64,000 bases of DNA from Apostichopus japonicus (Eukaryota > Echinodermata > Holothuroidea > Aspidochirotida > Stichopodidae): contig NC_092564.1 in the NCBI RefSeq assembly GCF_037975245.1, positions 8,839,984 through 8,903,983 of the forward strand. The letters are read 5' to 3'. The position numbers and the translations under genes are program-made. Numbering within the stretch: the stretch's first letter is position 1; the number at the start of each line of letters is the position of its first letter. Under the pieces are notes generated by a model. That model had not been told where the DNA came from. It searched no databases and saw only the letters and a list, made by a program, of their open reading frames with translations. Of this stretch, positions 1-64,000 are shown in pieces.

Positions 1-2297
1 AATAGTTGTTTAATTTATTGAATTCACTCAAAAGGCAATCGGCAGTGATTTTGCACACAATGACTGTGTGTTTTTATTATGGATGCTTAGAGAAATTGAA
101 GAATAAAATATTGAAAGTGTTTTTTATTCAAAACACAACAACACCTGCTCTTCTGAATATCTTTTTTGAGCCTTTATGCTTTATTTACTGATCATTTACA
201 AATAGAACAAGTAACAAAATAGGTGAAAGCACAGTGCAGAAGTTCGAACATAACTCCAGCATTTTTGTGTGGATTTTACTATTTTACTTGAATCCATCGG
301 AACCGATGCAGTCAAGTTGGCGTGTGTGTGTGTTTCTGTGTGTGTGAATGTGTGATGCCCTAGCTTGTAAACATGGTATCTCAAGAAGGAAATAAGTGAT
401 TGATGTCAAACTTGGTATATATGTTGGTCAGGGTCAGTAGATGATGCCTATTGTTTGTGGCGGGGCTATCATTCATATAAATGAGTAGGCCGGCTTAACA
501 GAAAATTCATAAAATCTCTTATCTGATTTAGTTCATTCTTGGTATGGTGATGTAACTACAAAGTATTTACATGTTCTTTGCAATATTGCCCTATTGGTGT
601 TGGTTCCCATCTCTTGAATATTAATGAGTGGGTGGGGCTAACCAAAATGTTTTAAAGTAATAATAAACCATAATAATAATAATATATCCAATTTAGTTTA
701 TACTTGGTATGGTGATGTAACTACATAGCATGTACATATTCTTTTCAACAACAATTAGGCCTACATTTTACGGGACCGCCTGGGCCCCAAATATTCGGGC
801 ACATTTTTAGGTCAAATTATATTTCCACCTCAAATACATTTTGGACACATTCTTTGGGCTCAAATTTGTGGGGCCAAATATTTTGGGAACTATTTGGACC
901 CACATTTCTGGTTTAATTCTAAGGCTCTATATACTTTTGAGTCAGTTTGGGCCGAGTATTTTTGGGACTAATTAGGAGCAAAGTTTTTTCATTCTATGTC
1001 ACTTCATAGACTGTCAACATGATACCTGGTTCCTGGTACCTTCCTTTATATGTTGCTGCATTAGTCAATATATAATCCCTCTTCATTTTGGTGTGCACAA
1101 GTTTATGAATATTACCATATATGGCTTACCACACTATGAATATTTCTAGACATTGGACCCACTAAAGGTTTTGTTTTGTAGTTGGTTTTTGAATTGGGGA
1201 ATGGGATGTGGGCTGTTCTGTTTTAGTTTTATAGTTGGTTTGTGATTTGTGGTATGGGAATCGGTCTGTTCTCTCACTGGTCTTGAAGAAACGTCCTTCA
1301 TCATAGCTTCACTGCAATGGAGATGATTGTGCTGCCTTCACTTCACTCAGTATTTGAGAAAGTGGTCAGATGCTGAGGTACGCTCTCTTCCGTTGGATGG
1401 CGGTCCCGGGAACAGGAAAGGTGCCACAATTAGATTTCACTCGGCTGCCACGTAACTCTCTGAACACTCATCAAAAAGAGGAGGCTGGGTGAAAATACCG
1501 TGTTCATCCAGGAAAATCACCAGCATAGGGTTTCAAATGAGCCTCTGTTGACTTTCTAACCCTTGGGAAATACTAAACTAAACTAACCATATGGAAAAAA
1601 AGCCAGACTCTCATTTTAAAATTGAATAATCAAATAAAAAATGGTAAACTTCTATCACAAGAAAATTGCAACGCTGGCATGTGAAAAAAATTAATATGGG
1701 ACCTATTACAGTACATTTTAGAGCTGAACAAAGTCTAGGCGATTTCCAAACACTACACTGTATCTCGAGTGCCCGAGACTGTTATTATGGGATGTTACTT
1801 AAAAATTTGTGATTGTGAAATTATTAGCAAACCCTTAAAAACATAAATAGCGGCGAATTACATGCGAAACAACTTTCCAAGTTATAGAGAATGTAGGCCT
1901 ACAGCTGGTGTCTGATGTGCCATTTTCCCTGCTGGTGAGTTAAATTCTGGATCATGTTTTAAACAATTTACTGACATTTTTTTAACCGAGTGTGAGAACA
2001 GACTTATGGACAATAGACCTATATCAATGGGAGTTACAAGGGTCTGGAGGGAGTTTATGAGAAAATGACTCATAGCCTAGTTCATGCTATTACAGGTAAG
2101 GCTTAATTACAATGCATATTGGGATTTCGTCGATTTTGATTTGGCCACCCTTATTCCATGTAGGTACTTTCATATTTCTTCACCCCTCCCATGCAAGGTC
2201 GTGTTAACTCGTCCTCGTTTATTCTGATGGATATGGTAACCTTCCAAAGTAAAAAGCTGGCAAAATTGTATTTCCTCTCAAGCAGTCATAATAATAA
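1..2297. other. Non-coding 5' flank
   Basis: I see no supportable gene here. Open frames are at most about 65 codons and resemble nothing known. Around 750-970 there is a loose repetition of TTTTGGGC/CTCAAAT-like words, too degenerate to call. A short GT-rich microsatellite lies at about 325-357. A non-coding 5' exon of METAP1D could lie here but cannot be placed. Confidence 0.5.
325..357. repeat. GT-rich microsatellite
   Basis: A run of GTGTGT interrupted by TTTC and AAT, about 33 bp long. It is simple sequence with no gene context. Confidence 0.7.
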
Positions 2298-2305
2298 TCT
2301 AGAGT

Positions 2306-2680
2306 CAGTGGCGTAGGAAGGTACTTTTGAGTTGGGGAGGGGGGGCTAAAACTGATGGCTGGCCTGGGGGAGGGGTCTATAGGGGAGTGGGTGTCCCCCT
2401 CCCCTTTGGAATTTTTTTGCATTTCCAGGTGGCCTCAGATGCAATTTGGTGCAATATAGCAATTTTCAACACCCACTCCATTTTGTAAATAATTTTGTAT
2501 TTTCACCTGGCCTTAGATGCAATTTGGTGCTCCAAATGAGTTTTTTTTTCTCATTTGGAAATGAAAAAGGGGTTTTCTGACTTGCGAAGGGGGGGGGGGG
2601 GGCGGAATGATACTTCCGCCCCACCATATTTTTCACTGGAGGGGCTGGCGCCCCCAGCCCTCCCTGTTCCTACGCCCTTG
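2306..2680 (+). mobile_element. hAT-like MITE, family A, copy 1
   Basis: This is a 375-bp non-autonomous element with ends CAGTGGCGTAGG and CCTACGCCCTTG. The ends form imperfect terminal inverted repeats (the right end reads CAAGGGCGTAGG on the other strand). An 8-bp target duplication, TCTAGAGT, lies at 2298-2305 and 2681-2688. Inside are G-rich tracts and duplicated GATGCAATTTGGTG motifs. It has no transposase frame. An 8-bp duplication with CAG-type ends is the hAT superfamily signature. Five more full copies occur in this window. Confidence 0.9.
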
Positions 2681-2880
2681 TCTAGAGTGACTTGGGAACA
2701 AGATATAGTTTCCAACCAGCAGTGTCGAATATTTACTTCTTGCCTTTAAACTGAATGATATTGGATCTGCCACCGGAATGAAATTTCGTCATGATCATAT
2801 GGTTACAGTATCGATGTAAGGAGACTGGACTAAGGGTAGATCAAGTTGTTTGATTTCCGTGCCCAGACTTCTATTATATC

Positions 2881-3351
2881 CAGGGGCGTATCCAGGATTT
2901 TCCACTAGGGGGGGGGGTGGGCGTCAGGCATGAATGATCGCCGTCCTGGGGGATGGGTTTAAGGGGAGGGGTGGACAATTTTTGCTTTCGAAGAAGGGCT
3001 GAAATGGAAAATGGTGCCATATGTGATCCATTTTTCGACCTTAATAATAAGCAACATTTCCAGTAAATATGGACACAAAATGCACAATTTAGTATGGCAT
3101 GTCACCTAGTGTTTACAGTGATAATACAAACACAAGTACCATCTATGTTTCTAAAACTATTATGCCGACGAACTTCTCCAGAACCTTTTTTTGGCAAACA
3201 AAAAATAAAGCATACGGGAGGGGGGGGGGTTGAGCGATCACCGACATCTCACATAAAGGTCGTCATCAATTTTTTTTTGTGCTAAATTTTGTTTTTGGTG
3301 ACGGCCAATAGGGGGGCGCCTGTTGCGCCCCCCCCCCTGGATACGCCCCTG
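2881..3351. mobile_element. hAT-like non-autonomous element
   Basis: A 471-bp element with inverted ends: CAGGGGCGTATCCAGG at the left, and the same on the opposite strand at the right (CCTGGATACGCCCCTG). The flanking direct repeat is only the 5 bp ATATC (2876-2880 and 3352-3356), not a clean 8-bp duplication. Either the flanks have decayed or this is a related group with a shorter duplication. It contains long G/C runs and no transposase frame. Confidence 0.75.
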
Positions 3352-5130
3352 ATATCTGGGTGACTTTTCGTAAAAAGTATCGTGTGGCAGAACCGCAACT
3401 AAACGTTTGAGTTCCATGTAGATATACATATTCGCATTGGAATTATGTTAATTTCAATGCACCCTCCAAAGCTGAACGAGATCGAATTACTTCATCAGAG
3501 GAATTAAGAGAATGTACTGAATACCAAGTGGTTGTCAGAAATAGAATGGGTGATTGTAAGGAGAGCGTTTACTCTTCCTATTAACAAAGTCACATAGTAA
3601 ACATGTTTACGGAAATAAGAATGCCAGAAACATCAGTGAAGTGAAGTCTCGTGAAACTAGCCCCTGGTGAATGTTGGTGGTACCATAACGTTAGGATAGG
3701 TAAGGGAAGTTCTAGGCCTACTTCTAAGTTCTAGCCGGTGTGACATGATGGGATCTCACCCTGAGCGTTTTATCAATGGATGTTCTAAACAAGTGCAGGG
3801 GGAGATCAACTTGCTCAACACCTCACGATACCAACCAGTACAGTGATAAGAAATGACTCCTAGGCCTACATTGAAATGCCATTTCCATACCTAGGCAATA
3901 CATAAGTTTAGTTTAGTGGACAAAAGGATCAGGAGGGACATCAAGTCACCATCAAGGACCCTATGGGAGGGAAAAAACCAGAAGACAAAAAAAGTCCGAT
4001 CCGATTGCAATGCTTAAAGTGCTTGTCCAAAGCATTCTTAAAGCCATTCACACTACTTGGAAACATTCTCAGGCAAACCATTCCACTCATTCACTACCCT
4101 ATTAGAGAAAAAAAAGTTTTGCAGAATATTAATCCTATTAAGGTGTAGACTAGTGCACTCACTATCCTGCTGGCTGGGGATTAGAAAATGTACCATCCAG
4201 TTGACAAGCGAATAACATGACACATCTCCTTATCCCATCAGCTAGACAAAGATGGAAATGCATGTTGAATAAAATGAAAGAACTTGTTTTGTGTCTTGTT
4301 AAATGAAGATATCACAGGTAGAATTGTTAACCGGCTATTTGCTTAAATTGGCGGACTTCCTGTCATTTGCTCTATGGTTTCTAAAAAATGTAATATGAAT
4401 ACCAATTGCATTGAACACCCCAGTGATTGGCACATACAAATTGTGGCAATTATGCACTCTGCGCTCTGATTGGTTTTAGTGCCAGACGAAGATCATGGAA
4501 ATGCAATGTCATTCACCCAGCTGCCGAGTGAACAGCCACAATGTTCATATTAACATCTCTGCTGATAAGGCTTTCCCTTCTCACTGTGCTGGTAACAGAT
4601 TAACCATTATATATGTAATGTGTTTCTCTCAACCCTCCAGTATATGTGACTAGTTTGAACATGGGATTCCAAGTTTTCAACTTTGTCCAGCTGATAGGTG
4701 AATAAGGAAATGCTCATATATTTACCCAGCAACTAGATAAATTGGTGAAAGCATTAGTCCACATTCTTCTGGCTGCATTTCTCCAATCATGTGCCAGAAT
4801 ATTACTGTGCTGTAGTTATACTTTAACATATCCTCTTATTCTGGGCAAATAGTCAAGGAATATTAGAAAACACAGACCTGCAATAAGTTAACTTGTACAG
4901 TTGTGGATTCCAGGGACCTAGGCACCTTTTTAGCTGATTGGTACGAGTGGTGTGTTTGTGTTTTGGCCTAACGAGAGAAGGTCTCTGTAAAAACTAATAT
5001 CTGTTCTAATCCACAGGCCTTTTTTTAACCCAAATCATACAGTAAGTATGCCACTACTGCCAACTGGTTTCAAATTGGTTTTGGTTCTTTACTTGGAATG
5101 ATAAACTGAACATGATTTTCTTCATCAACA
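3352..5130. other. Non-coding interval upstream of METAP1D
   Basis: No gene is recognisable. A 61-codon frame near 3963-4148 has no family I know and no splice context. The stretch ends at an acceptor-like TTCATCAACAG at 5121-5131, 48 bp before the METAP1D start codon. This suggests that an untranslated first exon lies upstream. Confidence 0.4.
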
Positions 5131-5179
5131 GATAGACTAAGAGAAGATATCTCGTGCATAGCTATACAACTGTCAGAAG

Positions 5180-8100
5180 ATGTTTCCAACGAAACTTTGT
5201 TTCACCTCTAAAGGGCTCGGTTCTCTTTTACATCTGCAATATCTGTCCCATCATGTGCCAAAGAGGACAATTTTTGAATTTTTTAAATTTTGGAAAGATC
5301 AAAAGCCAAAAACAAATATCAGTGATCTACCATATGCAATAGTCACACCTGCCACTGTCAGCCCAAGAAGGGTTCTTCCAGAGCATATACAGAAACCTGA
5401 ATATGCAGATACTGGAATCCCAGGGATGCCTTCACTATTTCCAATCTTAGCAGATCATTTGGATGTAGAGAGGATGAGGGCGTCTGGTCAGATGGCTCGA
5501 AAGGTCTTGGATTTGGCAGCTAAAGAAGTGAAAGTAAGTATTAATTACTTGGATTCTTGAATTTTTGTTCACTATTTTCACACCTCTTTGTTTCCAAATG
5601 TAATTAACTGGTAACAGGTAGTTGTAAAGTCTAAATGGATTAGGCAAACTTGGATTAAGTTTTCACTACATTGATAGCATTCATGAAATGTATTGCTTGA
5701 GAATCTATCATTATTATTATTAACAAGTGCTAAATAATTCGAAATATAATTATTAACTAGTGCTAAACAATTTGAAATATACTCTAATTGTCATAATGGA
5801 AAGACTGATTTTGGAGTTCATTGGCTAGTTTCTCACACACCTAGGCAACTGTTAACAAGGCCCTCATAAGTTTACATAAGAAAACATTTATTTTAATGGA
5901 CACAAATGATCAATATAATCTAGTAATAAAATAGTTTATTTGACGGAAATGGGCAGTGTCAGACAACACAGATGAATTATAAAAGAAAGCCTGACAGGGC
6001 AACAACGACTTAAATTATGACCAATCACAGTCACTCGCCCATAAGGAATTGAAGAAACAATAGCAGCGAATAACCAGAGCGGAAGAGCAACATGCACAAA
6101 CCAATACTCTAGCTCGATAGTTGTCTAGATGTGGGGAGAGAATAGAGATCTTGTAATCTGCATGTCATTAACAGACATGTCATGGTTGGTTACAATGCTT
6201 TAGCCATAATGAACATGAAATAGATTTACCCATGTAGGCATTTGGTCACTAAAACTGGTCAGATTGCTTGACTGCATACCAGGAGTGAAGAGCGTTAATG
6301 AATAACGTATTCTGGGAGTGAACATGGAGAGATTATATTACTTATAGGAAAATACAAAGACCAAAAAACAAAACAAAATTCCATTATCAAAAGATGGAAA
6401 CACAGAATCAACATTGTATAACTGAAACAACAAGAAAGTGCCTTAAAGGTGAGACAAACATCTCCTTATGATGCCTTTAATCCTTTTACAAACAATTTGA
6501 GGAGCAGTGGCCTTAGCCTATCTGGTTGGTATGGGAGCATGCAGGATGTTATACAAATATTAAAGTTTTTATTTTTCATTGCAATCACTTCACAATAATT
6601 TTGTAGTCCTATTTTATGTTGTACATGTTCTTAAACCTATTTTTCGTTTTTTAATATAGGTTGGTATAACTACAGATGAAATTGATGAAGTTGTGCATCA
6701 AGCCTGTATTGATAACAAGGTTTATCCCTCGCCATTAAACTACAAAGGCTTCCCAAAATCAGTTTGTACATCAGTCAATAATGTACTTGTTCATGGAATA
6801 CCTGACAGTCGACCACTTCAAGATGGTGACATCATCAATATAGATATCACAGTAAGTGCTGGGAATAATTTCCATTGGATCAAAATGTGTGTATGTATGT
6901 GTGTATGTATGTATGTATGTATGTATTTTAGGTCCTCCTGCAAGCAGCAACTCGTGAAAAAGCCTCATTGGCTCATCAAAGCCGCAAGCTGACCGAAGTC
7001 AGTCTCTTACATTCATATTTAACATCCTTGATTATGAATTGTTAATTGTCAACAACTCTGTAACTCGACGACGTACATTAATCTTGGAGTGACTCGAACT
7101 GGGAACCTTATGAATGGAAGGCACTATTAAACCTATTTGAGTCACTTCACTTTTGAATCTTAGTGATTCAATTCAGGACTCTGAGTTTAATTGATTCTTC
7201 TTAGTTTATAAAACAGGAATAGTTTTTTATACCTTTCCAGGTATTGGTTTCTACATGGAGTTGTTAACATTGTCAGTTTTTGTGTGTGGTGTGCACAATC
7301 CAAATTTCCTAAGAAGAATTGATGAAAAATTACTAAAAAACGTTTTACTACTAGTTCATTAATTTGTGTGTGTTTCTTGCAAATATACACCTATTTTAAC
7401 CTTAATAAAATCAGTTTTACCATATGAAATATCTCTCTGTTGAAGCCTTTTCTTGTAGAATTATTTCTTTTACCTGCCTGCCTCTATTTTTTTGCTTAGG
7501 TTTACCAGCATGGATATCATGGGGATGTATCAGAAACATTTCTAGTAGGCGACGTTGATAAAAGAGGCAGGCAGTTGGTTGACATGGCAAGAAAATGCAG
7601 GAACGAAGCAATATTGACCTGTCGCCATGGCAGAAAAATCAGTGAAATCGGAAACATGATCTCGTAAGTCAAAAAGTGATATTCTTTTGCAATGTGATTA
7701 ATTGGAATTGCCAGTAACATCACCTAGACATTGAAGAAACAGAATTTGTTTATTCCTTATCAGGAATTGGTTTTTTATTTAATACAGACCTGGACCACAG
7801 ACCAGATTGGGTCTATTTTATATAATGTAGTAATATAATTGATAGATCTCACACTAGGGCAGGAGGAGCTGCGTGAGCGTAAAGGTCGTTGTCAGCATAT
7901 ATCATAATGAAGGCTTCACTTTTGTGTTTTACCTCTTAAAGATAAGTAATAAGATATTTGCGTGAAGACAAAATAACAGACTGAATTAAGGTCTTCTGAA
8001 ACATTGTTATGAATGCCTTCAATGACATGCATCTCGCTTTGTAACTAATGTCTCTGTTTAGTGTTGTGCTAATTATTTCGTTTGATTGGTAGTTTTGCGA

Positions 8101-11100
8101 TTAACTGCTACCATTCGTCTATCTTTGTTACGTGGTGAAGAAATATGTGGGATGTACAGCATGCTATTTGATCATATTCCAGAATAAGAAACGTTGTAGT
8201 ATACATATTGCTAGACCTTATGAAAGTCTTATGGTCTGAGGATATAGTTCTGTATTTTTACTCTAACCAACCCTCTCATCTGTTCACCTACAATCACCCC
8301 CTTCCTTTTCTACTTCCCCATTCCCTTCCCCTTTCCCTCACACCCATCTCCCCTTCCGGATACATTTACAAGATTTCAAAACCTTTGCATGACCAGACTT
8401 GAATTTATCCCTTTAATTCCTCTGACAACTACCTTCCTATTTCGTTATTTTTTTCTCTTTTTCAATCGATAGAAAACATGCAGGACAAGCAGGATTTGCT
8501 ATCTGTCCGATATTTGTCGGCCACGGCATAGGAAAACTATTTCACTGTAAACCAGACATCTGGCATTATGGTAAGGTCTGTTTGGTACTGCAAGTACAGT
8601 TGAATTTATTAACAAACGTATGTCACCAGCTAAACCAGACTGGTCTTAATGTGGAGGTAGGATAGAAATAGGTAATAATATAGTTTTCCATGCCTATAGA
8701 AAACTGATATTCTTTTTGAAGCTTTATGATACTTTCTGTTAAAAGATTACGATGCCAAAATGACACTTATCAAACCCTCTTCTTTAGCATTGATTAAATA
8801 GTGGATATTTTATCATTTCAAAAAGAAGCTGTTTAATTATTAAAGGAAAATTTCTTTTTGATCAAATTATCATTGTAACATGGTGTTATGAAATATATCA
8901 ATGTGCACCTTCTCAATGCCAATTCTAGTCTGAAAATTTGCCTTCAACTTTCAATGCATTAGTATGAAGGTTATATGTTCAACTTCAAATGACAAATTCA
9001 TATACTAATTCAGATACTTTAGTTGTGGGAGAGCAATGGCATGCTTTGGCTAGACCGGTATTAGGACCAGTGACCATTAGTATACATGCAGAGGGGTAGG
9101 AAGCTTCCAAAAAGTGGGGGAGGGGCACAACATCAGAGGGGCACTTTCTCATTCCACAACCAACACTCGTTATGCTATAAACCGATACACACCAGCCATA
9201 CCACTTAAATATATATGATGTGTTAGTATGCTGTCAATACTATTTATTGAGATTGTTCATTGTTAACCATTCTACAAAAAGATATGGCATGCCATTTTAA
9301 AAATAGCATCTACAGACTAAAAATAAATAATTAACATACAATATTAAAATTAACAAAATATCCAAAAGACAGTTCTTCATCAAAGGGGCACATTTTATTT
9401 GCCAGTAGGGCACATTTGCTATTTTGGAAAAAAAGTGGGGGGGGCACGTTCCCCCCAGTGCCCCCCCCCAGCTCCTACCCCCTGTATAGATGCTATATTA
9501 AAGTTAATTAAAACCTGTTTTTCAGTTGCTGTAGTTGACAAACGACGATTGACGTTGCTTATGATAAAGTGCAACCTATAGGAAGTACCATAGAAGGTTT
9601 GACCTTAGGTCACTGGTTATCCTAGGTTGGGATCCCCTTTTAGTCCATTTAACCTGTTCCATTTTCTTATATCCAGTTTATATTTCTTTTACAATATATT
9701 TAAATTTCTTAGTGAGATAAGAGGAGGTTAAAGGAGGGGAGTATATGGTCAATACTTGTTTGAGTAAAGAGTTCTTGACTTTGGTTTTTTTTTCATTTTC
9801 AGCCAATAACTATCCTGAGGAAATGCACGAGGGTATGATATTTACGATAGAGCCAGTCATCTTAGAGTATCGAGATGATCCTCTAGAAGATGAGGATGGA
9901 TGGACTGTCTATTCAAAGAACTATGCAAGGTAAAGACTACAGTATGATAATCATCTACCACAGAAAAACCTGCTGGCTGCATCAGTGGCGTAACCAGCAT
10001 TCTATTGTTGGGGGGGGCAAGATTTTTCTTAAGGGGGGCAACCCTGTGATGGTTCATGGTAGGAATTACCAAGAAATATATGAGTGGCATCATTGGTCTC
10101 TGAAAATGCACATGGGTTGCTAGCGCTAGTTTTATAATGGTTATACAACCGGCCAAATTATTGGCGCTTATTCTGTAGGACGATATTGATCGACGGTCTC
10201 CGTAAGTGGGTATGATGAAGGCCCAATATGTGTAATATCTCGGTCTGATTACCATACCAAGTTCTGACCTTATATGAAGTATGAACATGAGCCCTGAGGT
10301 ATGAATACTTGTGATTAGAACTCGAAAAAATGTAAAAAAGAAGTATTTTTGAATACATCACTGGATTTCATTTGGGGGGGCATGACTGTAGCACAAAGCA
10401 AATTTTTTTTGGGAGGGGGGCATTGCCCCCCTGGCCCCCCTCTTTCTACGCCACTGGGCTGCATATTCTCACCAAAAATTGATACACAGCCCTGACAGAT
10501 ACACTTTCCATCTGATCTGTTTTTCATTCACTCATATAATTTTGGATGATGGGATGTCTGCGCAGTAGGATTATTATTGCATTATTATTATTATTATAAT
10601 ATACAGTTCACTCCAAGTTAAATTATTGCTGACTTTTATTTAAAGAAATAACAATTGTGAAAACGTTTCAAGCAACCTCTATTGCAAGTAAGAGAAGAGG
10701 ACCTGGTTTATATTACATACCTTTTCCAGACGGGTGTACATATGTTACATTTCTATTGTAGTTCATGATCAATTGCGAGGAACAGGGGAATAAACAAAAT
10801 TCCCAGGGATGTATTGATGCCTGGGGTAGTTTCTAGGGTTTGTTTTAATAGGCTTAAATGAACTTTACAGTACATAAGTGTATTATATGTTATTAATCGA
10901 CCGTAACCAGTGCTTAGCCTGTGCAAAGTATTTGCTCTTACCCAAAAAAAGTGTCAGGTTGCCACTTTTTCAACATGACATCATGAAAATTAATCGAGTT
11001 GTAACATTGGTTAACTGTAAGCTCTTGAGTCTAGCATTGGTTTGATTTCAGTTGAGATGGTCTTTTAAGCTATTTAGGTTATCATTGGTGTTCTGTTAAA

Positions 11101-14100
11101 GTTATTGAAGTTAAACCTTTTCAACATGGTTACAAGTTGTTAATTTGGTTATTACATGCAGCTGTTTGACCAACGCCACAGACTACTGGGTTTGTTCAGT
11201 ACATGACACTGTGTGACCATAGCCACAGACTACTGGGTTTGTTCAGTACATGACACTGTGTGACCATAGCCACAGACTACTGGGTTTGTTCAGTACATGA
11301 CACTGTGTGACCATAGCCACAGACTACTGGGTTTGTTCAGTACATGACACTGTGTGACCATAGCCACAGACTACTGGGTTTGTTCAGTACATGACACTGT
11401 GTGACCATAGCCACAGACTACTGGGTTTGTTCAGTACATGACACTGTGTGACCATAGCCACAGACTACTGGGTTTGTTCAGTACATGACACTGTGTGACC
11501 ATTGCTAAGCTTTGTCAGAAGTGAAACATTTTGATCTGCATTTGACTTGTTTGACCATTATTACAGCTTGTTATGTTTCTTTAATAGATGCAATGTTTTG
11601 ATTGTTGCTGCTGAAATATGTGCTCTACTCAACAAAACTCAATTTTAGCAATCTTGTGTTCATGGTGTTTTTTGTACTCATGTATGTTACTTTACAAACA
11701 ATGAATGTTTGTTGTCAGCTCTGGTAAGAGTGTATAATAGCTTTATTGTATGTTAACCTCTATCTTGCTCTGTTTAGAATGATACTGGCTTTATTGTATG
11801 TTAACCTCTAGCTTGCTCTGTTTAGAATGATACTGGATTTATTGTATGTTAACCTCTATCTTGCTCTGTTTAGAATGATACTGGCTTTATTGTATGTTAA
11901 CCTCTATCTTGCTCTGTTTAGAATGATACTGGCTTTATTGTATGTTAACCTCTATCTTGCTCTGTTAGTGTATCCTGGATTTATTGTATGTTAACCTCTA
12001 TCTTGCTCTGTTTAGAATGATACTGGCTTTATTGTATGTTAACCTCTATCTTGCTCTGTTTAGAATGATACTGGCTTTATTGTATGTTAACCTCTATCTT
12101 GCTCTGTTTAGAATGATACTGGCTTTATTGTATGTTAACCTCTATCTTGCTCTGTTTAGAATGATACTGGCTTTATTGTATGTTAACCTCTATCTTGCTC
12201 TGTTTAGAATGATACTGGCTTTATTGTATGTTAACCTCTATCTTGCTCTGTTAGAGTGTATCCTGGATTAATTGTATGTTAACCTCTATCTTGCTTTGTT
12301 AGAGTGTACACTGGCTTTATTGTATGTTGTACTCATGTATGTTACTTTACAAACAATGAATGTTTGTTGTCAGCTCTGGTAAGAGTGTATAATAGCTTTA
12401 TTGTATGTTAACCTCTATCTTGCTCTGTTTAGAATGATACTGGCTTTATTGTATGTTAACCTCTATCTTGCTCTGTTAGAGTGTATCCTGGATTAATTGT
12501 ATGTTAACCTCTATCTTGCTTTGTTAGAGTGTACACTGGCTTTATTGTATGTTGTACTCATGTATGTTACTTTACAAACAATGAATGTTTGTTGTCAGCT
12601 CTGGTAAGAGTGTATAATAGCTTTATTGTATGTTAACCTCTATCTTGCTCTGTTTAGAATGATACTGGCTTTATTGTATGTTAACCTCTATCTTGCTCTG
12701 TTAGTGTATCCTGGATTTATTGTATGTTAACCTCTATCTTGCTCTGTTTAGAATGATACTGGCTTTATTGTATGTTAACCTCTATCTTGCTCTGTTTAGA
12801 ATGATACTGGCTTTATTGTATGTTAACCTCTATCTTGCTCTGTTTAGAATGATACTGGCTTTATTGTATGTTAACCTCTATCTTGCTCTGTTTAGAATGA
12901 TACTGGCTTTATTGTATGTTAACCTCTATCTTGCTCTGTTTAGAATGATACTGGCTTTATTGTATGTTAACCTCTATCTTGCTCTGTTTAGAATGATACT
13001 GGCTTTATTGTATGTTAACCTCTATCTTGCTCTGTTAGAGTGTATCCTGGATTAATTGTATGTTAACCTCTATCTTGCTTTGTTAGAGTGTACACTGGCT
13101 TTATTGTATGTTGTACTCATGTATGTTACTTTACAAACAATGAATGTTTGTTGTCAGCTCTGGTAAGAGTGTATAATAGCTTTATTGTATGTTAACCTCT
13201 ATCTTGCTCTGTTTAGAATGATACTGGCTTTATTGTATGTTAACCTCTATCTTGCTCTGTTTAGAATGATACTGGATTTATTGTATGTTAACCTCTATCT
13301 TGCTCTGTTTAGAATGATACTGGCTTTATTGTATGTTAACCTCTATCTTGCTCTGTTTAGAATGATACTGGCTTTATTGTATGTTAACCTCTATCTTGCT
13401 CTGTTAGTGTATCCTGGCTTTATTGTATGTTAACCTCTATCTTGCTCTGTTTAGAATGATACTGACTTTATTGTATGTTAACCTCTATCTTGCTCTGTTA
13501 GAGTGTATCCTGGATTTATTGTATGTTAACCTCTATCTTGCTTTGTTAGAGTGTACACTGGCTTTATTGTATGTTGTACTCATGTATGTTACTTTACAAA
13601 CAATGAATGTTTGTTGTCAGCTCTGGTAAGAGTGTATAATAGCTTTATTGTATGTTAACCTCTATCTTGCTCTGTTTAGAATGATACTGGCTTTATTGTA
13701 TGTTAACCTCTATCTTGCTCTGTTTAGAATGATACTGGATTTATTGTATGTTAACCTCTATCTTGCTCTGTTTAGAATGATACTGGCTTTATTGTATGTT
13801 AACCTCTATCTTGCTCTGTTTAGAATGATACTGGCTTTATTGTATGTTAACCTCTATCTTGCTCTGTTTAGAATGATACTGGCTTTATTGTATGTTAACC
13901 TCTATCTTGCTCTGTTTAGAATGATACTGGCTTTATTGTATGTTAACCTCTATCTTGCTCTGTTTAGAATGATACTGGCTTTATTGTATGTTAACCTCTA
14001 TCTTGCTCTGTTAGAGTGTATCCTGGATTTATTGTATGTTAACCTCTATCTTGCTTTGTTAGAGTGTACACTGGCTTTATTGTATGTTAACCTCTATCTT

Positions 14101-14574
14101 GCTCTGGTAAGAGTGTACACTGGCTTTATTGTATGTTAACCTCTATCTTGCTCTGGTAAGAGTGTACACTGGCTCTATCTTGGGTGAGTTTTATTAACAA
14201 GTACTAGTATGTTAACCTCTCTGCAAAGAATACATTGGTCCAATCTGAGTGTTCAATTCTAGCTACTCATTCTCGCCCAATTGATATCAAACTTAACAAT
14301 TAATGAATTCTGATGTGGTATTTATTAAAAAAAAATATTAAAATAGAAATTTGGTCACTTGTTTTAATGAAATGCTTTCTGATAGAATAAATGTGTGTTA
14401 ATTCTTTTTTCTTTCAGGTCGGCTCAGTTTGAACACACAGTTCTCATCACAAACACCGGAGTAGAAGTCCTCACAGCTGGAGCCAACGAAACCTTCTTAA
14501 ATGTTACAACAGATAGCGAAGATCCAGAATCCGTTTTAGATGCGGAAGACCAAGAGTGGAAGTTTAGGCCTTGA
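5180..14574 (+). CDS. METAP1D: Methionine aminopeptidase 1D, mitochondrial
   Basis: Six coding exons (5180-5533, 6660-6851, 7500-7663, 8473-8570, 9803-9929, 14418-14574) join in frame to 363 codons, close to the vertebrate enzyme. All introns are GT..AG. The product removes the initiator methionine from proteins made in the mitochondrion. The first ~45 residues are basic and lack acidic residues early on, as expected for a targeting peptide. The M24 metallopeptidase fold follows: catalytic His163 (in VHGIPDSRP) and metal ligands Asp180 (NIDIT), Asp191 (HGDVSETF), His254 ([10 protein letters not shown]), Glu286 (FTIEP) and Glu317 (AQFEHT). All five ligands are intact, so the enzyme should be active. 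The start is the first ATG after an in-frame stop at 5159. Intron 4 carries one hAT-like element; intron 5 carries another plus two tandem-repeat blocks. Assignment to 1D rather than cytosolic MetAP1 rests on the presequence and on overall similarity. Confidence 0.95.
6883..6926. repeat. (GTAT)n/(GT)n microsatellite
   Basis: TGTGTGTATG units grading into five GTAT repeats, about 30 bp into METAP1D intron 2, just after the exon 2 splice donor. Confidence 0.8.
9089..9484. mobile_element. hAT-like MITE in METAP1D intron 4
   Basis: A 396-bp element with ends CAGAGGGGTAGGAAGC and CTCCTACCCCCTG, forming inverted repeats. The flanks are TATACATG (9081-9088) and TATAGATG (9485-9492), an 8-bp target duplication with one mismatch, so this is an older hAT-type insertion. 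G/C runs lie next to both ends and the middle is AT-rich. There is no coding capacity. Confidence 0.8.
9983..10456. mobile_element. hAT-like MITE next to METAP1D exon 5
   Basis: A 474-bp element with ends CAGTGGCGTAACC and CTACGCCACTG. A perfect 8-bp duplication GGCTGCAT lies at 9975-9982 and 10457-10464. It begins only 54 bp downstream of the METAP1D exon 5 donor. Short frames inside come from G/C runs and are not genes. Confidence 0.9.
11165..11503. repeat. 47-bp minisatellite
   Basis: Seven nearly identical 47-bp units with the core GCCACAGACTACTGGG, spaced exactly 47 bp, in METAP1D intron 5. The first unit and the last edge differ slightly. The near-identity implies recent expansion or homogenisation. 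Confidence 0.95.
11673..14190. repeat. 48-bp satellite with higher-order structure
   Basis: About 44 units of a 48-bp repeat (core TGTTAACCTCTATCTTGCTC) in METAP1D intron 5. Unit variants include ones ending TTTAGAATGATACTGG, TTAGAGTGTATCCTGG and TTAGAGTGTACACTGG. A different 68-bp linker (TGTACTCATG...TGTATAATAG) starts the block at 11673 and recurs at 12328, 12553, 13112 and 13575, dividing the array into higher-order blocks. Since 48 is a multiple of three, one frame stays open for long stretches, giving spurious 16-residue-periodic ORFs. Every standard unit carries a pyrimidine-rich tract ending in TTTAG. The linker carries CTGGTAAGAG, which resembles a splice donor. Confidence 0.95.
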
Positions 14575-15498
14575 TTTAGCCCTGCTTGACATCACATGTT
14601 GATGACCATCATCAAAACTATGCTAAGACTAAAAGAAAAATGTTACAAACTATCATTGTCTCATGTGATGACAATCGGTGTAAGTCTAGAATGATCACAA
14701 CAGCCAGTTTGTGGTGGGGAAAGATTGCCACATTGCAACGGATGGCATTTTACCTTTCAAGAGGCCATTTTGGTTGCCACTGTAGCATGGAGTTACGAAC
14801 TGGGCAATGTAAATCCCATGGACAAGTGTAAGATGAACTTAATAACACACAAACATACTCCATGATAATTGGAAGTTTCTGCAATAGTAGTAGAAGGCAA
14901 ACAAATAAAGCTACCACAATGCAGATAACACTGTCAAATATCTAATGTGAGTGGGATGCTGCCATCTTCAGTTTGGTTTGAATTTCAACCCAAAAGAAAG
15001 ACCTTGTAGTTACCAGTAGATGGAGTCATTGACAACTTGGACATGCATTATATCAATTGCAGTTTGAGGATTTGTTTACTTCATTACTATGGAAAGTATA
15101 CACTGAAAGCTAGCCAAAGCTGTCTATATAGGAGAACTGCATTGCCTATCTAGCACATAGGGCCACTTCATCGAGCAGCCACAGTGAATACAAAAGCTAA
15201 TTCTCCCAATGAAACAATTGTTGTATAGTTGATATTTGGGCTGTGCCTTGCCACTGTTGGGGCATTGTGTATGTACTATCAAAGTGTCAAATGTATGATT
15301 GCCCACTCAATCATCGACATCCTCACTCGTGTATATCCATAGGAAAAGTTCTCGTTTGTGTAGGATATGTGGAAGTAATTGTTCCATTTGTTCATGGAAA
15401 TATATTGTCTCTCGGATGAACCAATGTACATTTTAGCCTAATAACGTGGACTGGCCTTTGATGTTATGATTATGCATTATGCAGATTACTTTACCTTC

Positions 15499-15504
15499 AA
15501 TAAA
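15499..15504 (+). promoter_or_regulatory. Poly(A) signal, probably METAP1D
   Basis: AATAAA about 925 bp after the METAP1D stop codon, in an otherwise gene-free stretch. It would give a 3' UTR of about 0.95 kb. Inferred from position only. Confidence 0.45.
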
Positions 15505-16323
15505 GAAGAGTAATGTAGCTTCAAACTGATTGGTCCATTGTGACCAAAACTGGTATTGTGATTGGCTGGAAGTTTGTAGTTTTCCACGTCCTGTAGGATC
15601 CCTGTGCCTTGCACATTAAAGGCATCATTAAAATTATCTACAGATTGTAATTTTATTCCTGAACGGAATAAACACAACACAGTAATATTTTGTCTTCTGG
15701 ATTGATTATTTGCTGATTTTGTGACCCCAATTTGTCGCTCTACAAGACATTGAAGTTCCTTTCCCGAGAAGGAATCAACACAATAGAGTGGTATACAGTG
15801 GTATAGTTTGTCCCATGCTTTTGAAGGACGGATGCTATAACTCCATCCCTGACGAACCTTGGCATTTGACACACAATTTGGAAAATTGCACTAAACTCTT
15901 TGTCAGTATCGTTAAATATTGTTTGAATTTTTGTGTGTGAAATCCTGGGTTATGTATTCAATTCAATATGTGATATTGATCCGAGTGATGATTATATCAA
16001 AATCATTGAAGGGTATTGTTTTGATGAGGGTTGGGATAAACTAACTGGTTGGGAGAGCATTCAGCTGACAAAGGGGCATGATAGAAAGAGGAAGGCATCT
16101 CATTTATTGTCTATTGTTGAGCAAATCATTGAGGTAAACAGTCCACTTAGTGCCCCCTTCCCTCCCAGCTCAAATGCCCCCTAAATAATCAGGAGACAAA
16201 TCATTGAGTGGCCAACAGCTCAGCCCTCCTTTTGCATAGAGACATTATTTATTTAATTTCTTTACTGTGGGTGATGTTGCTGCTGACACAAAATGGAGTA
16301 AAAAATGGATAGATGAAAATTGT
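15505..16323. other. Unassigned interval after METAP1D
   Basis: Two frames of moderate length occur: a 128-codon one on the minus strand (15486-15872) and an 83-codon one on the plus strand (15933-16184). I recognise neither and see no splice partners. They could be chance frames or decayed sequence. Confidence 0.35.
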
Positions 16324-16331
16324 GATCTATC

Positions 16332-16697
16332 CAAGGGCGTAGGAACCAGGGGGGCTGGGGGCGCCAGCCCCCAGTGAAAAATGTGGAGGGGCGGAAGTAT
16401 CATTCCGCCCCCCCCCGGTTCGCAAGTCAGAAAACCCCTTTTTCATTTTCAAATGAGAAAAAAATCTCATTTGGAGCACCAAATTGCATCCTAAGGCCAG
16501 GTGAAAATACAAAATTAAGTTTACAAATTGGAGTGGGTGTTGAAGTGTGCTATATTGCACCAAATTGCATCTGAGGCCACCTGGAAATGCAAAAAAATTC
16601 CAAAGGGGGAGGGGACACCCCCTCCCCTTAGACCCCTCCCCCAGGCCGGCCATCAGTCTTCAGCCCCCCCACTCAAAAGTACCTTCCTACGCCACTG
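16332..16697 (-). mobile_element. hAT-like MITE, family A, copy 2
   Basis: A 366-bp copy in reverse orientation, with ends CAAGGGCGTAGG and CTACGCCACTG. A perfect 8-bp duplication GATCTATC lies at 16324-16331 and 16698-16705. The interior matches the other family members, including the GATGCAATTTGGTG motifs. Confidence 0.93.
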
Positions 16698-17552
16698 GAT
16701 CTATCTGTGCAAAGCAGCCAGAATTGTCTTTCGTAAAAATAACACGATTACTAACATCTAAACCTTGGGTGACCAGAACAACGGGGAAAGACTGCTCCAG
16801 TTTAACAGAGGGTGCCACATAGAGGAATGGTCCCACTGCCAACATTTCTTGTTAACTACTTTAAGCAGACTTGATTAAATACAAAACAAAACAGGAATTC
16901 TGAGTTTCAAAGAGGGGCACCAACAATTTAATGAGAGTCATAATATGATTGTCCTGTACCTTGTGAAGTTTTTATACACATAAAATGGTAGTTCAAATCG
17001 GGTGGGTGGGGAGAGGGGGGCTGATACAGTCTACACTAGGCGGAACGGCCCGATACCCGGCGGTGTCAACCGGCCTGCAAGGAGGTGTACAAATAAAACC
17101 GGGAAAGCAAACATAAATCGATTACGAGTCATCCAATTTGTGACACTGTCATAAGTCATTATCAGAAATTTAGCAAATATGGTCAAGTTATCTTTGAACA
17201 GCAATACATTTCCCAGCATGCACAGTATATATAATGGCACACTATAACTTTCCTTTATGGCCAAATATTCTTACGTGTAAATCTAGCTTAAAGTTTGACC
17301 AGTTTTTGCAAATTTTTTGAGGCTACGTGAATCTGATCCCCAGCTTACCTACAGCTGGAACTTTTTCACTGCTCCAAATGACTTATTTGATGCAAACTAG
17401 AGGTCAACGAGTGGTTCTTAATGTAGTGGTGTCACGTGTTATATTTTTTTACTTGTTCTCGGTATAAGACTCCCACCTTTTCCCCCTTCACTCTCCCTCC
17501 CCGTGCGCATTTATATTGAACACCGACTAGCACAAACTTCTGTCATCTTTAA

Positions 17553-18106
17553 AGGATTGGTTCAGTTGTCATATGAAAGAGGACAATAAAAGAAAAACAA
17601 TGGTGAAAAAACTGTTCAAATATCTTTTTCGGTTTAAGAGATATTCAAGTGTAAAGTTTTATCAGATTGTGTAGAAACTGCTGAAATCTGACTAGCTGTG
17701 ATGTCACATTCTCACATTCCTGAAATGTCTTTGTTTTTTTCTCTAAATATTTTGTGAGATTTCATGACTTTCAACCAAAAGATATGTCAGGAGATCTCAT
17801 ATTTGTCAAAGGAAGTATTTGAGATTAAACATCTGAAGAATTTTTGATTATATTATTTTCGAATGTGTTAAAAAATGTAAATAATTTTTAAAGAAATATA
17901 TTCACAAATGTTATGGAAGTGAGGATGTGACGTCACACCCTCACAGTAAGTCTTTATACACCAGTCGTTTTCAAAGAATTTTTGATATCTTCAAAGTGTC
18001 ATATCTCCTTAACAGAGCATGCTATCATGGTAGTTTCTTCACTGTTCTTTTTGTCTTTTTGTGCTCTTTCATACAAAATAGACTGTCAAACACCTGAACC
18101 AAACCT
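17553..18106. mobile_element. TTAA-flanked inverted-repeat element
   Basis: A 554-bp non-autonomous element flanked by TTAA at 17549-17552 and 18107-18110. The ends are AGGATTGGTTCA and TGAACCAAACCT, which are inverted repeats. Further matching inside includes ATGAAAGAG against CTCTTTCAT. TTAA duplication points to a Kolobok- or piggyBac-type element; the ends lack the CCC typical of piggyBac, so I favour Kolobok-like. No transposase frame is present. The motif TGACGTCAC occurs near 17928. Confidence 0.75.
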
Positions 18107-18453
18107 TTAACAGGAGAATGGTTCCAATTCCCTTCGATTCAGGCTTCCTGACAGCCTATATGAAATACCGTGCGTGTATCTGAAGATCCTCAAAGTACAC
18201 GATGTGACAGTTTTGTTCGGTTTTCGTGTCTGAATATACAGACAACACTTTCAATATTAAGTATTAAACCACGTAGCCTCTTTTTTAGGAAAGTTCGTAA
18301 GTTGCCGACTTCATATAGGCTATGCGAACAAACTCGGTAACTGTAAGCTTCGCAAGATGTAATATATAATCCATTGCTACTGTACTTCATTACTTGTAGG
18401 CTTACTTCATTATCGATCACCCCCTTACCAGTCTGAATAATAACGTTATACTA

Positions 18454-18818
18454 CAGTGGCGTAGGAAGGTACTTTTGAGTGGGGGGCTGAAGACTGATGG
18501 CCAGCCAGGGGAGGGGTCTAAGGGGGAGGGGGTGTCCCCCTCCCCTTTGGAATCTTTTTGGCATTTCCAGGTGGCCTCAGATGCAATTTGGTGCAATGTA
18601 GCACACTTCAACCCACCCACTCCATTTTGTAAATAATTTTGCATTTTCACCTGGCCTTAGATGCAATTTGGTGCTCCAAATGAGATTTTTTTTCTCATTT
18701 GGAAATGAAAAAGGGGTTTTCTGACTTGCGAAGCGGGGGGCGGAATGATACTTCCGCCCCTCCATATTTTTCACTGGGGGGGGGGCTGGCGCCCCCAGCC
18801 CCGGTTTCTACGCCCTTG
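18454..18818 (+). mobile_element. hAT-like MITE, family A, copy 3
   Basis: A 365-bp copy with ends CAGTGGCGTAGG and CTACGCCCTTG. A perfect duplication TTATACTA lies at 18446-18453 and 18819-18826. The interior is nearly identical to the other copies, differing mainly in the length of G runs. Confidence 0.93.
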
Positions 18819-19717
18819 TTATACTATAAACTAGGGTTGAACGAACGACCAACTCACTAAATACGTCAATCCCAAAGTTGGCAGATACTCAAGAATCAAT
18901 GATACTCCAGTTAGATAAAGATTTGAAGTAATTATGTAATTTATTGATAAGCTATCAGCGTTGTTGTCTTATTGACGTCATAACTTTGGGAATTCACCAA
19001 GCCTTCTAGTTAGAAAACAAGTAAACAAATATGGAAACCTTTACCGACACAGTGAACTTGAAGTATTTCGAATGTGTCAGTGTAGAAGTTGTGTTGTTTA
19101 TTAGGCATGAGTTGTTAAGTTATCGCCAGATGTATTTGTGAAGGCCCAGCAAAATGTTGCAGCATAAACAATAAGTTATATTTCTATATAAAAGTTGCGT
19201 TGTATCGCCTTTCGATAAAGCAAATGGTCTGAAAAAGCACATCTCAGATAAAGTTGATTATTACGTCACCTCGTGGGCTGGTGCTTAATGGTCTTTTCAT
19301 TTTCCGCTTCTCTGTGTTTGGATAAAATCTGCACTGAGAGTGTAGTGATGGGCTGGGGTACCTATCAAATTGACTCATCTGAAAATTTAGACGATCCTTT
19401 TAGAAAGTGATAATTGAACCAAATAATGATATTCAGTAAGTTAAGTTAGTTGTCCACTAAAGTAAGCACTATACTGTATGGAGGGCATTGTGAAAAGTTC
19501 GAAAACATTTACATTTATAAACGTCGACAGAGATCGGGTGGATGCTTATAGACGTTCATTGTCGAATGTTGAAAGGCATTGACACCTTTGAGAGTAAACT
19601 CAGACCGGAGAGGTAGTAAACATAAATATTCTCGACTTTTCTTAGATTACTAACAATCTCTGCACTGTGACTATGACTATTCCAAACATGATATCGCTAC
19701 TTAGGGGATATATAAGG

Positions 19718-20100
19718 CAGTGGCGTAACGATGAGCCTGGGGTCCCCGGCCCCTGGCCCAAAGGGGCCCCCTATCAAGCAAGTGCGTGCGCAGAAATGTT
19801 GATAAGGGGTGGGATCAGTATGTCATGTAGGTGTAACACACTACTTAACCTTCTAAGCGGAGCGCCACCATCAGTTGGCGCGGAGCGTACCACGATTTGT
19901 TTTGCCCCCCCAAAAAATACTCCTAGATCGTCGGAAAAAACACTTCCCGGGCGTTTCAAGTTGCATTTACACATCGGTTATTTTGAGATCTCATGTCTTA
20001 GGATTTTGACTTTCAATAATTTCAGTAATGCATCAGTATCCTTTTGTTCGGGTCCCCCGGCTCAGCACGGTCCGCTGAGCCCATAGGAGTTACGCTACTG
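19718..20100 (+). mobile_element. hAT-like MITE, family B
   Basis: A 383-bp element with ends CAGTGGCGTAACG and GTTACGCTACTG. An 8-bp duplication ATATAAGG lies at 19710-19717 and 20101-20108. Its interior contains a near-palindromic core, GCGGAGCGCCACC..GGCGCGGAGCG, at 19854-19890. The core recurs near 33670-33704, 37083-37119 and 44673-44709, defining a second family distinct from family A. Confidence 0.88.
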
Positions 20101-20499
20101 ATATAAGGTGAGATATGGGGTGCGCTCTTTCATCTCAAACAGTAACGGTGAAATAAAACTGTTCCGACCTTTTCGAATTGACTTCCCGTAGTACAAAGGT
20201 TAGTTTTCCTACCATGCATCATGTGCGTGGCAATTAGTTTTGTTGTTAAGGTCGTTGTATTGAGTCATACGGTTAGTATTGTTATCAATTATTACGTGTG
20301 TAAATAATAGTAAGTTATATAATCTGATAAGAGATAAGTAACATCTTGTAACTTTGAACTTCCTTAAACTCTCAATAAGTAATTGAGCCAAGTTCCACCA
20401 ACTTTGCCAACACAGCCATAGGCAATGAGACAATCAAGGTGTTCCATTGTCACAGTTTAGGCTAGAAACCCCTTCTCCTCCGTATGTTTGTATTTGTCC

Positions 20500-20850
20500 T
20501 GATGATATTCAAAACTATTGTAAAACCTGATAAACAAAACGAGTGTCTTATTTTCGAAATTTTGAAAATAAAGTATCGTACTTTCGAGCATCTATACAGG
20601 AAATGTTGCGATAAAATAGTCAACATGATACAAAATTTCAAAATGGCGAGTTATGTCTCAATATTTCGACTTTTTATATATATAAAAACGTAAAATGGAG
20701 CAAGGCTATAGAATCGAAACAGTCGAAATTTCGGCGCAATGTCGTAATTACGGCAGGAAATTTTGAAGATGAAAAGTCGTCATTTCGAGGAACAAAGTCA
20801 AGTGGTTCACAGAAAGTCAAAGTTCGCAGAGGATGATTGTATTTTCCATG
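20500..20850. repeat. Degenerate GTCGAAATTTCG-type repeat
   Basis: Irregular recurrence of words such as GTCGAAATTTCG, AATTTTGAA and AAAGTCGTCATTTCGAG. Similar sequence occurs at about 37840-38320 and 41990-42185, so this looks like a dispersed repeat with internal short-period structure. The boundaries are approximate. Confidence 0.45.
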
Positions 20851-23800
20851 CATCAATTCAGCCTGTATGATGTATAGAAAGTCGAAACCCAGCGAGAATA
20901 ATAAGGTCTAGACCTGATAGAAAACATAGACATTTGAATAAAATAAACGTACGGACTTTCCAGTCCTATCTAGGCCACCGTAGCATCTACAAAACGTCTT
21001 CTTCTAGAGCCTGAACCAGACAGGTCTGCCTCAACCTCCCCTCCCCCTCCCCTCCCCACCCCTCCCCACCCCTATTTTTGATATTTTCCTACAGTACTGT
21101 CCGCGGATAGAATGCTGTAGGGAGATATACGGAATTCAATGTCACACCAGCACACATTACTACGGATTTCCCTCCGTGGTGACATGCCGGTATTGACCTG
21201 CCTGCCTAAACAGGCCAAATTACTTATCAACTTTTCACTCACTGTAGTATTTGATCAACCCTCAACGAGTTCAATCATAATGTATTGGCAAGGAACACCA
21301 TGTTACGTGATATTGACTGTTGACACAACCGCCTAATCTTGCTAATGAGTTATTACATCAACGATATCAGTTACAGTTGTGATAAGAGTATTTACGTATA
21401 CATCATAATTAAATATTATGAACAACTTCGGTTTTGTAAAACTTGGCCAACAGCCAAAAAACATGGCTCATTTGAGGGAAACAACACTCGCACCCTCTTA
21501 CCCCCACCCACACCCGCTTCCCCGAAGCCGCACACTCGCTTCGCTTGTGCCTACCTTTCAATCCGTCAACAATATGCGGGTGTAAAGTGGTATATCAATA
21601 TCTGCCACGATCGTAACCTAACTGTGACGCAAACATCAAATGGTTAATATATAAGAACGTATATACTACAGAAGGATGCTAATTTTATGCATGACTGATG
21701 TCGTAAACAAAAATATTTATATGTGAAACATGCATACATAACACAATAAGGCGGCATCATTAACGTGACCCTCTCCTCCTATAGTATAATAGACAATCCT
21801 AAACATATATATACATATATTACCGGCGGATACATAGTGATGTTTGCATGATTTGCGCAGGGGGTGGGGGGGGGGGGGCGGGGGATTCACCCGGATTGTA
21901 TAAGGTATAGGGACATGGACCTTTATGGACGGGCTGCATAGGCGGATAAAAAAAAAACCCCAATTAATTAGGGGTGCGGCTGTGAGGTTGTTGATTGCGA
22001 ATCCCATGTAGGTTAGGGGAGTTCAAGGTCAAATGGTACATTCAAGCTGAGGCATATTTAAACATACATTCTATCATGAGGTTTAAAGGCTAGGATTGTT
22101 TTTAATAAATATTTTTGAATGTTGAAAATCACCCGAATGGCGGTGGAGGTGGGGAGGGAGGAATGATTGTACACCTCCCGTTGTGCACGCTGCTACCGCA
22201 ATATGACTAGCATTATGTCACATTTTGTATCGCTCCACTGCTCATTGGTATACAGTTCATTAGAATTATCATCGCAGCTGCGCTGAGTTCGAGTTGTGTA
22301 ACCTTCAGATGTTTTTATCCGCTATTTGTATAATTGTGTTAATTAGTTACGATATCATCAGTCGTTATCACCATTTGTTCTTCAACTTGTTTTGGTAGGT
22401 AGGTTAAGTTCTTCATTTGTCAATCCAGGGACTCGGCACTTCTAGAAAACGAAAAGCTGACAACTGATCACGCAAGACTTTTTTTATCCCAAGGAGGCTT
22501 GTCCCCTGCAAGTTAGCAATCCCTAAATACACCACCCTTATTATAAATATGATATTCACAAAGTACCGGTATTACTCTGTGTGTGTGTGGGTGTGTGCGT
22601 GCGTGCGTTTGTTTTGCTATCTGACCGAGGACTTGAACAAAACAATTTCAGGTCCTCGGTTGTGATTTCTAAAAAATCACAACGTCCTCGGAAGAATTCT
22701 ATTGTACGGGGTATTGTTAAAGTTAGGGTACGTGGATTTGAACAATGGAAAATACAATGGGGTCCTCGGTCTGAATGAAACACAAACATGGGTGTGCATG
22801 CGGGTGTGGTTATTGTCGTTGTTGTTGATGAAGAAGAAAACGTAGTTTTACAGTTCGTAGAGTTTGACTTCATCACAATGTTTTAAATTTCTGAAAATGT
22901 TAACTATTGTTAAAAATAATTCTTCTAAATCAATAACAAACGTTTTGTGAAAGTCGGTTGTTTGTTTTCTATCTTGTGGGCACGTAGGCTAGTATTCAAG
23001 TAAGAGTACAAGAATGACTTTTTAGGCCAATACATCAAAGCTGCCCACTTACAAAGAGAAAGAGTCTTATGATTAATGGATCATATTTTTATTTTGGTGT
23101 TAAGGTAGGTATTCTCACATTATGTATGAAGAAACACATAATTATACAAATAAAAAGTATAAACCACGAAAGAATCTGCCCTAACACAGAATGGTATACT
23201 AGGAGTTCACACTTTGTATCGCACATGTCTCAAAAACGTTTTCTCTGAATAAATTTCCTGCATGAGTAAGGGAGATGCAGTTATATACCATACATGATAG
23301 CAGCTCGTTAAAACATGGTAACAAAGTCTGGTTGCTGCTCTAATACAGGGTAAACATAAATTCACATTATCCTACGCTAAATATCATTTCGTAATACTGG
23401 GGGTAAAAAGCTGAAACTCTTTCGCTCTTAACCAGACTATAGCCTTTAGCCGAACCTGTGAATTATTTCTCTTGCAAGGCATAATCTATCCAGTTAACAA
23501 ATAAGTTCGTTGCTAATCTTCATTGTCACTGTCTGGTGCGACACTCTTATCATTATTCAAATAATAACAACACGTGACCCTTACATAATGACCTTAATTA
23601 TTTGTTCACATTCCACCAAAGCGATAAGAAATGCAGTACCATCCACTTCTAAGAGACATTTCAAAGCTGCACTTCTTGATAATATCTAGGATTCCAGAGT
23701 GTCCGATAAGGGATTAGCTTTCTAATCCTATACAGTACCTCAGCTGCCCTTCTTGTAAGGTTTACTAACATTTGGTAAAAACGTCGATTTCCTTTGTATC

Positions 23801-25955
23801 ATTCTTCTTTACAGTTTACCTTATTTTTTTCAAAATCTAAGCGCCAATGACGTAATGCAGTGTTCTAATTATGTTTCTTTCTGTAAAGACAGATGTGCCG
23901 AGTCACGGAGCTGCTCTGAAATATCATGGATGAGGATGATGAAGGCCTAGATACATACAGAAAGTGAACGACCTTTTACATCTGGTGTGTGACTTTAATT
24001 TCTCCAAGTTTTCCTTCTAATACCTAGTGTACATTGTAGATCGGTAATCAAGATTTTCCCAGGCCGGTCTGACGAGAGCAGGGTCAAAGTGGGAAGTTGG
24101 CACAGCTCCTGACCCGGCGTCAAACATATCGCCACAAACAGGCAATCACGGTCCTGATAAAGAGGATTGCATGGGTTTAGAATGGGACCAGTATAGCAAT
24201 GGTGACGTCGTCGTTATTTCTGCTGGATTAGGTCATTTCATTGCATATTGAACAAATAGGTTACCAACGTTACCATCTCAAACAACTGAGCAAGTATATT
24301 GGCCATATATATACGGGCTTATTTTCATTATCATATACGCAAGTTAGTAAAATAGGTTTCCAGCCAGTTTTTAAAGCTAATTACCACTATCTGTTAATTC
24401 TCACATATCATACTTCAAAGCACTCGTACTGACAGTATGAATAGATCCTTGCCTCGATCTGATCGAAACAGATATTCAAAGTGCTCATACTGTCAGAAAC
24501 AAGAAAGGACACTATTTAGAATACCCGTCCCAACTGGATGGGAATTTTCCACTGCTCATTAAACTTTTAACCTCTGTGGTTCGTCTCCAAAGCAAACGGA
24601 CAGAACGCGGTGGTTTGTGTGAGCGTGAACTTTGTATGATCTGTTTGATTGAACGATGTGCCGAACGATATACAAAGACAAACATTTGTTGACATGTTTA
24701 CGCCTTCACACTGGATACAAATAGTTATGCATTCAACTTTAACCTACCTAAATGGCTTGGGAGAGATTTATATTTCACCAGTAGATCAACTAATTTTCGA
24801 GCGAACCCCCCCCCTCCCCCTGCCCCGAAAAGAATGATACTGGTTTGACAGAAGAATCGGCAATTTTTTGCTATCGGTCGTATATCGTTGTACCATATCA
24901 GGAGAAATGGTTTGAAAGATGAAAGATAAATATCTTACAGACAGTTAATAGTAATAATGATATATTAATGTACCTTACGTCATAATAGATGAAGGTTTAT
25001 AGGTCATCATAATTGCCCCTTAATATGCTAGAAAGTCAGATTATGGTCACCTATTCTCAAATTTCAACAGGGATATGTTTTCTGCCCTATTCAACGCAGT
25101 AACCCACACTGCGATATTTAATTGTCAATTTTAGTAAGCCATATAGATGGCTGCAAATGATATGGAGGACCAGAGCCTCTAGGAATGTACTCTTGGAAAC
25201 TTCTAGCAATTTGCTGAGTGCTAAACTTTGGGACCAATACTGACTATTATAACTAAAGAACAGTGGCTGCTTCGTAGTACATAGATCTGCAGGTCTGTCA
25301 AAGTATTCTAGTTAGATTTGATTCAAGAACACTTAACAGTAGGATTACATTGTAATGAACACAAGAGTTAGGATATATTATATTATGCTTCATATACGTA
25401 GCTATTGTCACTGAACTATTGTTTTGCCCATCAAAACAATCGGTTCAATTGGGAAGACGGGAAAGTTTATCTTACCACTACTCGTGGTGGCGCCCTTTTA
25501 TATGGTCTGTTCATCAGCAGACGGCCAAGTTGTATTTCGTAATCAGTAAGTTCACGGTCACAGGCTTGTCGTTCAACCTGTTTCTGGTTAATGTTTAACT
25601 GTCTTTCGTTTACAAAGCAGACAGCAAGGTACTTGTTTATCGCTTTTGACAATGTCGCATGTCCTTGTGGATTATTGTCCTCCTTGTTTACCCTTCGTTT
25701 ACATAACACCAATTACTGAAAAGTTTCAGAGAAATGGGTTAAGGTACGATCTATCTCCAACAAGGTCTTAGCCTCATATAAAAGAGATGTTTTGAGAAAT
25801 AAATCCACAGACCTGCTTCGAGGAAGGTGAAACATCAGAAAACAGAAGTTGAAAGTTTAACAAATAGAAAAAGTCCTGAATAGTTTCATCTACTTAGGCC
25901 TACAATAATCATTCCCAAAATCGTAAAAAGAAGAGGAAAAAAAAATTCTGCAAAG
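20851..25955. other. Intergenic DNA upstream of ACADL copy A
   Basis: No gene is supportable. The stretch contains C-rich and G-rich runs (about 21030-21075 and 21859-21892) and a GT/GC microsatellite near 22577-22610. A cluster of GTCCTCGG/CCGAGGAC motifs, with a 9-bp hairpin, lies at about 22621-22780. Open frames are short and cover simple sequence. Confidence 0.45.
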
Positions 25956-28900
25956 ATGACGAGCTTAGCTAGTAAATTTCTCTTGAAGAACGTGCAATAT
26001 TTACACCAGGCAAGATTGAAGACTCTGTCCGTGATCCAAGTGGTTCACAGGTAAGCAGTTTTTGTTTTATAGAAATAAATCCTCATATACAAATTTGATG
26101 TAGGTGGTGGGCGGGAGTGGTGGGCGGAAGGGAATGGGAGTGGGGAAGGGAATGAGGGAGGGAGACAGGGAGGGACTGAAGGGGAAATAAGGCGAGATTA
26201 CTCATTTACCAGATGTTTTTTAATAACTCTCCATATATAGTATACGCTATAGGAAGTAAATAAATGCGCGGCAAAATGGTTAAATTATTTTCATTGGTTA
26301 CGAGGTAAAGTGTACGATTTTTTTGGTCAAATTGATAAGTGACCTACATTTACTTAGTAATTAATGTTTTAAGGAAACTGCACCCAATATAGGCTTGGCT
26401 TGCATGGAAATCAACAACCACCCTCAACCTCATTTCTCTTACATTTCAACTGTACTGACATATGGACATGAATTGTGTACTGTTACGTCAACTGAAATAT
26501 CACGAACAGTTACGTCACATAATTTTGTTTAAATTTTAATGAGCGATCCACATTGAGTACTGTGTATCTGAGAAGAACAGGAGCGGTACCACATATAATC
26601 ATTGCCCTTAATTTTCAAAGCATTTTGCCCTGAAGTATGGGTTCCTTTTTAACAAGAAACTGTCACCCATGATAGAGCCTAGGTACGAAAACCAAAGAAC
26701 TTGATTCTACCCCAGCCCCCTTACATCTAGACTTTAATCGTCTAATCAGGAAGCCTTTGGTATGATTAAGAGTTGTAGGCCCCTATGTGTTTATTGTGGA
26801 ACGCACTATCGGACATTAGACTTTACAATACGCTATAACATCTATCATCTATTTCAAACATGAAGTATGGCCATAAACAGATATTTCATTTTATTATTTT
26901 AAAGTGAAAAGCTTTTCTTGTTCAAATCGTTTTCTCGTTCAATATGTTACATGTCAAATGCACCCCATCAATCAAAACAACACATTAGATAACCTATTGT
27001 TATTCTTACTGCAGGTCAACGAAAGCGAGTCTTGCCGCTGAAATTGAGGAAGAAAACCTATTGAAAAGGTAAACACGCAAACCGTTTATGAATATTTATA
27101 CCTCAGCAACCAATGACAATTTATGATGCAATTGCCGAGTCAACATGAAATCACTATCAATGAGTCAATGCATATTTGCCTACAGTCTACTTGTGAACAT
27201 TATAGGAGATGATGCTATGCATGTATAAACAAATAATATCAAGTAAATGATTAATATCATTGTAAATGATAATGACATGTTTAATTGCCCGCTCATTGGA
27301 ACACTCCAGATTTAAGATTCCTTTTGTCACTTTAAATCATTCAAGACCAGATATTGGACAGGCAGAGAGTTTACTGGACATTGGTACTAGAGATATCTTT
27401 TCAGAGGAACATGACATTTTCAGAGAGCATGTCAGGCGTTTCTTCACAAATGAGATTCTTCCAAATCAAGAAAGGTAAGAAGAGAATACACATTTGCGTA
27501 TAGTGATCTAAATTATTATGCATTGTACACAAAGTATGACGAAGGGATATAAACTTTCATATAGGTCATAATGAAAACTGAAAGAGTGCTTATTTAGTTT
27601 TGTTTGTTTAATAAGTAAAGCATAGGACTATCATCATTTCACTGCCGTTAGAATATTAATTAATTTCAGGATTTAACGTAATGTGTTCAAAACTATACAT
27701 TAACTCGCTAAGCCTCAAGATGAATGTCGAGCAGAATCAACAGCAGATACAATATGTACCGAGTAAATACCGTGCACGGTTAACAACATATTTCGTAAAC
27801 ACCATGTAAATTACTGGTACCGTAAACAGCATGTACCGTAACCAACATGTATCGTAAACGCCATATAGTACATACCATTAACTGTTAAAACCATGTATGT
27901 GTCGTAAATACCATGACCCCAATTCTTTTGCTGTAGATGGGAACGGCAAAAACACGTAGACAGAAACCTATGGCGACAGATGGGATCCGCTGGACTCCTT
28001 GGTGTCAACATACCGGATAAGAAAGGGGGCATCGGTGGGGACTTCAAAGCCGCCATGATAGTAACGGAAGAACAGTAAGTTATGCGCCCTCTATTTTAAG
28101 AAATTTGTCCAACGTGTCTTTGTTTTCAAGTGGTTGAAACCAGAGGTATCATGAAAAGTTCTGACGCCGGGAGGGGACAAGTAGGCCTTCATTTACATTT
28201 ACTGGAATATCGCAGTGAACTCTCGGTAACCCGTAGACGATCTTACCGTCCTTCCTACATCCCACTCCCCCACTCCCTCCCCTCCCCCAATCAATTGAAG
28301 AAAATCACCACACTGCCATCCCTGTCTGAATTTTTCTGTTGATTCACCTATTGGGAATGTTCTCTTGTCTTTTATTTTCCACAGAGGCTACGCAAACGGC
28401 GCGGGCTCGTGCTTTCCAATGCACAGTGATATCGTAATGCCTTATATTTCAGAGTATGGTACACAAGAACAAATTGACAAGTTCATTCCTGCGATGACAG
28501 CCGGAGAGAAAATAGGTGCCCTTGCAATGACAGAACCCGGGGCTGGCAGGTAAATATTCAGCCATTTAAAACAAAAGAAAATTGATAGCTTTAATGACAT
28601 TGTTTGGGCAATAGGGCTGAAGTGTACATTCCTACTTATTATGAAAAAGTGAATTTATGAGCCCATTCTGCAGAACGCACAACAAAGAAATGTCTGTCAA
28701 GTTGATTCAAAATCAGACATCGAAAACATTTCTCTTTGCTTTTCTCCTTTGCTTTACCTGTTCCTTTAATATATATGTGTTAGTCTCTGTATTGCTTGGG
28801 ATTCGTAACTTTAAAATTGCGAAAATAATTAATATTATTAGTATATGTATATTAGTTTTATAAAAAACCTATTATTTTGGCAAGAGCTTTAGAAAAGTTT

Positions 28901-31663
28901 GACTATGATTTAAGTTACTCGGGATACATTTACGAACAGTGGCGTAGGAAGGTACTTTTGAGTGGGGGCGCTGAAGACTGATGGCCGGCCTGGGGGAGGG
29001 GTCTAAGGGGAGGGGGTGTCCCCCTCCCCTTTGGAATTGTTTGCATTTCCAGGTAGCCTCAGATGCAATTTGGTGCAATATAGCACACTTCAATACCCAC
29101 TCCATTTTGTAAACTTAATTTTGTATTTTCACCAGGCCTTAGATGCAATTTGGTGCTCCAAATGAGATTTTTATTCTCATTTGGAAATGAAAAAGGGGTT
29201 TTCTGACTTGCGAAGCGGGGGGGGGGGGGCGGAATGATACTTCCGCCCCTCCACATTTTTCACTGGGGGGGCTGGCGCCCCCAGCCCCCCGGTTCCTACG
29301 CCCTTGTTTACGAATGAATTGACTGCCGTTGGCATAGTTGATTGATAGACAGATTGATTGATTAATGATAAGAAATTAAGTTAAGTGTGCAAAACGTATC
29401 TCTATCGATATATCGATCTTTTATACAATCACTGAGTTGATTTTTTTTTATATATTCCTTGACAGCGATGTACAAGGTATGAAAACTTACGCCAAGAAAG
29501 ATGGCGATGATTGGATCCTGAATGGAAGCAAGGTATGATCATCGTAGTGTTAAAGTCAAATCAATACACCCGCTATAGTTGAGAGATTGGAATTGGGAAG
29601 AGAGAGGAGGGAAGTGTGTAAATGTCACTTCTGTCATAAACAAATTAGAAACTGTTTTTCCAACTTTGCTGTGTTACTGTATATAGCATATGGGTTTCTA
29701 CAATTAACTTAACCTGCAATATCAGACTTAGATGACACTGAGGGCACGATGCATATGAATATACAGTACGGGTTAACTTACATCATGTTCTATTTACGCA
29801 GGTGTTCATCAGCAATGGTTATCTCTCCAATGTGGTTATCGTTTGTGCAAAAACCAACCCAGATGCAAAGAAGGCTGCCCATGGATTATCGTTGTTCCTG
29901 GTCGAAGACGGTATGCCGGGATTCGCAAAGGGAAAACCTCTTGACAAAGTCGGTCAAAGGTCGACAGTAAGTGCATAAAGATTTCAGATGCATTTTAAGG
30001 ACGTTTAGAACGTGTCATAAGAATGAGGCTCAAAATCTGATATGCTAAAAACAAAACAAACAAAAAACAAACAAACAAACGTACAACATACTTTAAACAT
30101 ATTTTGTACAGTTTCAGAATATATGTGCACGTGATAGTAATAATGTTAGATATTTTCTTTTCTTTTTAGGACACCAATGAGTTATTCTTCGATGACGTAA
30201 GACTCCCCTCGTCTGCAGTTTTGGGTGGAGGCGCGCTGTTACACAAAGGGTTCTACCAACTAATGAAGCAGTTACCCCGTGAACGATTAATAGTTGGTAT
30301 CGTCAGCCAATCACATGCCGAGTACATGTTTGAAATCACCAGGCAGTATGTCAACAAAAGAATGGCTTTTGGCAAGAAGCTATCGAATTTGCAGGTATAT
30401 AATAATTATTTCTTTCTTGTACAATTGCATTTCCCTAATAGTAAGAGCAATGTCTTATGAGTCTTCCCACTCGGACTACCTCTAGTCCAGTGGGAGAGGT
30501 ATAACCACGTGCCAAATAAGGAAACTTAAATATTCACCTGTTTCTTTTGAGTAGCCATGAACTTCAGCCGCATGAGACTGGTATATAGTTAACTACCCAT
30601 CACGTAACATGTTATATCACGTGACAGATCAGCGGTGAAGAAGGGTTTGGGCGGGAGGAGGGGTTGAATGATGGTAAACATTGTCGTTGAGTTTTTTCCA
30701 CTTAATCATAGCTGTCGTAACTTTACAGTATGATATACGTTCATGACGTAACTTTACAGTATGATTTTAATCCCTCTCTTATTACGTGCAGACGATACAA
30801 CATCGCTTGGCAACCATGAAAACAGAACTCTGTGTTTCGCGCGCTTTTGTAGATAGATGTATTCAGCTGAGCGAAGAGAAGAGATTAGACTCATCAACTG
30901 CATCTATGTGTAAATACTGGTAAGTAACGAAGCAAAAATGTAAAACTATATTGCTAGAAAAAAAAGCGTGTTTCAGCATAATTTATCACGTCATCAAATA
31001 CACACATGCACATAAACTGTTCCTTTTCAATTGTGATGCACATATCACCACAATTGATACAAACTTGAGAAAGACGTCAATAAGCTTATAGCCTAACTCA
31101 TGTTTGTCATTAATAGTAGATGTGCTTAGTATAGCCTGTCTCAGTTGCACATGGATCGAAGCTGAATTCGTTTATCTAATCGACTAGAGAGATTATTGCG
31201 AATATTTGCGCGAAACTAAAAGCCAAGCTTGTACAGAACGTTACTCACTTAACTTGTTGTGACATGTTTTAAGAGAAAAACAAAAAGAAAGAAAAAAATA
31301 AAACTTGAATGCTGGGATACCCAACGATACTTGATTGTGGAATGGTCAATGGCGTCTGATGTTGTCACTGCTCAATCTATAGGTATTCACTATGCATGTT
31401 ACATATTCAGAATTGGATATAAATCTCTAAGAGACTAGTATATTTACTTAAGTCGTTTACTTTCTATTTTGTCCATATACAGGAGTTCTGACTTGTCTTG
31501 TAGAGTTGCGAATGAGTGCGTCCAACTTCACGGTGGGTGGGGCTACATGTGGGAGTATCCAATAGCGAGGGCCTTCGCTGATTGTCGTGTTTATCCAATA
31601 TATGCTGGAAGTAACGAGATAATGAGAGAACTTATCGCCAGGGATATTGTAAATCAAAAGTGA
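25956..31663 (+). CDS. ACADL: Long-chain acyl-CoA dehydrogenase-like, copy A
   Basis: Ten coding exons (25956-26050, 27015-27068, 27346-27474, 27937-28074, 28385-28549, 29466-29532, 29802-29966, 30170-30394, 30792-30919, 31483-31663) join in frame to 448 residues; the human enzyme is 430. The product is a mitochondrial FAD enzyme that introduces the trans-2 double bond into acyl-CoA and passes electrons to ETF. The first ~35 residues form a basic, hydroxyl-rich presequence (MTSLASKFLLKN). Family motifs are DIGTRDIFSEEHDIFRE, AMTEPGAGS, DWILNGSKVFISNGY, LQLHGGWGYMWEYP-like VQLHGGWGYMWEYP, and IYAGSNEIM. The catalytic Glu in LPRER is residue 309. The medium-chain-type Glu position is Ala (YAGS), as expected for long-chain and isovaleryl-type enzymes. 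The start is the first ATG that gives a presequence. A hAT MITE lies in intron 5. The closest relative is copy B downstream. Confidence 0.94.
28937..29306 (+). mobile_element. hAT-like MITE, family A, copy 4
   Basis: A 370-bp copy in ACADL-A intron 5, with the perfect 8-bp duplication TTTACGAA at 28929-28936 and 29307-29314. Ends are CAGTGGCGTAGG and CCTACGCCCTTG. Its position differs from the copy in the paralogue (intron 6), so the two inserted independently after the gene duplication. Confidence 0.93.
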
Positions 31664-32073
31664 AAAAGAAAATAGTGGCATGTGACTGAACAGCTGACCA
31701 CGTTTGGATGAAACGGTTAGATGACGTTAGATGACGTTAAGCTACGTCATAGTTACGTCCTTCTCCTCTAAATTCCGCTGAACACTCTATCTTTGTGGTA
31801 AATTGAGTACAAGCAATGTCGATGTTGACCGGCGTATAACAAAGCTCTCTTCCACATTACCATGGTTATTGTGCGCAAAGTACGTGTCAATATATGAACA
31901 TTTATACATAAATACATAAATGTATACATAAAGCTTTTATGATAAAATTGCTGCACCAGGAATGCGGTTCCAAGCTCACATATCGTTGACAGTTGGTCAT
32001 GCAGAAGTAGTGACAAATTAAAAAAAAAATTCCCTTCGATGATCCTTTCGAAGAGGCAAAATGCCTAATTCCT

Positions 32074-32079
32074 AATAAA
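32074..32079 (+). promoter_or_regulatory. Poly(A) signal, probably ACADL-A
   Basis: AATAAA about 410 bp after the ACADL-A stop codon, before the next repeat. Other AATAAA words lie near 32966 and 33055, so alternative ends are possible. Confidence 0.4.
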
Positions 32080-32300
32080 AGAACAACTAGAAAACATATT
32101 TATATTCAAAACTGAATGCATAAAACTTTTTGTGTTTGCGTCGGAATATTTTTGGAAAAATGTGAGAATTTGAATGATACAAATCTTTCATATTTTCGGT
32201 GGAATTCATTTAGTAAATCGTCGAGGAAACCGTAAGGATATCATTTTATTCAGTATCATTATGATATATTGCAATCTTTCTTTAACATTGGGTGCAGTAT

Positions 32301-32687
32301 CATAGGCGTAGGAGGCGGGTGGGGGGTGGGGGTAGGGGGCTGGGAAGGGGATTGCAGCCCCCCAACCAAATATTTTTGTGAAAATTCGGGCAATATGCTG
32401 AGAAATTTATGGACACCTACTGAAAGAAACATAAATTGCAATGTGTTTTTCAATGGTTAAATTGATATTATTATTATCATGATTATTGTAACGACTTCCC
32501 CAAATTTTTAACTAATATGGAACGGTAATAACACGGCAAATGATTGTATGCAATTGGCATGCGATGTAATAACCGATGCATGCCTATACGATATGAACAT
32601 GCGCGCGAAAAACTTTTGTTATATTTTTCGGGCAAGTCATTACAGCCCCCCTCCCCCCGCAAATCAAATTGGGCTCCTACGTCTATG
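32301..32687. mobile_element. hAT-like MITE between ACADL copies
   Basis: A 387-bp element with ends CATAGGCGTAGGAG and CTCCTACGTCTATG. A perfect 8-bp duplication TGCAGTAT lies at 32293-32300 and 32688-32695. It starts CATA rather than the usual CAG. The interior has G/C runs next to the ends and no transposase frame. Confidence 0.88.
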
Positions 32688-35318
32688 TGCAGTATGATTG
32701 ACAGTATGGGAGTGGTCGAATGAGAACTTGAGATAACTGTAATATATTTTATATTTTTATACATGTAATGTACAGTTAGTCAGTTTTCTATTATGGTGAT
32801 TCAATCATCTATTCGTACTTTATTGCGTATTTCTCTATGATGGGTCTACAGTTATATATTCGTAACTATAGATAGACTACAACGCGCTTTTCAACTTAAC
32901 TTGCCATTGTGTAGCAAAAGTAATGCCTCAACAGAATGGTTGAATCCCGGTAGCTATTGTAACAAAATAAATCCATGTTTTCCCGTGTAACCTGTTTCCT
33001 GTGTAACCTGTTTCCCGTTTAAATTTTTTTTGTACGTGAATTTAATTCGTTGTAAATAAAATCAAGTTACATACTTCTTTGTCTGCAGATAGCTTTCATA
33101 TTGTAAATAAACATAAATCTGACTAAATAGAACGCGGTCTTTGTGCTTCATTTTTAAGTATTTCAAGACTTGATCCATGTTATATAAACATTAACAGTTA
33201 AGGAGGAACGGCGAAACCAAATCACAGAATGACGCGATGAGGGGGTGGGAGGAGAAGGGGGTGGGTGGGTTCTGTGGTGGTATAAAGTGACCGGCTTCCA
33301 ATCTCCCCTTCCTCGCCCGCCCACTTGATCGTCACTGGTAGAGTTGTAAAACCAGTTACAATATGTACTGTTCCAAACTTGAGTATTATATTATACACAT
33401 TACACAAGGCTTAGTTTGGCAGGAACTACATACCGTTACTTAATTTATATTTTTGGAATTTTAAGTCCCCAGAAAACTAATGATAGGCGTATGCAGGCGC
33501 GTAGCCAAGGGGGCGAAGGAGAAGACCACCCCCTCTTGGGCATATTTTTGATTTTTATAATATCGCTAGTAATTTCAAAATAGAAAATGCTTAGATGCAA
33601 CTTACAAGGCCTGCGAAGTGCCATTTCCAGCGATCTGGGAGGCATTTTTAGGCCAAAATTTTTCTTGTGCGCTTCGCGCCAACCAATGGTGGCGCTACGC
33701 TTAGATAGTTTGCCTACGGGCTTCGCCCCTCCCTTGGCAAATTCCTCGCTACGCGACTGGGCGTATGTGACAGTTTGCAGGGGGTCGTAGAAAACAGCTC
33801 AAATGAAAGGTGGGTCGTAGAAAATGTATAATGTGTCAGATCTATAAAACAACCAGAATATGCGGCTCTGCGGTCTATAAGGTATATTATAGGCCATTCT
33901 GACAAAAACAATGAAACATGGGCTTTGTTATTAAATCTGGTCTGTTTCAACCTTTCACAGAATATGATAACTACAGGGTGGTGCACATTGCTATAGGTTG
34001 TTAGGATCATGGGAGTTGTCACGGCATATAGCAGGGTGAACTATTTTGCGCAGAATTACGAAGACAGGTGCAGAGGTTGACAACATAGGGCGCGCCTTCA
34101 GTTTTGTAATAAAAAAATGCCACTTTTCGTATGTAAGAAGTGATTCTAGTTTGTAATGAAAAGTATATTTCCCATTAAACAGTACCCATTTCAAGTTATT
34201 ATTTGAAAAAAAAAACCTTTTGTTGAAAACCGAATGTACAGATGATCAAGTTTGTCGGATAGTTGAGAAATAATTTTTGGTTTGCCTCCTCAAGTCAACA
34301 CCGTGTGCCCACCTCTCCCCACCCCTTCCATCACCACAAACAAGATTGACCCTCCTCCACAACCACTGTAGTCAGACTGGAGCTAATTTAAATACTTGGA
34401 ATGTTTGATCATACGAATTTTATCTTAATCTCGGTTTAATCACCGATTACGATTTAAAGCTTCGATAACGACAGAAAATAAGATTATGTTGGTACTCAAT
34501 CAAGCATATTGCAAAGGTAATGGATTAACGATGGCAGGATTTCCATAATATTTATCTTCAAGGGATGACACTTAACATCATTATTGACCTCATGGTTTGG
34601 ATCTGTTATGCTCTTTGCATAATTAAGGTTTATTATTGTATGTGATCTTCTCGCTCGTGTATGAAGGTGGTTGGTAGGATGGGCAAGGACTGTTGCTGCA
34701 TCCAACATTTTTCATTAGTGCAAACATTTCCTTTGAGATCTTTCAATATATATATTGAGAATGTGACGCTGTCATGTAGAGTCCCAGTCCCACACTCACT
34801 CCTACCCTCATTATCTCCACATATACGCCTCCCTCTGTGTGTGTGGGGGGGGGGGGAGCATAAAAACAGCTGAGAGTTCACAGAAGTACTGATGGAGGCC
34901 TACAACTTTCAGTTTCCTTTTAATCGAAGATGCTGACCCAAAAACATGTGCTTATCCTGTAAGGCTTGATGAAGCCAGTTTATTGCATCCCAAACTGTCC
35001 AGTTTTGCATAAAAAAATACCAACCTCCGACAGGAGAAGCATTTTGGTGCATCCGAGCATGCAAGTGCCATCAACTTGTTTATTTCACCCAATAATTGCT
35101 TAGTTATGTCACAGTCCGTATTTGATATTCCAAAGGGCAATTTGAATTGTAAGCAGCTCCAGCAGCATCTTCGAGATTACCTCATAGAACAAAGGTCGGA
35201 GGAAACTGACCGCTGACCATACAAAGACCACTTAAAGTGACCTCCTCGGGTGCGCAGTGAAATTGCTTTTGTGCACTAGCCGAAGAAAAACGTTTTGAAG
35301 TATTTCACCTTAAACAAG
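32688..35318. other. Intergenic DNA between the two ACADL genes
   Basis: Apart from the MITE at 33494-33759 I see no gene. The sequence is AT-rich, with a G-rich tract near 33240-33270. Any promoter of copy B should lie just before 35319, but I see no clear TATA element there. Confidence 0.45.
33494..33759 (-). mobile_element. hAT-like MITE, family B, shortened
   Basis: A 266-bp element with ends CAGGCGCGTAGCC and GCTACGCGACTG. A perfect 8-bp duplication GGCGTATG lies at 33486-33493 and 33760-33767. It carries the family B core in reverse orientation near 33670-33704 and is shorter than the 383-bp copy at 19718. Confidence 0.87.
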
Positions 35319-35725
35319 ATGGCCGCTAGAATACCAAGGCTCATCTTCCGTGGTCAGAATAATCTCTCACGTTCTCTTAATTTTAATTCGGTTGGAACCT
35401 GTTTAAGGTAAGTAAACCGAAATGTTTTTATTTCATGAAAAATGTTACACTCGTGTACTTCAACTATATATACAACCAGTATAGCGATAGAGTAATGGAC
35501 ATTCTTTTGAGTGAGCGTCTTTCAGTAAGTTGTGTAAATTTTCTAGCATGCTAGAGCCAGAGGTTGCCAACAATGTCGCAAAGTTTATCATCAATTAGTA
35601 AAATCTGGACTCGGGTGACTGTTTGAACTTGAAGGTTGTTCAGTGTTGACCCAAAATATGCCAGAAGTCAAATAATGGTAATTTATGCAGCAAGTTCAAC
35701 AAGCATTTTTACTGCCTCCTCAACG

Positions 35726-35780
<55 letters not shown>

Positions 35781-38700
35781 ATGTATTTATGTATATGTAG
35801 CCCCCAAAATAGGCTAAATTTAGTTTTAAAAATGGTCGAATCATTTTACAGTCACTCTGAAATCATTTGCCACAAACGAGAAATGTCATAGCTCAATATG
35901 TTTAATACTCCTTTATATCTGTGGAAATGGCAGGCTCAGAACTTCTTGCAGTCTTGCAGTCTGCAGTCTGGACACTTTGATAGTGTTTTCATTTTTAAGT
36001 TATTTTCTTGATATTTTTATTGTGGTAGATTTATATCCTATTAAGAATCGAATGGGACATCACGTGATAGTACACGTGATGCTGTATTATACAAAGTTAA
36101 TCATCGGTGATGTAACTTAGCCTGATTCGTCACGCTGCACTCTTGTAAGACATGTTGCCTACAATATGATAATAGCTATAGGTTTTATTTGTTACATGAG
36201 TGAATGAAACTGTAGATCTAACCTCTCCTCTTCTACCCCCACCCTTTCGCTATTAATTTGATTTAAAACTACTGTCGAAGAGATTTGTCAGCGGGAAATA
36301 AGTTCAAAACATATCAGGATAAAGTATGAAACTTCGGGAAGTTCTAAACATAATGAAATAATTTAACTGTTTCCTTCACATGATTATACAATGTTTATAT
36401 ACTACACGAAAAGGGAGGGAGGGAGTGTGGTGGATGTGGTAGTCCTGGGAACGGATACCCCTCAATCAAATGTGGGCAGCACCTTTGCCTAGGGGTTGAA
36501 TTCCTACTGCTGAGAACATATCAATATTGAGTTATTATATAATTCCATTTTGTATTTCTTTCATAGGTCCACAAAAGCTGGGGCCGATATTCAGGATGAA
36601 ACAGAAGAAAAAAGGTAATCTACATAAGGAGAGTTCAAAGGTCAAAGTATCACAACGTCGTAGTCGAATGGGATTATGTTTATTCAATAATATTGTTAAC
36701 ATACATTGTTGTACAAGACATTTATACAATTTGTTTGCTCTCTTAACGATACTGTTACACCTTGTGATAAAGATCTCGCTCCTACTATCAGAGAACTATT
36801 CAACTCACTGCTTAACATACAAGAACACATTAATTTTTAGTGAATTAACAGCTTTTTCAACAGGTTCTCACCTTCCAGTATATATGTGTCTCAATCATTA
36901 CGTTATGAGTCTTAGTGATAGATATTTAATATTGCTGATCGAAACTTGCAAAGATAACATGATGAAGAAGTACTATACCCCATCTCGTTACAAATGCACA
37001 GGCGATGTCTGTTCAATGGCGGAGCTAGGGGTATTGGTCAGGGGGGTCGAGAATGGTCCCTAGGGGCGCTTACGACACTATCTAAGCGGAGCGCCACCAC
37101 AGTTTGGCGCGGAGCGTACAGAATTTTTTTGAGTAAAGATACTCTCTAGATCGCCGGAAATGACCCTTTCCGTGCCTTGCTAATTTGCAGATAAACGAAG
37201 AATAAATAGATGTCATCGCCAACAAAATGTGACAAATGTCAATAGGTAGATGAGAGCGCAATAAAAAAAGTTGCGAATAAGTAAAAAGTGGTAAAAAGCT
37301 GAAAAGGGCGAAAAGTCCATTTGAGTCCGTCAGGGGGGGGGGGGCATCCGCCCCCTGACTGATGATATGCTATAGTTATTATAGTTCTGCCCTATTCGGC
37401 ATAATATAGAGGGGGCTTGAGTATGTTCATGTAGTATCAGATATTCTGGAGGGAGCAGTACATTGCTAACAACGGTTCATTGCGGAAAGTGAAAGCGGGT
37501 CGAACTGTATCATATGATGATCATATAAACTTACATTTTCTGCTATTTTCATGTAATTCTATATTTTCTGTCAGACGGCCTCATATTGCCCAAGCTTCAT
37601 CATTGATGGATATCGGTACAAGAGATATTTACACCGAAGAACACGATATATTCAGAGAATCGGTGAGACGATTTTATAGAGACGAAATTACTCCTAACCA
37701 AGACAAGTGAGTACAACTTGATCTTACGATAACCGCGGGGAGGGGGGGGGGGGGGTGAGGGAGGGACATACGTTTTGTTTTGGCAGGATCTCCAGATTAC
37801 GGATTAGAACATTTCAGTTTCTGTCGTAAACCTCGAAATACTTCGGATTTTAGATTGTCTCTCATTCGTTAATAAGTTTTCAGATGAAAAGTCAAAATTT
37901 CATTAGAAGTTTAGAAGAAACAGTTACATGGACAAATCGTCATATAAATTTGTTATAAATTTGATAGAAAGCCAAAGAGAGTCATTTTTTATTTACAAAT
38001 AAGTCTAATTTTAAGACTCAACTGAAAGTCGAAATTATAGTGTAGCATATAAAGTTGAAAAAATGATTTCGTCGAACAGTTCCAACGTCGATATAGTAAA
38101 TTCAAAATTCTAGAATTTGGTCGAAATTTCTGAGAAAAGGTTAATCGAAATTTGGAGGAAGGATACAACATTATAACTGTTTTTAGAGAACAAATTCAAT
38201 ATAGAATTTAAAAAAACAAAACAACGTTGAGACTAAAAAAAAAATCGAAATTAATAGAAAACAGTCTATAGGCCTATTTCGAGAAAATATCGTGAAAAAA
38301 ATTTCGAGATAAAATTTGCAATGTCCCACTTATGCCACCTGGTATTTACAGCAGTAAATATTTCCAGGGAACTTTAATGGCTTCTAACGCCACTGGTAGG
38401 TGAAAAGAATGACTTTCTCCAGATGGAGTTCCTCACAGAGAGTGGCCAAGTATAAAGAACAAAACACAAATTATCGATATCATACTTCTCTTTCTTAAAT
38501 CTCTAAGGTGGGAAAAGCAGAAACATGTTGGCAAGGAAATTTGGGAGAAGATGGGAGCCGCAGGTATGCTCGGTATTAACATACCAGCAGAACATGGAGG
38601 TATCGGAGGAGAATTTAAAGACTCGGTTATTGTGATAGAAGAGCAGTAAGTATATTTGGTTCTAAATGAGTTGGCCGCGGAGCAGCAAGGAGCAACCATG

Positions 38701-41700
38701 ACCATTATACAGATGTGCGTAATATGTGCATGTTAATTTGTTACTGTTTACTCAGGCTCGTAAACCAGTACAAAGTCGTACAAAGCAAATAGGCTGATTC
38801 ATATCATATTGTATAGCGTGCGGAGTTGGCGACACACCATGTGGATTTGCTTTACCGCAAGTTTAAGCTCATATTTGGTGCCCCCAACAAGTAAAATAAT
38901 AATAAAATTCCTGGCTACGTGCTTGTATAGCTGCTTCAATCAGTTTTATATTTATTTCGAAGGGAGGCATATTTCATTACTTAGCTCAATGAAATTCACA
39001 AGAAACATATCCAAAAAAAAAGAAAAGAAAGAAAGACTTCCACACACTAACATGGTTTTTCTTTCTCGTTTGACTGTCGTAGGGGATACGCAAATTGTGC
39101 TGGTTCCTGCTGGGGAATGCACAGTGATATCGCTATGCCATATATTTCTGAATACGGCACACAGGAACAGATTGAGAAGTTTATACCAGAAATGACGGCG
39201 GGTAAAGTTATCGGTGCCTTGGCTATGACAGAACCATCTGCTGGCAGGTATAGCAATCGTTTGCCTGTCAATTCTCGTTAAATGTATTATTATAACAAGA
39301 ACAGAAACGTCTGGCAAACGCAACCAAAATTGGGCCAAAATTTGGGCATGATTTAAGCAATATCTTATACATTCATCTAACCCTAATTTCGTATGTTGGA
39401 AAACGATCATGACTTCATAAACTGCCAGTCCATTCACCCCCCCCCCCCCACACTTTACTGGTTTGGTATCGCCTTCATTCTCCCTTACCTTTCGGCTTTA
39501 CATATACTCATATTTACATAGCCTAACTAAATCAATTGCTACCATTTCTTAATCACACCATCTATCCCATCTTCGGGAATTGGGGGTATAGGTGGCTGGA
39601 AGGTGTTAAGAATATTACTACTTGTTACCGGGCATACCTAAATAAAAAAAAAGTAGAAAAAAATGTTCAGTTTCTCTGATTTAATGTAAATAATACTGTT
39701 TCCACTACTGGAGAGATTAATATTCCAAAATGAGATATATGTATGTATACTTAGTTTACATTATGTTTAAGCAAGTCCCAGTCACCTTACTGCTCATTTC
39801 TATGTTTTACTTTATTAGTTACTATATCTCTAAGTACAGCTTACCTTATAGTAACTTATAAAGTATGCACTGAACATACTTTTCCTTATCCTGGTTCTTA
39901 TTAATGTTCGAAATTAAAACTCCTGGAATCTGCCGATTTTTGAGTAAGTTTCAACTATTGGACCTCTTTAAACATTTCAGTGACCTTCAGGGCATCAAGA
40001 CATACGCTAAGAAAGACGGAGATGATTGGATACTCAATGGAAGCAAGGTATATGAATCTATTGAGGTCTGTCAGTTTAGCCATGTATATTCTAGAACAGT
40101 GGCGTAGGAAGGTACTTTTGAGTGGGGGGGGGGCTGAAGACTGATGGCCGGCCTGGGGGAGGGGTCTAAGGGGAGGGGGTGTCCCCCTCCCCTTTGGAAT
40201 TTTTTTGCATTTCCAGGTGGCCTCAGATGCAATTTGGTGCAATATAGCACACTTCAACACCCAATCCATTTTGTAAATAATTTTGCATTTTCACCTGGCC
40301 TTATAGATGCAATTTGGTGCTCCAAATGAGATTTTTTTCTCATTTGGAAATGAAAAAGGGGTTTTCTGACTCGCGGAGCGGGGGGCGGAATGATACTTCC
40401 GCCCCCATATTTTTCACTGGGGGGGGGGCTGGCGCCCCCAGCCCCCCGGTTCCTACGCCCTTGTTCTAGAATGTCAAATAATGGTCATCCACGTTCACAC
40501 TCAAAGTTTAAGGCATCCTCATTTTCACTCAACAAGACATGTAAACCGCGACAGCATGTCATTTTCGGACCACCAGTGTGCCACCGATGGGTAACTAGCA
40601 GCACGCCACCATCAGCAAGGGTGAGAAATAGGACGGCCCATGTTGGCCGCCAGTGTCGGTATCAGGTTGCAGTCGCCAAAGCTCATGTCAACTTGTACAG
40701 ATCTAGTGTATTGTTCCCAATGTATTGTTGTTACGTCAAGATAAATGTTCTTTAAATATTGTGAGCCTTGAAATGATAGCCATTTATGTGCCCATTATAT
40801 CAAAGTAATGTGCATTCTTTATAGATCTAACTCAGCATAGGGAAAGTTGGTTGCACATAATTAAAGTAGGACGTAGCAGCCTTATGGGATGCCGTTCCGG
40901 ACAGTTCTCTCTCACAATACTGTTAATAGGTGCATCGTCACTAGCACTGTACGATTCGGTGCTTGTGTTTGATTGATATCGCAAGACCAATGAGAAGTGC
41001 ATTTAGCACACCACGTGTCAAATGAATTGCTTTTCAGGAATTTCTCCACGTTACTTTTGTTAACCCTTCCATTGCATAGGTTTTCATCACTAATGGATAC
41101 TTGGCCGGTGTAACTATCGTTGTGGCTATTACAGACCTTGACACGAAGAAGAAAGCTCACGGAATCTCTCTCTTCTTGGTTGAAGATGGTATGCCCGGAT
41201 TTAATAAAGGAAAAATACTCGAGAAAATTGGTCAAAAGTCAACGGTAGGAATTTTATGTCATTCATTCAATTAGTTACATTAAATAGTGGGTGTTACGAA
41301 AAGGGCTTCGGGCAGTGGTGGGGAGGGGGAGGGGGTTTCTATAGCTCGTTTAACTTATTAAAGTGACTGGACTATATAGTCTAATACACATATTATTACC
41401 TCTGTTACTCAGAATCAGCACAAAAGACTAAACGTTTATGGCCAGAAATGATATGTTTACAATGTATTTCAATTGTATGCAAGGACAAATGATGTTGAAT
41501 GTCTTACAAGGGTGCTCTGCTGGGTTACTTATTGCTTTATCAGAACTATATTGAGAGAAAACCCAGCAGTGTAGATATCACGTGTTTACCTATAACCATT
41601 TCTAACCTGTTCTATCGAATGCTGCTTGCCCACTTGATCGATAACTATTAATATGCAATTCCACCCCGAAACTCGCTCTTCATAGAAAGCAACCGTTGGA

Positions 41701-43793
41701 TAAGCTATAGTTATTCTGTACATTATCATTCTATATTTTCCCCAGGATACCGCAGAGCTATTCTTTGATGATGTGCGCCTTCCAGCTTCAGCCCTTCTGG
41801 GCGGAGAGGCGTTCGTGAACAAAGGATTTTATCAACTTATGAAGCAACTACCACGAGAGAGGTTATTAGTGGCCGTTGCTGCTCAATCACATGCGGAGTA
41901 TGCGTTTGAAATCACCAGAGATTACATTCGAAAAAGGAAGGCATTTGGAAATTCATTATCGAAATTGCAGGTAATCTACAGACAGATTGAGTCAAATGAA
42001 AAGCCAAAATTTCGTAACAAAAAGTCAAAATTTCGAAAAGAAATAATGTTTGAGATAATATGTCAAAATCTGAGATTAAACAAATAAAAATTTCGAAAAA
42101 GAAATTGAATAAAATGAGAATACATTTTGAAAAACAAGTAGAAAGTTGGAGATAAAATAGTTTTGAAGAAAATAATGAAATTTTCAAAGTTCCATCTACG
42201 CCACCGTTTCATTTTCAAAACAAAAAAGAATGTGAAGAGAACCCCTACCCACACCCCAGTCAACCAAACCGGTTTTCCACATCCTTGCTTTTTGATAGCT
42301 TGGAACTCACTGACAGATTCGTTCATGACGTCATTATTACACGTTTGAATGTTATGTCAACATTTACCATCAGACGATACAACATAAAATGGCAGAGTTG
42401 AAGACAGAGATCTGTATCAGCCGTTCCTTCGTTGACAAATGTATTGAACTACAGACGGAAGGTATACTTGACTCTACGATGGGATCAATGAGTAAATATT
42501 GGTGAGTATAATGATACGAATTAGGACTGGGTGTATGAATACGGATGGGATCAATGAGTAAATATTGGTGAGTATAATGATACGAATAAGGACTGGGTGT
42601 ATGAATATACGGATGGGATGAATGAGTGAATATTGGTGAGTATAATGATATGAATAAGGATTGCATGGGGTATCAATACGGATGGGATCAATGAGTAAAT
42701 ATTGACGAATATAATCATAGGAACAAGGACTGGGGTATGGATACGGATGGGATCAATGAGTAAATATTGGTGAGTAAAATGATACGAATCAGGACTGGGT
42801 GTATGAATACGGATGGGATGAATGAGTAAATATTGGTGAGTATTATGATACGAATAAGGACTGGGGTATCAATACGGATGGGACCAAAGAGTAAATATTG
42901 GTGAGTATAATGATACGAATCAGGACTGGGTGTATGAATACGGATGGGATCAATGAGTAAATATTGGTGAGTAAAATGATACGAATAAGGACTGGGGTGT
43001 GGATACGGACGACCATAGCACACCCGTAGCTAGACAATTTGAGTTGGGGGGGGGTGCACCAGCAAGGAACACAATTTTCAAATCCGCTAAATTGTAAAGT
43101 TTTTCATACACATAGTTGCATGTGATATTAATGGTTGGGGAGGTGTTGTCAACATGCGAGGGTGGTGGGGGCTGAGGTGGGTGCAGTTCCTGCACTCGGC
43201 CTGGTTAACATAGTGCTTCACGGTATCCCGTCACTGAGGAAGGGAAGGCAATGTCTGCTTTACCAATTTTAGGAGATTCAATATAGATTAGTCTCTTTGA
43301 AGACAGAGATGTATTTCAGCCTTTCTTTGACAAAAATGTATCGCATAACAGACCTTAGAATGGAGATTTCACCGAATCATGGGATCATTGCGTAAATAGT
43401 AGCAAGCTATCTAGCTAAAGGGTTAAAGGGAAAGATGGGGTAAGATAAGGGAATCGGTATAACTATGGCGATATGTAACTATAGCATTATATGGCTGGGA
43501 ATGGATCAAGTGATGTTTCTCTAGTGTAGTAACCAAAAGCAGATAATGTTAGTAGATAAAGGAAGCTGACCTTATATTATATCTCATTCTCTTAGAAATT
43601 GTCCTTTTCTCACAGGAGTACGGATTTAGTGTGTAAAGTAGCCAATGAATGCCTTCAACTACACGGTGGCTGGGGTTACATGTGGGAATATCCAATTGCC
43701 AGGGCTTTTGCCGACAGTAGAGTTCTGCCAATTTATGCGGGAAGCAATGAAATTATGAAGGAGCTGATCGCTAGAGACATTATAGCTGAGTAG
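35319..43793 (+). CDS. ACADL: Long-chain acyl-CoA dehydrogenase-like, copy B
   Basis: Ten coding exons (35319-35407, 36567-36614, 37575-37706, 38508-38645, 39083-39247, 39981-40047, 41080-41244, 41746-41970, 42374-42501, 43616-43793) give 444 residues. All nine introns interrupt the protein at the same places and phases as in copy A, so the two arose by tandem duplication of a whole gene. The presequence begins MAARIPRLIFRGQNNLSRS, basic and without acidic residues. The catalytic Glu (LPRER) is residue 306. HGGWGYMWEYP and IYAGSNEIM are conserved. Differences from copy A include SCWGMHSDIAMPY for SCFPMHSDIVMPY, TEPSAGS for TEPGAGS, and a shorter C-terminus. No stop or frameshift is visible, so both copies look functional, perhaps with different chain-length preference (inference). 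The introns hold a hAT MITE, a hAT remnant, and the exon-9-derived minisatellite. Confidence 0.94.
35726..35799. repeat. (TA)n(TG)n microsatellite
   Basis: A compound AT then GT repeat in intron 1 of ACADL copy B. Confidence 0.85.
37010..37362 (+). mobile_element. hAT-like remnant, family B
   Basis: In intron 2 of ACADL copy B. It contains the family B core (37083-37119) and the following conserved stretch (TCTAGATCGCCGGAAAT). The likely ends, CAATGGCGGAGCTAGG and GCCCCCTGACTG, are poor inverted repeats. I find no target duplication, so it is probably degraded or rearranged and the borders are approximate. Confidence 0.6.
37840..38320. repeat. Degenerate GTCGAAATTTCG-type repeat, intron 3 of ACADL-B
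   Basis: Scattered GTCAAAATTTC, GTCGAAATT and TCGAAATTTGG words, like those at 20500-20850. The stretch is AT-rich and non-coding. Confidence 0.4.
40097..40463 (+). mobile_element. hAT-like MITE, family A, copy 5
   Basis: A 367-bp copy in intron 6 of ACADL copy B, 49 bp after the exon 6 donor. The perfect duplication TTCTAGAA (itself palindromic) lies at 40089-40096 and 40464-40471. Ends are CAGTGGCGTAGG and CCTACGCCCTTG. Confidence 0.93.
41985..42185. repeat. Degenerate GTCAAAATTTCG repeat, intron 8 of ACADL-B
   Basis: Repeated AAAGCCAAAATTTCG, AAAGTCAAAATTTCG and AAAAATTTCG words directly after the exon 8 donor. It belongs with the repeats at 20500-20850 and 37840-38320. Confidence 0.45.
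42470..43014. repeat. Minisatellite derived from ACADL-B exon 9 and its donor
   Basis: Units of about 65-70 bp. The first unit begins inside coding exon 9 (ATGGGATCAATGAGTAAATA at about 42478) and crosses the true donor (TTG|GTGAGTA at 42502). Seven further units and a partial last one follow in intron 9, ending near 43014. Each includes a copy of the last ~25 bp of the exon, then TTGGTGAGTA and spacer GATACGAATAAGGACTGG. One unit (near 42700) has lost the donor (TTGACGAATA); the other six decoy donors keep GGTGAGTA. Confidence 0.93.
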
Positions 43794-44594
43794 AATATGA
43801 AATTCCAACTCTGATCGGATAGCTGTTTGTCGTTACCGTCTGGCGAGCCTCAACTCGGAGACCACACGTTGTCATTTACTGACAAGTACAGTAGCCATGT
43901 CTTCCCCAACTATCATCCCTCTCATACGAAAGTAAGGCTCTAATTTATGTATAAATGAACTATATTATGAAGAAATATCGGAATGGAATAGTATTTGTGC
44001 CGTATATGTTCCTTAGTAACAAATATACATATATTTAGAAGTTGGTATTTCTGTCATCAGTTTCTTCAACATTCACATTTTTGTCACGTGATTTGGTCCT
44101 CAAAGGGGAGACCATATTAATATACCGTGCAGTGTATACAGTTTAATTAGGATAAAAAATATTTACAGTTACAATATTTTACACGTGGTGCCACTTTTGA
44201 CAAGCGAGGAAGGACATTTGAACTATTAGTTCAATAAGTTAAAGGAGAATGCAACTGTATAGACAGTATGAAATACCACAATATGTTAATATGTTATCTT
44301 TGACGCCATTGATTGTTACCCATTTATAACATCACACTCTGAAGAATACCTCTTTGATAAGTTAAATATAAGTCAATACATGTATTAATTTTATTTCACG
44401 TGATGGTGTGCGATATAAGCGTGAGATAGTCACGTGACCATATACAATTATTACTTGTTCGTGTTGTTGTACTTCTTTCGACTCAGCCGCATAGTGATTA
44501 CGTCATCTATCTCTCGTGTCGAAGCTATGCAGTCGCCATAGGGGACTGTTTCACGTGTAGATGATGTCTCAAGGCTACGTGTTAGGGGTATATG
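43794..44594. other. 3' flank of ACADL copy B
   Basis: Presumed 3' UTR and intergenic DNA. I see no canonical AATAAA in the first several hundred bases after the stop, and no other feature. Confidence 0.35.
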
Positions 44595-45676
44595 CAGGGC
44601 CGGATGCAGCATTTTTTGACAGGGGGGGGGAGGGGTCTGACTGGTCCAGCCGCGCCTGATCGAAAGACCATCTAAGCGGAGCGCCACCATCGGTTGGCGC
44701 GGAGTGTACCAGAAATTTTTTGGCTTTACACTCCCCCCCAGATGGCCGGAAACGTCACTTCCCGAGTATTCTAAGCTGCATGTACCTAGCCTGAAAATAT
44801 GGATCTCATGTCTGCAATTTCTCAATTGATGAGAAAAAAACAATCTATGAAATATGGTAATACATATCAGATGAGTTGAGATGATACAAAAATCATAATG
44901 CCTTTAGCCACCAATCCCCCTCCCGTTCCGTCACCACTGTTTGATGCAGGGCCGGATCCAGGATTCTGGAAGGGTGAGGGGTTTGGCCTCCAGTGATCCT
45001 AGGGTCTAAGGGGAGTGGGTTTCTCTCTATCCATTGTGAAATTCTTGGATATTTAAGTACAACAGGGAACCCCCTTCAATTTAGCCATTCAAAGCACCTA
45101 CAAAAACTCACTCGAAATATATCTGCATCAGTACGAGTTAGCTAGTTTTATTGATGATCTATTCATGGTAGATTGGAGAGAACAAACGCCGTGGATGTTT
45201 CTCAATGAACTTTCGGACCACTTCGTCAGTGTCGATAGGAGTGTTATAATACGTGTTCATGAGAACAAGAGCTGTGAGACGTTCCTTGCCCATTGTTGAT
45301 CGGAGAACAGTTTTATGCCTTCTCACCGCAGAAAACGATCTCTCATGAAGAATTCGTCGGCGCATCCTATGCAGCCTACCGCTCTGCCACCTCACCGCCC
45401 AAAACAATTCGAACACCACCTCAATTTTGAAACTTTTCGGTCTGAAAATTGAGATTTTTAGGCATTTTTTGCACGTGTAGCACGCGTGCACACTATAGTT
45501 CATTTGACGGAAAAGACACACCTGGCTGACTTGTAAGGATAACCGCCCTTCTGACGGCCTACATGTTTAAAATTGGTGTATTTTTTCTCTCTCTCTTTTT
45601 TTTCTCTCTCTTTTTTTTTGGCCAAGAGCAGGGGGGGGGGGGTCCGAACCCCCTGGACCCCCTGGATCCGCGCCTG
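44595..45676. mobile_element. Composite hAT remnant
   Basis: The left end CAGGGCCGGATGCAG (44595) is followed by a family B core (44673-44709) and a border-like ACCACTG near 44939. A second start, CAGGGCCGGATCCAGG, lies at 44947 and pairs with the right end CCTGGATCCGCGCCTG at 45676. The outermost flanks share only the 5 bp ATATG (44590-44594 and 45677-45681). The inner part (44947-45676) carries a hAT transposase fragment on the minus strand. This looks like one element joined to or inserted beside another. Confidence 0.65.
45159..45521 (-). pseudogene. hAT transposase C-terminal fragment
   Basis: The last ~65 codons of a 120-codon minus-strand frame match the C-terminal dimerisation region of hAT transposases (Dimer_Tnp_hAT type). 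The motif HERSFSAVRRHKTVLRSTMG is followed by LTALVLMNTYYNTPID and KFIEKHPRRL. The catalytic core and zinc finger are absent, so it cannot act alone. It lies inside inverted ends CAGGSSCGGATCCAGG and is best read as an internally deleted relic of an autonomous element. Confidence 0.8.
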
Positions 45677-45681
45677 ATATG

Positions 45682-46655
45682 CCCTCGCCTGCACGCATTT
45701 TTGATCCTTCAAGCCCAAGCAGGCTCGAATGAGCATTATTACGTGTAGATTGCGTCCATTAGGGACGAATTAGACGCTGATTTCGGGGATAATTTGTAAA
45801 TATGTATATACATTAGGGACACCATTTCCACGGTCAATAAATAGCTATTACCGATCTGCAATAGGTAATTGCAGTGATTACGTCATCTATCCCTGGTGTC
45901 GAAGCTATACAATCGTCATAGGGGAATGTTTTACGTGACAGTGGGCTATAAATAGAAAATAATGCGTGAGATTATTTATCCAAATCATATTGGCGGTGGC
46001 TAAAACTTCATCCAACACATGCTGCATGAGGTAAATGACTCTTCGTGGTCGTTCCTGTGACCTGTGACTATATAGCATGTTGTCACTCATGATTATTATC
46101 ATAATGTCTGTACATCTCTTGTGTATGAGTGTTGAGTTTCTTATAAGGGGGCACCTAAGTTACAGTTACAGCAACTGAAGTAGATATAACTATTGATTCT
46201 ATTAAAATTTACCAAACCTCTACTTCAAGACATGCATAAGGAACAGACAGCTCTATAGAACTCTGATGAAGATGCACAGAAAGGTAACACTGTACTTTAA
46301 GAACAAAACCTCTACATGGATCACAAAAACAGTGAATTTCATTTAATACCTTCATTTATTTTTGGGGAATGGGTTAAAAATTCAGACAATTTATCTAAAA
46401 AATCTCAAATGTGACATTTTATCACAAAATTCCAGCAGTTTTCGCCAAAATTTGTTGTATATGGAAATGTTCATGTAGCTAGCTAAACAATTTTAGGCTG
46501 ACATTTTCATGTCAAGATTCTCCTCAAAAGTCCGGCCCCCTCAAAAAGTGTAAATAATTATCTTTAGCTTGTCTGTTCCATGGATACGCCGGACCTACAC
46601 CCACCCCCCCCCCTCGAGTTGATCATGACAGTATATAAATAATAAATGGTTATGA
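45682..46655. other. Unassigned non-coding DNA
   Basis: No gene is visible. A second copy of ATTACGTCATCTATC..GTGTCGAAGCTAT at about 45878-45910 repeats sequence from about 44497-44528 in the same orientation, so a short segment has been duplicated across the hAT remnant. Confidence 0.4.
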
Positions 46656-46781
46656 GTGCAATAGTGCAAATATTTCATGAGTTGACAGCTGGAATGCTCC
46701 ATTCAACGAGGCGCAGCCGAGTAACCGAGTTGAATGGAACAATTACATCTTTCAACGAATGAAATATTTGCACTATTGCAC
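46656..46781. repeat. Perfect 23-bp inverted repeat with inner hairpin
   Basis: The arms at 46656-46678 (GTGCAATAGTGCAAATATTT + CAT) and 46759-46781 are perfect reverse complements separated by 80 bp. Within the loop a second perfect 9-bp pair, CCATTCAAC (46699-46707) and GTTGAATGG (46729-46737), encloses GAGGCGCAGCCGAGTAACCGA. This nested foldback is probably part of an inverted-repeat transposon of unknown class, split by the MITE at 46796. Confidence 0.7.
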
Positions 46782-46795
46782 GAATGGAATCCATT

Positions 46796-47163
46796 CAAGG
46801 GCGTAGGAACCGGGGGGGCTGGGGGGGGGGGGGGGCGCCAGCCCCCCCAGTGAAAAATATGGGGGGGGGCGGAAGTATCGTTCCGCCCCCCGTTCCGCAA
46901 GTCAGAAAACCCATTTTTCATTTCCAAATGAGAAAAAAATCTCATTTGAAGCACCAATTGCATCTAAGGCCAGGTGAAAATGCAAAATTCTTTACAAAAT
47001 GGAGTGGGTGTTGAAGTGTGCTATATTGCATCTGAGGCCACCTGGAAATGCAAAAAAATTCCAAAGGGGAGGGGACACCCCCTCCCCTTAGACCCCTCCC
47101 CCAGGCAGCCATCAGTCTTCAGCCCCCCCCCCCCCCACTCAAAAGTACCTTCCTACGCCACTG
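46796..47163 (-). mobile_element. hAT-like MITE, family A, copy 6
   Basis: A 368-bp copy in reverse orientation, with the perfect duplication AATCCATT at 46788-46795 and 47164-47171. It sits 14 bp from the foldback arm at 46781. Confidence 0.93.
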
Positions 47164-47659
47164 AATCCATTCATTATTTGTTTTATACAACACCTTCAAA
47201 TTGGGATATAATTGGATGTAAAATGCACTCATGCAACAGTTTGTTTTGAACAGACAGGTGTCTCTACTCTCTTACCATTGAAAAAAGTGCTATCAAAAAA
47301 GTATAATTCTATTTCATAGAGTGCAATAGAGCGGATTTTGCATGCAATCGACGAGCAATTGACCAATCAAATGGCCGGAATATGATTAGGTGTTGTATAA
47401 CAGGCCTACCGTCACCCATTCGGGTGTGCTATATATTGGTCATTAAAACAACTTTTGTGACGAGATTCGCAGCGAACTCAATAAATTATCTTGACCAGTA
47501 TGTTTAATGACGTTAGGCATATGTTATGAGACCATTTGAATTGTTTCGTTGTAAATGTAATGATTTCAAATGGATATGCATCTAGCATGTCATTGTTAGT
47601 TTATCTTCGGTCATACGCACACGGTCGTGGTCAAAGGTTAGAGCGCGAATTATGATCTG

Positions 47660-47668
47660 TATATAAAG
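47660..47668 (+). promoter_or_regulatory. Possible TATA box
   Basis: TATATAAAG, with GAGCAGTGCAGTTCGC about 25-30 bp downstream, fits a TATA plus initiator arrangement starting near 47690. The following ~145 bp end in an excellent donor-like GAGCAAG|GTAGTA at 47838. No coding exon is attached, so the transcript, if real, may be non-coding. Confidence 0.3.
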
Positions 47669-47689
47669 CTCACGAAATGATTTCGAGCA

Positions 47690-50600
47690 GTGCAGTTCGC
47701 TCCCTGGCAGCCGTTGGCTAACAATTCATACGTAATTGTAATTTGTAGCCTATTCTGTATGGGAGTAACTGCCAAATCATGTGAATGGCAGATATATTCA
47801 CCAGCTTGAAGGTTGTTCATTAGTTTTGTGGAGCAAGGTAGTACTTCACATTATTTGAGCCAGCGAGCGTGAGAAATTAGGCTAGCCTATCATATAATAG
47901 TATCGCTAAGGCCAAACGATAGGCTACTGGCTAGCTCACTAAGGCACTGGCGTCTAGTATAGCATAGGCCTAGTAAGTTGGAATGCTAACCTAGGCCTAA
48001 CATGATATTCACTAGACAATTTACGTAAGTAAAGTAAGTCACTTAATATCTTCCGACAAAATACTAGACCTGGTTGGGCCTAATTACTTTCTGGTTAAGG
48101 CAGTACAGTAAGGTTAGGCCTAACTTAATAAATGTCTTAAATTCCTACCAGAGTAGCCTACCATAGCCTAGGCTAAGCCATCTATCACCTAACAACAGTA
48201 ACAACTGACACATCCTCAAGAAACTCGCAGCCGGACAAATTAGCTTAGGATGAAAGCTCTCTCTCTTTGCTCCCCACCCCCCCCCCCTTCATGACAGGCA
48301 AAGCCGGCTCCTGTTAGCCTAGATATTTAATTATATTTAGGGGTTGAAACCAACGTTTTTCAGGGGAGGAAAGAAAGACGGCTTGGCTGTGGAAAGAATT
48401 CATTTAGGTAGTGAAGCAACTGTACGTAGTATTAGTAAATGTATCTTGTGATTTAGGAGAGTTTGGTGAAAGAAAGGAACATATTTCAAAGAGACACTTG
48501 TAGTAAATGAAGAAACTGGTAAATGGGAAAACAACGATTTTAGGGGAGGAACCAAGGAAGGCATACCTATAGGCTAAAGTTTCTATATTATTTCATTCCC
48601 ACAATGAATGCCATACAAGCAAACAACCCATTACCACTATGAATTCCACGCATGTAACTTATCCCATGTTCTCATACAATCCTATGTAAACAAACCGGCC
48701 TATTCACAAACACTTTTTATCTTCCAATCACTGAACAGTTACACAAGTAAGGTATCTGGTAACATTTTCTATTTTCCTTCATACTATCACAACTTTCTTT
48801 AGCTTACTCTACAAAGAAAGTATGCCATCAGAGCCTATACAGAACAACAGTCTCCTCCCTTGAAAATAGTATGTTAGTTTCCTCAACCATGTTATTTTCA
48901 TCCTTAACATTACCTTTCTCCCTTAAATCTTTTCCTACAGTTATTCCACTTACAACATCTATTCTTTCCACATAGCCTAGCCAATATACCTCCCATGAAA
49001 AACCTTAGTTAACTCCCAGGAAAACGTACTTGACTCCCTTATGATGTAGGGGAGGTAAGTTACTCAACTTTTTAGTGGGAGGAAAATAATGTTGTTAGGG
49101 GAGGGAACAAATGGCCCCAGGCTACCACCAAATGAAAATGGGAAAACCTAGGCTAGCCTACCAAAGCGGAGGCTAGATAGAGATGAGGACGAACTAGCCT
49201 ATCCTAGGTATCTTATACGAGCAACGGTACTTTGTAAAATGAAATTCTCAGGCAATTAGGCCTAGCTCTGTGGTCTAATCGATGTTGGTTCAAGTATGGA
49301 GAAAACTCTCCATGCAAGCTGATGTTACCTAGCGTAGGCAACTAAATTGATATACATGTATTAATTTGATCAACTAGCATAATTTTGACCTGAAGCTAGG
49401 CTTAACAGTATTGGTCCAACTCTCGGCATATCTTTATCAGATCATAGACTTCTTTTGATGTCTAAGACATGATTTTATGGTCGGCAGAACTGTTTCACTG
49501 AAACTTTGATGATTATTAAACCGAATTCAAACTCTCATTGTTGAGTAATTGTCTTTAATTGGATTTTTAATTTGAAAACATTGATTGAAAGTTGTGAGGA
49601 ACACAACTCATGGTAAACACATATTAAGAGTATTGAGAGATAAGTACAATATAATAATATATATTATCTCTGTCCTTGTTGATATAGAATATTATTACAC
49701 AGGTGCTAGAAGTCATGGAAGCACATGAGGGTTTACCATGAATATACCAATATGTTGTTGGTACTTGTGTAAGGCTGAAAAGCCAGTTTTCATCTTTGCT
49801 AAGTGTACATGTTGTAGCTTAAGTGTTGGTCCTTATATCACTTATCCCTTATATGACAAGAATGATGTTTATTTCAGAAATTTTTCAATTTCCCAGTTCT
49901 TCATGAATGTGCTTGCCAAGTTTGTTTAAACTAGTACATGCTCACAAAATTGTTTGGCTGATGAAATGTTCTTAAAATTGTACTGCATTCATTCCTTACT
50001 TGACCATTATAGTGAACAATGTGCATCAAAGGAAGTTTTGGCATTTTATGAAGTGCTCCATAGGTTTGATAGCAATGTCTAGTAAAGTTCATTAATGAGT
50101 CATATTGCAAGTATTAAAAATAAACAGGCACTTAGTAACAAAAAGAGGTACAGTTTATTCATGTTTGTAAACATTCATCGGAAAGGTATGTGCATACGCA
50201 AACTGAAAAATGATCTTATGTAAAACTACTACAAAAAAAACTACTAAAATTTATTTCACACCATAGGTATATATACATATTGCTTTTATATTTGTCTTTA
50301 CAGCATTGCATTGGCCACACTGATTCACAAGAAGACTCCATGAACTGTGACTGTAACATCCTGCTGGAGGTCTGAGACATTGAAGATTCTGTAATGCTTC
50401 CGTTTGGGTATGCAGTTTACTATAGTAACACAGACATATTTAAGCTCTGGTATTCGTTTCGTTTATTTCTGCCATTAAACCACAATGATATTCATTTGTT
50501 TATACATAGTTATATCAATGAGGCAGCAGTCAGGGTTGTTTAGGTAGTCAGGAGGAGGGAGGGGAGGAAGGGAGGGAGTGTATAAAAATGAGTCTAGTTG

Positions 50601-50700
50601 CAATGTCTACAGTATCTGCTTTCCAATATATGAAATCTTCTTATCTTTTACAATACTGTCTCAGGTGAAAGAAGAAGATCAAGAAAATGGAAGGAAAATT
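47690..50700 (+). ncRNA. Candidate spliced non-coding transcript
   Basis: Tentative. A putative first exon runs 47690-47837 after the TATA box. Segments with good acceptor and donor context follow at 50304-50407 (TTTGTCTTTACAG| .. |GTATGC) and 50665-50700 (ACTGTCTCAG| .. |GTGAGT). None has a long reading frame. Between them the DNA is rich in TAGGCCTA-like words and lacks recognisable genes. It rests only on splice-site appearance and could be chance. Confidence 0.15.
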
Positions 50701-50933
50701 GTGAGTCTTGGATGTCTGTAATGAAGCTGGATCAGGTTTAGAACAAGTGGTTGAAAGATCATAAACTCCACCAAAAATTAGAAGATCCTTCAAGCCTGTC
50801 CTCTACAGAGAGATCTGGAAGGTGATTTAACAAAAATTGGAGAAAAGTAAGATTAAGTTTTAAGGGAAACATCAGTGTGAGCCAGTATCATGAACATCAG
50901 TCTTGTCCTTTCAACAGTTGATTGTTGTCAAGA

Positions 50934-51310
50934 TCAGTGCTAAATGTACGAGACACGGTGCCTTAGCCTTATGGAACCAGTCGGTATTCGGTGTGGTCTG
51001 TTTTTGTGCTAATTGTATGAGACACGGTGTCTTAGCCTTATGGAACCAGTCAGTATTTGATGTGATCTGTTTTTGTGCTAAATGTACGAGACATAGTGCC
51101 TTAGCCTGTTGGAACCAGTCGGTATTTGGTGCGGTCAGTTTTGTGCTAAATGTACGAGACACGGTGCCTTAGACAGTTGGAACCAGTCGGTATTCGGTGT
51201 GGTTTGTTTTTGTGCTTAATGTAAGAGACACGGTGCCTTAGCCTGTTGGAACCAGTCGGTATTTGGTGTGGTCTGTTTCGTGATAAATAAGAGACATTGT
51301 GCCTTAGTTT
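50934..51310. repeat. 69-bp minisatellite
   Basis: About five and a half units at 50937, 51006, 51075, 51143, 51212 and 51281 (truncated). The core is ACGAGACACGGTGCCTTAGC followed by GGAACCAGTCGGTATT. The 69-bp period is divisible by three, so frames stay open on both strands (for example a repeated WNQSVFG on the plus strand). These are by-products of the repeat. The array abuts the 5' end of the LINE. Confidence 0.9.
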
Positions 51311-51921
51311 GGTGGAATGATAATGAAATAAACCCATTTCCTAACTCCAAACCAACCACCAAAATATTCGCTCAAACAATCACTGTATCAGGAATCTTAC
51401 CAGAACTATCAAATAACCCAATAACCCTTGCTAAACTAATCAATGAAGAAAAACCAAATGCCATGTTCTCAAATATAAACTGTCTTCTAGTAACAACATC
51501 CTAATCACCCCCATGAACCTAAATCTGCAAATATCCTCCTGAAACCATGGACTCAAAAGACTAAACTAGGCACCCCAAACCAAGAATCCCCCAAAAAGTA
51601 AGACAAAGAAACTTCTCTGTAGTAGCCTGTGGCATAAACCCTGAAATTCAAATCAAAGATATTGAACAAGAACTCAAAGACCAAGAATACACCCCAATAC
51701 AACTAAAAGACTCATTAGTCACGCCACAAACAATCCAACTTGGAAAGTAAAAATAAGGTTTGAAGAACAAGAACCTCAACAATAACTAATCAAACAAGAA
51801 TACCAAGAACCCCCCCAAATCACTCAATGTTTCAAATGTCAACTTTTTGGACACCCACCATACTTGAAAAAATCAAACCAGATGTCTCAGTTGTGGCGAA
51901 AACCACAGAGTTTTATTTCAC

Positions 51922-52834
51922 TGTCACTGAGACGACGCTCAATGAAGCTGAACAGGTGGTTGTAGGTTTTTACCCATTTATTTACACGCGTGGTTTGAAC
52001 AAGACCACGATGAAATCTAGAAAGTAAAGATATCAAAACATCAATATACAAACATTGGTGAAATAAACATATGAATTGAACAAATCAATAATACATAACA
52101 TAATAATGCATAATATTTCTCCTTATAAATAATGCACAAAAGGAAGAAGTACAACAAATAACATTTGGTAACATGAAACAAGACATAGAGAAAGATTGGC
52201 AACAATTACAATCTTGATAATTAACTTACAATCGTTACCGGGCAAAACCAACAGCACGACAAACTGCGGTGTACAGGGGTTTACATGGATTAACTGCGGC
52301 TTTCTGGGGTTAACGGCGGCTTTCTGGGGTTAACGGCGGCTTTCTGGAGAATGTACAGAATACCAACAAAAAATAACCTCTGGCGAGATATTCTACTCCA
52401 GATTCTCTAACAAATAAGCAAACAACAAATACACAAAAAAAGGCAATCAAAATAACAGGCACAAGCATACAGCAAAATCACATTAAAGGCAAATATCTAT
52501 AATGTGATATTAAAAGAGATATACAATTACAATATCAAGCCCCTTAATACTTATGTAAAACATTGAGAATACTTACATACTAAGGAACAGTGCTACAGGA
52601 ACACATGCGACGCCTCTCTGAACCAGGAGAGGAATGAAGCATGTGCACCTCACAAAATACGCAAGTATACATCGATTACGTAATTGTACATCGATTACAT
52701 AAGTATGCAAATCGAGGAAGTGGATATGAAAGGCAACCAGTAAATGGGCAGTATTGACCTCTGCCCGACCTCGACCAAGCGGAAATTTCCCTTTGGTCAC
52801 ACTAAGCAAATAGCACACATCGGCAACGATGACA
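51922..52834 (-). repeat. BEL/Pao 3' LTR
   Basis: A 913-bp segment bounded by the perfect inverted terminus TGTCA..TGACA. On the minus strand it directly follows the polypurine tract GTGGGGGGAG, as a 3' LTR should. No second LTR exists in the window, so the limits come from these signals alone. Confidence 0.65.
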
Positions 52835-53065
52835 CTCCCCCCACTGGAATACGTCATATTCAAGTATAACAATGCCTACATTACCTAAACCACCCCATCG
52901 ATGTACATTAAAATTCCATAACAGCTTTAGCAATCAAAATTGTGACGTAAAGCTTCTAAACCAAGTAAATAACTATAAAGCCTCACACACCTGACAGCTC
53001 AATAACGAAGATAAAACACATCAACTATATTTATATGGAAATTCAACGATAATGCTTGCAAACAC

Positions 53066-53384
53066 TTAAGAAGATGAGAATGCAGATTCAAGTAAAACAA
53101 TCTTAGTAATGGGACGAACCAGCTCGGAAGTCCTAGTCTTAACTCTTACCGACCTAACTAACCCATCTCTACTACAGGTAACACTAACAACCAGCGCCAA
53201 CGGCCAGAGGTTACGGGGAGTCATTTCATCTAAGATTAAAACCAAGTCACAAACCGCCAGATTATCCGTGACCCCCGTCCACTTAGACCTCTTTTGCAAT
53301 TCAGGTAGATATAATATTAACCACTTTCGCCAGAATTGGTTAGCTAGGTGCTGGACATGCCTCCAGCGGCAACGAAAACGGTCA
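53066..53384 (-). pseudogene. BEL/Pao integrase C-terminal domain fragment
   Basis: About 105 codons matching the domain that ends BEL/Pao polyproteins (DUF5641). Visible motifs are RWRHVQHLANQFWRKWL, LPELQKRSKW, DLVLILDEMTPRNLWPL, DGLVRSVRVKT and LVRPITKIVLLE, followed by a natural stop at 53066. The frame is intact but has no upstream pol; it is a 5'-truncated relic inside a LINE. Confidence 0.85.
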
Positions 53385-55370
53385 ACAGAGTTAGAGACTG
53401 TCCCGAACAAAAAGAAAAAACAAAATGTGCCAATTGCTCAGGGACTCATGCCACCCTTTACAAAGGATGCCCAAAATTTAAAGAAGCTAAAACTGAAGCT
53501 AATAACAAACAACAAGAACAAAGAACCTATGCGAATGTAACCAAATCTACCCATAAAATTGAAATAAATAAAATCGCCACTGAAGATAAACTTAATATCG
53601 CAACCTTTGTAATTGAATTAGTACAATACACCTTCCAAAAAGCCGACATTAATATTAAATCCGACGACCTTGCCAGTTACGCCACCGTGTTAGCACTAAA
53701 ACACCTAAACTTAAATATCCCAGAAACTGTAATTCTGGAACGTCAACCTTCGTCAACGTCAACGTCAACCAACGTCAACCTGGAACGTCAACCTTCAATA
53801 TTTAGCCCTCCTCAATGACCTACATGACAAGCATACTCCCTCCTTCGGTCAAGTTCCTCCACCTAAACATCAACAGTATCCTTCAAAATTAAGCCTCCTA
53901 CTTAGTATATTCACCAACCACTCCCCGGATATCATTTTGTTAAACTAAATTAAATACAAATTCCCACCTTAGCATCCCTGGTTACCAAACTTTCAGACAC
54001 GATATCTCTCGCTCTATGGGAGGAGTACTTATTGCTGAAAAAACAACCTCAAAGCCACCTTCCCCAAACAGTCAAACAATTGAAATTGTACTCGAAAGAG
54101 ACAATAAACCTCTCCATATTATTAGCTATTAAAGTCCCCAAATGAGACCATATCCACAATAAAAAAAAATCTATTAAAATACAATAGTACTAGGAGATCT
54201 AAATGCCCACCACATCATTTTTGGTAGAACCAAAAATATCTGAAAAAGGCATATCCCTCTTAGAAATATGTGATAAACACAACTTAACAATAATTAACCA
54301 AAATACCAAAACTAGGATAAACCCAATAAACAATAATGCTGAACTACTTGACTACGCCATAACCTCAAACCACCTTGCAACTAAAACTCATTGGATTCAA
54401 ATCCTAGAAGATGACCTAATCAGTGACCAATTTCCACTCCTTTTTGAGCTAGACATAAACCTCAGTCGCATCCAAAATAACGAATTAACATATAATTAAA
54501 ATAAAACAGACTGGACATCATTTAAAAAGGAACTCGTAACAAATTACACTATCCCCAATTACCACAACAACAAGCTAAATTACATCGGCATATATTGTGA
54601 CAGCATTGCCCAACATATCTTCAATACCTTCAAAAACACCGCTCCTTAAAAACGAAACAGAAATCGAAAACTAAATAGGAATATTCTTACACTAATAAAC
54701 TCAGACGTCGCCTACATACAACCTATATGATCTCCCCAGATCCAACTCTATAAACCCAAATTAACCAACTTAAAAAACAAATAAATAGACAAATATCGGC
54801 GGTCGACCAAAACCGAGTCCAAAACAAATGCGATTCAATCATTAATATCAAAAACCCAAAACACTTTTGGAAAAATTTAAAAAATATCATAAACCTATTA
54901 CAACCCCAAGCACAGGTAATACAGACCAATGCCTTAGAGATAAAGTAGGTAACCTCATCACAAAAACTCAAGACCAAATAAAGCTTATTGAATTGTACTT
55001 GAAAACTATATTCAATATCTTAGATGGCCCCATACGATAACAGATTCCAACACGAAATAGACAGAACACCTATCTGTAATGCAACCAGCTTTATCCCCAA
55101 CTTCTAAGGATGTCTCAACAAAAACATCCCTCTAATCAAAGAAATAGATATAAACGATTGGTATAGTGCCACTAAATATGCAAAATGCCTCCTCCCCTGG
55201 TCTTGACAACATAAATGACCTAATGCTAAAAGATTCCCCTCCGTCGGCCTCCGATATTCATTAACTCTCATATTTTCCCATTATTTAACAAACTCCTTAG
55301 ACTTGGTTATTTCCCAACCCTATGGAAATCCGCCAAAATGATTTAATACCGAAACTAAATAAAGACACAC

Positions 55371-55543
55371 AAGGGACGAAATAACTGGGTTCGCATAGCA
55401 ATTTGCTACCCAAGAATTGCCAGTTGCTAATCAATATTACCTTTGATTAGCAAAAGATGCAGTACCTGCTAATGCTAATTGCTATTTCCAAGAATTGTCG
55501 AGCAATTATTGCTAATCAATTCTCTAAAACTATTTCGTCCCTT
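55371..55543. mobile_element. 173-bp inverted-repeat MITE nested in the LINE
   Basis: Ends are AAGGGACGAAATA and TATTTCGTCCCTT, perfect 13-bp inverted repeats. The flanking GACACAC (55364-55370 and 55544-55550) is a 7-bp direct repeat. It interrupts the reverse transcriptase region, which resumes directly after it. The interior is rich in GCTAAT/ATTAGC words and holds a perfect 9-bp hairpin, GCTAATCAA..TTGATTAGC. The superfamily is undecided. Confidence 0.85.
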
Positions 55544-57432
55544 GACACACCAAAATTCAAAACTATCGACCAATTAGTCTCCTACCAGCCTTAGGTAAGA
55601 TTTTCGAAAGAATTATAGATAGCCGCACCAGAACCCACCTATAGTAAAATAATCACTTTGCCCGTATCAATCAGGCTAATTCCGGGCACACAAATCTTCA
55701 ATAAACCAAACTTTCTCTCTTTCCGAAGAAATTCGCATCGGCTTCATAAAAAACATGATACCACTGCCCTCTTCCTTGATGCCGAAAAGGCGTTCGACAA
55801 AACTTGGCACAACGGCATAAGAATACTACTTAACTTAATCTACCCTCCAATTACACCAGACTTCTTTCCTCTTTCCTTAGTGAGCGCAATGCAAAAATAT
55901 GCTACAAAAACCAATACTCAAAACCTATTCCACTTCGTGCAGGTACTCTACAGGGCGCTGTTCTCAGCCCCCTTCCCTACACCCTATTTGTTAATGATTT
56001 GAACATCCCCCCTATCTAAATGCAACTATAGTCGGTACACTGACGATATAGCCATTTGGAGAACCAGTAAAAATATCTATATGACGGAACTAAATATTAA
56101 AAAAGCAATTACACATCTCGAAAATTGGTGCTTGATGTGGAGAACAAAAATATATCCCTCAAAATCTAACCTAGCCAATTTCTCCATAATAAACTCAAAA
56201 TACCATAACCATATTTCCAAAATTAATCTTTTCACCACCTCAAGCACTGCTACTCCTAATGCAACCTCCTCGGTACCACTTTCGATAGCAAATTACCGTT
56301 GAATCTACATTGTAACAGAACTGAAGGATGCTGCTGGTTCCAACTTAAATCCATTCAAATCCTCTCACACAAATATAACTTCCCTCCGAAAACAATTATC
56401 CAAATTTATAAATCCAAAGTAAAATGATTCTCAGTTACAGGAGCATCACCCTGCTTACCATCTCTAATCCCAATAAACAAATTTTAAACAGAATCCACAC
56501 CACAGCTTATTGACTCGCACTCAAAATCCCTACCTATATTGCTACTTTGTACGTTCTCCGTGCAGAAAAAAACAAAATCTACTTTCACCCGACTTGAAGA
56601 ATTCAAAACCAAGTTATACAAAAACAACCTCGAGAACGACCCTTTGATTGAAGACCTCCCCCTGAACTACAAAGTCGCAACTACTTACTACCCAAAAACC
56701 AAACCCTTTCTGTATTCACAATTGTTACTACTTAAAGTCTCATTTTAATTAAAAAAATCCTTTCCTAAATCGGTCTGGGCCCCTTATATATACAGAACAA
56801 AACAAACAACTCCAACAATGACCGATTGATTAAAACATAAAGTAGCAACCACTCCCTTACCAAACAGTAGAAAGTGCAACCACTCCCTACCCAAACAATA
56901 GAAACCACTCTGTCTCCATAATTCTCAGTACTTAGAAATTCCTCTCCTTTAGAAAACCCTCCCTAATTGGCTCTTCGACTCCGACCTCGGGTATATTATG
57001 GCTATCCTGTCCAATGTAAATATATAAGACTTCATTTACCAGCAATTCCCTGACTGAACATAGACAACTTTTCCAAGAAAACAAAGAAAAAAAAATTCTA
57101 TTCTATAAAAACAAACTTATTATCCCCCGTAGGACCTCTCGCTAGGTCGACCAGGGGTTAAACTCCTTTTGATTCGATATCAACAACAACAAAACAAAGC
57201 TTTTACTTGAATTAAAAAAAAATGTAACTAATTGCATTTATTTCATTTCATTTATTTATTTTTGTTCTATCTTAACATAAGTATGACATATGACATAGAA
57301 GGAGATAAGAAACAAAACTTGTGAAAGGAAGTGTACTAAAAAACCCTATAGGGCTTGTCGGGTAGTGACACTCCCTAAAAAACTTTACGTGGAAGACATC
57401 GTTATTAGATTTTGGTTTCATTTAATCGATAG

Positions 57433-59004
57433 GTGGAGGTAGAGGAATTGGACACTCTTGCGCAAGATATCAACGGCTTGAAGTACTCTGCTCAGGCGGC
57501 CTCCATTCTAGGTATGTAGTTATAATAATAATCATAATAATAATAATAATCAATTTACTGTGTTTGGAAAGAAACTTTTTGCTGCTTTGGATGAAGATTA
57601 AGGATTCTTGTTTTTCAAAAGGCAAAATGCAAGATGGACTATATATGAAAGGATGAATACCAAAAATTTAAGAAAAGAAATTGGGTGGGGGGGAGGGTGA
57701 ATCAGGCAGAGACCATCTTGCTACTACCCAGTTAATTTTGTGTAGGACCCTGGTTAATTTGAAAGGAAGAAATCCCTTTAGTATCCTTGAGTTTCTGAAA
57801 GGTTTCTTCTTTGGGATAACGGTGGAGAGACATATCGATGTTCTCTTTTGGGTCTGATCGTCAGGAAAATGCAGATTAAGCTGCCGTGTCCATTTGGAAC
57901 CTGGGAATTGAACCCTGCTACTGGAACAAATGTATTCCATCAGAGCATAGACAATGATTCAGAGAAATATGGCCTTTATATTAATAATCTGTTGTTTTCT
58001 TTCCCAAATTTTTCTCTTTGGTTAAACAATGAGTGAAAAGATTCATTCGGTTGGAAGCAGCACCACCCTTTTTCAACCCTTTTTTTGTTTTGGGGGGGGG
58101 GGAGACCTATTAGCCCTTAGGGTCTGAAAATATTACAATAGGATTATTGTGGTGGACAGGACAGACAACAGTTATTTTTGCTTGTAGCTGAATGTATGAT
58201 GTCCAGGGATCACAAGGAAGTATCAAAAGCCCGATCAAAAATGCCTTTTTTTTATACTATCGAAATTTGTCAGAATAAAGAAATTGAAAGCCAAAACATA
58301 AAGAGTTGATCTGGCCTTGTAGACTGCGATTGAACCAGTCTCTGTCTTCTACAAATAATAGAAAGTGGGTATCCATTTCTGTTTGTGACAGCAACAACAA
58401 AAAATGACTGCAAATTAACAAGTTTTTGTAAACTTTCTCTATTCAGGGATTCAAATCTCAAATTCCACTCCAATATACCCCCCTACTTATGAACTGTCAG
58501 GTAGCTCAAGCTGACAAACTTACTCCAAAGATGAGAATAGGCCTTATGTGGTTCGTAATTGAATGACATTTCTCACAATTAATTGAATTGACTTCCCCCA
58601 CCCTCCGACTACTCTAACCCATAGAAAATATCCTCCATCCAAGAATACTTTAAAAAAAAAAGGCATTGGCTTTAATACCAAGAACCTCTTTGCGTTAATT
58701 TTCAGATTCCAATGAACCTTCCATCAGCAAAGGAATGGCGCAACTTGGTCTGAAGGAATATCGACCGCTGGTGGAAAGGCTGGACCGGTACAACGACCAA
58801 CCAGCCGGACCTGGCCGCCAAGCCCAACTTCACGGCATTCCCACCGGACTTTAAGCTGTCACTGTGCAAACCGCTCTTCTTTGACATAGCTCTGAACCAT
58901 ATAGAGTTACCCTCCTTGGACGAGAAACTGGAACAGAATAAATCGGCCGCACAGGGGGTCTGGGTGGGTTCCTGCATAGATGGTGGAGCGGGGGTGAAAA
59001 GTAA
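57433..59004 (+). pseudogene. SRP68: SRP68 C-terminal fragment (last two exons, frameshifted)
   Basis: Exon one is 57433-57511 (reads EELDTLAQDINGLKYSAQAA). Exon two starts at 58706; the two join in frame across a GT..AG intron. Together they match the C-terminus of SRP68, the 68-kDa subunit that binds SRP72 and 7SL RNA in the signal recognition particle. Motifs include YRPLVERLDRY, KPNFTAFPPDF, CKPLFFDIALNHIELPSL and DEKLEQNKS. Two frame changes are needed in exon two: near 58795-58800 (before DLAAKPN) and near 58955 (before GGLGGFL). After the second, a stop at 59002-59004 fits the usual length; without it the frame runs to 59119. No upstream SRP68 exon is visible back to ACADL-B. A partial duplicate or pseudogene is most likely; a real 3' end with assembly errors is the alternative. 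Confidence 0.75.
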
Positions 59005-60859
59005 CTCTCGATTTGCCACGATGTCGGAAAAAGGATCGAAAGATAGCGTCTCTCCGGGATCAAATGTGATCCCCAGTGGGAATGTCAGAAGGCGAATATA
59101 TCCTTTACCAACCATGTAATTTTCTTTTTTTCTCTCTTCTTTGGTCTTAGTTGTTACAGTATGTATGTGTTGGCATTATACAGTTTCATGATTATATCTG
59201 CATGTATTGCATGTCGTGGTTCCGGGTGCATTCAGGTGAGGCACCTACAGATTGATATATCACATTTCGTAAACATCCATCATAAGACCACAGGAATGAC
59301 ACACGTCAGGTCAAATGGGCTAGTCCAGGTTATTTGGAACTTCAAATCGGTGTAACTCCTTCACCCTTAATCTGCGTCCATGAGGTCTTTTGTATACATA
59401 AGCCGGTAGTATTTGGGAGGGCTCTCACTCTTCTCCTGCATGTGCTGTCATCATCTTTTATTTAAGTTTTATTTGATTTGATTTGTTTTTTTTAGTAGAG
59501 AAAACTACACCCTGTTGCAATGCAAACCCAAAGATGGGGGAAGGCCAAAAAGAATAACACTCACTTTTTTAACGTGGCTTGGCAAAAAAATTGAAGAATA
59601 TTCAAAATGGGAATTGGAATTTATATATTTTGGATTTGGTGTTTGTGTGTTAATCTCATTTAGAGAAAAAGAAGAAAAAAACAGCATCTTTATTTGATGG
59701 GACTTTAAAGTTTTAAAAATGGGTTTCGGTTCTTGATTTCTTGGTTTACAAACATTGTGGTGCTTGACCAACTGACACTGTATGGGGATGTTAAGGTGAC
59801 TGAATTTGATATTGACAGGAGTTATGGATGGTAGTTGGAAAGACCAGGGGTGGGGGGGGGGGTGGTGAGGCGAAGGATCGAGAAGGAGAAATGAAAGTGT
59901 TGAAAGTGAAGAGGGAGAATCTTTGAATTGAATTTACAGTTTGCAAGAGCACAGGCTATATTTAAAGAAACTTTCAATAATGCACTCTTTGTGTATATAA
60001 TTTGGGGTGTGGTAGTCGGAGTGGGGGGGGGGGGGGTGATTGAGACGGCAATGAAAGGGAGCAACCTTTCCACATTTATGTTGTTTGTGCTATGGTAGTA
60101 TCGTTTCCTTTTTCAAACTGGAGGGCAAAAATGTAAAAATTAAGAGTTATCTAAAACTAATTCAAAATTAGGTTTAGTTAATAAATGAAAGTTAAAGAAA
60201 ATGATATTGATGGAAGCAGGGGTGTCATGGTATTGTAAACTGAATCATCAATCAGCCATGGAAGGCCAACTCCTTTTTATCGGGAACTTGTTGTCAAGCA
60301 AACCTATGGATTCAAGCCCTGTCTGGCTAAAGTAAGATGGGGTTATATTTTTATCTAGGAAAAATCCATTTCTTTTTCCTCATGTGAAAATGGTCTTCCA
60401 AATGTTTAAAAAATGTGTAAAATGTCCAAAAAGAATGTACTGGTGTGAATTGGATAGCCACCTGGTGTGAAGTAAAAGGCCATAGGCTTATCCCATATGT
60501 ATATGTGACTGCTTAGCATCATTAAATAACTGCCCTCCAGGCTGATATTATAAATAATAGAAACATTATAGAAACTAACTGTCTGTTGTCACCCAACCAT
60601 CTCAATAGTAGATGCAGGTATCACTAAGAATGTTTATGAAAGATGTACTGCATGTTTTGATTAGTATTTGCATAATAATTTGATAAGGGATAACCTGTTT
60701 CTGGACAGGTAGTTGAAGGGTATTAACTGTGGTGGAAGGGATGAAGAAACATCCTGTCCATGAACTGATTTGTCATTAAAAAAAAAAGAAGTTATTTCCA
60801 AGTGTCACTCTCATTTTTTTCTTCCTTTTACTGGAGTATTGTAAAAGGAAAAGCAGAGG
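59005..60859. other. Non-coding DNA after the SRP68 fragment
   Basis: Mostly AT-rich, with two G runs (about 59850-59865 and 60020-60040). Nothing here supports a gene. The first part may be former SRP68 3' UTR. Confidence 0.4.
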
Positions 60860-60921
60860 TTGAGTTTGAGCCAGGGACCTTGAGATGCAAAAGCAAAAGT
60901 CTTTACCACTAGACCATAAGG
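60860..60921 (-). repeat. tRNA-like sequence
   Basis: On the minus strand TGGTCTAGTGGTAAAGAC resembles a Pol III A box and GGCTCAAACTC a B box about 35 bp later, as in a tRNA without long variable arm. The anticodon stem and acceptor stem do not pair, so this is a degraded tRNA-derived sequence, not a working tRNA. Confidence 0.4.
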
Positions 60922-61021
60922 TGGGTCTCTTTGATTGCAAAGCTTTTCAAATATTTAAAGATCATGCTGTTTGGACTTAGTCGTTTTTATAAAACATTTT
61001 CTCCACTACTCCTTCCCCCTG

Positions 61022-61290
61022 ACTAGCGATTGGCTAGTCAGGGGGGAGGGGTGGCGGCGGACTCGACTTGTCTGCGCGTGAACCTTGTCAGGGGGGAGAG
61101 GGGTGGCGGCGAGCTCCACTTGTCCGCGCCTTTACCTTGTCAGGAGGGGGGGGCGACCTCACCTTTTCCGGGCCTTCACCCCCTCTCACCTTCTCACCCT
61201 CGGTACTCACCTTATCCACCTGTCAGGAGGAGGGGGACCGCCCGCCTTCGGGACTCACCATATCCACTTGTCAGAACTCCTTTTGCGAAT
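61022..61290. repeat. GC-rich degenerate tandem repeat
   Basis: Four to five loose units of about 50-75 bp built on CTTGTCAGGAGGGGGG and GGGTGGCGGCG, GC-rich in an AT-rich setting. Overlapping open frames on the plus strand are products of the base composition. Confidence 0.65.
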
Positions 61291-61368
61291 ACTCACCTGG
61301 GACTTGAACCGATGCAATCCAAACCAATCGCTTACTGAACGATGGAATAACCAATTGCACCATTTCGG
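61291..61368 (-). repeat. tRNA-like sequence with long variable arm
   Basis: On the minus strand: A box TGGTGCAATTGGTTA, a possible 5-bp anticodon stem ATCGT/GCGAT around loop TCAGTAA, and B box GGTTCAAGTCC. There is no matching acceptor stem and no U at the position before the anticodon. It is probably an ancestral or diverged relative of the array units that follow. Confidence 0.45.
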
Positions 61369-61466
61369 TTCCCTCTGGAGAAACTTTGTTTCTTATATTT
61401 ATACTTCCACTCCCTCCAGAGAACAGAAAAGTAAAAGGCTATGCCTGGACATGAACCGCAGACATG

Positions 61467-62860
61467 ATGCTCTGTGGGGGGATCGAACCGAAGACATGGA
61501 GTTTGTCTGTGTCTCTCCAGTCCAGAGCACTACCAACTGCGCCACTAGAACTGTTGAGAAATAGTGCTCGTTTCTAATATTTAAACTTCAGAGTCCAGAA
61601 TGGAAGAAGGAAAAGAGCAGAAAATCAAAATGCTCTGTCTGGGGATCGAACCGGAGACATTGAGTTTGTCTGTGTCTCTCCAGTCCAGAGCACTACCAAC
61701 TGCGCCACTAGAACTGTTGAGAATTATTGCTCGTTTCTAATATTTAAACTTCAAAGTCCAGAATGGAAGAAGGAAAAGAGAAGAAAATTAAAATGCTCTG
61801 TCTGGGGATCGAACCGGAGACATGGAGTTTGTCTGTGTCTCTCCAGTCCAGAGCACTACCAACTGCGCCACTAGAACTGTTGAGACTTAGTGCTCGTTTC
61901 TAATATTTAAACTTCAAAGTCCAGAATGAAAGAAGGAAAAGAGCAGAAAATCAAAATGCACTGTCTGGGGATCGAACCAGAGACATGGAGTTTGCTGTCT
62001 CTCTCCAGTCCAGAGCACTACCAACTGCGCCACTAGAACTGTTAAGAATTAGTGCTCGTTTCTAATATTTAAACTTCAGAGTCCAGAATGGAAGAAGGAA
62101 AAGAGCAGAAAATCAAAATACTCTGTCTGGGGATCGAACCGGAGACATGGAGTTTGTCTGTGTCTCTCCAGTCCAGAGCACTACCAACTGCGCCACTAGA
62201 ACTGTTAAGAATTAGTGCTCGTTTCTAATATTTAAACTGCAAAGTCCAGAATGGAAGAAGGAAAAGAGAAGAAAATTAAAATGCTCTGTCTGGGGATCGA
62301 ACCGGAGACATGGAGTTTGTCTGTGTCTCTCCAGTCCAAAGCACTACCAACTGCGCCACTAGAACTGTTGAGAATTAGTGCTCGTTTCTAATATTTAAAC
62401 TGCAAAGTCCAGAATGGAAGAAGGAAAAGAGCAGAAAATCAAAATGCTCTGTCTGGGGATCGAACCGGAGACATTGAGTTTGTCTGTGTCTCTCCAGTCC
62501 AGAGCACTACCAACTGCGCCACTAGAACTGTTAAGAATTAGTGCTCGTTTCTATTATTTAAACTTCAAAGTCCAGAATGGAATCAGTAAAAAGAGCAAAA
62601 AATCAAAATGCTCTGTCTGGGGATCGAACCGGAGACATTGAGTTTGTCTGTGTCTCTCCAGTCCAGAGCACTACCAACTGCGCCACTAGAACTGTTGAGA
62701 ATTAGTGCTCGTTTTTGATATTTAAACTTCAGAACTCAGAATGGAAGAAGGAAAAGAACAGAAAATCAAAATGCTCTGTCTGGGGATCGAACCCGAGACA
62801 TGAAGTTTGTCTGTCTCTCTCCAGTCCAGAGCACTACCAACTGCGCCACTAGAACTGTTG
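61467..62860 (-). repeat. Array of nine tRNA-like units, ~163-bp period
   Basis: The B-box complement GGATCGAACC occurs near 61481, 61644, 61808, 61970, 62132, 62296, 62457, 62622 and 62786, spaced 161-165 bp. On the minus strand each unit reads: A box TGGCGCAGTTGGTAGTGC, a CTCT/AGAG stem, a ~20-nt variable segment, B box GGTTCGATCCC, then TTTT within about 15 bp (a Pol III-type stop). The spacer (AACTGTTGAGAATTAGTGCTC..) is also conserved. No acceptor stem forms. Diverged partial units flank both sides (about 61440 and 62940). Confidence 0.8.
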
Positions 62861-62984
62861 AAGTTAATACTTGTTTCTAATATTTAATCTTCACAACATT
62901 AGGAGGCAAATAAATAGAAAATCAAGTGCATCTTCTTGTGTTTGAACTCAAGACAAGGAGTTTGTCTCATTTTTTCTCAAAACA

Positions 62985-64000
62985 ATAATGAATATGCAAT
63001 ATTATACAACGATATTCCAAACGATTATACTTTTATGAAAAATTCAAGCAGAGTAGAAACAACGTAAACAGTACTTGGAGTTCAATTAATGAAATTCTCA
63101 ATAAAAACGGTAAAGACTCATCATATCCAGCAACATTTAAAAATGATGATTGCGAAATTAGCAATGATAATGACATCGCTAGCAACTTTAACAAATACTT
63201 TGTAAATCTTGGTTATAACCTCGCTAGTAAGATTAATATTAAACTAAAAGCGGAACATTTTTTACATAATAATGACAAGGTATGCCATTCCATATTTACA
63301 TATCCAGTAACAGTAGAAGAAGTTTTAAAAGTTGCTCACACAAATGTGAAACCAAACAAAGCAGCAGGAGTATGATGACTTTAAGCCAGGTATTATCAAA
63401 CAAGTTATTCCATACATTGTAAAGCCTTTAACTCATCTCTGCAATATTTCTTTTAACACCGGCATTTTTTCCGGATAAGCTTAAAATAGCAAAGGTAAAA
63501 CCAATCTTTAAAAAAGGAGACCCCAGCCATTTTGAGAATTACCGCCCTATATCTTTATTGTCAGTGTTTTCAAAAATCATTGAACGATTAATGTTTAATC
63601 GTATATACAGTTTTCTATGTAAATATAATATTCTTAATAACGAGCAGTACGGATTTCGTCCTGACCATTCTACAGAATTAGCTTTAGCAGATGCAGTCAA
63701 CAATATTTATAATAGTCTTGATAAGAATAATACCTGTGTAGGCGTATTTTTCGACCTATCCAAAGCTTTTGACACCATCGATCACAAAATATTACTAAGT
63801 AAATTATTTTTTTATGGTATCAGAGGAACAACCCTAAATTGGCTAGATAGTTATCTTTCAAATAGATACCAGTACACTTTATATAAAAATTCTAAATCTG
63901 AACTTGCTAAAATCGCTTGCGGAGTTCCTCAGGGTTCTATACTAGGTCCATTACTATTTATAATTTACGTCAATGATATCGTTAATGTCTCCGATATTGC
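62985..64000 (+). mobile_element. 5'-truncated CR1/L2-like LINE (runs off the window)
   Basis: The pre-RT linker (TWSSINEILNKNGKDSSYPA, FNKYFVNLGYNLASKI) leads into a reverse transcriptase: NYRPISLLSVFSKIIERLMF, YGFRPDHSTELALADAV, VFFDLSKAFDTIDH, GIRGTTLNWLDSYLSNR, CGVPQGSILGPLLFIIYVND. Two single-base frame changes occur, at about 63371 and in the T run at 63466-63471. From about 63472 the frame is open to the window edge. No endonuclease is present, so the copy is 5'-truncated but fairly young. It differs from the Jockey-like LINE at 51.3-57.2 kb. Confidence 0.85.

Follow-up and report, generated by a model that had tools for sequence, protein, structure and literature searches.

In copy B of the ACADL gene of Apostichopus japonicus, the end of the penultimate coding exon and its splice donor form the first unit of an eight-unit tandem array, and the seven remaining units lie within the intron, six of them with a strong GTGAGT donor still in place. 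With a probability of about three in four, we take this array to be a minisatellite that spans a splice donor, like those described as mirages in lancelets, and a by-product that is spliced from its first donor and that imposes a mild mutational load. What is new beyond the array is a decayed duplicate of the entire exon, which shares its intron. These observations were made in a window of 64,000 nucleotides, the whole stretch of DNA that was analyzed, and the ACADL features described below all lie on its forward strand.

The window holds two tandem copies, A and B, of a long-chain acyl-CoA dehydrogenase gene. With the last three exons as the query, the array-carrying gene is closest to LCAD among the acyl-CoA dehydrogenases, and the best solved-structure match for these exons of copy B is 8w0t, a long-chain specific acyl-CoA dehydrogenase (E 7.4e-72). 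Eight coding exons were placed per copy and a leader exon in neither; in both copies similarity, not a splice site, defined where exon 1 has its outer edge. In each copy GT is present at 7/7 donors, and AG at 7/7 acceptors of exons 2-8. Exons 2-7 are equal in length between A and B, and the joined reading frames are open, the model of B being 397 residues long and that of A 398. The two proteins are identical at 292 of 397 aligned residues, with pN equal to 0.17 and pS to 0.85, so that dS is saturated. A and B look like old duplicates that are both functional, and for copy B this appearance derives from its open frame and from the low pN relative to pS.

The array-bearing exon of copy B (42374-42501, 128 nt) was identified from homology to LCAD and to copy A and from the open joined frame. 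It had been numbered as exon 9, which was not confirmed: it is the 7th of the 8 coding exons placed, the leader exon being unplaced. It terminates in ...MGSMSKY plus TG, in phase 2. Frame and homology both indicate that its junction is real, with GT at 42502-42503, resumption of the coding sequence at 43616 and a join, TG|G AGT, that keeps the frame. The last coding exon of copy B, which includes the stop codon, occupies 43616-43793 (protein-level match, joined frame). The copy A counterpart of the penultimate exon lies at 30792-30919 and was placed by homology and the joined frame; in the shuffle comparisons given below, neither an array nor an exon copy was found beside it. Each ACADL gene contains one copy of a GRRNRGG-type interspersed element, with related open stretches on both strands at 16326-16574, 18577-18807, 29139-29375, 40254-40484 and 46763-47014. 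Elsewhere in the window, open stretches at 5162-8665 mark a Peptidase_M24 gene (Pfam E 3.4e-19, best near 6642-6860), presumably a mitochondrial methionine aminopeptidase of the METAP1D type. An ATGT microsatellite of 10.5 copies (6885-6926) falls in an open stretch by which the Peptidase_M24 exon is extended, probably just beyond the end of that exon. At 54239-56001 there are weak matches to an endonuclease (E 0.00016) and to a reverse transcriptase (E 0.0002), both under the Pfam cut-offs, which probably represent a retroelement remnant.

Tandem Repeats Finder reports the array at 42478-43009, with a period of 66, 8.0 copies, 87% matches and a score of 823; a dimer period of 131 bp scores higher, at 842. 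Successive units are spaced by 66, 68, 69, 65, 66, 65 and 66 nt, and pairwise identity among the eight is 83-97%. Unit 1 (42478-42543), delimited by Tandem Repeats Finder, unit alignment and the joined frame, consists of 24 nt of exon end, the authentic donor GTGAGTATA and a spacer. The intronic units were defined by unit alignment and donor scoring, supplemented by splice simulation for units 2, 4, 5 and 8 and by analysis of the exon-part changes for units 3, 6 and 7. Intact decoy donors follow 42567 in unit 2 (42544-42611), 42635 in unit 3 (42612-42680), 42769 in unit 5 (42746-42811), 42835 in unit 6 (42812-42876), 42900 in unit 7 (42877-42942) and 42966 in unit 8 (42943-43009), and in unit 4 (42681-42745) the donor has been lost, AC replacing GT. 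The exon-derived parts of units 3 and 6 each contain a TGA, accompanied in unit 3 by one missense change, and that of unit 7 contains two missense changes. These results bear out the sequence-only reading in its description of a tandem array that begins with the real exon end and donor and continues through seven intronic units with six intact decoys; its estimate of about 25 bp for the repeated coding end is corrected to 24 nt.

Within the window, the array is confined to this junction. TATTGGTGAGTA is found there 7 times, always as part of the array, and in none of 100 dinucleotide shuffles. Outside the array, GGTGAGTA is absent from 4009 nt of the A locus and from 5273 nt of the B locus, and when the whole window is scanned for the spacer pattern, tolerating at most 3 mismatches, the eight units match and nothing else does. 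The copy A junction, with the donor GTAAGT, was correctly described as lacking the array, the best downstream score being 23 compared with a maximum of 26 in 100 shuffles. The array is probably younger than the A/B duplication, as had been proposed, because synonymous sites are saturated between A and B while the units are still 83-97% alike. These same facts, together with the lack of any trace in A, make an array that predates the split unlikely; copy A may instead have lost it. Other tandem arrays are present in the window: a 48-bp minisatellite of about 2.4 kb (11718-14178) with a 47-bp array immediately upstream (11153-11502), a 69-bp array of 5.4 copies that is mostly open as a 23-residue repeat (50937-51307), and a 163-bp array of 8.8 copies (61467-62893). 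By eye, the last of these resembles tRNA A and B boxes, a reading that was unconfirmed by ARAGORN or Rfam; a search of the window for RNA genes with Rfam at gathering scores and with ARAGORN under the bacterial code found none.

Donor strength was estimated as pairing with the 5' end of U1 snRNA, with pseudouridine treated as U. The predicted pairing is -11.1 kcal/mol for units 1, 2, 3, 6 and 7 and -10.8 for units 5 and 8, so that by this prediction the intact decoys equal, or nearly equal, the authentic donor; in unit 4 predicted pairing is absent. The remaining placed donors of copy B pair at -8.1 or more weakly (that of exon 4 was scored two bases off), and the copy A donor at the equivalent junction pairs at -10.7.

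In a phase 2 intron, reading past the authentic donor gives TG|G TGA. All 7 simulated downstream ends, comprising the six intact decoys and the dead unit 4, place a stop after residue 339 of 397, right after ...MSKYW and at the same codon whatever the unit length. Two earlier expectations are therefore not borne out: use of a downstream donor would not add repeated GSMSKYW-like segments, since TGG TGA ends the frame at once, and unit length would not set the frame outcome, since TGA follows the donor directly in every case. Redundancy, in which spare donors would rescue a broken first donor, was rejected: given the letters that now lie between, every spare yields the same TGG TGA. From the sequence, extra GSMSKYW-like segments could be gained only through a cassette between an AG within the array and a later donor. 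Among 77 such hypothetical cassettes 9 are open and a multiple of 3 in length (six of 9 nt, two of 42 nt and one of 60 nt). No array AG is preceded by a pyrimidine-rich tract; pyrimidines make up at most 0.45 of the 20 nt concerned, whereas at copy B's seven placed acceptors their share is 0.65-0.80.

The seven intronic units differ from their consensus by 5 substitutions in the 24 exon-derived columns and by 17 in the 36 spacer columns. The donor 9-mer, which overlaps the exon part by 3 columns, carries 3 substitutions, all of them in unit 4, and 28 of 58 nine-column windows carry as few or fewer. With unit 4 excluded there are 0 substitutions in the donor 9-mer, 13 in the spacer (36 columns) and 5 in the exon part (24 columns), and this zero could be a hint that donors have been kept. 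Taken as a test of decoy conservation on eight related units, the result is weak and mixed. Every one of the 5 exon-part substitutions would change the protein if it were in unit 1 (two stops and three missense changes), and unit 1 has none, which fits coding selection on that unit. Unit 5 has one variant in common with unit 8 and another in common with unit 7, and this fits either exchange between units or recurrent mutation.

About 0.9 kb downstream, at 43244-43410, alignment reveals a decayed copy that takes in the whole exon as well as its acceptor and donor surroundings. Its alignment score of 59 compares with 36 or less in 500 shuffles, and a permissive score of 109 with 61 or less in 300 shuffles; at the protein level alone it appears as two weak pieces, each with E 0.071. 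The copy contains stops and indels and has GC where the donor GT is expected. With these stops and indels, and with GC at the donor in the alignment, it does not qualify as a duplicated alternative exon. The score of 59 was obtained with exon B; with exon A the score is 22, which was reached by 31 of 500 shuffles. The copy also bears copy B's ATGGGATCA. The better match to exon B and these letters suggest that the copy arose in B, after B had acquired the ATGGGATCA letters. In the copy A intron no exon copy was found (scores of 16 and 18, within the shuffles). Derivation of the array spacer from the surroundings of the decayed copy is unsupported, the score being 12 compared with a shuffle mean of 14.5. 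From the two genes together we took 16 exons, 14 donor junctions and 16 acceptor junctions and set each against both of its flanks, in 92 comparisons (up to 1.5 kb for exons and 1.2 kb for junctions, 100 shuffles each, with some exon boundaries off by one base). Only 2 of the 92 exceeded the shuffle maximum, and these were the decayed copy and the donor array, both belonging to the penultimate exon of B. That a single exon has both suggests a local duplication hot spot, as judged from this one case.

It is of interest to compare the array with the lancelet mirages, which have been described as tandem duplications of exon-intron boundaries in the genes for Adh3, globins (BflGb6 and BflGb9) and troponin C (PMC3087553, PMC3902484); both papers cite doi 10.1093/nar/gkf386 as the original Adh mirage report. 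Imperfect repeats similar to mirages are described in lancelet PGBD5 (PMC3902484). According to these accounts, mirage units measure 10-72, 60, 108 and 150-160 bp, splice signals are present in many copies, BflGb6 has 6 and 3 units on two haplotypes and the Adh3 mirage exhibits somatic instability; globin RT-PCR and the Adh3 data suggest that splicing is undisturbed (PMC3087553, PMC3902484). The ACADL-B minisatellite likewise spans an exon-intron boundary, has spacings of 65-69 nt that fall within the reported range of 10-160 bp and contains a splice signal in many repeats, with GT in 6 of 7 intronic units. It differs in belonging to another gene, in having eight donor-side units and in sharing its intron with a decayed whole-exon copy. 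With three features in common, the array appears from its sequence to be mirage-like, rather than a proven member of the group. Among the matches listed, in one case the best 15 of 44, no literature title was judged closer than the lancelet papers.

Two other systems offer partial parallels. Variable internal tandem repeats are reported in human genes within segmental duplications, and those located at boundaries are said there to be a possible source of new introns (PMC2812944). As in those genes, a minisatellite here distinguishes gene duplicates; the human cases, as reported, are recent primate duplicates with transcript evidence, whereas A and B are old duplicates, known to us from sequence. 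In intron gain by tandem genomic duplication (PMC4974935) a sequence containing splice signals is also tandemly copied. In contrast to that process, no intron has been gained in ACADL-B, since the position and phase of the intron are common to A and B.

We propose that, after the A/B split, a tandem copy of the exon would have formed in B and decayed, and that the array would then have grown from unit 1. The array may have started with slippage over about 66 bp, from one to the other of the short TACG matches that stand at its two ends, and would then have grown through slippage or unequal exchange between units, partly in two-unit steps. The higher score of the dimer period and the variants shared by unit 5 fit such exchange. 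The spliceosome would take the first donor and the array would be approximately neutral inside the intron, yet it would constitute a mutational load, since copying unit 3 or unit 6 over unit 1 would create a stop codon, unit 7 would introduce two missense changes and unit 4 a dead donor. Two observations count against this reading of the array as a by-product. In predicted U1 pairing the first donor has no advantage over units 2, 3, 6 and 7, and when several donors are equally strong, splicing can favor the intron-proximal one. The other observation is the lack of substitutions in the donor 9-mer once unit 4 is excluded.

The equal or near-equal predicted strength of the donors is one reason to consider that the decoys take a share of splicing. 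All would produce the same early stop, in an mRNA open to nonsense-mediated decay, and the number of units would tune the output of copy B. With the six intact decoys, the stop precedes the last junction by 62, 130, 264, 330, 395 or 461 nt, beyond the 50-55 nt of the usual nonsense-mediated decay rule, and their donors are unchanged in six intronic units. However, the donor has been lost in unit 4, across all seven intronic units the donor is no less variable than other stretches, and published arrays of the mirage kind are reported without splicing disturbance (PMC3087553, PMC3902484). Such a copy-number control of splicing is possible but unsupported, and we consider it unlikely. A more elaborate version, which strikes us as decidedly unlikely, would have the hot spot act at least two times in B, producing the exon copy and then the array, with unit number becoming a heritable, and perhaps somatically variable, control of ACADL-B dose. 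If this were true, unit number would set the share of ACADL-B transcripts with an immediate stop, and a mitochondrial enzyme would be dosed by a tandem repeat.

It is highly doubtful that the array is a source of new exons or introns, a piece of it being exonized along the lines of the intron-gain model that has been put forward for lancelet globins (PMC3087553). The nine open cassettes would permit this, but the array AGs all lack a preceding pyrimidine tract, and the shared position and phase of the intron in A and B indicate that none was gained. Least probable of all is that the assembler multiplied one unit or miscounted the units. Repeats are error-prone, and two sequence versions of lancelet PGBD5 are reported to disagree in copy number (2 or 7, 3 or 6; PMC3902484), but the eight assembled units all differ from one another, with private changes in units 3 and 4 and others, although the exact number of units may differ from eight.

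We return, then, to the preferred reading, a mirage-like by-product spliced from its first donor. The presence of a decayed exon copy beside the array raises a possible link between mirages and exon duplication. ACADL-B also provides a natural test of donor choice, in which one authentic donor is followed by six donors of approximately equal predicted strength across 465 nt, with copy A, adjacent and free of the array, as an internal control. Clean splicing would indicate that position and exon definition count for more than donor strength, whereas leakage would make repeat number a control of dose.
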